A DNA stretch of 64,000 nt, taken from Coptis chinensis (taxonomy: Eukaryota > Streptophyta > Magnoliopsida > Ranunculales > Ranunculaceae). The translations under genes and the position numbers were made by a program. The stretch covers positions 23,843,501-23,907,500 of the forward strand of contig CM027382.1 in the NCBI GenBank assembly GCA_015680905.1, written 5' to 3'. Shown here piece by piece: positions 1 through 64,000 of the stretch. The notes beneath the pieces were generated by a model. It was not told the origin of the DNA. It saw only the letters and a program-made list of their open reading frames with translations, and searched no databases. Each line of letters starts with the position of its first letter. The stretch's first letter is position 1.

Positions 1-930
1 ATTTTAATTTAGTACTCTATGAGTCTATGGTCTATGGTTGCAATAGAATTTGACCTATAACCTATTTAACACACAAATTCTCAGTTTTGTTTAATTATTT
101 GTTAGTTATAATTGCAATTCGTGCATTAAACATTATAACTTGACCTGTTTAGTGCACCAAATTGTTGTTTTACGGGATTTATAACTCAAGTTCAAAATAG
201 TTGATAGAACAGAATGCTCCTAAATTCACAAAAAGTTCCAATTTTAGAGCCATGCTCAACTTGTGTGCACAATCACTAGTATACTTCAATAGATAAAACA
301 CAATCATGAATACGAAACATATTTCAAATTTTCGCCTTGCCTCGCCCCTCCTAATAAGAAAAAATAGCCCTTGGTGATGAACCACCTGCTAGGAATCACG
401 TAGAGAAAAACAAACAGAAACTCCAAAAATTGCTCAGATGTGGTGAGGAAGAACAAAATGCTCCAGACATATTTAGCTCTCAACAAGATCTAATTGGCTT
501 GAAGGTGAACAAACATAGCAGGTTTGACTTGGAAGAGATGAAAACTGCACTATAAGGTGCTTGGGGTTGCAATTGGTTTGCTAATATGCAGCTAATAAGG
601 AAAAGATCTTTGGAATACCTATATGTCGAACACACGGAAACATACTGTATTTGATATGCCTTAATTTTTTAGATTTCACCGTGTGAGACACTTTGTATCT
701 ATGTCGGATGTAACTTAGTTTAAAAGTCAAGATCTTAGTAGTAGATAACTAGATATGACTTATGAGATCCCGTATTAGTCACATTTTGCTGAAAACAAAA
801 CGTACCGGAGCAAACTAAATTTATTCATGGAGACAACATCTGACACTTGTAAAACATGTAATGCTTTCTGTCTTAATGTCAATTGTGCCAATGCAAAAGA
901 TAAAGTATATGTATAGCGAAGAATGATAAC
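1..930. other. AT-rich flank, no gene supported
   Basis: This would be the downstream side of the CLASRP-like gene, which is read on the minus strand. I looked for its next exons (an acidic stretch followed by a conserved block with many Arg and Lys) and found none, so either intron 3 runs out of the window or the gene copy is truncated. A short plus-strand stretch around 490-600 reads protein-like before a stop, but I cannot identify it. Confidence 0.5.
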
Positions 931-1572
931 CTGTTCAAAGCAAATGGAGCAGTGATCTTTGCTTCTATCTCTAGGCTAGCATGTTGCAAACCCTCTTCAT
1001 CCATAACTGTCAATAAACATTAAAAATCGTCAAACTTGCCACTAAATTACAAATAGTCAAAAACTTTAGACTGATATAAAAAATAAAAAAAATTGCTTAA
1101 GAAATTAAAAAGTACCGACATCCTCTACGGCGAAGCTTAATTAAATCCCGGTAACGCTCAAAATTAACAAACTCTTCTAGTTCTTCCTCTTCCTCAGTCT
1201 TGGAATGGAGTCTAAAATTTCGAGAAGTGGAATCTCGTATGAAATCAAGAAGTGCCCGGCCATCAAATCTGTCAATTAATATATCCTGCTTTCCATTCCA
1301 TGGAATCCTGTAAATATTGAAACTTTAGGTAAATAATAATAATGAAATTGTGGAGATAATAAAAAAAATTCTTACAAGCCTTGTTGATCTTGAGTAGCTT
1401 GATAAATGCCATCATCACGATACATACGACAACGAGTACCAACGGGCATTAAAGATTGTTGAGGGTCGCCTCTTCTTTTAGCTAGAAATACTGCTCTTCT
1501 TTGTGCTCTTTTTCTAGCTGCGTCCATTAAATCGTGTACTTTTTTTTCTGACCTTCGAGCTTCATGCCACAT
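931..1572 (-). CDS. CLASRP/SWAP2-like splicing-factor gene, exons 1-3 only
   Basis: Three exons can be read: 1376-1572, 1120-1307 and 931-1006. Introns have GT-AG ends; the exon 2 donor is the weaker GTCGGT and keeps the frame. The start is the ATG at 1572, giving the family's invariant opening MWHEARRSEKKVHDLMDAAR, followed by AKRRGDPQQS, YRDDGIYQATQDQQGL, IPWNGKQDILIDRFDGRALL, an acidic EEEEELEEF stretch and FERYRDLIKLRRRGF. This is the conserved N-terminal domain of CLK4-associating SR-rich protein (suppressor-of-white-apricot related), a nuclear protein linked to alternative splicing. About 153 residues are encoded here; the Arg/Ser-rich remainder is absent. The visible reading frame is intact, so this could be a real gene continuing left of the window. 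With two other host fragments in the same orientation nearby, a captured or truncated copy is also possible. Confidence 0.85.
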
Positions 1573-1925
1573 CTTTTTTTTTCTTTTCGATTAAGGTTTT
1601 CTTTCAGAACAGAAATTAAACAGCGTACTAAAAAAACCTAGTTTTAAGTAAGAACAAAATACACGTGTAAGAATTACACGATGATCCTGACGGGCCTTTA
1701 TTAAATTGGCCCAAATTCAATTGGATATCACTAGATTTTTTTTTTTTGTCGATATTTTTGTCATGATAGCAAAATGTAGTGACGTGTATCTAATGGGAGC
1801 AAAAGTAAAACCCATGCTATTTTTAAACCCATCAGAAAAGCCTGTTAATTTTTCAAAAAAAATTAATTGGGCTTTTGTTCACCTATAAATTTAAGGCCAG
1901 TAAATTTGGGTCTCTTTAATTTTTA
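1573..1925. other. 5' flank of the CLASRP-like gene
   Basis: This is the upstream (promoter side) sequence of the minus-strand gene. It is AT-rich with homopolymer T and A runs and no coding signal that I trust. An ACACGTG (G-box-like) word occurs near 1660-1670 and could be regulatory, but one short word is weak evidence. Confidence 0.3.
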
Positions 1926-2162
1926 GGGTTAACTAGTATTACCCCCCTAGATGAGCCCCACTAGATTAGCCAATTAGGATTTCCCCCCCCCCCCACTAGA
2001 TGGGAAATTAGGGTCTCCCCCCTAAATACACACAAAAAAAAGTCAAAGTGGATTGACCGAAATTTTTTTGTGTGTATTTAGGGGAGGAGACCCTAATTTC
2101 TCATCTAGTGGGGGGGAAATCCTAATTGGCTTATCTAGTAGGGGGGTAACACTAGTTCACCC
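1926..2162. mobile_element. Foldback MITE (237 bp) with C/G-tract arms
   Basis: The element is almost entirely an inverted repeat. The left arm (about 1926-2033) and right arm (about 2064-2162) pair over roughly 100 bp around a spacer of about 30 bp. The ends read GGGTTAACTAGT and, inverted, GGGTGAACTAGT, flanked by TA on both sides. The arms contain runs of 6-11 C or G interleaved with CACTAGATG-type words. Arm pairing is high with small differences in homopolymer length, so the insertion is not very old. It carries no coding sequence. The TA flanks would fit a Tc1/mariner-type target, but the ends do not match the Stowaway consensus, so the superfamily stays open. Confidence 0.75.
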
Positions 2163-5100
2163 TAATTTTTAAAAACTTTTGTTGAACTTTTGTTATTTTG
2201 TTAATGAATTTAGATTACGTAAAGCTGTAAGTGCGTACCACTTAAGAGTTCGGCACTTTTTTATGAGAAGAAAGCTTCAAACATTACCGACAATTGGGAT
2301 AAAAAACAATTAAATAAAACACTTAGAAGTTGAAGTTGTACAATATTCAATATAATTTCTACTTTTTTTTAAACCAATATCACTTCAACTTTATCAAGGA
2401 GCATCCAGCCCATCAATGAAAACGTACAATTCTTGAATGAAGATTTCTACTGTCGAAACTTGAAAAATAAAATAAAAAGATCATCACCTCCCCAACCTAC
2501 TTTCTTTTCTAGCAAAAAGAGAAATCAATTATTCACAAATTCGTCTGTATTTCATCTAAATCTTGGCTGAGTGATGCCATAAAGCCAAACTATGTCAAAG
2601 AGTAACAAAACAGCAATATACGCCTTGAATAGAAACTGACATATTACTATCGTGCAGCTTCATCCCCTGGATATATGACAATAATGGAAATCTTTTAGGT
2701 TGATTTCATTACATTTTTAATAGCATCACCATGCCACCACAATTTTACATGATTTTTACACATAAAAATGAAATAAGTCTAATTAAAATACACCAATTAA
2801 ATGGACAGATCTTTGCCTCTTTGGGCAGTTTATAACAACATAAAGCTATCTCAAAACCATTAATCATTCCCCTGCAAAACAGTATGATAAACTCATTCAC
2901 ATCTGACATGCCTACAACAGAGCTTCTCAATTCTAAGCGCAAAAGCAAGTTATTAACTATACTCCTCATTCAAATTCAAATGAATTCATCTCACCAAACT
3001 TAACAAAATGGCACAAAAGTCAGTGCCACATAAAAAGGGCTCTTGCTTATTCTATTATCCTCCAAATTTCTTTTTCTCCATATTGTCATAACTATCCATA
3101 CATCATGTAAATACCGGAGACCAAAACTGCCACAAAAAAGCCAACTGATGCAAAGGCATATATAAAAAATCACAAAGGGGGAATAGTAAAAAGCAAAAAA
3201 GAAATGAAAACGATGCGTGAAAGGGTTAGTTTTTATCAAAATTATGTTTTAAATTCATCCAATGTAGCAGAATAATCTATATCAAACATATGTTGCCTAA
3301 TTTTTATGATAGTTCTTTGAAACAATTTATACAACAAAATGCTTTAAGCAAATTTGGATGATTAGTATATTTTTTTTTTGTAGCTTGAACAACGGATGAC
3401 GCTGTGAAGCTCTCTTCCATTTGTTTACACCAATTATGTCAAATAGACCATATTGGTTCATTAAAATAATAAAAAATCATCGTTTGGCCACCACCGGAGT
3501 CATAAGTCCTATGAAAAACTAATAATTAATACAAATCTAACATGCTTCAATCGAAATAGTGTATAAAGAAGACATATCCGTAGTTACTAATAGAGGAATG
3601 AAGACAGTGTTAAAATACATGAATCTGACCAAAAAGAGGAACTCAAATCTTAACGAAAAATTTCACAATAAGATTTTCGTTTCCTAAGCAACCACCAAGA
3701 TATGAGCAAATGATGACAACTATGAAGAATTTACTAAATAAAGTTATAAACCTATAATTCCAAACAAACACCCAAGTTAGATAAAATTCACTAAAATTGA
3801 TACGAACAGGTGCAAATGTGCAATCATTCACGCTAAAAGTAGTAGAATCTATAAAGTTTGTAATGTGATTATATTTAAGCTTCTATATAATTCGCATCAC
3901 ATAAAAGCAAAACAATATAACATGTAAATTTTATAAGTGAAAAAGAATAGGTATGTTATAAATATATTAGGGGAAAAAAAAGATATATTCAAAGTAAACA
4001 CCTCTATATTAATCAATAAATAAGCCCTACACCTAACATTTGAACTAAAACGTTTCTTTATTCATTCAATAGAGTTGTAGGAAAGGCACCATCTACGCTT
4101 CCTTTTCTTTGTGGGTTTTCAGTAGTTCAAGCTCAAAAACTTTGAATGTCAATTCCTCTCGCACTATGCACTGCACTCACTTAACAATTTTTTCCCCTAC
4201 AAAGACGTCATATAAGTTCATTCTCTCATTCAAAATGGTTAAAACCATCTTGACATTGTTTTTATCAATAGCAGACTAAATTGTATCAACCAAGTCACAC
4301 TATCTAATTATCATAATATTAACTACGCTTAGTTATGCAAGACTTGCTCAACAAATTACATAGGTAATGCACTTAAAAAACGTAAAACTATTGAAAATAT
4401 GATACATTATAGCAAAGGTGTTTGAGTGTTACCACGTAAAAGAAAGAAAATTAACAAATCAGTTCACAGGCTTTAAGAGCTTATGCAATTGAAGTTTTAT
4501 TACCAAATAATTCAAATCAACAAAGACAATAATTGTAATTAGATGGCAAGATACATTGTATGGTTGTCAGTTGGTGCAATCAAACAGTAGTAGCACATAA
4601 AAAGATTCTAAAATCAAATTTATCGATAATATGTTATCACAATCTACTACATATTTCTTGTTAAATTAGTAATTGTTGGTAGCTGATAGCAAATAATAAC
4701 ACACTATCATTAACGATAAGAACCTAGTTTTCTTCATTCTCTGTGTTAATCATTGAAAACAACTAACTATACTATAAAAACATTTAAAAAAATAAAAATA
4801 AAACAATAATGTAGAGACCAAAACTATTATAAATGAAAAACTCATATGAAACAGTGAGTCCACCAAGAAGCTTGAGGAATAAATAATAAGTGTATTGGTA
4901 AGAAAATAAGTACATATTATGAAAACTTGGACTATTTTGAAAAAACAACAATTTGTATCCGCGTTGTCGATTGTGGCCCCAATTAATTTGGGACTCAAAT
5001 TTGTGTTGACCGGTATCTAAAATGGTTAGTAGTCTAGTAGATAGCGGCATAGTGCTAACTGTGATCATATTTTATATTAACGACTCAACCTCATCTATCG

Positions 5101-5385
5101 AAGATCTTGCAGACCAAAATACATTATATTGTAATGAGAACAATTAACCTTTTGTACTAAGTCCAGCATATTTCCAGTATTCCATCAATAGGTACTTGTA
5201 TTTGTGAATTTCAAATAAGAAAAATTTACTAATTAAGTTTGTATTTATTAGCTTTCATTTTTTCCAGACAGCCTAGTAACATTATAATGAGATCTATATA
5301 CAATTAAAAAAATAAAATAAAGATAACTACATTTGGTTCCCAATTATATCTGAAATTGTTATGGAGTTAGCAACAAAAACATCAC
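2163..5385. other. AT-rich region without a recognised gene
   Basis: No exon with recognisable conservation was found on either strand over these 3.2 kb. Short open frames here are AT-rich, rich in Phe, Ile, Tyr and Leu, and look like chance. If the pfkB-like exon just to the right belonged to a complete gene, its following exons should lie here; I could not find them. Confidence 0.4.
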
Positions 5386-5493
5386 CTGCCATGTCATGCC
5401 CAATAATGTTTATCATAAAAGATTTAGCTCCAAGCTATGACATGCATTCGACAACATTCCTTGCTACTCCTCCTACCACATGGTACGGTATAC
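5386..5493 (-). pseudogene. pfkB-family (pseudouridine-kinase-like) exon with a stop
   Basis: On the minus strand, TTTCCTGTTCAG precedes an exon that ends at a GTGATG donor. It translates to PYHVVGGVARNVVECMS, a stop, then LGAKSFMINIIGHDMAG. The GGVARN-EC-S-LG pattern followed by I-x-x-x-G-x-D-x-A-G is the N-terminal substrate-binding segment of pfkB carbohydrate kinases, and closest in my memory to the plant pseudouridine kinase that phosphorylates pseudouridine in the peroxisomal degradation route. The in-frame TAG replaces the usual Lys of S-K-L-G. No neighbouring exons were found, so this is an isolated, broken fragment. Both splice sites look intact, which suggests that it was copied as genomic DNA rather than as cDNA. 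Confidence 0.65.
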
Positions 5494-7289
5494 CTGAACA
5501 GGAAAGTTCCAATCAATAAATAAAGAAAACAGGAAAAGAAGGAAAATGGACAAAGTAACATTTAGTCTTATTAATAAGTATCACAATTTGTTATTTTTTC
5601 ATCATTTTTGCTTGGAACGTCAGCCTATATATGAAAAAGAGTTTATTCAGACACATGTGTCATCCAACACAAACACAGGGAGGCAGACACATGTACATCT
5701 CCTCTCCAATCTCAATATCAATCCCTTCTCTCACACTATAATGTTTCCTGTCAGCCTCTACCTATCTTCCCGATCTTATCAATAGTTACACTTCTCCAAA
5801 CTGCCAAAAACACACTGAGGCAGAATATATCCTCTTCCCAACCTTAAATATTCTACCTCTCCATGCTAATGCATGTGTGCCCTTAATTGTATTTCCCATA
5901 ACCCCATCACATGTTATCATATTCTCATCTCACCAACCAAACTACATGCCCTTTTCATGTTAGTGCCTCACCACTACAAACTCTCTTACTTATCATTAAA
6001 ATTAGCTTACATTAATAATACACTTAATGAGCATGCAGTCAAATATATACATGTCCAGGAGTTGTTGTCGTTGGATGAGGTAGAGTAATTGGTTTTGCAT
6101 AGATATCCAGTACCATGCCTCCTATTATCACAGGTGATGTTGAGATAAATTAGTGATTTTCATGAATGCGTGTTTTGTTTTGTTAAATAAAGATAAGGTT
6201 TGTGTTTTACGACATAAGGTTTTTTTTATCAATTAGTATAAACTTGACGGTATCAAAATTATGCATGATAATTATGTGATTGACATTGAATTGGTAACGT
6301 GAGTTACGGTAAATATTACCATTTGAATAGTTGTTCCCTTTGATTACAGGGTTTTTGTAAATGTAAATGATAAATTCCATAATACTTGCATAAAATTCTT
6401 AAACAAAACTAATGAACTACCCAATCGTAGGCATATGGTGAAATAAAAATGTGTACATGTCCAATTAGATTGCAACACTTTTCTCTTTGGAATCTGAATT
6501 ATCAATACATCAAAGGAACAAAATTCTGCAAGTTCGAGCAAATGGGTTATAAAAAAATCGCTTATTGTGCGCCAAGTATTTACAAAGTACTTTGCAACAC
6601 GGAGTCACATACCATATGTTTTGAAGCAAAAGATCCCAAAACAACTATACATGATAATCATATCTTTAATAACTCTATGACAAAGCAAGTGTTTCTAATT
6701 AGACTCAAGCATTCAACTATCGAATTATATGTGGGGAAACACTAAACCACTTGAAAATGAGATCTCTTGGCAATGAACAAATTAAAACTTGAATGAAAAA
6801 TAATTGAAGAGTATAAAAATTAAGTAAATATAATAACAATGAGTAAATTTAACATTACCTTCTTCAATTTGAGAACCCTTCAGTTCCCGAAAAATAATGA
6901 AACTGGTATAGGGGAAAAGAAGTGGGATTTCATATGTAGTTCACCAAATGTAGATGAAAGTATGTCTTAGTGATGTTATTGATATCCTTAAAATCGTAAA
7001 GTCGCAGATAACTTTTATTTGAAGTGTATCGATAAGTATACAAACTCAATTACAAAGATACGGAAAAGCATCATAAGACTCATGGAAAACAGTATTAGCT
7101 ACAGTAACACATACACAGAATAATAAATAAGAAAAAAGTGTCTCCCACTTACTCCACTAGAAACTTATGTTGTATTTAGATTGGTTGTTCTATAGTTAAG
7201 GAAATGCACAAAATTTCAAAGAGTTTTTTTCCCGTTGAGAAGGTAACGATTAATATATATATAGATAAGAGAATTTTAAAGTAGGATGA
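5494..7289. other. Non-coding region between gene fragments
   Basis: This stretch is AT-rich, with a pyrimidine- and CA-rich segment at about 5640-5960. The longest open frame on the plus strand (6449-6745) has no recognisable motif and no codon bias that stands out from its surroundings. I see no RNA gene, repeat or regulatory element that I can support. Confidence 0.35.
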
Positions 7290-7409
7290 GCTATCCTAAC
7301 AGAAAGCAAAGTGATGTTATGGAACTAAACATTCACATACCAAAACATGAGCTGATTGGTATGTGAATGTTTAGTTCCATAACATCACTTTGCTTTCTGT
7401 TAGGATAGC
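7290..7409. repeat. Perfect 53-bp inverted repeat, 14-bp loop
   Basis: Bases 7290-7342 are the exact reverse complement of 7357-7409, separated by 14 bases. The right arm ends exactly where similarity of the adjacent importin-4 exon stops (after the codons for GHW). The repeat is longer and cleaner than a chance hairpin. It does not look like a transposon because the arms have no target duplication. A fold-back repair or template-switch event at a break in the importin gene is a reasonable reading, but it is inference. Confidence 0.9.
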
Positions 7410-7613
7410 CCAATGACCAGTAATCTCTTTCCTTAAAAGAACAACGGACAACTGTCTAACATTTGGGGTTTTAACCGTCCGGAGATGGTGAATTAAAGCA
7501 GGGATTACTTGTGGATCTTTTACTAATCTTTTAATTTGTTCTTCTGCTTGTCTTCTTGCATCGTTATTTGGCATCAGAAATTGTATCAATAATAACTCTA
7601 GTGACTGTGACAT
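7410..7613 (-). pseudogene. Importin-4-like (karyopherin beta) gene, first exon only
   Basis: From the ATG at 7613 the protein reads MSQSLELLLIQFLMPNNDAR, RQAEEQIKRLVKDPQVIPAL, then IHHLRTVKTPNVRQLSVVLL and RKEITGHW. This is the start of plant importin-4 (IMB4-type importin beta), covering the first HEAT repeats and the importin-beta N-terminal domain that binds Ran-GTP; the intact protein carries cargo, including histones, through nuclear pores. The family protein has about 1050 residues and only about 67 are here. After GHW the sequence switches directly into the inverted repeat, and what follows in frame (AILTES...) is not importin. The 5' leader and a promoter-like stretch are retained upstream. 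The fragment probably cannot make a functional importin, although its promoter might still drive transcription. Confidence 0.85.
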
Positions 7614-7680
7614 ATCTCTTCTCTTCTCTTCTCTCTCTCTCTGTCAAAACCCTAACTTCAAGTGTGTTAGGGTTTTGTGT
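7614..7680 (-). promoter_or_regulatory. Leader/promoter with CT tract and paired telo-boxes
   Basis: Directly upstream of the importin-4 ATG, read on the minus strand, there is a GA/CT-rich tract (7617-7642) and then two oppositely oriented AAACCCTAA telo-box words at about 7647-7655 and 7667-7675. Telo-boxes near the transcription start are known from plant genes of translation and cell-cycle function. The two copies form a small inverted repeat. Which of these the gene used is inference. Confidence 0.45.
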
Positions 7681-8232
7681 TTTGGTTGTTAATTACTTAA
7701 TTACCCACTGGCGAACAATTCAAATTAGGCGTGTATTTGGTTTTTTGAATCCCTAGCATGTAAAAAGACCAAAACGTTTTTTTATAAATTGCTAAACACA
7801 ACAATAATAAGATTAAGTAAGTAATCAACCAATTAATTATTTTTTAAATAGGGACTTTTTTATAAAATCTGCTGACGTGGCTCTCTATGAGCATCCTGGG
7901 AGAATGGATATTAATGTAGGTAGGATTTGGTGAATGGGTATACTATAAAAAAAAAAAAAAAAAAAAAAAATGGTGATATTTCACTTCAAAAGTGATCGAA
8001 ACTTTTGCTATAACAATTTCAACATGGCAAGATATTGTAACGTGTACCTAGACAAAAGAAAAATGTAACAGTCTTCCACATTAATGTCTACTAACAACAA
8101 TTTGGAAAGTGAAAAACAATTTAATCGTTGATGTGCTAATCTAATTAAGAGAAATGGTTGCATTAAAGGTGATTAGAAGTATATAACGTAACTACAACTT
8201 GATATGATGTAATGTTTAACAAAAATCTCATA
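7681..8232. other. AT-rich spacer with a 25-A run
   Basis: No coding signal was found. A run of about 25 A at 7946-7970 could be the tail of a retroposed sequence read on the plus strand, but I could not find a matching 5' end or target duplication. Confidence 0.3.
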
Positions 8233-9112
8233 TAATAGAACCTCGATAATTTAATACGTGATAAATTAATTATCGCGCTTAAATGATAAAATTTGCAAAC
8301 TTGGGCCAGTGCAACAAATAATAATTTATCTAAATTTATAAGATAATAGATTTCAAAACACCCCCGTGGAGTTTAGTGTGTTAGAATTCTCCTTTTGGTC
8401 TTTCAAATTACTTATGTGGGTTTGGTTGAGAAGATGAACAAGTGTGCTCTTTCTCTCTTTGTTTTTTGTGTAATAGTCCCACATTGGTTGGTAAACTTTT
8501 GGAAACCAGTTTTGCAGTATGTATTATTGTTTTAGTCTTATATTGGTTAGTTAACTCTTTGTGAGTGACTTGAACCTCTATATAAAGGCTTGTAGTCATC
8601 AACCAAAGATATTCAAGCCTTAGCCTCCAGAGAGAGTTGTATTGTGAGGGGGCGAAATCTTTTTTTAAGGATAGTGTATTCACACGCCTTCACTGTTCAT
8701 GTTCATTATGTCCTTTGGTTCTATTCGATTATCTACCCCCATTCATAATATAGTCGAGCCCATTTATTACATAAATTAATAAAATACAAATGAGGCAAAA
8801 TATTATACCTTCTTAGAATATGAGTTCAATGTTGCTTGACTTGTGATGAAATTTAAGTCAAGCTGGATCTCATCTCTAATCTTTTGTAATGCACTAACTA
8901 AGAAATATATATGAAGATAATATAATATGATCTTTAACACTATAGAAATATATTTCTAGAATAAACTTTGAAAATTCATAAATATTTGGATAAATTAATA
9001 ACTATTAATTTATTGATTAATTAATATCATTAACTGACTAATCAAAACCCCGCTTAATTAATAGATTTTGCCTGGTCCCAAGCTAGGGTATTAAATTACG
9101 AAGGTTCTACTG
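8233..9112. mobile_element. Emigrant-like (pogo/Tc1-mariner) element
   Basis: The right end, read inward, is CAGTAGAACCTTCGTAATTTAATA; the left end is TAATAGAACCTCGATAATTTAATA. Both are flanked by TA. This matches the CAGTAAAACCTCTATAAATTAATA-type termini of the plant Emigrant/Lemi1 family, whose transposases are pogo-like. Further in, paired words (CTTGGGCCAG and CTTGGGACCAGG) extend the inverted similarity. At about 880 bp it is longer than a usual Emigrant MITE. The extra sequence includes a promoter-like block at 8360-8760 that probably is a separate insertion. No transposase frame is open. Confidence 0.65.
8360..8760 (+). promoter_or_regulatory. Promoter-like block, possibly an LTR remnant
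   Basis: On the plus strand AGTCCCACATTGGTTGGTAAAC (8466-8487) is followed by a weaker repeat AGTCTTATATTGGTTAG (8533-8549), a TATATAAAGG box (8579-8588) and an AGAGAGAGTTGTATTGTGAG stretch. TCCCACATTGG words upstream of a TATA box are common in LTRs of plant retroelements and resemble the USE of plant snRNA genes. No snRNA body follows, so a solo or partial LTR inside the Emigrant-like element is the better guess. I could not fix its ends or a target duplication. Confidence 0.35.
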
Positions 9113-9335
9113 TATAAGTTAGGATATATGGTTCTCAATTTTATAATTAGCATGTAGGACAAAGAAAATGTTAAACTCCCCAAGCTGGATAGCCCACTTA
9201 ATTAGCCATTCTGCCTGAGAGCTCGGGCTTAGTCAATACACTCTTGAGCGAAGACTTTATAATTACTTTGATCGTGTGTTGATGAGTCTAGGAGTCACTT
9301 TCTAGATTTTTCTAATCTCACGATTCCCAATAATT

Positions 9336-9683
9336 CTATACTGACACATAAAAATTGACACAGTCGACTAACATAGTGACGTGGCACTGCAGTATCAATG
9401 TTGCACCTGAAAAACCACCACTGCAACATCAATGTTGCACTCAGAAATATTATTACAATATCAATGTTGCTCCATGAAAAATCAATAGAATGGATGGTTT
9501 GCTATAAAAAAAAAAACATGAGAATGGAAAAATGAGAACGGAAAGATCATAATAGAAAGAGAAAAAGTGTTTTGAGAGACAGATAAGAGATTTTTAGCAC
9601 TTATTTTCAGCACTGTAACTTCAATGTTGCAACATACCACGTCACTGTGTCTTGATTGTGTCATTTTTCCTGTGTCAGTATAG
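9336..9683. mobile_element. MITE with ~50-bp TIRs (348 bp)
   Basis: The left end CTATACTGACACATAAAAAT and the inverted right end CTATACTGACACAGGAAAAA pair, and the similarity extends over about 50 bp to a shared AGTGACGTGG block. Inside, the word TCAATGTTGC occurs four times (about 9397, 9430, 9462 and 9622), partly as palindromic GCAACATCAATGTTGC. No open frame is expected at this size. The target duplication is unclear (TA is possible), so the superfamily is not assigned. Confidence 0.65.
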
Positions 9684-10398
9684 TATTACTCTTATGCTTA
9701 ATAGTTAGTAGTTTTCTTTTATCATTCAAAATTCGTGATCCTAATAAAGATCTCTTAGTTGCATCGTTCTTTTATAAAATGTAGTGACAACACAGATGTT
9801 GTCTTAGCCGATGAAAATGGAAAGCAAATATCTATTGTTGTGTTTGGGGTTCGCTTAATTAACACAATTTCTTTGTATTAAACTTGATCTAGCGAGAGTA
9901 TGATATGGAATTAACAAGTTTTCCTACTCTGCATTTCTTTATTATGTCCTTGAATTAGCTAGATGCACTATGACCTTGACTTAACTCGATCAACAACTTT
10001 GTTAGTTTTCATTAATTGTATTTTTTTTTTTCTTTTTTCAGGGTATTGATTGCAATCTCAGGTGAATGGGTTATGTTCTACTGGTTTGCAATGATCTCAG
10101 GTTAGAAGTCAAACTAAAAGTTCATCATGAGCAATATAAGCTTGATAAATATGAAGTTATCTATGGCATTGGGTTGATTACTAAAGTCCGTCTGAATAAT
10201 TTCTAGGACACTTGATAAATATCACGTATTATGTTTTATTTTTACTAATTGGCATACGTGTGTATGTCGATATGTACTTCAATAGAACCATTATTGAAAT
10301 TTATATTCATCTACAAAACAAATCCTTGGTGCTGAACTTTAGAACAAAAGGGCAACTTGTTCAATCATTCTAGAACTCCTTATGATGCTTAATGTTAA
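9684..10398. other. Spacer without recognised features
   Basis: A stretch around 9760-9860 reads protein-like on the plus strand (ADENGKQISIVVFGV), and a pyrimidine tract ending in CAG at 10022-10040 could be a splice acceptor. Neither could be tied to a known gene. They may be remains of another captured exon. Confidence 0.25.
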
Positions 10399-10764
10399 GG
10401 GGTTTTAGGGTTTTGGTCCTCCTAATTATAGTGTTATTAGGCTTTGGTCTGGAAATGATCGATTATTAGGTTTTGTTCCTCCTGGCCGGGTTGACCAACC
10501 ATGGGCATTAGTTCACCTCCCATTTTTTGCTATTACCCAAAATACCCTTAACGTGCCTTACACGTGACTCATTGGTTTTAAAATAAAAAATATATTACAC
10601 GTGTCAAAATATGGAGAATATGTTAACTAGCAATTGGAATTCAATTTTCTAATTCAAAATATGTGATGTAGCCTTGGTAATTAAGGTTGTTCTGCTGCTT
10701 ATTAGTAAGGTTATTCATTGAAACAAAAATGGGGAGAAATAGATGGGGAAAAGAGAAGAGAAAG

Positions 10765-10818
10765 ATGGGTGGAACTGTGGAAGTGATGTTGTTGCAGTCG
10801 TTGCCGCACGCTCCTAAG
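10765..10818 (+). pseudogene. MULE-A zinc-knuckle/GRF-like gene, exon 1
   Basis: The ATG at 10765 opens MGGTVEVMLLQSLPHAPK, then a GTAAAG donor. The MULE-B copy has MGGSEMVVLSPPK followed by GTAAGT, so the start, the ending Pro-Lys and the intron position in phase 0 are shared. The LINE at 10854 lies 35 bases into the intron, so exon 2 is now about 6.5 kb away at 17350. See the exon 2 entry for the domain description. Confidence 0.7.
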
Positions 10819-10841
10819 GTAAAGTTAGGTTAGATCAGAAG

Positions 10842-10853
10842 GACTAAAACCTA
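10842..10853 (+). repeat. LINE-1 target-site duplication, left copy
   Basis: GACTAAAACCTA occurs here and again at 17284-17295, directly after the LINE's A-rich tail. The 12-bp length fits target-primed reverse transcription. Confidence 0.85.
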
Positions 10854-11205
10854 ACACTTAAACTTATGGCCAACAATGGCTTCCTCCTTTGCTGAGTGAG
10901 AAAACACCCTCTTAGTGAGACGTCCTCTTCTAGAGAACATCCATCCCTCTCCCTATAGCCTCTCCCTTTCTACACACAATCTCTACCTCTACCTTATCTC
11001 TCTCAACCACCCTATCTCTCTCAACCTTATTTCTCTTATGCATATCATCTATATACCATCGATTACTTCAAGTCATCTGTTCCACTCCTCCATATCCCGT
11101 ATTCTGTGCTTTTAATACTAATTTTTCCAGTTGTACCTTTTAGTTTTCTTCTACATTTTTTCATTTTCTCTCTTCCTTGCAGGTTATACCTGGTGATTGG
11201 TGGGG

Positions 11206-13149
11206 ATGTCGCAGTCAGGTAGCTCGGGTAGTCAATTCTTGAACGACGAATTGAGTCCGGAGTTTACTTCGGCACTAAATCTTACTTGCAAGCAGCAACA
11301 ACTACCAAAGCTCCCCGCTATTGATGATTCTATTGTAAAACTTTGGATGCTAAAAGCTTATGGCAAACTCATCACTCACAGGACATTTACTGAGAACTAT
11401 ATTGATCAACAATTAAAAATTCAATGGAATTTCTCAAACTTCCAGTTCCGTATAGTCAAAACAGGGCTTTTCCTTTTTGATTTCCACACAAAGAAGGAGA
11501 TCGATTTTGTTCTCGAAAATGGGCCCTGGATAATTGGCGGCCATGTAATGTCCTTCAAAGCCTGGGAACAAGACAAACCTCCTGAAAAACTTAACTTCTT
11601 TGTTATGCCTTTCTGGATTCAGCTGTTCAAACTACCTTTGGAAAGATTTACCGCAGAAAATGGCAAACAGCTTGGGTCGTCCATAGGGGAGGTTCTATCA
11701 ATTGATCCCCAATAATATTTTGATAATGACAGAGCTTACATGAGAGTGCGAGTTATATTACAAGCCAATCGTCCTTTACCAATATTCGCCGAAGTGAAGA
11801 TCACGCTCATAACATACTAGCCTTTCCAATCAAAATTGAAAGACTAGAAGCTTTCTGCTATGAATGCAGTCGACTTGGGCATGAGAAAACAGCTTGTAGT
11901 GTGAAGGAATCAATAAGTTGGGCTAAGAACCTCATCAACAAACGAAGGTACACAAGCTGGCTCAAAGGTGGTGTCGCAAAAAAACTGAAAAATGATACAC
12001 CGATGCAAAGAATGCGAATGCAAGATAAGTCTACCCAGCCTAAAGCAGTGGATCATAACTTGGACGTTCAATTGCCAAGTGGATGTGCTTCCTTGATAAC
12101 CAAGTAAAACCCAAAAATTCTTGCGTCACATAATCAACTGTCAACTGAACATGGAAATCCAATTGTTCCTTCAATTAAGGATTCTGAAGAACACTTGGCA
12201 GCAGTTTTATCTCATGCAGTATCAACGTGTGACATTTTGGCTGCTGTTGAACCACTTTTATCTGAAGATCTGCCATGTGGCGAGTAGGACGAAAATCAAA
12301 ATCTTCAGGTACATCTTCTGGCTCGACAAATTGATGCTATGCAAACCGATGAAGTAACCGAGGAGAGAATCATTGCTCCTGAGGAAATCTAGGAGTTGTC
12401 CTGTCTAGCAAACGGAATATCAAAAGGTAAGGAACCTCTCATCACACCAACAACCTTCGTTAATACCGGTAAGGAACCACTCATCACACCAACACTACAT
12501 CAGACAAATACCATGCATATAAATAACTACCAATTTCTTAATCTCACCTTTTCAAAAGGCCTTTTTTCACTCAATCTACCTACAGACAACAACTTTATAC
12601 TTACACAAGCCTCATCCAATTCCCAAGTCTAGCCCCTAGATATCTCCCCATCCAAACCTTTAAGATTTTTTAAAAGACGTCCAAAAAACATGTCTTATTA
12701 TAACATCACAAGCAACTCCCCAACTTTGGTTCCCACCACACCACTCCTCTCCCTCACTTCTCGTAAGCATCCACGAGATGGCAAAGATCACAAAGTTGTT
12801 GCTAAGTACTCTCCTCCGATAAAAAAAAGAGAGACTATTTCTCGCTCCTAAAGATGCCATTAATTCAAAAGTGGTTGTGGACATACCATGCTTTGTTATG
12901 GAAAGCGACTCCAGTGATAGTGATGCTGATGAACTTGATCGTGGCAATGCTGCTGCTGCATGCAAAGAACTGGCTACTTCGATCAACCTTGAGCTGCAAC
13001 TCCCCATCAATCCTCAGGTACATCTCACACCAGATTCCATTCCCTATGCATTATCACATTCTTCTGTTTATCCCACACAAGCTTCTGTGTATCTCAACCT
13101 TTTTGATGTATCTACTTACACTAAATGGCCACCTCCATCCCTTCTCTAA
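11206..13149 (+). pseudogene. LINE ORF1: DUF4283 and zinc knuckle
   Basis: The ATG at 11206 (MSQSGSSGSQFLNDELSP) is chosen because no ATG lies just upstream. The first open part (to 11715) is a DUF4283-type domain (W-x-L-KAYGK, FRIVKTGLFLFDF, FVLENGPWIIGGHVM, FWIQLFKLP), the RNA-binding-like domain of plant LINE ORF1. After a stop and frame changes, a CCHC knuckle CYECSRLGHEKTAC is readable at about 11855-11896. A Ser/Pro-rich tail follows, and the last open frame ends at 13149, inside the start of ORF2. The intact protein would bind LINE RNA as a nucleic-acid chaperone. Several stops and frameshifts break it. Confidence 0.8.
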
Positions 13150-16100
13150 AAATAGCTTCTTGGAACTGTAGAGGGAGTAAAAAAGGATCTACAGTTAACT
13201 ATATCATGCAACAATTCAATATCTATAAGTTTGATATTTGCTTCATTATGGAAACTAAAGCGACGGATACATATAGTAAACTGTGTTCTCAAAACCTACC
13301 CTTTACAATTAAGTTTTTTTTTCCCGCTGTAGGTCTAAGTGGCGGACTCTAGCTCATGTGGACTTCAAATCTAATTTTAAAAATTGTTTTTTCTTCTCAA
13401 AACATTATTCATGCTGAGATCTCTTTTCCTAATCATCCACCCACTATTTTTGTCTATTTTATTTATGCTCCGCCAAAACCAAGTGATAGATTTGTTTTCT
13501 GGAATCACCTACGTACACAACAGTGCTTTATGTAGGATGCTTGGCTTATGATAGGTGATTTTAACGAACTGCTCCATCCTTAGGAAAAATTTGGAAAACC
13601 GTTTCGACATACAAAAACCTCAAATGAGTTCGCAAATTTGGTTTATAATGCAAATATCAATGACATAAGTTTTTCTGAAGTCATCTACACCTGGTCAAAT
13701 AACCAAAGTCTCCTCAGTCTAACAAAAGAGCGGCTAGATAAAGCCTTTTTCAATGAACAAGCTTTTCAACTTTTTCCAAATGCTTCTATTTCCTCTTATC
13801 CAATTATTCATTCTGATCATAGTATGATCCTTTTTTATTCCAATCCCAAACAACCAAAAATGCGGAAACCTTTTTACTTTCAAAGTGCTTGGGCTCATGA
13901 TCCTTCATATAAAGAAATTGTCAAATAGAATTGGTTATCTCTAAACCCACCCAACACTTTTATCAATAACTTGGATGCAGTCAGAACTGGTCTCTTAAAA
14001 TGGAACAAGCATCACTTCAGTAAAACTTATTTCGAGATCCAACACCTTCTACAAACTTTAAGTCAAATCCAATTAACTACGCCTACCTATAACACTTTTG
14101 CTCTAGAGAATGAGATACAAACTAAAATTAGTGAGAATAATCTTAAGCAAGAAGCCTTTTGGAGGGATAAATCCAGGTTTTTGAAGCTCTCTTTAGGTGA
14201 TAATAACACTAAGTTTTTTCACAATATAACCAATGGCAGGCGAAATCAGAATAAGATTCTAATGATAAAAGATGAAAATGATAATTGGTTAAATAGCAGG
14301 ACAGACATAGGTAATCACATAGTTGATTTTTATCAAACTCTATTTTCTTCTTCTAATCCCACTATTCCTGATCATATTCCTTATATAGATAATCTTATAA
14401 CTGACCTGGATAATGATTTGTTAACTCAAGATCTTTCTGTATCCGAAATACATGCATCTCCTTTTGCTATGGATCTAGGTAAAGCTCATGGACCTGATAG
14501 TTTTACACCTCTATTCTATCAAGATAACTGGGATTTGATTAAAATTGATTTTATGCATGTTATCCAAGATTTTTTCCAACATAACAGTCTTATTCAAACT
14601 TTTAATCATACTAATATCACGCTAATTCCTAAAATCCCACATCCTAACAAAGTTAGTTTGTATCGTCCTATATATTAGTCCATGCAATATTGTATATAGG
14701 ATTATCTCTAAAATTCTTGCTAATCGGCTTAAGCTTTTCTTAGATAAGTTGATCTCTCCTATGCAGTCTGCCTTTGTTAAACAGAGGCAAATATCTGATA
14801 ACACTATCATTTTACATGAGCTACTGCAAAAGCTCAAACGGAAAAAAGCATACATGGTTGTATGGCCATCAAACTTGATATGCATAAAGCCTTTAATCAG
14901 CTTGAATGGCCCTTTGTTTTTAGAATGTTGGAGCAATTTGGTTTTTGTCAAAAATGGATCAATTGGATTGAGACTTGCTTCACTTCTACTTCTTCCTCCC
15001 TCAACCTTAATGGTTCATCTTTTGGTAAATTTTATGCATCTAGGGGCATTCGTCAGGGGGATCATTTATCCTCTTTTCTCTTCATTTTATGTTCAGAGTT
15101 TTTATCGAGAAAAATTTCTTCTCTTTTAACTTCCAAGCATATTCATGGCATTCATATTTCTAGATCATCTGTACCAGTAACTCATCTCATGTTTGTTGAT
15201 GACTGTTTCATTTTCATGCGTGCTAACATAGCTGAAGCCCACCATATTTTAAATGGCATCAAACAGTACTGCGCTATGTCTAGTCAGTCGGTCAACTTTA
15301 ACAAGTCTTCGTTGTTGTTTAGTCATAACTTGCATCATAAGCATAAGAATCTCATCTCTAGGATTTTAAAAATTCTGTTAACTAATACTAGCAATTCTTA
15401 TTTAGGTATTGATTTTAACCCTGCCAAACCCAATCATATTAGTACCTCTAGGATTATGAAAAACGTGTTATCTAGGATACAAAATTGGAACACAAAATTT
15501 TTGTCTATGGTTGGGCGGAGTACTCTCATTAAAAGTGTTGTGTCTGATATCCCTGTTTACTCTATGCAAACTATCTTGTTTAATAAATCTTTTTGTCACA
15601 ACCTGGATATGATAAGTGCTAATTTTTGGTGGGGGCATAATGAACATGGTAGTAATAAGTTGCATATGTTAAATTGGTATGCATGTTGTAGTAAGAAAAG
15701 CATGGGTGGGGTAGGATTTAAACAGTCTCTGTATCAGAATAAAGCTCTTATAGCTAAGCTATGTTGGAAGCTATTGACTGAGACTGATTTGTTATGGGTT
15801 AAGATTATTAAAGATAAGTACTTTTGACATGTTTCCTTTCTGCAAGCCAAGAAAAGTAACTCTGCTTCGAAGTGGTGGAAAAACATCATCAAGGTAAGAA
15901 ATGACATCTCCTCTCTTCACTGTTGAAGGATAACAGATGGACAAAACATTGATATTTGGGAGGATAATTGGATTCCTTCTCTGCCTTTTAAGAAACCTTT
16001 TGGACCTAAACCGGATCCTATGAGATCTGTGAGGTATGTTTCTGACTTGATTGATAATATTACAAATGCTTGGAACATTAGCTTGTTAAATGAGATGTTC

Positions 16101-17252
16101 ACTATAGATGTTAGGGATGAGATTTTACAAACTCATATTTTCTCACAAAATTTGGATCAGAATATCATTTAGACTTTAGAAAAGAATGGTATTTTCACTG
16201 TCAAATCGACATATAGTTGGTTTATAAGTCAATCTAAGGTTGGTAGGACTCTTAGGTCTTTATCAGTTGCTAAAAATACTTGGTGTTATATTTGGAAACT
16301 TCATATCCCACATTGAGTCAAAATGTTCTTGTGGAAAATGCTTAACGGCATTTTGCCAACTAGGAAAGTGTTGTTTGATCGGTATGTTTGTCATGTGTCT
16401 ACCTGTCCTCGTTGTCACTATACGACTGAAAGCATTGAGCATGCCCTTTTCAGTTGTGTTCATTTAGATAAAATTTGGTTTGCCTCACCCCTTGCTATGC
16501 AATTTCATTCATGGAATCAGCAGTTTAGTGCAGATGATGTGATCACTAAAGTTATCTCTCAATGTCCCTCCAAGGATAGTACTATTTTTAACCTATCTAT
16601 CTTAGCATCTACTGCCTATGGTAGATAGAAATTCTTTGGTTTTTTATCCTCGTCATAAAGTTGTTAACCCATATCAAGTGCTGGAACAAGCACGAAGGTG
16701 TATTATTCCTGCTCATTCTCCAGTGTTTTTGAAATACCTGATACCTGACTCTCATCTTCCTGACCTTTTTATGCTAGCATGTGACAGCAGTTTCGACCTT
16801 ATTTCCTCACAGGCTGCTGTAGGCTACACTCTAAATAAATGGGCTTTTGACTTATGTTCTGCAGGAAGCAGGCATGTCTCAGCAAGCTCAGCATAAGAGG
16901 TAGAGCTGCAAGCAGTAAAAGTCAGATTGGAACAAGCTCGTCAGCTAAGTGTTAGCAAGGTGGTGGTTTGTTCAGATAATAAAGGCATTGTTCAAGAGCT
17001 CAATGGAGTTTTTCGGCTACAGTGTCTTGGTGTTGTGAGGATCTTTTGCATGAGATACTTAATCTCAAAGCTAGTTTTAGTTTCTGCAAAATTGTCTTTT
17101 GCCCGAGGGAGTTGATCAGACATGCCCATCTCATGGCAGCAGCAGCAACCCTTCATAATCCTCTTGTTTATAATAACTAAGTTCCTATGCCTGTGATACT
17201 TGATTTTTCTGAAGTCCAGTCACGTCTGTATGAACTATTTGCTATCTGTTAA
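13125..17252 (+). pseudogene. LINE ORF2: endonuclease, RT, zf-RVT, RNase H
   Basis: It starts at the ATG at 13125 (MATSIPSLKIASWNCRGSKK). IASWNCRG and IMETKA are the first motifs of an AP-type endonuclease, which continues through MIGDFNELLHP and the SDHSMI motif near 13815-13832. Reverse transcriptase follows: LGDNNTKFFHN (about 14200), LIPKIPHPNKVSLYRPI (14625-14675), AIKLDMHKAFNQLEW (from 14865), RGIRQGDHLS (about 15042) and the catalytic FVDD box at 15192-15203. A zf-RVT block with CPRC and C-terminal Cys/His lies at 16323-16500. RNase H starts at ACDSSFD near 16776 and runs to about 17150 with the conserved E in EVELQAV and a downstream D. At least eight stops or frame changes interrupt it. 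Confidence 0.88.
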
Positions 17253-17283
17253 TGAAGTTAGAAACTATTTGCTAAAAAAAAAT

Positions 17284-17295
17284 GACTAAAACCTA
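17284..17295 (+). repeat. LINE-1 target-site duplication, right copy
   Basis: GACTAAAACCTA directly follows the LINE's A-rich tail and is identical to 10842-10853. Confidence 0.85.
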
Positions 17296-17349
17296 TATGA
17301 TGATAGTAACAGAAGGGCCAAAAGCTAATTAATGTGTACTGTTTTGCAA

Positions 17350-17637
17350 GATTGTCAATTGTGCTATGAAGAAAGCCACTATCCTTCAACATGTTCATAC
17401 TTTGGCATTCACTGTGATTATGCTCTGTGTTGTGGATTTATGAGAGTTGTGGTAGGTCGCAAGAATCAAGGAATTAGGCAATTCAAGTATCTCAAGTGTT
17501 CTCATTCTAGTTGTGATTTTGTGAAATGGATATACTTTGACAAAGAGGTATACCACTAAATTTGTAACATGTGCAAGGAACAATTAGAAGTTTGTGAAGA
17601 GTGTGAGTTGTGCACGTACTGGTTGTCATCTTCCTAA
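17350..17637 (+). pseudogene. MULE-A zinc-knuckle/GRF-like gene, exon 2
   Basis: The exon starts DCQLCYEESHYPSTC, an exact CX2CX4HX4C zinc knuckle. It then has CCGFMRVVVGRKNQG, LKCSHSSCDFVKWIYFDKE and, past a stop at 17557-17559, CNMCKEQLEVCEECELC. The middle part resembles a GRF-type zinc finger (Cys-Gly start, then Cys-x4-Cys with a following hydrophobic-Lys-Trp). The MULE-B copy at 23143-23439 is collinear over the whole length. Two defects are seen: the base pair that should give the AG acceptor reads AA (GCAA before GAT), and TAA replaces a codon before the last Cys cluster. With the LINE in its intron as well, this copy is dead. Function is unknown; nucleic-acid or protein binding by the zinc modules is inferred. 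Confidence 0.7.
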
Positions 17638-17974
17638 TAGTTGTGTCAAGAGTGCGTGAGACTTGTGATAATGAACGCTATGTGTAAGCTGTTGAATGCA
17701 GTGTGTGCTACTGTATGTGTAATGTGTGTGGATGTAGTGCTATCAAGTACTCTATCAACTCCATAAATGAAGTTGTATGTTTTCAAATAGTCTTTCTAAC
17801 ATAAACATTACATAACACGATGTGCATTCCCCTTAACATATCAAAACAAACATAGCACAGTAATAAGATCTTCAACACAAAAACCATAGCACTATAGTCA
17901 ATCAGAGCACTGTGATAAGATTCTTGAAAACAAAAAATAGACAAAATGACAGTCCAACAACAAGTGATGTGATC
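17638..17974. other. Spacer between the two convergent MULE-A genes
   Basis: This stretch is GT-rich (17690-17735) and then AT-rich. It corresponds in position to 23440-23770 of MULE-B, the intergenic zone where both genes end. No open frame is supported. Confidence 0.4.
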
Positions 17975-18235
17975 TCACTGGGTTTGAGTTAAAGATTCAT
18001 TGAAGCAAGGAGTAGATGAATTCCATGGTGTACTTGGTGTCTGAACATGACCACCACCATCATCCTCTCCACCAAACTAGTAATGAAACCCCCTTGATCC
18101 TCTTCTTCCACTTGGTGGTCTTCTTCAGTTCTTCCCCAAGGTGTTCTCCCTCCCCTGTTGCTTGCTCCTCCACTTGGTGCTCTCCCTCCTCTTCTAGCTC
18201 TTGGCGCTTGTTGGCCAACATCATGTATAACACCC
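17975..18235 (-). pseudogene. MULE-A transposase, C-terminal tail only
   Basis: Read on the minus strand, from about 18235: QAPRARRGGRAPSGGASNRG, GRTPWGRTEE, and after a frame change HVQTPSTPWNSSTPCFNESL followed by TQTQ and a TGA at 17977-17975. The MULE-B transposase ends DVPRARRGGRAGRAGG ... PPSTPGQSTPCIVLSESLTQ, SQPQ. The match in sequence, order and orientation shows that MULE-A and MULE-B are relatives. The catalytic core is absent; similarity stops at about 18235 shortly before the Harbinger element. The Arg/Gly-rich tail probably binds nucleic acid or gives nuclear localisation. Confidence 0.7.
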
Positions 18236-18526
18236 CATTTTTTTTATTGTTATTTATTAGTTCCTTTTTACTATAAAAAGAATAAGTAAGAGCATCTCTG
18301 GGTGGTGGTAGCATACTCTTCATATTTAAAGAAAAAGTTTGAAGAAGTTGGTCGCAAATTTTGACCAACTCTAGGTGGTCACAAATTGCGCCCGCAAAAT
18401 TTATTGTAGACCCCACCTTGTGCGATATTATCGCGTGATATGCTTAATAAAATGTCACGCGACAGTCGGACTTTTGTCATTTCACAACTTTTTTTTCAAC
18501 TTAGTTTATCTAGTTCTAGCAAAAAA

Positions 18527-20753
18527 ATGAATTCCGACGACGAATACGTCTATAATAACCAAACACGATGGAGTGGTGACGGTGAGGAAGAAGAAAACAG
18601 TGGTAATAGTGCATATGTTTGGAACAATCCCATTGGTGATCTAGATGATGAACCAACCACTTCTGGAGCTGGAAATCAGGGAGCTGAGGCTGACGATCCA
18701 TTACTGCTTCAGTATCAGCAAGTCGATTTTGAATTTCCTGCTGAGGCTATTGATTTCAACCATCTTAGGCCGGTGTCTATGAGGTTTCATGATAGGCATG
18801 TCTCAAGAGTTGTTCTTAAATTTTAATTTCATATATTAGTAGTAGTAGTAGTTAATTTTAGTAGTTAAATACGTACATTTTTATTTTTATTTTATTAATT
18901 TTAGTTTCATTTTGCGTACATCAGAGATGTGTTATGTATCAGGTTCGGTGCACTCCACGTGCGCTTAAGACGTGGTGGGATGATATTAAAAAAGTCGGTG
19001 CACTTGACCATATTAGAGATGCAATTTTAACGACTCCCTTTGGTCATCTAGTTGACATACCTTACAATAAGACTGACATTCAGGGAGTTATTAATGGTTT
19101 AGTTGAGAGATGGTGGGATAGTACACATACTTTTCACTTCCCTCAGGGAGAGTTGGGCTTCACTCCATTAGATTTTTGCATGATATCTGGTTTGAGTATA
19201 GGATTAGGTAATCCATTGAGATGTAGCATTGAATTCCAGAGTTGTGCCCAAATGATGACTTTCTTCCCTTGTCTGACCGAGGAGTCATATGACAGTGCTG
19301 GTGTTAGGATTTCTGGTATCAAGGCTGTATACATTACACCGTTGACTACTGATTCAGGGTTGTAGTTTTTGATAAATTATTTGTCACTTGATTCTGATGT
19401 CGGTCAAGCACATGTTGATGAGTATGTAAGAGCTTTTTGTATATATTTGATGGGCGTCTTCTTTTTTCCTTCTGGCCATTCCACGATTAACTTGGGGTAT
19501 CTAGCCAACTTTGAGCACTTGCATGAGTTGGGCGGTATTGATTTTGGTAGAGCCATATACTGTCATTTGTTGTGTTGTTTAGATAGGGCTTCTCGGCAAA
19601 CTGGTGTTGTTAGTAATCCCCAGATGGAGGGTTTGTCATTCTCTTAGAGGTATGGTTTTATGAGTATTTCCGTGCTGCAAATCCTATCCTCACAGAGTAT
19701 ACCGATGAGAGGCCTAGGCTCAGGGCTTGGCACGGACCTCATCGAGCTCGTCTAACCAGTGAGATCAGTCATAACATAACTTCTGTCCGAACCCAGATCG
19801 AGCTTAGCACACAGGCTTCTATTGTTTGAAGGCCTTGGCAGACATATGTGCACCTCGGCGTGAATGACTGTAGATACGTATTGTTCATTTCTCATAGGAG
19901 GATGGTATGCACTTGTGGGAGTGATATGGAGTGGTATTTAGGGGATAGATGTTACAGACAGCTCACACCATACTTTGGTATCCCCCCTGATCTGCCTACC
20001 CATGTATCAGAGGCTAAGGACATGACCATACAGCAAGTCATCGAGATTAACGTGCATTGGAGTTGGGTACATGCTTCTGACCTAGTTACATTGCAAACTT
20101 ATGAGCAATACTACCGTTATTGGTTTAGGGTATCTATTGGTCATTTTCTTCCAGATGTGGGTCGTACATGCAACATTCATACGGTTAGCAATTTGGGTGT
20201 CAGACGTGAATTCCAAATTGGCCAGGCATCACAACCGACGTTTCAGCATGGACCTGTACACACATTTGTTCCAGCGCCAGATCCCCCTCAGTCAGAGTGG
20301 CCTTGGGTTTTCAGTTTGAGTGATCTGAGTGGCCAGACGATTTACCAGCCCATTTCTTCTATTGATGACACTCGCGTCGTACAATTAGAGCCTGACCTTG
20401 GACATCTACCTCTGGTAATTATTTTTATTGGTTTTGGTTTATTATTTTTGTTTATTATGAAAATGTCATAAATTATTAATGAATAATTATTTCAGGATGA
20501 GCTACGCATGAGATATGAGACATCCCTTCATGTAAATAATGGCTTACGCTCCTCGGTATTCGCCTATAGTGTTGAGAGAGAGAGACTTCTTTCCCAGGCT
20601 CATGTGGATTATGACGATTTGCAATGCCAGGTTGATGAGTTACAGACTCAGATTCAGCGCACAAGGGTGAGTTCATCACATGGACAGACGGAGAGTTCAG
20701 CAGAAGGACAGTCGAGGAGGAGTTCACGGCAGAGGAGGCGATGTAGGAAGTGA
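18527..20753 (+). pseudogene. Plant mobile domain (MAIN/MAIL1-like) gene, decayed
   Basis: The likely start is the ATG at 18527 (MNSDDEYVYNNQTRWSGDGE), an acidic N-terminus followed by FNHLRPVSMRFHDRHVSR. After an AT-rich intron, the plant mobile domain reads LKTWWDDIKKVGALDHIRDA, ERWWDSTHTFHFPQGELGFT, PLDFCMISGLSIGLGNPL and later FPSGHSTINLGYLANFEHL. A second block (19848-20400) has MEWYLGDRCYRQLTPYFGIP. The last exon (about 20494-20753) is a coiled coil ending in Arg-rich sequence. Plant mobile domain proteins such as MAIN and MAIL1 act with PP7-type phosphatases in genome stability and silencing, and the domain also travels in transposons. At least two stops (for example after DSGL at 19363-19365) and one frame change (about 19645) make this copy non-functional. 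Confidence 0.7.
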
Positions 20754-21115
20754 GGACTTGATTATTTATGTTGTGTATTATTATTATGTTGTGTGATTTA
20801 GAATTGTTCATTTGATCATTTTGATAAGTTCTAATTTACTTCCTTTGATTTAGCAAATGAATTGCAATTTTTATTAATAGAACGACAACTAATACATGAT
20901 TGCAAAAACATAAAATAAAAATAAATAAATAAAAGACAACTATTACATATCACCCTTATTACATACTACTAGAGTTACTATAGTTATCAAGCCAATCATC
21001 ATTTTCTTCATCATTGGCTTCTTCGTCGTTGGAAGCTTAATTTGTACTACTTGATCCAGCTTTTTTTTTTTTTATATTTAGCTACAATTGCATCTTGTTG
21101 TAGCTCTAAAACCCT
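20754..21115. other. Spacer between convergent Harbinger genes
   Basis: This is AT-rich intergenic sequence where the two gene remains end tail to tail. No DDE nuclease fragment is visible on either strand. Confidence 0.5.
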
Positions 21116-22054
21116 TCACAAACGAGGATTGACTTTGTCGAGTGACATTGCCAACAATCTAGTCTCATTTTCCTCCTCTCTAACACGGAGTTTTTCTTGC
21201 TTCAAAAATAATTTTTTTTGTGTCTTCTCTTGCTTCGATTTCATCATACTTTGAAATTGCCCATTTAGAATCTCTTCTTTATTTCTTCGAATTTCTTTAA
21301 AAGCTTCAAGAAATTCATCCATATTTTTAACAGTGGATGCAACATTACCCTCGATAGCAGAAGCAACTTTCTTGTTCTTTTCAATTTCTTTGCTCTGCTT
21401 CCTACCGACCGACCTCTCCAAAAAACCTTCAATACTGCTAGGATCGTATTCCGAGTACAGTGAAGGTGAAGGGGTAGAGTAAGGCGTTGAAGGGGTTGGG
21501 GGTTGAGGGTGAAGAATCGAAACCTTCAACATCTCCAGATCTTGCTTTCTTCTTTGGTCTAGGAGCAAGCGTTTCGTTGCGTAACTGAGTTATTTACCAC
21601 TTTAATGTATTTTTGACTAGATTATTATAACAAATTTTCCATATCCATGGTTTCCCAGTAGTAGCCGCATAAGTTGCTGCCGCGTCTGAAAGCTACGTTT
21701 ATTAAAAAAAAAATCAATATCAAGTAGTATATAAAACGAAGTATAAACGAATCTTACAATGTCTTCACGTCCCCACCTGCTTGGAGGTTGTTCTTCAAGC
21801 TTTCTTAGTATAGCATTATATTTGTTGAAGAACGGTAAAATAATCGCCCAACGTTGTGAGACTCCCTTCCACTTACGATTGTGGTCAAAACCTTGAATTT
21901 GATTCATCCTAGCCATAATTCGTTCCCAATAAACTTGTCCCGATTGCTCATTCCCAATTATAGAACCTTCTCCAATCTCAATCCACGCTCTAGTAAGAGC
22001 AATATTTTCTTCATTTGTCCAACTTTGACCCCTTCCTTGTTTTGGTTGTGACAT
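21116..22054 (-). pseudogene. Harbinger ORF1: Myb/SANT-like protein
   Basis: Exon 1 (21758-22054) begins MSQPKQGRGQSWTNEENIAL, then TRAWIEIGEGSIIGNEQSGQ and VYWERIMARMN: the trihelix/Myb-like domain of Harbinger ORF1 relatives. It ends at a GTAAG donor. Exon 2 starts at 21692 after ACGTAG and reads LSDAAATYAATTGKPW, then a Pro/Ser-rich linker and, in a shifted frame, the NAM-associated C-terminus (FLERSVGRKQSKEIEKNKK, MDEFLEAFKEIRRNKEEIL) and a coiled coil ending at 21116. In active elements this protein binds the TIRs and works with the DDE nuclease in the nucleus. A TAA after LKW and a frame change in the linker (about 21480-21600) break this copy. Confidence 0.75.
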
Positions 22055-22438
22055 TGAGAGTGTTGTGTGTGAAATGGTTGAGAGTGTTGTGTGTGAAAAT
22101 GAAGAAGGAGATGAGTGTAGATATATGGATGTAGAAATTCGGCCGTTTTTTGCCCTTTTTTTCCCGTTGGAGCACGCACCAGTAGTTGTGGCACGCGACA
22201 GTAGTAGTGGCGCGCAGTAGTAGTGGTCAAAGTAAAAAAAAAGGGGGGCGACATTTGAAATGGCGCGCGATATTACTATTGTCACTCCGCATCCGCATCC
22301 AAATTGGCAAATTTGCGAACAAGCAGGTGATGCGACCGTGAATGAGACCACCTAGAAATGGAATTCCGAGATATTCCGAACTTTTTCTTCAAATATAAAG
22401 AAAAAGGCAGGTTATACTACCACCTAGAGATGCTCTAA

Positions 22439-22576
22439 TATTAATATTATAATAATAAAAAGAGGGGATAAAGATTAAATAGGAAATAGAGAAACATGGG
22501 TAGAGAGAGAGGGTTCGGTTCCTTTCCTATTTTTCAGGGGCTTTTGAAAAAAAAACAAAACATAAAGAGACGTGCT
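22439..22576. other. Short spacer between Harbinger element and MULE-B
   Basis: This is purine-rich sequence with a GAGAGAGAG run and no gene. It is flanking DNA in which both elements inserted. Confidence 0.4.
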
Positions 22577-22585
22577 AAAAATAAA
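22577..22585 (+). repeat. MULE-B target-site duplication, left copy
   Basis: AAAAATAAA here is repeated at 36553-36561 directly outside the other TIR; 9 bp is the size typical for Mutator-like elements. Confidence 0.75.
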
Positions 22586-22680
22586 GTAGGGTATTTAGCT
22601 TTTGGGCCACATTATAAATGGGTAATATGCAGTTGGTCACCAATTGTTCGTTTATTAGCTATTGGGCCAAAATTGACAGT
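22586..22680 (+). repeat. MULE-B left TIR
   Basis: The arm starts GTAGGGTATTTAGCTTTTGG and ends AAAATTGACAGT; it is the inverted match of 36460-36552. As in other MULEs the TIR probably contains the promoter for the inward-facing gene, here the zinc-knuckle gene whose ATG is 277 bp further in. Confidence 0.85.
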
Positions 22681-22956
22681 TAACTGCGTTAACTTTGCGT
22701 TGACCATGACTGAACTGTTGGTCTGAAAAACTGAGTTTTTGTAATACCTAAAACACCCCTCGCATGTGTCTATGATGTGAAATTTGAAATCAAACAAAAA
22801 AATGGTAAAATTAAGATTTGATCCAACGGCCCCAATCAATATAGTCGTTAGAAGTTGTCTTCTTCCACTCCCTATATATTTCGACCATGGGAGCCTACCT
22901 TCAAACATACACTTAAAAAATACACTTAAAATCCTTTCAAACATACACTTAAAAAA

Positions 22957-23439
22957 ATGGGTGGAAGTGAAATGGTGGTTCTCTCTCCTCCAAAGGTAAG
23001 TTTCTCACCTTGTGACCTGTTCGACCTTTCTCTTTAATGGCAGTTCAGTTGGACCAAACGCAAAATAAACAATTTTAATTAGGACTAATCCCTAATGTGG
23101 TAGATCATTGTTGCCACTAATCCCTAATATGTGTTTTTTCAGGTCTGCCAATTTTGCAAGGAAGAAGGGCATCATGCCTCAACATGTACTTACATAGGTG
23201 TTCACTGCCCTAAAGCTTGGTGTTGTGGGTTTATGTGTGTGATTTTACAGTATAACAAGGCTAGTACCCTAGAAACCAAGTTACTTAAATGCTCATTCGA
23301 GGCTTGCAGTATTGTGCAAGAGATCTACTCCAACAAAGAGGTGCTTCAAAGTTGCCAATTATGTAAAGAAGAATTTCCTCTCTGCAAGAGCTGTCACTTG
23401 TGCCCACAATGTCATTTACCTACTAGTACTTGTGAGTGA
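22957..23439 (+). CDS. MULE-B small zinc-knuckle/GRF-like protein (two exons, intact)
   Basis: Exon 1 is 22957-22995 (MGGSEMVVLSPPK), donor GTAAGT; the intron of 147 bp ends TTTTTTCAG; exon 2 is 23143-23439. The protein has 111 residues with no stop. Residues 15-28 are a CX2CX4HX4C zinc knuckle (CQFCKEEGHHASTC). Then come C-P-K-A-W-C-C-G-F-M and LLKCSFEACSIVQEIY, which together resemble a diverged GRF finger. The end is a Cys ladder (CQLCKEEFPLCKSCHLC, CHLPTSTC). Nothing else in the protein looks catalytic, and there is no signal peptide. The same two-exon gene exists in MULE-A with intron position conserved. It is the first gene after the left TIR and converges with the transposase. A helper or regulator of transposition is an inference from position only. 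It could also be a captured plant zinc-finger gene. Confidence 0.65.
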
Positions 23440-23770
23440 GTGAGTGAGGGGGGAGTGAGTGTGTACTCAGTGCAACATGAATAAACATGATTTTCTAACA
23501 AAAATAAAGCGAGTTAAACCTGTATTGATAATTGATCATTTGAACTTCCATAATTTAGTCTGCATAGGTGAACTTCCATAATTTAGTCTGCAAAAGTGAA
23601 CTTCCATAACTTCCATAATCGATCATTCTGCAAAAGTGAACTTCCATAAAGCATACAAAATAACAAAAAATATGTGATGCCCATAAATAGCCACGAAAGC
23701 AGCATTGCCAATTTTAACAGAGTACCTCAAATAAATAGAGTGTCTCAACTAAGCAACATGTTGGCCTACA

Positions 23771-26700
23771 CTACTGAGGTTGGGATTGAGTAAGAGACTC
23801 ACTTAACACAATGCAAGGTGTAGATTGTCCTGGTGTCGAGGGTGGTTGTGAATCTTCACCCAACCACCAGCCCAAGCGTCTACCACCTCCTCTACCTGTA
23901 CCACTTCTTGTTCCATATCTCCTAACATTTGCAGCTTCAGCTCTACCAGTTCTTCCACCTTTCCTTACTTCAGGGACTTGCAGATTCTCAGCTTCAGGTT
24001 CAGCTTCAGGGACATCAATCACTGGGTGCAAATTCACATGTTGGCCTGCACCTCTCCTACCACCAGCTCTACCAGCTCTTCCACCTCTCCTTGCTCTAGG
24101 GACATCATTTTGTAGATTCTGAACTTCAGCTTCAGGGAAATCAACCACTAGCTGCACATTCACATTATTATCCCCACCTCTTCTTCTACCACCACCTCTA
24201 GTTCTTGTAGGGCTATCATGCCCACCTTCTGCCACCACCTCTTCTGCCCGTTCACCTTCATTGTTCTTCGCATTCCCAACTTCAAGTTTAATGTCTTCAG
24301 GTTCATTGGCTTCATCTGTTTTTCTTGATTTCTTTGATGGTTGATCTTTCCCTAGTGGACATGTCCTCTTATTGTGCCCTGGTTCAAGACATTTCTTACA
24401 CTTTCTCTTACTTGTTGCCTTCTCTTCATCATCACCTCTTATCCTCTGTTTTTTAGGTCTACCTGGATGTCTCTCGAGTGGTGGAGGTTATACAACATCT
24501 TCTGGTTTAACCTGTCATATAACAATACATAAGAATCCCAATGGAGAATTGGAAATATGATTGATAAGACAAATCCAAAAGTACCTTGCCCCAATCCTCT
24601 TCATTGTCAAATGGAAATATATAACCACCATAAGTTGCTCTGAATGCATTCACATGATAAAATGGACTGCAATACCTGTTAATATTGAATATCTTACTAA
24701 ATAGCAACTAAATAACATTTGAATGGTCCTACTAAATAGCAACTAAAAATATACCTTGCCCAACTTTCTTTTTTTGGCCTGAATGGTCTGATCACAGCTA
24801 TAGCATGCACACATGGAATCCCAGTCATTTGCCAAACTATACAAGCACACTCTTGTTTAACCAAATCCACAACAAATATTTTTTCACTTTTTATGTTGAT
24901 GGCACAGTATCCAGTTTGTGAGACTCTTGAAACCTTATACCTGGTGTACTTCTTCTCAAGTCTTTCAATCACATCTCTAACAGCTAGTATTAACTCATTA
25001 TCTGCCATCTCACATGCAAGCTCTCTTCTCTAATGCAACAAGCCCATAACAGCCAAGTTGTATTTGTCCACAAATTGAAGCAAGGGTCTGTCCCTAATTT
25101 TTAGGATCCAACTGTGAAATGACTCACTAAAATTGTTTGTTATAGCATCACATTTTGATGTCAAATCAAAGTGTGATCTAACCCAACAATTTAAGGATTC
25201 TCTTTCTAACCACTTCTTTGCATCTGGCTCCTCCTCCTCCAACTGATCCATAAATGTTACATGCTCAGGTACTTTGTATGCCTTTGTTGCACCCCAACTT
25301 AGACTTTGCAAGTAATCACCCTTGAATTATGACTTGAAATTCTTATACATATGTCTAAAACAAAATCTGTGAACAATAAAGGAAATAACCCATTCTTATA
25401 CATGCAATCTGTAATAGGATAACAACTATAATATGAATGTAAGTTTGGTTGTACCTGTGATTTGCAAAAGGAAAGTTGAAATCAACAGCATCTATAAGCC
25501 CTTTCTGCCTATCTGATATGAATGTAAGTTTCTCTGGGTATTTGCTCAAATGAGGTTTCAGATTCTTCAAGAAATCATTCCATGTACACTTATCTTCACC
25601 TCTGCATATATATATACCAAGAGGAAACAGCCCATTCATAGCATCTAATTCAATGGCACTTAATACACAACCCCCATACTTACCTTTCAGAAAGCATCCA
25701 TCTAGACCAATTATTGGTCTACATCCTTGAACAAATCCATCAAGTGCAATAAACTCACCATCTTGATCCCTTTACCACTTTGCCAATGATCCTTCATTCC
25801 TCTTAAGTATTTGTGCTTTCAGTTATACTATCTTGTGGTAACTAGTTTCATAGTTACCATTGATCCTCTCAAGTACTCTAACTTTAGCCTGCCAAGCAGT
25901 ATAATAAGAAATATCAACCCCAAACTTATCCAACACTTCCAAAATTAGGTATATGGGTGTCATCTGTGGATGAGATCTTAGAAACCCTTCCAACTTATCA
26001 GCTACCCATCCACATGTTGCTTGTGCATTCTTATTTTTTCCATCGGCCTCACAACTGTGAGTCTCCACATAGTTCCTCAACTTGAAAGTGTGTTTGTCAC
26101 TCATCACAGTGCAATACACACTCCATCCATATTCTGGGTCCTTACACTTCAAGTGGATTCTGGCCTTGTTATTTCTAACTTGAACATAACTAAACTTCTG
26201 ATATATTGCTAGGTTCTTCATAAACTCCCTACACTCTTTAAATGTTCTCCATTCCATTTTAGGCAGCAGTTGCAATTTCACTTCTGTGGTTCCATTTCCT
26301 TCTATTCTCTCATGTTCTTCATCTGCATATAAATTCTTTGGTAACTTCACAAAAGCACTGATGTCATCATCCTCATCATTATTATCCTCATCCAAATCAG
26401 GTTGCTCATCCACCAAATCAGGTTCTTCACCTTCACTGTCCCTGTCTATAGGGTTAGGCACAAAATCAACATCTTCCTCATCAGAAGAAGCTTCACTAAC
26501 ATAAGCAGTACTTAGCTTAATACTAGGACCATACTCATCTCCCACTTGTATAAACATATCAACCTCATCATCCTCATTGACTCCACCATCACAATCTTCC
26601 ACTTCATTGTCAACCAAGTCTTCAAATGTCACACTACTATCAATCACAGTTGTCCAGTCCTTTAGAACATCTTCTGCAGTGAGTTGAGGTTCCACCATAC

Positions 26701-27406
26701 CTTCAGCTTCAAAATAGAGTTTTTTGGCTTTCATTGGTGTTGTAGGTGTAGGATGACGTCTTGGTGACTTTCTTAGCTGAGCAATGGTCTGATTTGGAGC
26801 TTTTGGTGTTGTTGGGGTTGTGGAAGGAACATGGTTAAGCCTAGGTGATTTTCTAACTTCAGACACAACCACCCTTTGTTTTTTTGTTTTTGGTGTTGTT
26901 GGGACTGTTGAGTTAAGGTTAAGCCTAGGTGATTTTCTCACTTCATGGTTGCTTTGGTTTGTTGCTTTTGGTGTTGATAGGATTTTGGGCTGTTTGTTGG
27001 ATGTTGGGGGCTTCAAGGGCTTATTGACACTGGGCTGGGCTTGACTTGGTTGTAGGCTATCTTCAAAACTTGATGTGGTTACAAACAAATGATACCTCTT
27101 ATCCCTTTCAGGTTTAATCAAATCCCACATTTTCAACATATCCTTATCATTATTGAAGTAAGTCAGATGTCCCCTAGAAATGAATTTGACACATGACACT
27201 GGTTTGTCATCCCCAAACTACTTATGTATCTCCTTGAACAAATCAAGATAACACATCTTTTCACCATTTACCTCATAGTCACACCTCTCCACACCCCTAT
27301 ACATAGAGTAATTAACCTTCCCGGGTGTAAAAGGCATCCAAAAACCATCATAGTGCAACACAAACACCCTATCACCTTTCAGAGTTCCCATAACATATAC
27401 AACCAC
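23771..27406 (-). pseudogene. MULE-B transposase (MuDR/mudrA-like), broken
   Basis: The start is at or near 27406 (VYVMGTLKGDRVFVLHYDGF), a PB1-like N-terminal domain. A long acidic and Lys/Pro-rich linker with repeated RKSPRL/R motifs (about 26680-26980) follows, then the MuDR N-terminal zinc-cluster region (26280-25900). The DDE core has GLDGCFLKG (about 25695) and TFISDRQKGLIDA (about 25530). A SWIM finger CACIVWQMTGIPCVHA lies at about 24855-24808, a CCHC knuckle CKKCLEPGHNKRTC at about 24400-24360, and an Arg/Gly-rich tail with a twofold internal repeat ends at 23771. The intact enzyme would bind the TIRs and cut and paste the element. Stops occur, for example, at 27218-27220 and in the DDE part, and at least one stretch looks like a retained intron (about 25310-25450). 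It is expressed convergently to the zinc-knuckle gene. Confidence 0.85.
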
Positions 27407-27674
27407 ACTATTGGAACATAAAATGAAAATAAACTATATAAATCAACAATGGAATAAACTTCATAACATTTATAAACTTCATAACATTCATAAACTTCAA
27501 AACATTTATAATCCATAATAAAGTACATTACAATCCATAATAAAACATAGGGCTAAAACATAAACATAAAGACCCGGCCCTAAACATAAAGGCCTTAAAC
27601 ATAACAAGCAAAAGCATGACACCTTACAGCCATTGTACCAAACATAACACCATCACATTGAAACAAGAATAACA
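27407..27674. other. Spacer in MULE-B upstream of the transposase
   Basis: This AT-rich sequence has imperfect repeats of CTTCATAACATT-like words (27468-27515). It separates the transposase start from the Lys/Gly-rich ORF on the same strand. Confidence 0.4.
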
Positions 27675-28199
27675 TCACTTCCTCTTATTCTTCAGTGCAG
27701 TCTGCATAGCTTTATACTCCTGGGGACACATCAAACCCTGCACAACCACTCTAGGTTGTGCTTGACTTCCCCCTCCAACAGGTTGTGCTTGACTTGAACT
27801 TCCCTCACCCTTAACCTTAACCTGAGCCTCATCCTCACCCTTAGCCTCACCCTCCCCAACAACATTTGGATTACTTATTGCATCAAGCCAATCCAGATAC
27901 TCCAAGTCATGCTCAGATAGATCCTGGTCATCATCAGAATCAAATGGAGGTAGTCCTACATCAACCCTGTCTGCTTCTTTCTTGTCCCTATATTCAAATA
28001 TGTGATCATGGACTTCTTCACGAGTTACATCATCACCATGTTCATCAACATAAGCTCTAACAGCCCTAACCTCATCCTTTGCCCAATTGTTATACCCAAA
28101 TCTACAAACAGACATTAAATGGTCTGGATACTCCTCACCTCTCTTTTGTTTTGGACCCTTGCCCTTGCCCTTTATACCCTTGCCTTTACTTTTTCCCAT
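27675..28199 (-). CDS. Lys/Gly-rich ORF of MULE-B (174 aa), unrecognised
   Basis: The first good ATG is at 28199, giving a basic N-terminus MGKSKGKGIKGKGKGPKQKR, a middle part with YPDHLMSVCRFGYNNWAKDE and VRAVRAYVDEHGDDVTREEV, an acidic DSDDDQDLSEHDLEYLDWLD stretch, a Gly/Ser/Gln-rich linker and a basic end (TALKNKRK). There is no stop within it. It lies on the transposase strand, between the right TIR and the transposase. It could be a separate third protein of the element or a former 5' exon region; no donor that would join it to the transposase is obvious. I do not recognise the family. The charge layout suggests a nuclear or nucleic-acid-associated protein. Confidence 0.5.
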   Translation of the reverse strand: MGKSKGKGIKGKGKGPKQKRGEEYPDHLMSVCRFGYNNWAKDEVRAVRAYVDEHGDDVTREEVHDHIFEYRDKKEADRVDVGLPPFDSDDDQDLSEHDLEYLDWLDAISNPNVVGEGEAKGEDEAQVKVKGEGSSSQAQPVGGGSQAQPRVVVQGLMCPQEYKAMQTALKNKRK

Positions 28200-28693
28200 T
28201 TGATAGGTCTGTGAGACAACAACCAACAAGTGAACATTGTGTTACATTTTTTAAACATTACCCAAAAGGTGCTACATTTTTTAAACAGTAAAATAATGTG
28301 GCAACAAACTACTATATACCTCTAATTGATCAATATAAAATATATTAAAAAAATGTACCTATAGTATTCCAGATTACTTAAAAAGCCCAAATTTTTTGTA
28401 TTAAAAATTAGGGTTTGGGACCATTACAGTATTTAAGAATTAGGGCTTGGGACCACAACATAATAAACAATTAGGGTTTAGGTCAATTTTTTAATTGATA
28501 ATTAGGGTTTGGTCCAGAAAGACACCCACATACTTCTTTAAACAAACAAACATTCAAACCATGCAAAACAGTATAAACAATTGAACAAACGTAACTAAAT
28601 TGAAAAAGGTTTAGTTTTTACTTACAAACTAACTTTCTTAAGCTTGAATGCACAGATCAGATCTACAAGTCCAGTCTATCTTCTCCAAAGCTA
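28200..28693. other. MULE-B internal non-coding segment with telo-box-like repeats
   Basis: Three copies of ATTAGGGTTT/ATTAGGGCTT(G/A)GGACC-type words occur at about 28408, 28440 and 28470, with a fourth at about 28501. Read on the minus strand they give AAACCCTAAT boxes upstream of the Lys/Gly-rich ORF and may act in its promoter. Confidence 0.4.
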
Positions 28694-28702
28694 CCACATT
28701 TA
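28694..28702 (+). repeat. MULE-C target-site duplication, left copy
   Basis: CCACATTTA is repeated exactly at 36110-36118 outside the opposite TIR; 9 bp fits a Mutator-like insertion. Confidence 0.9.
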
Positions 28703-29180
28703 GGCAAATTGGCATATTTCACCCTCGAACTTGTCAAGTTTTACCACTTACCCCCCTAAAGTTCAGTTTAGGCAATTTTAACCCTGTACTTGTAAAACGT
28801 ATCCACCTTCATATTTCCGGTTCATTTTCGGCACCTGAAGAGTGGCGTGGATTAATTTTTTTCTTACGTGGAATTTCTAATTTTGAGATGTATCAAATTC
28901 TTGCACACTCAGCACACTCTGGTCAAGTCAAGTCAACAAAGACATGAGAAAATCACGTGACCTACAACAAAACCACTTTCGCTACACAAAAAAAAATTAT
29001 TCCCTCTCAGATTTTCTATCCCCAAATCCCCAAATACCTAATTTGAAACCCTAATTCACAAATTTTCAAATTGAAACCATGGAAAATCTAAATTGAAACC
29101 CTAGTTCACTGTTGTTGATCAAACTCATCATTTCTCGCTCAAACTCTTCATTGTTGTTTGCTCAAATTTTAGATGTCTTT
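28703..29180 (+). repeat. MULE-C left TIR (about 480 bp)
   Basis: It matches 36109-36062 and 34584-34141 in inverse orientation with few differences. The similarity fades after AGATGTCT, at an ATG (29173) that has an exact counterpart on the other side where it is the start codon of the GRF gene. The last 200 bp contain repeated AAACCCTAAT/AAACCCTAGT telo-box words, likely promoter elements. Confidence 0.85.
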
Positions 29181-29327
29181 TTGTTGAATCACGACTGAAG
29201 TAAGTAAATGTTTGATTATATGATATGTCCATAGTAATTTGCGTTATATAAATGTTAATTGTGCATCTTCTGATGTTAATTTCATTACTTAAATGAAGTG
29301 GATCTTTTTTTATCTTAAGCGTACATC

Positions 29328-32300
29328 ATGGTGGGACTTTTGTGCGTAGCCCCAATTTGCAGTATGATGGGGGAGAAATGAATTGTTCTTATGAAGATAT
29401 GAATGCTAAAATGACATACCTTTATCTCAGAAATATGGTAAAGGATTTTGGTTATCCTCCTAGTAGTATAGCTGAAATTTAATTTAACACTCCTGGGGTG
29501 GAATTAGAAAATAGGTTAAGGCCACTTAGGACTGATAGTGATGTAAGCTCAATGGTAAAAGAGGCTGATGTATTTGGGAACATAGAAGTTTATGTTATAC
29601 ACAAGCAATCTGATGATAGTGATGCTAGTGATGATAGTGCTTCTCAGAGTGATGCTGAAAGTGAAGTTGGTAGTATAGACAATGTGAGTGATGAAGAGTT
29701 ACTTGAGGTTAGGCATATGAGGGTTGAAATGAAGAAGTGTAAGCAGATCATAGATGAAAATGGTGAATGGGCTAGTCAAACTGCTGCAGATGACATAAAT
29801 GGTGAAGGGGCTAGTCAAACTGCTGCAGATGACATAAATGGTGAAGGGACTAGTGCTCCTCCTGATGTGGTTCCTGATGTGGCATTGTCTGAAGAAACAG
29901 AGCACACTGGGTATGACAGTGAGTATGGAGAATATGGAGATTACAGCCCATCAGAGAGTGATTAAGAAGATGAAGCAGTAGAACAAGAGGTTTGTAGAAA
30001 GAAAAAGAAGAGTTAGCCCACATTTAATACAAAGACAAATATGTTTGCAATTGAACCTGCTTTGGGTATGAGGTTTACAAGTAAATATGAGTTCAAGGAC
30101 TGTCTAAGAGATTATGGAGTGGCAAATGGTTACCCAATTAAGTTTATAAAGAATGAATCAAACAGGGTAACTGCTATTTGTGGTGAAGGATGTAAATGGA
30201 GATGTCATGCCAGTCCAATGCAAGTTGACTGTAGCTGGCAAATTAAATCACTAAATGATTTGCATGAATGTAATAGGGATTTCAATGCCAAATTTTGCAA
30301 TGCTAGATGGCTTTCTAAGAAGTACAAGACTCAAATCCTTGCCAACCCTAGGTGGAAGCTAGAGGACTTTGTAGCTTCTGTTTTGCATACATATGCAAGC
30401 AATGTTTCATTGAATCAATGTTCCAGAGCTAAGAAGTTTGCATTGGGGGAGAGGGATTTAGTTATGATAGATCACTATGCCAAGGTTTATGATTATGCTC
30501 ATGAGTTGCTGACAAGAAATCCAGGTAGTACTGTTAGAGTGCAGGGTGAAAGTGTTACAAATGAGCTTAATTCACCAAAATATTTTAGAAGGTTTTATGT
30601 ATGCCTAGATGCTCTAAAAAAGGGATGGGTGCATTGTAGACCTGTGATAGGGTTGGATGGTTGTTTTTTGAAGGGTTATATAAAGGGTGAATTGTTGTTG
30701 ATACCGTGGGTAGAGATGGGAATAATCAAATGTATCCAATTGCATGAGCTGTAGTTGAGGGTAAAACAAAGATTCTTGGTTACGGTTTGTGAATTTGTTG
30801 GTTCATGACATTGGTGTGGCAGATGGGTTTGGGTGGACTATTATATCGCATAAAACGTAAGGGGTTGGTTGATGCAAAGGTACACTTTTGCCATTAGCGT
30901 AACACAGTGTTGTGCAAGGCATGTATATGCCAATTTTAGGAAGAGATTTAATGGTTCTATGTTAAAAGGACTTTTTTGGATGACTGCTAGAAGTACCACC
31001 ATTCCAGTTTATGAGAGGAACATGAAAAGGATTGAATTAGTGTCACCGATGCACAGAAAGTACTTGAGGACCAAACAAAATCCAGAACAGTGGTGTAAAG
31101 CTTTTCAGTTGGATACATCTTCTTGTGATGCAGTTGAGAACAATATGAAGGAGTGCTTTAATAGTTGTATTATTAGAGCAAGGCTCAAGCCCTTAATTCA
31201 TATGTTGGAGGACATCAGGATTTATATAGTAAAATGGGATGCAAAAAAAGGGAAGCAATGCAGAAGTGGACTGATGTGTTTGCTCCAAGAATTAGGAAAA
31301 CCATTGAAGAAAACAAGATGGCAAGTAGAGACTGGTTGTGCATATACCATGGGGCTGAAGATTTTCAGGTTAGTAATGAGAATGATGGATATTCAGTTGA
31401 CCTAAGAAAGAGGATTTGCAGCTGCAGAAAGTGGATTCTTACTGGGATTCCATGTTGTCATGCAATTTCTGCCATCTTTAAAGCTACCAAGAGGGTGGAC
31501 AATTTTGTGCAGACATGGTATAAGGTTGAGACAATTAAGCATGCTTATGAAGAACATATAAAACCTTTGAATGGAGAAGTACAATGGGTGAAGACCAAAT
31601 GTATAAAAGTGTTGCCTCCAAAGGCAAAGAGAATGCCTGGTAGACCCAAAAGAAATAGGAGGAAGGACCCATATGAGCCACCAAAGAAGGGACCACAAAT
31701 TTCAAGGAGAGGGAAACATATGAGGTGCTCTAACTGTAAGGAGATGGGGAATAACAAGAAAGGATGCAAAGAACCTATTGCACCAACTCAAAGGCAACCT
31801 AAATTGACTGTAAGTGGTTATTTTATTATTTCTATTTTTATTTTGGATATTTACATTATTTACTTATATTGTTGTTTGGGTTATTTTGGATATTTATATC
31901 TACTCGAAAGTGAAAAGAAAAAACAAAGAGGGGAACACAAGTGCACCACCACAAAAGAGATCAAAGAAGAAACAGGTATCAATAATGCCATTCTTATCTT
32001 TAAACATATGATGTTTAATTTCTTTAGTTTTGGGTCAATAATGCTTTTTTTGTAGGCCCCAAGTATTGCAGCTCCAAGTACTACATCTCCAAGTGCAACA
32101 GCTCCACCTTCCAGTGCAACAGCTCCACCTTCAAGTGCCCCCACAAGTACAGCAACTCCACCTCCAAGTGCCCCCACAAGTACAGCAGCTCCACCTCCAA
32201 GTACCCCCACAAGTACAGCAGCTCCAAGTAATACACCTCCAAGTACAACAACTCCACCTCAAAGTAAAACAAATCCTAAAAGCAGATCCAAAAATGATAT

Positions 32301-33159
32301 GGTATTGCTCTATTTCTAGTAGTATCATGTACTTCCTTTATTTGTCTCTGAGTACACTTCTTCTTCTCTTTTACAACTTCTTAGTACTTCCTTTACAACT
32401 CCTTTATTTGTCTCTGCTTCACTGTGTACTACCATATATAGCCTAACTTGCTATGTGTAGAAAATTAAAGTTTGCTAGAAATCATAAATTTATAACTTGT
32501 TTAAGAGAAAGCAGAGACTTAAAAAGTAAAGCGGCTTGGAGCTTTTAAAAATGAAAGCTGATAACACTACATTTATAAGAGGGAGACTTAAAAGTATAAG
32601 AGAATGTGGTATGGTCTTGCTTTGTTTATTGGTAAATATGGTATTGCTCTGTTTATTGGGTTTGTTTTTAATTTGTATACTTCATACATATACACACATG
32701 TCATATTTGTAGGTCCCAACTATGACAGAACCATCAAATCCAGTTGTTGCTTCACAATCTACATCATCTACACCCAGAGGTAAACAACCCAAAGGCAAAT
32801 CTGTGATTATTGCTACAAGTCTTGCCAAGAATACAAGGTCATCAGCTGCTCTTACTGAGACACAAGCATCAGCTGCACCCAAAGGTAAACAACCCAAAGG
32901 CAAAGCTGTGATTTTGGATACAAGTCCAGCCAAGACTGCACCTAAAGCCCCTAAAGCCTCTGCCAGAAAAACATCAGTTGCACCTGCAAGGACAGAAGCA
33001 TTAGCTGCACCTAAAGCTCCTACTAGAAAAGCTGCGTCAACTCCACCCATGATTCTTGATTCAGGTCCATCCAAGAATACAAGATCAACAAAGACTTTGG
33101 GTATTAAGCCTCAGGGTACGGGCTATAAGACCAAGACCAAGACCAATTGGAGGATATAA
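29328..33159 (+). pseudogene. MULE-C transposase (MuDR/mudrA-like), broken
   Basis: After a TTATCTTAAG acceptor-like end, the PB1-like domain reads VHHGGTFVRSPNLQYDGGEM and MTYLYLRNMVKDFGYPPSSI. An acidic linker (29498-29965) has a direct repeat of ASQTAADDINGEG. The MuDR zinc-cluster region is 30041-30400 (CGEGCKWRCHASP), and the first catalytic block is VIGLDGCFLKG (about 30645). The middle of the DDE fold seems to be missing or scrambled (30750-30870). CARHVYANFRKRF (about 30915) and a SWIM finger CSCRKWILTGIPCCHA (31419-31466) follow, then a CCHC knuckle CSNCKEMGNNKKGCK. The C-terminal part is Pro/Ala/Thr-rich repeats (32056-32280) and GKQPKGK repeats to 33159, with probable introns at about 31810-32055 and 32300-32712. 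Several stops and frame changes are present. Confidence 0.82.
32056..32280 (+). repeat. Pro/Ala/Ser/Thr-coding minisatellite
   Basis: Tandem imperfect units of about 15-30 bp (CCAAGTGCCCCCACAAGTACAGCAGC-like, here shortened in description) encode A-P-P-S-x-x-P-T-S-T repeats of the transposase tail. It is low-complexity, disordered protein sequence and can expand or contract by slippage. Confidence 0.7.
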
Positions 33160-33800
33160 CACCTCTATTTAATTTGGTTATGTCAGTAGGCATTGTTAGT
33201 ATTGTCAGTAGGAATTGTCAGTATTTTGGTTCTGTATTTTGGAACAAAGTTGTTTGATGTTGATATGTTTAATGTTGCTCTGTATTTTGGAACAAAGCTA
33301 TTTTATATTTCTCTGTTTAAGTTATGTTGCTCTGTTGGAACAATTGTCAGTATTTTGGTTATGTATTATGTTGCTCTATTGCTCTGTGCCTTTAAGTTAT
33401 GTTTCTCTGTTGCTTTGTTGCTCTGTGCCTTTAAGTTATGTTGCTCTGGAAAAGATTACCATTCAATTTGCTCAATTCTAAGTTTATAATGTGGAATGTG
33501 ATGTCTATCTCATTTGAACAGCAGGAGGCACAAATTTGGTTTGTTTTTTCATTCAGAACAAATTGATAAATAGACACTAATGCTCTCATCATCTATAGCT
33601 TGTTTCATTCAAAACAAACAGACACTACCGACTCTAATGCTCTCTACTCTGTAATGGTTCACATCCACATATCATCTAAAAACTCAACGAGTAAGGTTTG
33701 CATAAAACATACTTCCAAAGACATCTCAAAAATTACTTCAACCAGTCAATACATTCAAACTCAACCAGTCAATACATTCAATCTTTAAAGTTTATACAAT
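33160..33800. other. Convergent intergenic zone of MULE-C
   Basis: Degenerate repeats of GTTGCTCTGT and GTCAGTATTTTGGTT-like words lie at 33190-33450, and CAACCAGTCAATACATTCAA is tandemly repeated near 33738-33780. Both genes of the element end here. No gene is supported. Confidence 0.5.
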
Positions 33801-34145
33801 TCACTTCAACCAGGACAACAACAAGTAAGCAAAAACAAACACTATAATCCATTTCTTCTTCTCGTTCTTCTTCTTCAGTTCTGCAATTTCAACTCTCAAT
33901 TCTGCAATTTCAGCTCTCAGTTCTGCAATAATCACTTCATGATCATTCCCTGCCGGTGGATCAATCCAGACAAAGAATAAACACCTTTCTGGGTGTGGAA
34001 ACTTTCTACACCCAACAAATCTTCTTTCAGGGTTCGTTGGCGTCTGAGAAATCCATAACTTGGGTTCAAGTCCACAATAGCAAACGGTTTAGAATCGGGA
34101 GTTGCCTCGAGAGTTCACAGATGTGATAGAATTAGACATAGACAT
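33801..34145 (-). pseudogene. MULE-C small GRF-type zinc-finger gene (one stop)
   Basis: From the ATG at 34145 the frame reads MSMSNSITSVNSRGNSRF, a TAA, then TVCYCGLEPKLWISQTPTNP, ERRFVGCRKFPHPERCLFFV and WIDPP, ending with TGA at 33801-33803. C-x-C-G, W-x-S-x-T-x-x-N-P-x-R-R-F-x-x-C and C-x-F-F-x-W-x-D are the hallmarks of a GRF-type zinc finger (zf-GRF), a single-stranded nucleic-acid-binding fold. A heptad-like coiled coil (IIAELRAEIAELRVEIAELK) and a hydrophobic end WIIVFVFAYLLLSWL (likely membrane tail) follow. Small plant GRF proteins of about 100-130 residues have this same layout. It starts at the inner border of the right TIR and converges with the transposase. The only defect seen is the stop at codon 19. 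Confidence 0.75.
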
Positions 34146-34584
34146 CTAGAATTTGAGTAGAAATGATAAGTTTGAGCAGCAACAATGAAGAGTTTGAGCA
34201 GAAATGATGAGTTTGAGCAACAACAGTGAACTAGGGTTTCAATTTAGATTTTCCATGGTTTCAATTTGAAAATTTGTGAATTAGGGTTTCAAATTAGGTA
34301 TTTGGGGATTTGGGGATAGAAAATACGAGATGGAATAATTTTTTATGCGCGCGTGAGTGGTTTTGTTGGTAGGTCACGTCATTTTCTCATGTCTTTGTTG
34401 ACTTGACTTGACCAGAGTGTGCTGAGTGTGCAAGAATTTGATACATCTCAAAATTACAAATTCTACGTAAGAAAAAAAATTAATCCACGTCACTCTTCAG
34501 GTGCCAGAAATGAACCGGAAATATGAAGGTGGATACGTTTTACAAGTACAGGGTTAAAATTGCCTAAACTGAACTTTAGGGGGG
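34141..34584 (-). repeat. MULE-C right TIR, inner part
   Basis: This is the inverted match of 28755-29180, including the GTCAAGTCAAGTCAACAAAG and AAACCCTAAT stretches. The outer 48 bp of the same TIR lie at 36062-36109, beyond the solo LTR. Confidence 0.85.
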
Positions 34585-36056
34585 TGCTAAAAGATAAATT
34601 TGAATAGTCTACCTACGAAATGAACGATGAACTCAAAACGTAAGTAAACTAAAACTATCTACGTGTCTATTTTTATCAAAGTTTCTACTCTCAATTCTAT
34701 CGAAATAGAGTGGAATAACAAATTCGTTCCACTCCTAGTGCTCTAGCATGGAATGTTTTCTAATCTAATTAGTCGGTCTTAAGTCTAATGAGAGCTTTAC
34801 GAAGGGTGTTATACTACGATACAATATGAAATTGATTATGTTGAATTTAAACTACGAATGCTATGGAAATATGATTGTTTTTGAATCTAGATAAAGGATT
34901 AGAGGGGAATTGAATCCACCTCGAATCCAACTTAATAACCTAGCATAGATTCTTGTATCTCGATTCTTACGTTCTTACGGCAAGAATTTCGAGTTCTAAT
35001 CCCTAGTGTTCATGGCATTTCTACCAAATACTAACTAGCATGTGAGGTTGTCCACCCATTCTCATGGCGAATCACGACCTTCTAGAGTGGAATAGATTCG
35101 ACAATGTTTCTACACTATACCACTAAGTTTTCATCAAAGCTTCATCAACCCCTCTAATGGAGGTTTTAGCCTTGAGTCATCAAACCATCATTTCCCATTG
35201 AATTATAACTACTCATTATATTAAAATTCTAACTTAACTAAATTAACTAACAATGTTTCAATCTACTTAAACTACGAAATGATAATCAACAAGAATTAAA
35301 ACTAGATCTATAAATTGAGATGACAAAAATCGAAATTAACAAAATAACTATTTTATTTATCTAATCAATCAAGAACAATGATTCAAAGACTTAATCTAAA
35401 ACAAGAATTGAAAATGGAACTAAAACTTAATTAAAATACTGGAAACTAGATCTAGAATTATCTATATTGTTTAGGTCTAACTAGCTACCATTAACAAAGA
35501 GCTAAGTTTTGGTTTTTATACTTTCAGATCCAAAAATCGTGCATGGGCTTGGAGCCATGTTTTGGGCCAGAGAATCAGGCCCAAAACCCAATTCTTTCAG
35601 TCCAAAAAGGCCTCTTCAGCTACAGTTGGCTTCAACAGACTTTTTGTCCACTTCTGCTCCTCTAATTGGGTCAAGTCTTGGACCATTGGAAATCTCTTTC
35701 CGAGCCGGTCGTTTTGACATAAGGTAGGCCCCATTCCGAGGTCTGAGTCCAAAGATACGGCCTTCCGAAGTTCTGCTGACTTGTGTGTTGTTTCTGCTCG
35801 TGTCGACTTTTCAGCTTTTGACCGGGCTTTAGGAAGGCTTTGTCTTCTTGAATCTTGGCATTTAATCACGGAACTACTTAGTAACCGACCTTTGCTCCTT
35901 TATCTCACTAAAGTGGCACATTTCTGCACATAATGGACTTTGAAACCCGAAATGCATAAAACACGTAATCAGTGTTAACTCTTAATTATTACTCACATAA
36001 TTGGTCTAAAAGTATGACTGTTACAGGGTTAAAACTACAGTTTTGGGCTCTTATCA
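34585..36056 (-). mobile_element. Solo LTR (1472 bp) inside the MULE-C TIR
   Basis: The segment starts TG and ends CA and is flanked by GGGGG on both sides (34580-34584 and 36057-36061), a 5-bp target duplication. It interrupts the TIR at a G run that is continuous in the opposite TIR. Read on the minus strand it begins TGATAAGAGCCCAAAACTG, a beginning seen in plant Ty3/gypsy LTRs. The orientation and family are inference from that. There is no internal region, so it is a solo LTR left by recombination between two LTRs. It is the youngest insertion in the MULE-B stack. Confidence 0.85.
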
Positions 36057-36109
36057 GGGGGTAAGTGGTAAAACTTGACAAGTTCGAGGGTGAAATATGC
36101 CAATTTGCC

Positions 36110-36118
36110 CCACATTTA
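36110..36118 (+). repeat. MULE-C target-site duplication, right copy
   Basis: CCACATTTA is identical to 28694-28702. Confidence 0.9.
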
Positions 36119-36459
36119 TTCCTAGCGTTTGAAAATGTGTTAAGTTGGTTCTCAGCGTTTGAAAACAGGTTGTCTGAAACAGGTTTGCTACCCTCACACA
36201 CAAATAGGTTGTCTGAAAGAATGATGTAAGCAAGAGTGTTGTCTGAAAGAAGTGAGTGTTTTTGGGCGGTTAATTAGTGTTTTTCCCACTAATAGGATAT
36301 GTAGTGAGAGATTAGGATGCGTGTCACAAATAAACGGTCAGGATAAAACGTTATGGTGGCTGTTGATTTGAAAATAACTTTGATCTTAGCCGTTTATTTC
36401 AATCACGTGCAATACACGTGCAAGGCTAAATGTGCCATTTTAGAAAATATGGACGGATC
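36119..36459. other. MULE-B right internal segment
   Basis: This is the part of MULE-B between the MULE-C insertion and the right TIR. It has short repeats (CAGCGTTTGAAAA twice, GGTTGTCTGAAA three times at about 36167-36250) and no coding signal. It was the promoter-side region of the transposase before MULE-C inserted. Confidence 0.5.
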
Positions 36460-36552
36460 ACTGTCAATTTTTGCCCAATAGCTAATAAACGAACAATTGG
36501 TGACCAACTGCATATTACCCATTTATAATGTGGGCCAAAAGCTAAATACCCC
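36460..36552 (-). repeat. MULE-B right TIR
   Basis: Inverted match of 22586-22680, differing inside at one base (GGGCAAAA against GGGCCAAA). The 9-bp duplication AAAAATAAA follows at 36553-36561. Confidence 0.85.
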
Positions 36553-36561
36553 AAAAATAAA

Positions 36562-37925
36562 AAGGGAGGCGTAAAAAAGAAAAACAAAAAGAGAGAGAGA
36601 GAGCACTACTACTTGAGAGTGTTTGAGAGTAAAAAGAAAAGGACGAAGGAAGAAGACAATCACTTAACGCGCCGACAGTCGACTTTCTTTTCTTTGGATT
36701 CTTTTGTTTTCGTAATCTATCAGTTCAGTTAACACAAAGTGAGTAGCCTAAACTCTAAACTGTATTTTTAAATCTTGATATTGATTAAAATATATTTTTT
36801 AGTAGCAAATTAGTTCCTTGATTTTACTGTAACCTTGATGAAACAAAAAAAATGTTAGTTTGATCGCCATAGAGGGCATACGGTGTTCTTGAACTTACAT
36901 TAGGCAAGCAAGTTTTTTTTTTTTAATATATCTCTATGCTTCGGTGGGTAATGGATATAGTAGTTGCTAACAATTGGTCATTCATTGACTTGGAAGTGCT
37001 TTGGAAGTTTGGATGTGTCAGAATTTAGAAGTGTTTCATATATATGAATTAGAACTTTTGGAATAAACTTACAGACTACTATTTCGATCGTTTGATTGTT
37101 GAGAATGTGATAACTACTCTTTGTTTTATATGTATGTATGTGGTAGTAGTAACTGTTAGTCTTTGGTTGATTTGGCATGCTTTAGATATCAGAAAGTTAT
37201 AATCTTAAGCTTTTCTCTTATAAGATTCAAAAGCTTTGGGTACCTTTACTGTTTTTAGATATGTGGTCATGTAATCATGTTGGTACTGTTTTTATGATAT
37301 TAGCTTCAGGTACTTTTTCTTTTATGATATTAGATATGTGGCTACTTGGTATTGTTTGACTTCTCCACATGATATAGCTACAGGTGAAGTACATTACTAT
37401 TCAATTGAATGATATGTGAGCATAAATGGAAATGCTTGACTGTTATACATCAATATATTTCCCCCTGTTCCATGATTAAATATATTGTTGTCTTATTTGA
37501 ATGGACATACAAGATGATGCTAGTGAAGGGTGATAACGTGTGATTGGAATATCCGGTCGAGGATTTGTTTTGCTGTGATATTCATGCATACCTATTTATT
37601 TATCCGTGTACATATTTGTGGGCAATGGAACGTGTTATATCTTATTAGTTAGAAAATTCTATTACCATTTGTGCAATTACACGTGTCACCCATGCCTTTA
37701 GAACTCTCCACACCTCCTGGTTGAAATAAAAATATCAATGTTTAATTATGACTAATGAGGTCATGTAGAAAGCCTCCCTAGAAAGGAACTAAGAATTTTC
37801 TCCTTGCGGGTTGGTGGTATTATAGGAGGGTATTCCTTGAGTGTACGGGAATGACCCGATAGTTTTGATTGCCCATAAGAGGTTTGGTTTTATACGCATT
37901 GAAAGCCCAGAGATGGCTGTGACTC
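36562..37925. other. Region of unknown content, possible 5' leader
   Basis: A GA repeat (36593-36612) followed by a purine-rich stretch and TTAACACAAAGTGAGTAG could be a transcribed leader with a splice donor on the plus strand, but no following exon was found. The rest is AT-rich. Nothing else is supported. Confidence 0.3.
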
Positions 37926-39665
37926 ATAAGTACGAGTTTACAATATCATGAGTACATACCATCTACCTATAAGCATTTGTGATAAATTGGATAGCATTGC
38001 AAGAAACTTCTGGTGGCATGGGAGTGAAGATGTTACAGCTTACCACACCCTCAGTTGGGATAAGCTTTGTTTGCCAAAGAAGATGGGTGGTCTTGGTTTT
38101 AGAAAATCCAGAAACATGAACTCTGCTCTTATAGCAAAGCTTGGAAGGAAACTCATAAAATAAAATGACTCTCTCTGGTCAAATTTCTTTAAAGGCATCT
38201 ATAGGAAATGGTGGCTACACAAGGACATGTATAATCTACCTCCAAACTGCTTTTATCTTTGGAGAGGCATATGTAAACACCTACATGTGGTCCAGAATAA
38301 CATCATGTGGTCAGTTTGAGATGGCTCCTCTATTTCTCTTTTCTCAGACCCTTGGCTTTCTCATGGTGATAAACCTTTCCTGCTCAGAGATCTCTTTTAC
38401 TTTGATAACAACCTTCTTCAGCTCAAGGTCAAACATCTTATTATTCCAGGAACCAGTTCTTGGGATCTACATAGGGTGAGAGAAATGTTTCCTAGCCCAG
38501 TTTCTTATGCCATTAGTCTCATCCGATCCCCATCAGACCTAATGTGACAAAGGACTCACTTGTTTGGATTAAGAGTAAGAAAGGTGACTTCTCAATAAGA
38601 TCATCTCACATGGCTTTACTTCAGGAAGAGGATCATGGGCAATGCTCTTCACAGGACCTCTCTCTTGTTAAGAGGATCTGGAAGTTAAAGGTGGATGCTA
38701 GAACTCAATTGTTCACATGGAAGCTTCTCATGAATGGCCTTCTCACAGGAGAAAATTTGCTCAGAAGACAGTTCAAAGGAGATGTGACATGCAGACTCTG
38801 CCTAAAGGAAATTGAAACAGACTTCCATATGTTTTTTTCTTGTGATTGGACCAAAAGTCTATGGTTTGCCTCCCCTGCTGCCATCAAAATAGAGGCTATG
38901 AACATTACATGTTGTAAGGAAGGTATTGAGCAATTTATGAAATGGATTGGTACTAACTATCATGAAGTTCATAATAGAGGTCTATATGGCCTTATTATGC
39001 TGCATGAGATTTGGATGCACAGGAACAAGGTTATTTTTGAAAGGGTTAATAGTTCTATGAGTATTGTATGGAATAGTGCATGGAATGGCTGGCAAAGTAA
39101 CTTGAAAGCCTATGAAGTGGAGTGTGAAGCTATGAATCCCCATACGCAAATCAATACTCAGACAAGTTCCTCTACTATGAGTGAAAATGATGCTGCTTTT
39201 AAAATATATTGTGATGCCACTTTCAACATCAAAACAAATAGAGGTGCAGCAGGTGTCCTCTGTCTAGATGCAAATGGAGTGGTTGCAGCAACTTACTCAA
39301 AATTCAGAGTGGTTAGTGCTTTGCTAGCTGAATTCTATGTTGGTGAGGTGGCTCTGAAGCTTACAAAAGAATTGAAATTAAGTGAGTTACATATCCTTAG
39401 TGATTGCAGAACAGTTGTCCAAAATATTACTAAAGCTACCAATGTAACACGGGACTATGCCCCTATTTTGTCTTGTATTAAGGAACTTTCCTCTACACTA
39501 TCTTTATTTCAATGTAAATGGATTGGTAGAGCAGACAATGGGGATGCCCATGAGCTGGCTCAATGGGCAATGCATAAGCCAGCCTTCACTCCTCCACCAG
39601 AGAAAGTCCTAAACTCTGAATTTATATACTTTTAACATATTAATATAAATGGTTGGTGGATAGCC

Positions 39666-39708
<43 letters not shown>
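37926..39708 (+). mobile_element. 5'-truncated L1-type LINE with 42-bp poly(A)
   Basis: Similarity to LINE ORF2 begins at the RT thumb (VYNIMSTYHLPISICDKLDS, ARNFWWHG, KKMGGLGFRKSRNMNSALIA) and continues through a zf-RVT domain (CRLCLKEIETDFHMFFSC) and RNase H (IYCDATFNIKTNRGAAGVLC, then an E and DCRTVV) to a TAA at 39633-39635. The tail is 42 A at 39667-39708, almost without interruption. 5' truncation is usual for LINE copies. The region 38164-38543 has frame changes, while 38544-39635 is open for 363 residues. I could not find a convincing target duplication. The long clean poly(A) suggests a young insertion. Confidence 0.85.
38544..39635 (+). pseudogene. LINE ORF2 C-terminus: zf-RVT and RNase H (open 363 codons)
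   Basis: This is the 3' open part of the truncated ORF2. Residues about 45-120 form the zf-RVT domain with a C-R-L-C ... H-x-F-x-x-C pattern, and about 222-350 form the RNase H domain with D in YCDATF, E in LLAEFYVGEVAL, D in LSDCRTV and D in GRADNGDAHELA, so the acidic catalytic set looks complete. Alone it could not transpose. The first ATG is internal and is not a natural start. Confidence 0.8.
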
Positions 39709-39710
<2 letters not shown>

Positions 39711-40140
39711 AACTAACCCAATGTAACAAATCACGGTATTTTGTCCAAAAAAATTAAATTTTAAAAACAGGATATAAGTGTGAGATGGATCATGAGAGAT
39801 TTATGATCCGACGAAGCTTGAGGGAGATGTGTAATCATGCTGAAAGGAAAAGAGAAGCCTAGTCAGCATTCCCCAAATTTCTATCCAAATGACAAAAGTA
39901 AATATTTAGGTCCCCGAAACCCCAAATCCATATGACCACGCAATTTCATAACACCCCGAAGCTAACTAGTTTGGGCATGAGTGACTTTGTGCCCTACCCT
40001 TTTTTCGCTAGGGTCCAAGATGATCCTCAGCAGCTAGCCAAAGTACATTGTTGGAGTGGGCTACATTTGTCATTTCTCCCCAAAAGAGTTTGCGACATTG
40101 TTGGGGTTGGTGGAGCATAGATGCCAAAGCAAAGCCAGGA
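39709..40140. other. Spacer between LINE and MITE
   Basis: No recognisable gene. A 62-codon open frame at 39932-40120 has no known motif. Confidence 0.3.
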
Positions 40141-40149
40141 TTAATTTTG

Positions 40150-40331
40150 GGGCACCACTGTCACACATGGCCCAGCACAAAAACACACTTCAGAAGTCAG
40201 CTGTGATTGGCTGGTGAGGAGAGAGGAGAGAGAGGAGAGAGAATTTGACTCATTATTTTAATGCAACACACCAATCAGAATTGACTTCGGAGGTTTTTTT
40301 TTGTGCTGGACCATGTGGGTTAGTTCTATCC
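40150..40331. mobile_element. 182-bp MITE with 9-bp duplication
   Basis: It starts GGGCACCACTGTCACACATGG and, inverted from the right, GGATAGAACTAACCCACATGG, with further pairing through CCAGCACAAAAA and the GAAGTCA/GATTGG words (about 60 bp arms). TTAATTTTG flanks it on both sides (40141-40149 and 40332-40340). A 9-bp duplication and G-starting ends fit a Mutator-like MITE. It lies 90 bp left of the large duplicated segment and is not part of it. Confidence 0.75.
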
Positions 40332-40614
40332 TTAATTTTGAGGGTTCGTGGTGATGACTGCATGGATCGCACGTCCAATGATGATATAACATTCGATTTG
40401 GCGGACGTGTTGTCTCTAAAACATCCAGACACCCCCACTAAGCCCACACGATTGAATGATGTACACGAGTGAACCCTAATAGTCTAGCCAAATTCTGTGC
40501 AGACTCTTCGCTTACATCCACGTGGAGAATGAGAATGTCAAGTGCATACACATACTTCATGAAATCCTACTACAGTTCCAGACTAATCTCTTTTGTTATG
40601 TTCATTGCTGACAG

Positions 40615-40798
40615 GAATGAAGAGATTTTCGTGAAGAATCTGGAGAACTGACTGGACTGGCGTTTAAAATTAGACCGTTTGAACAAAGATGTGTGGTCAG
40701 TGGATTTCACTGTAAATGCCTGGGGAGTGACAGAAATTGAGCTATATGCAAATTTTTCAAGTGCCCCGAACTCTTATTCTTTTGACATCAATCTTTAA
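40615..40798 (+). pseudogene. Unidentified C-terminal exon with a stop, copy 1
   Basis: After TTGCTGACAG the frame reads NEEIFVKNLEN, TGA, LDWRLKLDRLNKDVWSVDF, TVNAWGVTEIELYANFSSAP, NSYSFDINL and TAA. The sequence is regular, protein-like and ends in a stop after a hydrophobic-polar pattern, so it looks like the last exon of a host gene with one nonsense change. I do not recognise the family. Copy 2 is at 53261-53443 and has a one- to two-base deletion near the end. Confidence 0.45.
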
Positions 40799-40840
40799 TA
40801 GACAATGGTGCATACAACATACCTGTCTTGATTGGCACCA

Positions 40841-41249
40841 ACGACCAAAATATCGAATTTGGTATCAAGGACCAAAATATCGAATTCGGTGAATATCTCA
40901 ATGTACCCAAAAACCAAAATATATCGGATATATCGGAAATATGGGAGATATCTATTTTTTTTTGTTGACTAGTCAAAATTTTGTTTTGTATGTCGATATA
41001 TTGGATATATCGTCGATTATATCGGAAATATCGTCAATTATATCAAAAATATTGTCAATATATTGGTCAAAGTCAACAATATCGGTCAAAATCAATAATT
41101 TATATCGTATATATCGGTTGATATATATCATTATATTGGAAATTGTGAAATATATCGAGAAAAAACATATTCAATATTCGGTTGAGATATATCGGATATT
41201 TCCATCTCGGTATACCCAAAAAACAAAATATATCGGAGATATTTTGGGC
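40841..41249. mobile_element. ATATCGG-repeat insertion flanked by 14-bp direct repeats, copy 1
   Basis: CTTGATTGGCACCA stands at 40827-40840 and again at 41250-41263. Between them lies a 409-bp segment built from degenerate ATATCGG, GGATATATCGG and TCAATATATTGGTCAA-like words. The segment ends are loosely inverted (GACCAAAATATC at the start, GATATTTTGGGC at the end). The 14-bp flank looks like a LINE/SINE-type target duplication, yet there is no poly(A) or Pol III box. Copy 2 is 53486-53895. Confidence 0.5.
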
Positions 41250-41263
41250 CTTGATTGGCACCA

Positions 41264-42172
41264 CCCCTAAACCCGTGTCCCTTGGGTTCACATGTAGATT
41301 GAGTAGTGATTCTTGGCGAATATGTGCAAGTCCATCAAGTATTGGGCTAAAACCTCATGTCCGATTTGGTCACCTTCTTGGTTCGCCCGACTTGGGAACT
41401 TTCGATAAAACTAGTTTTAAAACTTATTTATTTGTATATTCAGCTTTCACCTTTTTTTTTTTTGCATATTTCATGGACTTCACTTCTAAATGTAAACTGT
41501 AAAGATAGAAGAGTCAACAAACATCCCCGAGTCATTTTTTTTGTATTATTCTCCTTGGTCCTTGTGTTTTAGGTTAATTCCTAGTACATGCTAATTATTA
41601 TTATTATTATTTTATTTTTTGGTTATAGGAACTAGCATTTTTGTGCTCAGAATCTCAGATATTTTGCTTAAACATTACTTGCAGCATACCGATACGAAGC
41701 AGCTGCAGGGTATGTTGCTAGAACTTGAGACGACACTAAAAAGTGAAACTCTTGCCAACTTGCTTAGTTAAATACTGTTCTAATGTATACACCGGAACAT
41801 CAGTTTGAGTAACAGTGCCTTAAATGAGTAACAAGACAGCAATTGGAGAACTTGAATGAGTTCATCAATTTTTTCCTAAAAGTTTTAGTGTAAAAAGTTG
41901 CATACTCTATTTTTTTCTCAGAACCTAGACGGTTGTCTCTATTTGTGATGGTTCAAGGCTGTCCTCTTACAGAGATAGTCGTTTAGATTTGCCATCTTTT
42001 TCTTTAACAACTTTTGCTAAACATTTTATTTCTCCCTGTGAGGAAGTTGCAAGCTATTTTTTCAGATATTATGCTAATGAACACACATCATTTTCACTTA
42101 TCACTGTTATCAGGATAAAGCTTATCAACATCATCATATCAAGACTTTTGGAGTTGGTAAATATATAATGGT
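41264..42172. other. Region with one possible exon end, copy 1
   Basis: After ACTTGCAG (41678-41685) a frame reads HTDTKQLQGMLLELETTLKS, ETLANLLS and TAA at about 41770. It could be the last exon of an unknown gene; amphipathic helix-like residues are all that can be seen. The rest is AT-rich. Copy 2 lies at 53910-54823. Confidence 0.3.
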
Positions 42173-42180
42173 TTACTGTT

Positions 42181-42412
42181 TAAGGGCGGCTCAAGATAAT
42201 CGGGGGCCCTAAGCGAAGTTCGAATAGGGAACCTTCTATGATTAATATATACTAATAAAAATTATTATATTTTTTTTATTTTTTTTTCTCACAACATCTT
42301 ATTGATTTGTTTACGTTATTTCATATGATCCCAACTTTTTCTTTTTTTCTTTCTTGAATAGTATTCATACAAACTTGAAACTTCATTTGATTTATTTAAC
42401 AAAGAATTGCAA

Positions 42413-42454
<42 letters not shown>

Positions 42455-44111
42455 TGTGTGTAGAATAATTCTACACCAAATAAAACAAATATATAAAGAA
42501 CGAGAGATTATTGGGAAAAACCATAGAAAGCAAAAATATGATATAGGTAAGATTGAATTGTTGGCGTTATACTTGATTATTTGTTATGGGGTGATGAAGA
42601 ACTTTAATAAGTTATGGAGGTGTGCTATTTTTTGTTGGAGAAGGTGAGGGAACCGAAGGAGTTTAAGTGTTTAACACTACTTTAACAAATAAAAATTGTT
42701 ACATCTTTTTTATTTTTTTCTCACAACATCTTATTGATTTGTTTACGTTATTTCATATGATCCCAGCTTTTTCTTTTTTCTTTCTTGAATAATCTTTGTA
42801 AAAACTTGAAACTTTAATAGATTTATTTAACAAAGAATTGCAAATAGAGAGAGAATGCATAATAAGTTTATACCAAATAAAACAAATATAGAAAGAAAGA
42901 GGGATTATAGGGAAAAACCATAGAAGACAAAAAAATGATATAGGTAAGATTGAATTGTTGGTGTTATACTTGATTATTTGTTATTGGGTGATAAAGAACT
43001 TTAATTAGTTATGGAGGTGTGCTATTTTCTGTTGGAGAAGGCGAGGGAACCGAAGGAGTTTAAGTGTTAAACACAACTTTAACAAATAAAATTGTTATAT
43101 CTTTTTTATTTTTTTTCTCACAACATGTTATTGATTTGTTTACGTTATTTCATATGATCCCAACTTTTTATTTTTTCTTTCTTGAATAGTCTTAACAAAC
43201 TTGAAACTTCAATAGATTTATTTAACAAAGAATTGCGAATATATAAAGAAAGAGAGAGAGAATGCAGAATAATTCTACACCAAATAAAACAAATATTGAG
43301 AGAGAGAGAGAGCGTCGAGATTATAGAGAAAAACCATATAGAAGGCAAAAAAATGATATAGGTAAGATTGAATTGTTGGTGTTATACTTGATTATTTGTT
43401 ATGGGGTGATGAAGAACTTTAATTAGTTATGGAGGTGTGCTATTTTCTGTTGGAGAAGGCGAAGGAACCGAAGGAGTTTAAGTGTTAAACACTACTTTAA
43501 CAAATAAAATTGTTACATCTTTTTTATTTTTTTTCTCACAACATGTTATTGATTTGTTTACGTTATTTCATATGATCCTAACTTTTTATTTTTTCTTTCT
43601 TGAATAGTCTTCTCACAAACTTAAAACTTCAATAGATTTATTTAACAAAGAATTGCGAATATATAAAGAAAGAGAGAGAGAGAATGCAGAATAATTCTAC
43701 ACCAAATAAAACAAATATTGAAAGAGAGAGAGCGAGATTATAGAGAAAAACCATATAGAAGGTAAAAAAAAATGATATAGGTAAGATTGAATTGTTGGCG
43801 TTATACTTGATTATTTGTCATGGGGTGATGAAGAACTTTAATTAGTTATGGAGGTGTGCTAATTTTTGTTGGAGAAGGCGAGGGAACTGAAGGAGTTTAA
43901 GTGTTTAACACTACTTTAACGTGATTTTATGGTTTCCAATTTGCCAATGTAAAAACGTTTATCCAACAGTTAAAAATAAATGAAAAATAATAGTGGGTTT
44001 TGGTTTTAATTTTTTTCTTTATTTCCCCACTAATAAAGCAATAGTGGGCAATGACTGGATTATATTATGTGTGTGTGTGGGGGACTTTGCTATATGGTTG
44101 AGTCGGCCCTG
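42181..44111. mobile_element. hAT-like element with four internal tandem repeats, copy 1
   Basis: The ends are TAAGGGCGGCTCAAGATAAT and, inverted from the right, CAGGGCCGACTCAACCATAT, with GGGGGCCCTAAGCGAA just inside on the left and GTCCCCC on the right. The flanks TTACTGTT (42173-42180) and TTATTGTT (44112-44119) match in 7 of 8 bases, as expected of an aged hAT duplication. Inside, a unit of about 400-430 bp is repeated four times (42240-43922), each with TCACAACAT(C/G)TTATTGATTT, a GA microsatellite, GATATAGGTAAGATTGAATT and a GAGGGAACCGAAGGAGTTTA-like end. No transposase frame exists. Copy 2 is 54832-56755. Confidence 0.75.
42240..43922 (+). repeat. Four-unit tandem repeat, ~400-430 bp per unit
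   Basis: Anchors TCACAACAT lie at about 42289, 42721, 43118 and 43536, spaced about 432, 397 and 418 bp. Length differences come mainly from the GA microsatellite (35 bp in unit 1, at 42418-42452, shorter in the others). Units 3 and 4 are most alike, which suggests that the array grew by unequal exchange after the element formed. Confidence 0.85.
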
Positions 44112-44324
44112 TTATTGTTGTTCATCTTCTTCGAAAGGGAAAATTGCATATGCGCCAAAATAGACCTCTCCCTCTAAGTCAATGTTTGATTGATGCTTAT
44201 GAGGTTCTACAAAGCAATTTTTCATAGACAAAGTTGAGGTTGCACACTATAGAGTGTCTTTTAGTTCGGGTCTGTAAGTCATTCTATGTATTCTGATATG
44301 AGGCAACTTTTCACAAAGGTTGAT

Positions 44325-44891
44325 CTAGATTTTTACGAGGTACCTAGCTCGTTGCCGAGCGCCTGTCCAACCTGGGGGAATGATGCGAACGCACCACCCC
44401 AAAGCGCACACTATCCCCAAAGCGGAATCATGTAAAACTAAATGCACAGGTGATAAATTTATAGAATCAATAACTTGTCCAATAACTCGACCCATCTCTT
44501 CTGATCCTAATTTCAAAGGTTTAAGACTCTTACTAGAAATCACCCTAGTTTCAAGCTCTTCATAAGGTATTCTCCCTTGTTCAACAAGCTGATCAAACCC
44601 CCAAAACAAACCTTTCTCCTTAATCTCACTAAACACATCCCAAATCCCACCACCCCACCTCTCATTTTCCTCTAAAGAAGACTTATCCAAAAAACCCGAA
44701 CCCAGTAAATCAATAGCAACAACATGGATTCCACTAGAACCCAAATATTTAACCACATGACGAAACGAATATGAACTACAACCCAACCCATGGACTAGTA
44801 AAACATTTTCTCCATTTCGAGGACCGTTTTCGATAGTGAAAACGTTTACAAAGATTGGGCCTAAAGTGAAATCACCACCAAAAATTGACAA
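44325..44891 (-). pseudogene. AXR4-like alpha/beta-hydrolase fragment, copy 1
   Basis: The frame from 44891 contains ENVLLVHGLGCSSYSFRHVV, KYLGSSGIHVVAIDLLGSGF, DKSSLEEN, IKEKGLFWGFDQLVEQGRIP, YEELETR, KLGSEEMGRVIGQVIDSINL and SPVHLVLHDSALG. This matches plant AXR4, an ER protein with an alpha/beta-hydrolase-type lumenal domain needed for correct localisation of the auxin carrier AUX1. H-D-S-A-L-G corresponds to the nucleophile-elbow region. The N-terminal membrane anchor is not seen, and after codon 159 (44415) the similarity stops abruptly. What follows (IVCALGWCVRIIPPGWTG) is foreign. About 140 of some 470 residues remain. It is a truncated gene copy; transcription is possible, function unlikely. 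Confidence 0.75.
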
Positions 44892-46102
44892 AGATATAGA
44901 AAAAGATCTCGAAAAATTACCTAAAACTTATGATCTCTAAAAGATCTCAATAACAAAGTCAAAAGAAAAGAGCGAAATCACGACCACAAAATCTCATTAA
45001 ATCACAGATCACGATCTCAAACTCAATAAAAGATGAAGTTACGCTAAGAACTAAATAAGTAAATTGAGAAGAAAAGACTAAATTTGGTATTATAAAAAAA
45101 AACTCCACTTGCGTCAATGACTTTATCCTACAATTTAACGTGTTAGACACTTTTAATTCACAACTAAAAAAAGCGGGTGGGCTTTAGTGGTAATTCAAAA
45201 AGTCAATGGGTTTTAGGGTAATAAAGACCGGAATCAGGATTTTTACCCCAGTTTTATGTATTTAGAAAACCCGGAACCATACCCATTAATTATGTTGGTT
45301 CCGGTTTCGATTCCTTATCAAGTTATACATTATTATTACTATAATTATGTTTTTCGTAACCGATATAAAAGTTGGTTTTTAGTGCGACAATAACACTTGT
45401 AATGGTCATAAATTTAATAATCTTTGAAAGTTATCTAAAATTTTTAAATACATCTCATAAATTGTACATACGCGTGTATTAACTTGCATTTCAAATCGAA
45501 CACGTGTACATTATACTATACGTACATACATACATTCTATATAAATATATATCACACACTAAATTTTAACATGTAGAACAAGTACATATACTACAATTGT
45601 TAGTATTACACGCATTCGTTATCATATATATACACGTGTAATATATCAAGTATGTGCACTTATATACAATGTATTGATTAATTCATAGTATACGTGCGTG
45701 TAATCGTTGACAAAATTATTATTAATATTTATAATACACCTGTTCAATGTAATGTTACAAAACATGCATTTAATAGCATACATTCACTATTATGCTACCC
45801 TATATATTTAGTAGACTTTTACACCTTAAAAAAAACTATATATTTTAATGTTTGGGTTTATCTAGTTATAATACTAAGTTTTATATATCAAAATCATAAT
45901 AATTGGTTCCAGTTCCGGTTCCGGTACCCACTAGTTTTTTACTATTCAGTTCTAATGGGTTTGGTTCTTTATCGATTTGGTTCTTAAAGACCCACTTTTA
46001 ATGGTCTAACAATTTAAGACCCATAACCGCTATAAACCGTTTCGGGTTCGAGTAATCGGATACCTTAGCATAAATGTATTTAATTAGCAATTTAATGAGA
46101 TA
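44892..46102. other. AT-rich region with GGTTCCGG-rich blocks, copy 1
   Basis: Blocks with CCCGGAACCATACCCA/GTTGGTTCCGGTTTCG at about 45260-45310 and GGTTCCAGTTCCGGTTCCGG at about 45904 flank an AT-rich segment and are partly inverted to each other. This may be another aged TIR element, but I cannot set its ends. No gene supported. Confidence 0.35.
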
Positions 46103-46110
46103 TTAAGAAA

Positions 46111-47658
46111 GGGTGATCTTGGACACACCCATAAAAACACTCCCATACCCTATAACTAACTAAATTTTTTGTCATACCCCAATAACTGACTCAATCCAAT
46201 AATATCTCCCAATTTAATTTGGGGTATTTCCAATAGGGGCAAAAAAAACAAGAAAAAAAAAAAAACACACAACTTTCTATTTTCCAGCAACCTTCTTCTT
46301 CCGCTCTATTTTCTACAGGGACAAAAATCGTTTAGGTATAGTAGGAGGTAGGAATTGGTGATACTCCCATACATTTGATGGTAATTTGCTAGACGTTAGA
46401 GTTTTTTTTTTTTTTTTTAAAATAATACAGGCCAAAGAAGAGATGGCATCTGATTTTGATTTGGAAGTTGTTGCTAATATAGCCGACGGATACTCTAGAA
46501 ACATAAACACTTGCAGTTATAGGGATAATCCTCTGTTTGAATAACTAGCTTCATAACGCATCCTCTTGCTTATCTAATTTTTCTTTTGTTCTTTTTCTCT
46601 TTTTCTCTTTATCTCCTATGTATCATTTGTCACAAACCTTAGAATCATAAAAATTAATCTGCAAAGGTCGTTGTACGTGTCTCTTTAAACCAACATGTAT
46701 TTTAATTTGGATTTTAGAAGTCAACAAAAGTAGACCAGATCATAGTATGTCAATCACTCACTATGGTCTCTTTTGTTCTTCAAATGGGTTTATATGAACC
46801 TCTTTGTAATGAGGACCTCCCTCACCAGCTTGCTCACTTTTCTCATTCCCTTTCTATCCTGCATAGACAAGAGTCTCCATATACTGTAAAATAAAAGAAG
46901 ACCACAAAATTGATTCGAGGGCAGTTCGCCCATGACCCTCGATCAATTCCTGGGGTAAGTGTACTATGCATACGCCTTTCACCGCAAGCCGGCGTGATGA
47001 AGTCAGATCATGGTTCTAATTGGCTCTATGATGTTAAACAACTTAGCCCAGGAGTCCTTCAGACCGTAATCTCTCATCAGCTAGGCCACGATACGGTTCT
47101 CATGTTGAAAATGTTGAAACTAGCAAATTAACCCCTCTAATGTTGAAACTAGTTTAATATTAAAGCTACCATCATATAGTCGGCAATGGTACCTCCTCAT
47201 CAGTTCGAAAGCAATCCAAAATGTTGTGCGGCGATTGTATTTCTTTGGAGCAGTTTATTGGACACTTTTTGAAGCACCGAAAACAATCAATATTGAAAAT
47301 TGTCGAAGTTTCATATAAGAAAGAATTGCACATTAGATATATTTACTTGAGAATGCCATCTCCTTTAAGACGATGAGCATTGTACACCACTTTAATTAAC
47401 GTTACAAAAGATGTAAACTTCCGGGTTACAAAAGATGTAAACTTCCGGTAGTGTTGGTTGCCAAGTCTTTGTTGACTTTTACTGAATCCAAAATTCCAAA
47501 TGTATAATAAATGACTTGTTTTGTCTTAGGTACGCCTAATAATTAAAAATAAGGGTAATTTAGAAACTAAATGTGTCTAAAACAATTTTATTTATTTATT
47601 TTAAAATTAGGGTATGGGAGTGTTTTTATGGGTTTGTCCAAAATCACCCCTAAAACCC
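46111..47658. mobile_element. TIR element with captured exon, copy 1 (1548 bp)
   Basis: The left end GGGTGATCTTGGACACACCC and the inverted right end GGGTTTTAGGGGTGATTTTG, GACAAACCC align over about 50 bp (shared CATAAAAACACTCCCATACC) apart from an 8-base insertion near the right terminus. TTAAGAAA flanks both sides (46103-46110 and 47659-47666), an 8-bp duplication. Inside is an exon-like AAA-ATPase fragment and another open stretch (46910-47131) that I cannot place, so it looks like a pack-type element carrying host gene pieces. An 8-bp duplication fits hAT or some MULEs. Copy 2 is 58759-60306. Confidence 0.65.
46431..46496 (+). pseudogene. AAA-ATPase exon fragment, copy 1
   Basis: After AATAATACAG the frame reads AKEEMASDFDLEVVANIADG and YS. 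AKEE-x-x-x-D-x-D-x-E-x-x-A-N-x-x-x-G-Y-S is the stretch just after the AAA core in ATAD1/spastin-like plant AAA ATPases (normally followed by GSDLKNLC). The next bases diverge, where an exon border is expected, so just one exon or part of one was captured. Copy 2 is at 59083-59148. Confidence 0.55.
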
Positions 47659-47666
47659 TTAAGAAA

Positions 47667-48940
47667 ATAAAAGGATAATTTTTAGAATTAAAATCACGAA
47701 GGAACTTCTTTTCATCTCACTTTGCTTTAATATAAACCCAAAATTCTCCCCTCTTCCGTCTCATATCTCCATCTATCCACCGCTTTAATGTAAACCCAAA
47801 ACTGGATTGAATGACTATGAAGATTAGTTTGTGGAGTTTGTTTCATCATTACTTCAATATCTTGATATCTTTTGATGGTATTTATTGAAGGTGGATATTG
47901 AGGAGAGCACAAAAGCGTAGTCAATGTTGAGAACGTGAGAATTGTTCCAACATTCAAGATATAATAAAAAATAGTACCGAGTAAAATGGAAATGATCCCC
48001 AAGCCATCGGGTTTTGGAGTACTCGGTGAGGCATTACACTCTCTGAGATAATAGATAGTCTGATTGTTAGGTTCTCCTTTTTGTCTCCCCTGAGACCCAA
48101 TGCATAAGTTGAAAGGGGAAGGCCCTCTTCCTAACAAGTCTAATGTTTGTGTCCGTCTCAATTTCATTGAAATCTGAAAGTTGGAATTTCTTGGTATGAA
48201 TAAGGAAATTTGAAACTTTTGGGTTTTGTTCAATTTCATTTGTAAATTACATAGTTCATAAGAACATTCATGGATGCAATTAGAGGTAAACAAAAATATT
48301 CAATCTGATTGAGTTGGTATGCTGAATGTTGATTAAATTCTACCTTCAACTTATCCGTTTGGTTTGAGTTTGCTTTAAAAGAATTATGGATTGTTTCTTT
48401 AAATGCCGTAATGCGTTTATTAAACTTTATAAATAAAACACTTTTGCTTCTGTCAGTCTCTACGTTAAATGGAGAGGTGTAGAATGAGTAGTGGCTATGA
48501 ATTTGTTACGCAAGTGCGACAGTTTGACCTGTAAATTTCCACTTTATGGAATAACAGCCATGAATATAAAAACTAATGCTCCCGGTTGAGACGCTTAGGA
48601 ATAATATGAAATTTTAGTTGATATTATGATTTCTCCATTTTTTTTGTCTTTATTCCCTTAACTTAGATCTTCTTGAACAACTAGCGGTTCTATATGGCCT
48701 TTAGCAACCCAAATAACACCCCATTGGACTTGCTCTTACCGGTAGCTTTTTTAGATTTTGGACAAATTTAGACCTAGAACTATTGTTCAGGGTTTTTTCT
48801 TGAATTTCAATCTTTTGAAGTTCTTTGAACTACTTGAACCCAGAGGAGTCATATTTATTCAAATTAAACTACTTGAACGCAGCATATATATTAATAGAAT
48901 AGAAACCCTATGTTTATACCAACTAGCCCAAGTGAACCAT
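47667..48940. other. Spacer, copy 1
   Basis: A long minus-strand frame (47727-48293) has no known motif, and its counterpart in copy 2 is split by small indels, so it is probably not a gene. A P450-like C-terminal fragment starts at its right end. Confidence 0.35.
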
Positions 48941-49189
48941 GTAAATGGGTGGTTATATCGTCCCAAAGTCTCTAAAGTCATTCTGAGAGATCATGAGTTT
49001 TGGGACAACCCCTTTGAGTTTACACCAGATAGGTTCTTGAATTCAGGTAGTGATACTGATTTTGCAGGCACAAACATAAGCTATATTTGTTTTGGCTATG
49101 GGAGAAGGGTACGACTTGGAACCCCCTTTGGTAGAGAGGAAGGGTACGACCTTGCAATGATCTACCAACTGCAGGCATACTTAAAATGA
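48941..49189 (+). pseudogene. Cytochrome P450 C-terminal remnant, copy 1
   Basis: The frame reads ILRDHEFWDNPFEFTPDRFL, NSGSDTDFAGTNISYICFGY, GRRVRLGTPFGREEGYDLAM and IYQL. RD-x-x-x-W-x-x-P-x-E-F-x-P-x-R-F and the haem loop F-G-x-G-R-R are those of plant A-type P450s (CYP76-like in style). The haem-ligand cysteine of FGxGRRxCxG is Arg here, so no haem thiolate is possible. The N-terminal 400 residues are missing. Copy 2 (61581-61838) has the same change, so it predates the duplication. Confidence 0.7.
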
Positions 49190-50080
49190 TCCTGACATGA
49201 AGTTAGTTTTTAAAAACTTATAGTTTATCATGTTCTTCATTCATTTTGGTGCTTGGTTTAGAGTATCCACTACCACCTTTATCGTAGCATACATGTTAGT
49301 GATCGTAAACAATAGTTCGATCAAGATATCATAACAGAAATATAAATCACTTAAAACTTTTATCTAATTTTTTTTTATTTTATTTTTCACTTAAAGGATT
49401 GTTGTCTAAGAGCGTCCAGCTTTTACAAATAGGTAGTTATGCGCATTTCATGGTACTTACCTTAAATTCTTAGCAATTTGGTGGATTGTTATTTTGTAGC
49501 ACATGCATGCTCTTGCTTGGAACTTTTAAGTTATGTAGGTGTGAAGAGGGGAAAGGACCACATGTTTGGGTTATTTTTTTGAGCAGTTTCTCAAGTTCAA
49601 GAAATTCATTTAATCCTCTATTTAAAGGCTCGATTCGAACTTTGCTTGAACATAATTGATTTCAAACATAATTGATTTCAATGTAAATGCTTATGTTAGA
49701 TGGTTTCTATCAAGGCATTATCTTATTTGTTTATGTCGACAACTTGCTTAAGCATATTTGATTTCAATTTACATGGCCGTTGAGCACCACGGTTGTCACT
49801 CATGGTTCAAGTTCATTACTTGGACCGGGCGGACTTAGGAGAGGGCTAACTAACAGGCTATAGCCCCTAACTTTCCTGCCAAAAAACAAAATACTATATA
49901 TATAGTCCTATACTATGAAAATACAGGTTTCTATCCATATTAATTTGTGGGCATGTACAAACCCAATCAAACATCCTTGATCTAGTCATATAGGCCTACT
50001 CTAGATATATATACCTACTTTCATCTAGGCCCACACCCTTCATAAAAAAAATTCTACAGTTCAACTTCATAATAGCCCTC
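49190..50080. other. Spacer with a MITE-like start, copy 1
   Basis: Around 49830-49880 a CGGGCGGACTTAGGAGAGGG stretch resembles the CAGGGGCGGA(C/T)CTAG(G)-type terminus of plant hAT MITEs; the copy 2 version at 62475-62520 is closer to that consensus (CAGGGGCGGACTTAGGAGAG). The opposite end is not visible before the LTR. No gene is supported. Confidence 0.35.
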
Positions 50081-50609
50081 TGTGAGGGACTAATATACAT
50101 AACCAATGTATATTATACACGTGTCCAGCATAAACAGAAATATCCTACCGACCTCATGTTATCGCCCTCCGAAGCTCGCTTCATAAGCAGCTCGCCTCAT
50201 GTAGGTGATCTCCTTCACCTCGCTCCAGTAAACGCGATGTCGAACGATGACCTCAAGCGGAACGCTTCACCTGATGACACCATCCATTATCCAAATGCAA
50301 TCATTACTAGAGACGTACTGGCACAACCCAACCACTCTCCATTATTGCAAGATTCCTACTAACACTAGCCATACACGCATCCTAGATCTCAACCACACAA
50401 TTGTACTCATCTTTACATGTGTTATGCAGATCTTCATGCTCAACAACTATAAATAACACCTGCATGACCTACGTCAGACCTGATTCTTCTCTCCCCCATA
50501 ATCAAGAGAAGATACGTAGGCAACTCGCTACTTAGCAAACTCGGTCTTTCCTAAATCCAATCCCCTTCTTCTTCCTCCTGTATATGTAAGAGAAAAATGC
50601 TCTTTTACA
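50081..50609 (+). repeat. Ty3/gypsy-type LTR, copy 1
   Basis: The LTR begins TG and ends CA, followed one base later by TGGCGCCGTC. Copy 2 is 62735-63263, also 529 bp. Confidence 0.7.
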
Positions 50610-51740
50610 TTGGCGCCGTCTGTGGTCTCGATTACTTGAGACACCAAAATCAAAACTCAAAAACCAAAACTCTCAAGCCCACGAAGCATGGCAAGCCTCG
50701 AAGCTCAAGTTCAAAGCCTCGCAAACCAACTAGGCTTAACAAATGAAAGCATTTCCTTGCTCTGGCAGGAAAATGCTGCTCTTCGTGCACAAGTAGACGC
50801 ACAGCAACAACCAGCTGGGAACGTCACCGAGAACGACATCAACGAAGTTAATCAGCAGATTAACGAACTATCGCAACGAATCAGCCAAAGCGCAGTAAGA
50901 AAGGACGCAACCCAGATCGTCCAAAAAATGCTCAAGACGTACCGCGCATCGCCATTCACCACAGAGGTACTAAATAAACCCTCTCCTTAGGATTTTGTCA
51001 ACCACGTTTTCCGATGTACGACGGTAGCACATGCCCTGGTCAACACGTGGCTCGTTATATCCAAAGCCTGGCACTCTATAGTGCACCAGAGTTTAATCAC
51101 CTCCACTGCCGTTTGTTCCCAGCCAGTCTCAAAGATGACGCACTCGATTGGTTCTTCTCACTCGAGCCAGACTCGATAAAGACTTTCGAACAACTTACCT
51201 ATTTGTTTGCTAGTCAATATGTGCACAATAGACGTAAGAAGGCTAATATGGACTCGATGTTCCAGCTTTCACTAGGCGAAGACGAAATAATTTGTGAATT
51301 TTTAGGTCGGTTCAAAGCCGAACTACTGTGCATGGAAGTAGGATTGAAAGAGTCTTTCGCCACCTTGGCATTTTACAACGCTTGCCGTGTGCGCAACACG
51401 GCACTCGCCAGATCGCTGATGAAAAAGCGTCCCGAGACTTTATCCGAGCTAGACGCTCGAGTCGACAAGTATATAAAGTTGCAGGAAGGCCTAAAGCGTC
51501 AAGGCCTACCAAAAGAAAAAGAAGTCGCAGCAATATCCGACGACCACCCAGCTTCAAAAAGCGACAAGCTACCAAAATTAAAAGGCCGGCCACACTAAAT
51601 CGAGCAAAGAAGTCGCCACTTTCAATTCAGGTTCTATTTCCAGCCCCAAGAAGGGTGCGGATTGTGGTGCTGAAGAAATCAAATACGATCAATCAATCAA
51701 AGAAATGTTCGTTCATGGAATCGGTACATGAAAGATAAGT
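50081..51740 (+). mobile_element. Fossil Ty3/gypsy-type element: LTR and gag region, copy 1
   Basis: An LTR of 529 bp (TGTGAGGGACTAATATAC... to ...CTCTTTTACA, 50081-50609) is followed by TGGCGCCGTCTGTGG, a primer-binding-site-like sequence, and by a gag region at about 50688-51740. The gag part shows a coiled-coil N-terminus and the retrotransposon-gag domain pattern (hydrophobic-D-x-A-L-x-W-F). This set-up is typical for Tat-like Ty3/gypsy elements. No protease, RT or integrase and no second LTR were found in the window, so the element is partial and broken with at least two or three breaks in what is left. It was present before the duplication because both copies have it. Confidence 0.75.
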
Positions 51741-52307
51741 TATTCTATTATCACTACATATTTATGATCGAGCTGGCCCCGCCAAAAGATTTGAGTGACC
51801 TAGCTTCTTGCTCAAGATCTTCATTTTGATCTTCTACCTATCTCTGATCAACATCTTAGTTTTATTTGATCTTGAAATTTTGTTGTTTCAAGATGGAATC
51901 ACTGATCTTGGAATCTTTGATATCAACATCTTGCATCTTGCTTTGATCGCATCCTGTATCTTGCATCACTAATTACATCTTGCATCTGGCATTGCATCTT
52001 ACATCACTGATCTTGAAATCTTTGATATTTGATCTCAACCTTTACATCAGACATATCATTATTAGCCTGATCTTTACGCATCACAATGTGATTTGCATCT
52101 CGCCCTACCTGTGACATTTATATGATCATTTCAACTTGCTTATTTCACATATCAGGGTGCTTGAGACTATGACGTCTGGCAACCAAAAATATTGTTAATT
52201 TCGAGGACTCCCTGCCTCTTTTATTAGGATCTCTTTTGTATAAATGTCAACCTGTTTATAAGACATCAATATGCTCACAACGTTGATGTATCAGTGAAAA
52301 AGGTCGA
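51741..52307 (+). other. ATCTTGCATC-rich low-complexity stretch
   Basis: Between about 51800 and 52110, words such as ATCTTGCATC, TTGATCTT and CATCACTGATCTTGAAATC recur many times in degenerate form. It lies directly after the gag fossil and may be part of its internal region or independent. Confidence 0.45.
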
Positions 52308-52538
52308 ATGTGGTGGACAACAACACCAGATATGAGTCTCCTATCTGCACAAACTTGCATGAATAGGCAGAGTCAAGAGCAGCCTCCAGTTGTTTTGGAA
52401 CACGTTAAAGGCATGAGGGGATACTTAGTTGGTAACCTGGACAGAGAGTGTATTGCTCTTGCTTACAGAGCTGTAGCAACCCAAAAAATTTTGACTCTGT
52501 TCTCTAAGCTGCAAGGAAAGAGCTCTAAACCACAATGA
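52308..52538 (+). CDS. Unidentified ORF (76 codons), possible last exon
   Basis: The second half reads VVLEHVKGMRGYLVGNLDRE, CIALAYRAVATQKILTLFSK and LQGKSSKPQ, then TGA. The composition is balanced and helix-like, unlike the AT-driven chance frames around it, so it could be the terminal exon of a host gene. I do not recognise it. It lies between the gag fossil and the LINE fragment; whether copy 2 has it is not visible because the window ends first. Confidence 0.4.
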   Translation: MWWTTTPDMSLLSAQTCMNRQSQEQPPVVLEHVKGMRGYLVGNLDRECIALAYRAVATQKILTLFSKLQGKSSKPQ

Positions 52539-52639
52539 ATATATACCTGCCAATTATTTTTGTGGAGTTTGGATGATATGCCGAGGAATGTTGACATTGA
52601 TGTCCAAGTTTTCCTCCCTGTATTTCATGTGATGCAGTG

Positions 52640-53066
52640 GAGCAATTTACAATCTATCTTGGTCCATCATATGCTTACTTTTGTTTGCCATTCTCTTAAT
52701 GACAGTTAGTGGCTTTAGATGGTTTTTGTCCCTGAGATAATGGATAGCTCTACTCAGAGTGTCTTCAGCAATAGAATAATGGTGAAAGAGGATCACCTTG
52801 TTTAAGCCCTCGGTGCATAGGAAAGAAACCAACAGGTCCACCATTAAATAACACAAAGATTTGTGCCGAACTCACAATGGTTCTTATCCAGTTGATCCAG
52901 ATAACCCATACTTTGCATAACTTGGAAGAGAAACTTCCAACTCATTGTATCATAAGCTTGCATTATGTCTAACTTCACAGCTACAGATCCACCAAAAATA
53001 TCCTTCTTCAACTCATTCATCAGCTCAGAGGCCATGGAAATGCTTGTCTGAGAGCATCGTGAAGGT
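52640..53066 (-). mobile_element. LINE reverse-transcriptase fragment
   Basis: On the minus strand from about 53060: SISMASELMNELKKDIFGGS, VAVKLDIMQAYDTMSWKFLF and QVMQSMGY, then, after a gap and frame change, a stretch around 52800 that fits the G-P-x-G-F-F-x-x-x-R-G-L-x-Q-G-D block. KLDIMQAYD-x-x-x-W is RT motif 3 (palm, first catalytic Asp) of plant L1-type LINEs. The fragment ends at the duplication junction (53066/53067), so its upstream part is cut off there. Confidence 0.75.
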
Positions 53067-53260
53067 ACATCCAGACACCCCCACTAAGCCCACACGATTG
53101 AATGATGTACACGAGTGAACCCTAATAGTCTAGCCAAATTCTGTGCAGACTCTTCGCTTACATCCACGTGGAGAATGAGAATGTCAAGTGCATACACATA
53201 CTTCATGAAATCCTACTACAGTTCCAGACTAATCTCTTTTGTTATGTTCATTGCTGACAG

Positions 53261-53443
53261 GAATGAAGAGATTTTCGTGAAGAATCTGGAGAACTGACTG
53301 GACTGGCGTTTAAAATTAGACCGTTTGAACAAAGATGTGTGGTCAGTGGATTTCACTGTAAATGCCTGGGGAGTGACAGAAATTGAGCTATATGCAAATT
53401 TTTCAAAGCCCCGAACTCTTATTCTTTTGACATCAATCTTTAA
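53261..53443 (+). pseudogene. Unidentified C-terminal exon with a stop, copy 2
   Basis: Same as 40615-40798, including the TGA after NLEN. A small deletion near SSAP (TTTTTCAAAGCCCC) shifts the last residues. Confidence 0.45.
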
Positions 53444-53485
53444 TAGACAATGGTGCATACAACATACCTGTCTTGATTGGCACCA

Positions 53486-53895
53486 ACGACCAAAATATCG
53501 AATTTGGTATCAAGGACCAAAATATCGAATTCGGTGAATATCTCAATGTACCCAAAAACCAAAATATATCGGATATATCGGAAATATGGGAGATATCTAT
53601 TTTTTTTTTGTTGACTAGTCAAAATTTTGTTTTGTATGTCGATATATTGGATATATCGTCGATTATATCGGAAATATCGTCAATTATATCAAAAATATTG
53701 TCAATATATTGGTCAAAGTCAACAATATCGGTCAAAATCAATAATTTATATCGTATATATCGGTTGATATATATCATTATATTGGAAATTGTGAAATATA
53801 TCGAGAAAAAACATATTCAATATTCGGTTGAGATATATCGGATATTTCCATCTCGGTATACCCAAAAAACAAAATATATCGGAGATATTTTGGGC
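53486..53895. mobile_element. ATATCGG-repeat insertion, copy 2
   Basis: It is flanked by CTTGATTGGCACCA at 53472-53485 and 53896-53909, as in copy 1. The bases just to the right of the second direct repeat differ between copies (CCCTCGGCTTCGTG here). Confidence 0.5.
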
Positions 53896-54831
53896 CTTGA
53901 TTGGCACCACCCCTCGGCTTCGTGTCCCTTGGGTTCACATGTAGATTGAGTAGTGATTCTTGGCGAATATGTGCAAGTCCATCAGTATTGGGCGCTAAAA
54001 CCTCATGTCCGATTTGGTCACCTTCTTGGTTCGCCGACTTGGGAACTTTCGATAAAACTAGTTTTAAAACTTATTTATTTGTATATTCAGCTTTCACCTT
54101 TTTTTTTTTTTGCATATTTCATGGACTTCACTTCTAAATGTAAACTGTAAAGATAGAAGAGTCAACAAACATCCCCGAGTCATTTTTTTTGTATTATTCT
54201 CCTTGGTCCTTGTGTTTTAGGTTAATTCCTAGTACATGCTAATTATTATTATTATTATTTTATTTTTTGGTTATAGGAACTATAATTTTTGTGCTCAGAA
54301 TCTCAGATATTTTGCTTAAACATTACTTGCAGCATACCGATACGAAGCAGCTGCAGGGTATGTTGCTAGAACTTGAGACGACACTAAAAAGTGAAACTCT
54401 TGCCAACTTGCTTAGTTAAATACTCTGTTCTAATGTATACACTGGGAACATCAGTTTGAGTAACAGTGCCTTAAATGAGTAACAAGACAGCAATTGGAGA
54501 ACTTGAATGAGTTCATCAATTTTTTCCTAAAAGTTTTAGTGTAAAAAGTTGCATACTCTATTTTTTTCTCAGAACCTAGACGGTTGTCTCTATTTGTGAT
54601 GGTTCAAGGCTGTCCTCTTACAGAGATAGTCGTTTAGATTTGCCATCTTTTTCTTTAACAACTTTTGCTAAACATTTTATTTCTCCCTGTGAGGAAGTTG
54701 CAAGCTATTTTTTCAGATATTATGCTAATGAACACACATCATTTTCACTTATCACTGTTATCAGGATAAAGCTTATCAACATCATCATATCAAGACTTTT
54801 GGAGTTGGTAAATATATAATGGTTTACTGTT

Positions 54832-55063
54832 TAAGGGCGGCTCAAGATAATCGGGGGCCCTAAGCGAAGTTCGAATAGGGAACCTTCTATGATTAATATA
54901 TACTAATAAAAATTGTTATATTTTTTTTATTTTTTTTTCTCACAACATCTTATTGATTTGTTTACGTTATTTCATATGATCCCAACTTTTTCTTTTTTTC
55001 TTTCTTGAATAGTATTCATACAAACTTGAAACTTCATTTGATTTATTTAACAAAGAATTGCAA

Positions 55064-55101
<38 letters not shown>

Positions 55102-56755
55102 TGTAGAATAATTCTACACCAAATAAAACAAATATATAAAGAACGAGAGATTATTGGGAAAAACCATAGAAAGCAAAAATATGATATAGGTAAGATTGAA
55201 TTGTTGGCGTTATACTTGATTATTTGTTATGGGGTGATGAAGAACTTTAATAAGTTATGGAGGTGTGCTATTTTTTGTTGGAGAAGGTGAGGGAACCGAA
55301 GGAGTTTAAGTGTTTAACACTACTTTAACAAATAAAAATTGTTACATCTTTTTTATTTTTTTCTCACAACATCTTATTGATTTGTTTACGTTATTTCATA
55401 TGATCCCAGCTTTTTCTTTTTTTCTTTTCTTGAATAATCTTTGTAAAAACTTGAAACTTTAATAGATTTATTTAACAAAGAATTGCAAATAGAGAGAGAA
55501 TGCATAATAAGTTTATACCAAATAAAACAAATATAGAAAGAAAGAGGGATTATAGGGAAAAACCATAGAAGACAAAAAAATGATATAGGTAAGATTGAAT
55601 TGTTGGTGTTATACTTGATTATTTGTTATTGGGTGATAAAGAACTTTAATTAGTTATGGAGGTGTGCTATTTTCTGTTGGAGAAGGCGAGGGAACCGAAG
55701 GAGTTTAAGTGTTAAACACAACTTTAACATATAAAATTGTTATATCTTTTTTATTTTTTTTCTCACAACATGTTATTGATTTGTTTACGTTATTTCATAT
55801 GATCCCAACTTTTTATTTTTTCTTTCTTGAATAGTCTTCGCACAAACTTGAAACTTCAATAGATTTATTTAACAAAGAATTGCGAATATATAAAGAAAGA
55901 GAGAGAGAATGCAGAATAATTCTACACCAAATAAAACAAATATTGAGAGAGAGAGAGAGCGAGATTATAGAGAAAAACCATATAGAAGGCAAAAAAATGA
56001 TATAGGTAAGATTGAATTGTTGGTGTTATACTTGATTATTTGTTATGGGGTGATGAAGAACTTTAATTAGTTATGGAGGTGTGCTATTTTCTGTTGGAGA
56101 AGGCGAAGGAACCGAAGGAGTTTAAGTGTTAAACACTACTTTAACAAATAAAATTGTTACATCTTTTTTATTTTTTTTCTCACAACATGTTATTGATTTG
56201 TTTACGTTATTTCATATGATCCTAACTTTTTATTTTTTCTTTCTTGAATAGTCTTCTCACAAACTTAAAACTTCAATAGATTTATTTAACAAAGAATTGC
56301 GAATATATAAAGAAAGAGAGAGAGAGAATGCAGAATAATTCTACACCAAATAAAACAAATATTGAAAGAGAGAGAGCTTAGATTATAGAGAAAACCATAT
56401 AGAAGGTAAAAAAAAATGATATAGGTAAGATTGAATTGTTGGCGTTATACTTGATTATTTGTCATGGGGTGATGAAGAACTTTAATTAGTTATGGAGGTG
56501 TGCTAATTTTTGTTGGAGAAGGCGAGGGAACTGAAGGAGTTTAAGTGTTTAACACTACTTTAACGTGATTTTATGGTTTCCAATTTGCCAATGTAAAAAC
56601 GTTTATCCAACAGTTAAAAATAAATGAAAAATAATAGTGGGTTTTGGTTTTAATTTTTTTCTTTATTTCCCCACTAATAAAGCAATAGTGGGCAATGACT
56701 GGATTATATTATGTGTGTGTGTGGGGGACTTTGCTATATGGTTGAGTCGGCCCTG
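54832..56755. mobile_element. hAT-like element with four internal tandem repeats, copy 2
   Basis: Same ends, flanking TTACTGTT (54824-54831) and TTATTGTT (56756-56763), and same four repeats as copy 1. The GA/TG microsatellites differ in length, as expected for slippage or read error. Confidence 0.75.
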
Positions 56756-56968
56756 TTATTGTTGTTCATCTTCTTCGAAAGGGAAAATTGCATATGCGCC
56801 AAAATAGACCTCTCCCTCTAAGTCAATGTTTGATTGATGCTTATGAGGTTCTACAAAGCAATTTTTCATAGACAAAGTTGAGGTTGCACACTATAGAGTG
56901 TCTTTTAGTTCGGGTCTGTAAGTCATTCTATGTATTCTGATATGAGGCAACTTTTCACAAAGGTTGAT

Positions 56969-57535
56969 CTAGATTTTTACGAGGTACCTAGCTCGTTGCC
57001 GAGCGCCTGTCCAACCTGGGGGAATGATGCGAACGCACCACCCCAAAGCGCACACTATCCCCAAAGCGGAATCATGTAAAACTAAATGTACAGGTGATAA
57101 ATTTATAGAATCAATAACTTGTCCAATAACTCGACCCATCTCTTCTGATCCTAATTTCAAAGGTTTAAGACTCTTACTAGAAATCACCCTAGTTTCAAGC
57201 TCTTCATAAGGTATTCTCCCTTGTTCAACAAGCTGATCAAACCCCCAAAACAAACCTTTCTCCTTAATCTCACTAAACACATCCCAAATCCCACCACCCC
57301 ACCTCTCATTTTTTCCTCTAAAGAAGACTTATCCAAAAACCCGAACCAGTAAATCAATAGCAACAACATGGATTCCACTAGAACCCAAATATTTAACCAC
57401 ATGACGAAACGAATATGAACTACAACCCAACCCATGGACTAGTAAAACATTTTCTCCATTTCGAGGACCGTTTTCGATAGTGAAAACGTTTACAAAGATT
57501 GGGCCTAAAGTGAAATCACCACCAAAAATTGACAA
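56969..57535 (-). pseudogene. AXR4-like alpha/beta-hydrolase fragment, copy 2
   Basis: Same truncated gene as 44325-44891. The frame is split near 57305-57350 by small indels (a TTTTCC run and a missing CC in ACCCGAACCAG), so MSIFGGDFTL to VVAIDLL and FSEIKEKGLFWGF to SALG are in different frames. Both copies leave the AXR4 similarity at the same base. Confidence 0.75.
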
Positions 57536-58758
57536 AGATATAGAAAAAGATCTCGAAAAATTACCTAAAACTTATGATCTCTAAAAGATCTCAATAACAA
57601 AGTCAAAAGAAAAGAGCGAAATCACGACCACAAAATCTCATTAAATCACAGATCACGATCTCAAACTCAATAAAAGATGAAGTTACGCTAAGAACTAAAT
57701 AAGTAAATTGAGAAGAAAAGACTAAATTTGGTATTATAAAAAAAAACTCCACTTGCGTCAATGACTTTATCCTACAATTTAACGTGTTAGACACTTTTAA
57801 TTCACAACTAAAAAAAGCGGGTGGGCTTTAGTGGTAATTCAAAAAGTCAATGGGTTTTAGGGTAATAAAGACCGAATCAGGATTTTTACCCCAGTTTATA
57901 TATTTAGAAAACCCGAACCATACCCATTAATTATGTTGGTTCGGTTTCGATTCCTTATCAAGTTATACATTATTATTACTATAATTATGTTTTTCAGTAA
58001 CCGATATAAAAAGTTGGTTTTAGTGCGACAATAACACTTGTAATGGTCATAAATTTAATAATCTTTGAAAGTTATCTAAAATTTTTAAATACATCTCATA
58101 AATTGTACATACGCGTGTATTAACTTGCATTTCAAATCGAACACGTGTACATTATATACTATCACGTTACATACATACATTCTATATAAATATATATCAC
58201 ACACTAAATTTTAACATGTAGAACAAGTACATATACTACAATTGTTAGTATTACACGATTCGTTATCATATATATACACGTGTAATATATCAAGTATGTG
58301 CACTTATATACAATGTATTGATTAATTCATAGTATAATGCGTCGTGTAATCGTTGACAAAATTATTATTAATATTTATAATACACCTGTTCAATGTAATG
58401 TTACAAAACATGCATTTAATAGCATACATTCACTATTATGCTACCCTATATATTTAGTAGACTTTTACACCTTAAAAAAAACTATATATTTTAATGTTTG
58501 GGTTTATCTAGTTATAATACTAAGTTTTATATATCAAAATCATAATAATTGGTTCCAGTTCCGGTTCCGGTACCCACTAGTTTTTTACTATTCAGTTCTA
58601 ATGGGTTTGGTTCTTTATCGATTTGGTTCTTAAAGACCCACTTTTAATGGTCTAACAATTTAAGACCCATAACCGCTATAAACCGCTTTCGGTTCGAAAG
58701 TAATCGGATACCTTAGCATAAATGTATTTAATTAGCAATTTAATGAGATATTAAGAAA

Positions 58759-60306
58759 GGGTGATCTTGGACACACCCATAAAAACACTCCCATACCCTA
58801 TAACTAACTAAATTTTTTGTCATACCCCAATAACTGACTCAATCCAATAATATCTCCCAATTTAATTTGGGGTATTTCCAATAGGGGCAAAAACAAAAAA
58901 AAAAAAAAACACACAACTTTCTATTTTCCAAAGAACCTTCTTCTTCCGCTCTATTTTCTCACAGGGACAAAAATCGTTTAGGTATAGTAGGAGGTAGGAA
59001 TTGGTGATACTCCCATACATTTGATGGTAATTTGCTAGACGTTAGAGTTTTTTTTTTTTTTTTTTTTTTTTGAAAAATACAGGCCAAAGAAGAGATGGCA
59101 TCTGATTTTGATTTGGAAGTTGTTGCTAATATAGCCGACGGATACTCTAGAAACATAAACACTTGCAGTTATAGGGATAATCCTCTGTTTGAATAACTAG
59201 CTTCATAACGCATCCTCTTGCTTATCTAATTTTTCTTTTGTTCTTTTTCTCTTTTTCTCTTTATCTCCTATGTATCATTTGTCACAAACCTTAGAATCAT
59301 AAAAATTAATCTGCAAAGGTCGTTGTACGTGTCTCTTTAAACCAACATGTATTTTAATTTGGATTTTAGAAGTCAACAAAAGTAGACCAGATCATAGTAT
59401 GTCAATCACTCACTATGGTCTCTTTTGTTCTTCAAATGGGTTTATATGAACCTCTTTGTAATGAGGACCTCCCTCACCAGCTTGCTCACTTTTCTCATTC
59501 CCTTTCTATCCTGCATAGACAAGAGTCTCCATATACTGTAAAATAAAAGAAGACCACAAAATTGATTCGAGGGCAGTTCGCCCATGACCCTCGATCAATT
59601 CCTGGGGTAAGTGTACTATGCATACGCCTTTCACCGCAAGCCGGCGTGATGAAGTCAGATCATGGTTCTAATTGGCTCTATGATGTTAAACAACTTAGCC
59701 CAGGAGTCCTTCAGACCGTAATCTCTCATCAGCTAGGCCACGATACGGTTCTCATGTTGAAAATGTTGAAACTAGCAAATTAACCCCTCTAATGTTGAAA
59801 CTAGTTTAATATTAAAGCTACCATCATATAGTCAGGCAGTGGTACCTCCTCATCAGTTCTGAGCAGTCCAAAATGTTGTGCGACAGTGTATTTCTTGGAG
59901 CAGTTTATTGGACACTTTTTGAAGCACCTGAAAACAATCAATATTGAAAATTGTCGAGTTTCATATAAGAAAGAATTGCACATTAGATATATTTACTTGA
60001 GAATGCCATCTCCTTTAAGACGATGAGCATTGTACACCACTTTAATTAACGTTACAAAAGATGTAAACTTCCGGGTTACAAAAGATGTAAACTTCCGGTT
60101 GTTGGTTGCCAAGTCTTTGTTGACTTTTACTGAATCCAAAATTCCAAATGTATAATAAATGACTTGTTTTGTCTTAGGTACGCCTAATAATTAAAAATAA
60201 GGGTAATTTAGAAACTAAATGTGTCTAAAACAATTTTATTTATTTATTTTAAAATTAGGGTATGGGAGTGTTTTTATGGGTTTGTCCAAAATCACCCCTA
60301 AAACCC
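58759..60306. mobile_element. TIR element with captured exon, copy 2
   Basis: TTAAGAAA flanks at 58751-58758 and 60307-60314. Contents as in copy 1; the AAA-ATPase exon fragment lies at 59083-59148 and the T run before it is longer here. Confidence 0.65.
59083..59148 (+). pseudogene. AAA-ATPase exon fragment, copy 2
   Basis: Identical 22 codons (AKEEMASDFDLEVVANIADG, YS) after an ATACAG acceptor-like sequence. See copy 1 at 46431-46496. Confidence 0.55.
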
Positions 60307-61580
60307 TTAAGAAAATAAAAAGGATAATTTTTTAGAATTAAAATCACGAAGGAACTTCTTTTCATCTCGCCTGCTTTAATATAAACCCAAAATTCTCCCC
60401 TCTTCCGTCTCATATCTCCATCTATCCACTGCTTTAATGTAAACCCAAAACTGGATTGAATGACTATGAAGATTAGTTTGTGGAGTTTGTTTCATCATTA
60501 CTTCAATATCTTGATATCTTTTGATGGTATTTACTGAAGGTGGATATTGAGGAGAGCACAAGCGTAGTCAATGTTGAGAACGTGAGAATTGTTCCAACAT
60601 TCAAGATATAATAAAAAATAGTACCAGAGTAAAATGGAAATGATCTGCCCAAGCCATCAGGTTTTGGAGTACTCGGTGAGGCATTACACTCTCTGAGATA
60701 ATAGATAGTCTGATTGTTAGGTTCTCCTTTTTGTCTCCCCTGAGACCCAATGCATAAGTTGAAAGGGGAAGGCCCTCTTCCTAACAAGTCTAATGTTTGT
60801 GTCCGTCTCAATTTCATTGAAATCTGAAAGTTGGAATTTCTTGGTATGAATAAGGAAATTTGAAACTTTTGGGTTTTGTTCAATTTCATTTGTAAATTAC
60901 ATAGTTCATAAGAACATTCATGGATGCAATTAGAGGTAAACAAAAATATTCAATCTGATTGAGTTGGTATGCTGAATGTTGATTAAATTCTACCTTCAAC
61001 TTATCCGTTTGGTTTGAGTTTGCTTTAAAAGAATTATGGATTGTTTCTTTAAATGCCGTAATGCGTTTATTAAACTTTATAAATAAAACACTTTTGCTTC
61101 TGTCAGTCTCTACGTTAAATGGAGAGGTGTAGAATGAGTAGTGGCTATGAATTTGTTACGCAAGTGCGACAGTTTGACCTGTAAATTTCCACTTTATGGA
61201 ATAACAGCCATGAATATAAAAACTAATGCTCCCGGTTGAGACGCTTAGGAATAATATGAAATTTTAGTTGATATTATGATTTCTCCATTTTTTTTGTCTT
61301 TATTCCCTTAACTTAGATCTTCTTGAACAACTAGCGGTTCTATATGGCCTTTAGCAACCCAAATAACACCCCATTGGACTTGCTCTTACCGGTAGCTTTT
61401 TTAGATTTTGGACAAATTTAGACCTAGAACTATTGTTCAGGGTTTTTTCTTGAATTTCAATCTTTTGAAGTTCTTTGAACTACTTGAACCCAGAGGAGTC
61501 ATATTTATTCAAATTAAACTACTTGAACGCAGTATTATATTAATAGAATAGAAACCCTATGTTTATACCAACTAGCCCAA

Positions 61581-61838
61581 GTGAACCATGTAAATGGGTG
61601 GTTATATCGTCCCAAAGTCTCTAAAGTCATTCTGAGAGATCATGAGTTTTGGGACAACCCCTTTGAGTTTACACCAGATAGGTTCTTGAATTCAGGTAGT
61701 GATACTGATTTTGCAGGCACAAACATAAGCTATATTTGTTTTGGCTATGGGAGAAGGGTACGACTTGGAACCCCCTTTGGTAGAGAGGAAGGGTACGACC
61801 TTGCAATGATCTACCAACTGCAGGCATACTTAAAATGA
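61581..61838 (+). pseudogene. Cytochrome P450 C-terminal remnant, copy 2
   Basis: Same coding remnant as 48941-49189, with Arg at the haem-cysteine position (FGYGRRVRLG). The 5' side near 61530 carries a small indel relative to copy 1 and shortens the open frame. Confidence 0.7.
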
Positions 61839-62734
61839 TCCTGACATGAAGTTAGTTTTTAAAAACTTATAGTTTATCATGTTCTTCATTCATTTTGGTG
61901 CTTGGTTTAGAGTATCCACTACCACCTTTATCGTAGCATACATGTTAGTGATCGTAAACAATAGTTCGATCAAGATATCATAACAGAAATATAAATCACT
62001 TAAAACTTTTATCTAATTTTTTTTTATTTTTTTTTTCACTTAAAGGATTGTTGTCTAAGAGCGTCCAGCTTTTACAAATAGGTAGTTATGCGCATTTCAT
62101 GGTACTTACCTTAAATTCTTAGCAATTTGGTGGATTGTTATTTTGTAGCACATGCATGCTCTTGCTTGGAACTTTTCGTTATGTAGGTGTGAAGAGTGGG
62201 AAAGGACCACATGTTTGGGTTATTTTTGAAGCAGTTTCTCAAGTTCAAGAAATTCATTTAATCCTCTATTTAAAGGCTCGATTCGAACTTTGCTTGAACA
62301 TAATTGATTTCAAACATAATTGATTTCAATGTAAATGCTTATGTTAGATGGTTTCTATCAAGGCATTATCTTATTTGTTTATGTCGACAACTTGCTTAAG
62401 CATATTTGATTTCAATTTACATGGCCAGTTGAGCACCACAGTTGTCACTCATGGTTCGCGTTCATTACTTGGACCAGGGGCGGACTTAGGAGAGGGCTAA
62501 CAGGGGCTATAGCCCCCCCCCTAACTTTCCTGCCAAAAAACAAAATACTATATATATAGTCCTATACTATGAAAATACAGGTTTCTATCCATATTAATTT
62601 GTGGGCATGTACAAACCCAATCAAACATCCTTGATCTAGTCATATAGGCCTACTCTAGATATATATACCTACTTTCATCTAGGCCCACACCCTTCATAAA
62701 AAAAATTCTACAGTTCAACTTCATAATAGCCCTC

Positions 62735-64000
62735 TGTGAGGGACTAATATACATAACCAATGTATATTATACACGTGTCCAGCATAAACAGAAATATCCT
62801 ACCGACCTCATGTTATCGTCCTCCGAGCTCGCTTCATAAGCAGCTCGCCTCATGTAGGTGATCTCCTTCAGCTCGCTCCAGAGTAACGCATGTCGAACAG
62901 ATGACCTCAAGCAGAACGCTTCACCTGATGACACCATCCATTATCCAAATGCAATCATTACTAGAGACGTACTGGCACAACCCAACCACTCTCCATTATT
63001 GCAAGATTCCTACTAACACTAGCCATACACGCATCCTAGATCTCAACCACACAATTGTACTCATCTTTACATGTGTTATGCAGATCTTCATGCTCAACAA
63101 CTATAAATAACACCTGCATGACCTACGTCAGACCTGATTCTTCTCTCCCCCATAATCAAGAGAAGATACGTAGGCAACTCGCTACTTAGCAAACTCGGTC
63201 TTTCCTAAATCCAATCCCCTTCTTCTTCCTCCTGTATATGTAAGAGAAAAATGCTCTTTTACATTGGCGCCGTCTGTGGTCTCGATTACTTGAGACACCA
63301 AAATCAAAACTCAAAAACCAAAACTCTCAAGCCCACGAAGCATGGCAAGCCTCGAAGCTCAAGTTCAAAGCCTCGCAAACCAACTAGGCTTAACAAATGA
63401 AAGCATTTCCTTGCTCTGGCAGGAAAATGCTGCTCTTCGTGCACAAGTAGACGCACAGCAACAACCAGCTGGGAACGTCACCGAGAACGACATCAACGAA
63501 GTTAATCAGCAGATTAACGAACTATCGCAACGAATCAGCCAAAGCGCAGTAAGAAAAGACGCAACCCAGATCGTCCAAAAAATGCTCAAGACGTACCGCG
63601 CATCGCCATTCACCACAGAGGTACTAAATAAACCCTCTCCTTAGGATTTTGTCAACCACGTTTTCCGATGTACGACGGTAGCACATGCCCCGTCAACACG
63701 TGGCTCGTTATATCCAAAGCCCGGCACTCTATAGTGCACCGAGTTTAATCACCTCCACTGCCGTTTGTTCCCGGCCGGTCTCAAAGATGACGACTCGATT
63801 GGTTCTTCTCACTTTCGAGCCGGACTTCGATAAAGACTTTTCGAACAACTTACCTATTTGTTTGCTAGTCAATATGTGCACAATAGACGTAAGAAGGCTA
63901 ATATGGACTCGATGTTCCAAATTTCACTAGGCGAAGACGAAATAATTTGTGAATTTTTAGGTCGGTTCAAAGCCGAACTACTGTGCATGGAAGTAGGATT
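62735..64000 (+). mobile_element. Fossil Ty3/gypsy-type element: LTR and gag region, copy 2
   Basis: LTR 62735-63263 (529 bp), primer-binding-site-like TGGCGCCGTCTGTGG at about 63265, and a gag region from about 63342 that runs off the window end. It is broken, with a few breaks, and is the duplicate of 50081-51740. Confidence 0.75.

Follow-up and report, generated by a model that had tools for sequence, protein, structure and literature searches.

Three MULEs and their convergent genes

The 64-kb window analyzed here, that is, the whole stretch of DNA at its full length, is AT-rich (36% GC) and full of transposons. The element types present, Mutator and plant mobile domain, suggest a plant host. 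Among the transposons are three MULEs, here called A, B and C, each with a small gene that contains Cys codons and converges on the transposase gene; A and B represent one lineage (Table 1). All three display the MuDR-type layout, in which two genes read inward from opposite ends. When fragments of the B and C transposases and the small proteins served as queries for a protein search of the window, no MULE beyond these three was recovered, although a distant MULE could escape such a search. MULEs are defined by a TSD of 8–11 bp together with TIRs (PMC6446971; this and the other articles cited are used to the extent of their available excerpts).

Table 1. Positions of the MULEs and their genes in the window
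Feature	Position	Strand	Description
MULE-A, left TIR remnant	10398–10475	+	related to MULE-B TIR, local score 54
MULE-A, small gene, exon 1	10765–10818	+	18 codons
MULE-A, small gene, exon 2	17350–17659	+	one in-frame stop, one frameshift
MULE-A, 3' end of transposase gene	17975–18121	-	convergent, 315 bp from small gene
MULE-B, whole insertion including nested MULE-C	22586–36552		TIR pair and TSD
MULE-B, small gene, exon 1	22957–22995	+	13 codons, begins MGG
MULE-B, small gene, intron	22996–23142	+	147 bp, GTAAGT ... TTTTTTCAG
MULE-B, small gene, exon 2	23143–23439	+	CX2CX4HX4C knuckle, GRF-like middle, Cys ladder
MULE-B, transposase gene	23771–27391	-	four or more exons (assigned by eye), Pfam domains, 6 premature stops
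MULE-B, third open frame	27675–28199	-	174 codons, upstream of transposase, on transposase strand
MULE-C, nested in MULE-B	28703–36109		TIRs and TSD; transposase on +, frames broken
MULE-C, small gene	33801–34145	-	probable GRF zinc finger, convergent with C transposase

MULE-B combines MURA-type transposase domains with paired TIRs (22589-22680 and 36551-36460; 90 of 92 bases identical) and a perfect 9-bp TSD, AAAAATAAA, at 22577-22585 and 36553-36561. The initial annotation had ended the element at 28693, a position that is ruled out by the partner of the left TIR at 36460-36551; MULE-C is nested in between, and the sequence proper to MULE-B comprises 22586-28702 and 36119-36552. In its transposase, the Pfam families MULE (E = 1.2e-10) and SWIM (E = 4.3e-8) were both detected above their curated cutoffs, with DBD_Tnp_Mut (E = 3.7e-5, 23.7 bits) falling just under its cutoff of 25. 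The gene ends at a stop codon at 23773-23771 and, as had been observed earlier, contains premature stops, six among about 1120 codons of four exons set by eye. When the transposase core was compared with the viral_contigs set, five stretches were picked up, none of which was confirmed.

Reading toward the transposase from the left TIR is the small gene of MULE-B, the two exons of which join into 111 codons and a stop, exactly as first annotated. Both splice sites conform to the consensus (donor AAG/GTAAGT, acceptor TTTTTTCAG/G), a TATATA lies at 22873, 84 bp 5' of the ATG, and AATAAA occurs at 23480 and 23503, 3' of the stop. The ends of the two convergent genes are separated by 331 bp, in agreement with the earlier figure of about 330 bp. 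The CX2CX4HX4C signature noted at the outset, a CCHC knuckle pattern, can be read in the sequences of both the MULE-B protein and its MULE-A counterpart. Pfam returned no family up to E = 10, and hence no knuckle match, for the MULE-B protein, and likewise none for exon 2 of MULE-A as far as its stop; NCBIfam returned none for the MULE-A protein, the MULE-B protein or the 174-codon frame, and a PDB sequence search with exon 2 of MULE-B gave no match. AlphaFold models of the two small proteins, built from two-row alignments, are poor (mean pLDDT 40.9 and 51.0). The small protein yielded 27 pattern stretches in viral_contigs and 22 in genome_contigs, a set with no plant genome, and none in either was confirmed as a relative. 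The description of the MULE-B protein as GRF-like accordingly comes down to a resemblance of motifs, and one that is clearer in MULE-A, where the middle of the protein reads CCG followed by N.G.R.F....C....C.F..W, in the manner of the GRF domain (PF06839). Relative to the GRF consensus, the Cys spacing of the A/B proteins differs and the MULE-B protein is without several of the consensus residues.

The initial annotation had also presented the small gene as the only gene of MULE-B without a stop. The 174-codon frame, which encodes a charged protein without a Pfam match and is perhaps a third gene of the element, is likewise uninterrupted. At the stop rate of the transposase, the expectation is 0.60 stops for the 111 codons of the small gene and 0.93 for the 174 codons of the other frame, so that the open state of both is unremarkable. 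The probability of a stop-free 111-codon frame at this rate is 0.55 (computed with 1117 transposase codons, and the same to two figures at about 1120), for which reason the absence of a stop from the small gene is uninformative, and we reject the argument that it is intact and therefore selected. The same calculation bears on the idea that the small gene encodes a trans-acting repressor of its own or other copies, which as an intact small gene outlives a broken transposase. The contrast in MULE-B between an open small gene and a transposase with six stops would fit such a repressor, but with P = 0.55 that contrast carries no weight and, moreover, the copy of the small gene in MULE-A is itself broken; we regard this explanation as distinctly improbable.

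In MULE-C, too, transposase domains are accompanied by a pair of TIRs and a 9-bp TSD without mismatches, CCACATTTA, at 28694-28702 and 36110-36118. Its TIRs differ from those of A and B; their outer parts (28703-28755 and 36109-36057) are 100% identical and the remainder (28750-29169 and 34585-34168) is 94.55% identical. The right TIR is interrupted at 34585-36056 by a probable solo LTR of 1472 bp, which has TG...CA termini and a duplication of GGGGG. The transposase runs on the forward strand in broken frames from 29483 to about 33159, the latter limit being read from an open frame without a domain match, and its DBD_Tnp_Mut and SWIM domains are both above the curated cutoffs. The longest match between the B and C transposases has 30% identity over 107 residues, and two shorter ones have 53% over 34 and 55% over 29 residues. 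The small gene of MULE-C has a frame of 114 positions with a single in-frame TAA (34091-34089). Its product matches PF06839 over 42 residues at E = 2.2e-4, with a score of 21.7 bits that falls short of the curated cutoff (25.9), and is a probable GRF zinc finger; a coiled coil and, beyond that, a hydrophobic tail can also be recognized by eye. NCBIfam gave two weak matches for this protein, and the PDB gave 10 weak matches, none of them a GRF finger by name, with a best E of 0.072. Between the A/B small protein and the GRF protein of MULE-C, pairwise blastp detected no meaningful similarity (best E = 4.1).

The MULE-A copy and selection on the small protein

A tblastn search of the 64-kb window with the MULE-B small protein uncovered a homologous copy at 17353-17616 (E = 2e-21), in which exon 2 is 46% identical to that of MULE-B over 69 columns. 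The first exon of this copy shares with MULE-B the MGG start and an AAG/GT donor at its end. In its intron lies what by eye is a LINE-like insert (10854-17283) with a 12-bp duplication (10842 and 17284). The TIR remnant that precedes the gene outscores every one of 248 control windows, the best of which reached 39, and all of 1000 single-base shuffles, the best of which reached 47. Similarly, the transposase tail aligns to that of MULE-B with a score of 69, which none of 384 control windows attains (maximum 38). Within the window, no further part of this transposase and no right end of the element were found, the left TIR remnant being the one terminus recovered. The convergent layout is conserved, with a gap of 315 bp in MULE-A versus 331 bp in MULE-B. 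The homologous small gene, the related TIR and the similar transposase end together identify MULE-A as a further and older member of the lineage to which MULE-B belongs.

Across 93 aligned codons, the two small proteins are identical at 45 residues, and the differences at the first, second and third codon positions number 38, 21 and 50, respectively. Exon 1 was left out of this comparison, as were the codon at which MULE-A has its in-frame stop, the residues around its frameshift and those residues of MULE-B without a partner. The resulting dN/dS (ω) is 0.21 (dN 0.43, dS 2.0), an only rough value because a dS of 2 is near saturation, and one resting on two copies, one of them broken, a pair in which the selected branch is not distinguishable. 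A ratio near 1 had been named beforehand as the outcome that would speak against an accessory gene; on this one pair ω = 1 is rejected (2ΔlnL = 18.4, p = 2e-5), and none of 200 bootstraps, which range from 0.01 to 0.42, reaches it. With equal codon frequencies ω becomes 0.26, and without six tail codons 0.23. Removal of the 14 Cys-Cys codons raises it to 0.35 (2ΔlnL = 6.0), and thus much of the selection signal comes from the Cys residues.

These values bear directly on two explanations that would deny the small gene a function in the element. The first is that it is an open frame that arose by chance and does nothing: its uninterrupted run of 98 codons has P of about 0.0009 at this base composition, which is not negligible genome-wide, but the homologous copy with its coding-type pattern of differences (38/21/50) and ω of 0.21 leaves this explanation with hardly any credibility. 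The second is that a fragment of a host gene was captured once by the common ancestor of A and B, in the style of Pack-MULEs, and has since been carried as a passive passenger. MULEs do often take up host genes (PMC6446971). Against this stand the same ω, which was obtained between two element copies, and the agreement of A and B in exon structure and convergent position. Were the two captures separate, selection could have acted in part on host copies, but the shared position would then be a coincidence. Passive capture is therefore improbable in our estimation. Instead, the ω of 0.21 across A and B points to a small gene that is borne by the elements and kept by selection, and we hold it very likely that the 111-residue protein is a selected gene of the A/B lineage. 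We therefore regard it as a probable functional helper gene for the transposon, not as junk.

Accessory genes of other MULEs and a putative insertion helper

In MuDR the two genes converge and the TSD is 9 bp. MuDR requires its second gene for insertion and many other MULEs seemingly have none, which is an old puzzle. This contrast between MuDR and other MULEs is also drawn in the literature (PMC9168764). The same source describes two oppositely transcribed genes inside the TIRs of maize MuDR, an arrangement that MULE-B shares. For insertion in maize, MURB is described as a requirement (PMC9168764; PMC6446971), and mudrB is stated to be confined to Zea (PMC3276141). The initial annotation had treated the convergent layout as a hallmark of MuDR. 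We reject this specificity, as Abermu, found in barley and several other plants, has a frame, ORFR, on the strand opposite to its mudrA-like gene (PMC9168764). Going by its description, ORFR resembles the small gene of MULE-B in being an extra frame opposite a mudrA-like gene; it is stated to be unlike MURB and has Ka/Ks values of 0.39 to 0.56 in three pairs, but, unlike the MULE-B protein, it is assigned no type of zinc finger in the excerpt available (PMC9168764). Barley Abermu and MULE-B are further alike in that a third frame shares the strand of the transposase gene, though that of MULE-B lies upstream of the transposase, whereas the Abermu text numbers ORF2 after ORF1 (PMC9168764). In some families of grapevine MULEs, ULP1-like frames are opposite to the transposase, the extra gene there being of a protease type in contrast to the zinc knuckle of MULE-B (PMC2528002).

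As to the suggestion that the gene was possibly undescribed, the layout was already known, and what is new, as far as our searches of the literature go, is the type of protein in the slot. No zinc-knuckle or GRF-like protein in the convergent slot of a MULE was found in the literature searched, from which most subscription papers are absent. More generally, the gene structure, the convergence and the knuckle motif of the initial annotation are confirmed, with the homologous copy now added to them, while the right end, the claim of a sole intact gene and the GRF-like label are not confirmed. Its reading of the gene as an accessory gene is borne out by the homologous gene with matching exons, the related TIR, the convergent position and the dN/dS below 1, but loses two of its arguments, intactness and a MuDR-specific layout.

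What would such a gene do? Binding to single-stranded nucleic acid is a property of GRF fingers as well as of CCHC knuckles. The two types of zinc motif, the selected gene and its location in the slot of the maize insertion factor lead us to suggest an insertion helper. In this view, the lineage of elements A and B has, in addition to a transposase reading from one end, a small gene reading inward from the other, the protein product of which purifying selection has kept during the activity of these elements. The protein would most likely bind nucleic acid via zinc, through a CCHC knuckle, a derived GRF-type zinc-binding region and a Cys-rich tail. It may work alongside the transposase in trans wherever the transposition intermediate is single-stranded, at its freed ends or in the 9-nt gap of the target, and thereby favor insertion, a role that is ascribed in maize to MURB and would here be filled by a different protein. 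We put the reading as a whole, namely a second gene of the A/B lineage under purifying selection that encodes a zinc- and nucleic-acid-binding insertion helper, at a probability of roughly 0.55; the helper mechanism taken by itself is offered tentatively.

The main rival to an insertion helper is an anti-silencing or regulatory factor comparable to VANC of the Arabidopsis VANDAL elements, which would bind element DNA and lift methylation or regulate promoters. Accessory genes with such a role exist among MULEs (PMC5735166; PMC6446971), and DNA binding is possible for a small Cys-rich protein. VANDAL21/Hiun, with VANA, VANB and VANC, is like MULE-B a MULE with extra genes, and has two accessory ones, VANB and VANC (PMC6446971; PMC5735166). 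On the other hand, the domains of VANC proteins, DUF1985 and DUF287 (PMC5735166), had no Pfam match among the scanned frames of MULE-B, and we consider a function of this kind unlikely.

It is conceivable, if doubtful, that separate plant MULE lineages have each placed a small zinc protein of GRF type or GRF derivation convergent with the transposase. In that case, many of the small orphan GRF or zinc-knuckle proteins annotated in plants would be transposon helpers that handle single-stranded DNA at insertion, and such proteins would fill the role of MURB outside maize. The selected zinc-knuckle gene of A and B and the probable GRF gene of a second lineage in MULE-C furnish concrete candidates for helpers and a reason to re-examine small plant zinc-finger genes near the ends of MULEs.

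Other features of the window

Between MULE-A and MULE-B, a TIR element with a TAA duplication and PIF/Harbinger-like ends occupies 18290-22435. It contains a plant mobile domain gene on the forward strand and a weak Myb/SANT-like frame on the reverse strand, and no DDE transposase was detected in the five frames scanned. Downstream of MULE-B, zf-RVT and RNase H-like domains are encoded in a forward-strand frame (38517-39635) that is probably the end of a LINE. Further on, a direct duplication of about 11 kb (40421-51345 and 53067-64000; 98.5% identity) includes a tandem array of 397-417 bp, and frames for an alpha/beta hydrolase, a P450 and a retrotransposon gag are located in its first copy or extend beyond the end of that copy.
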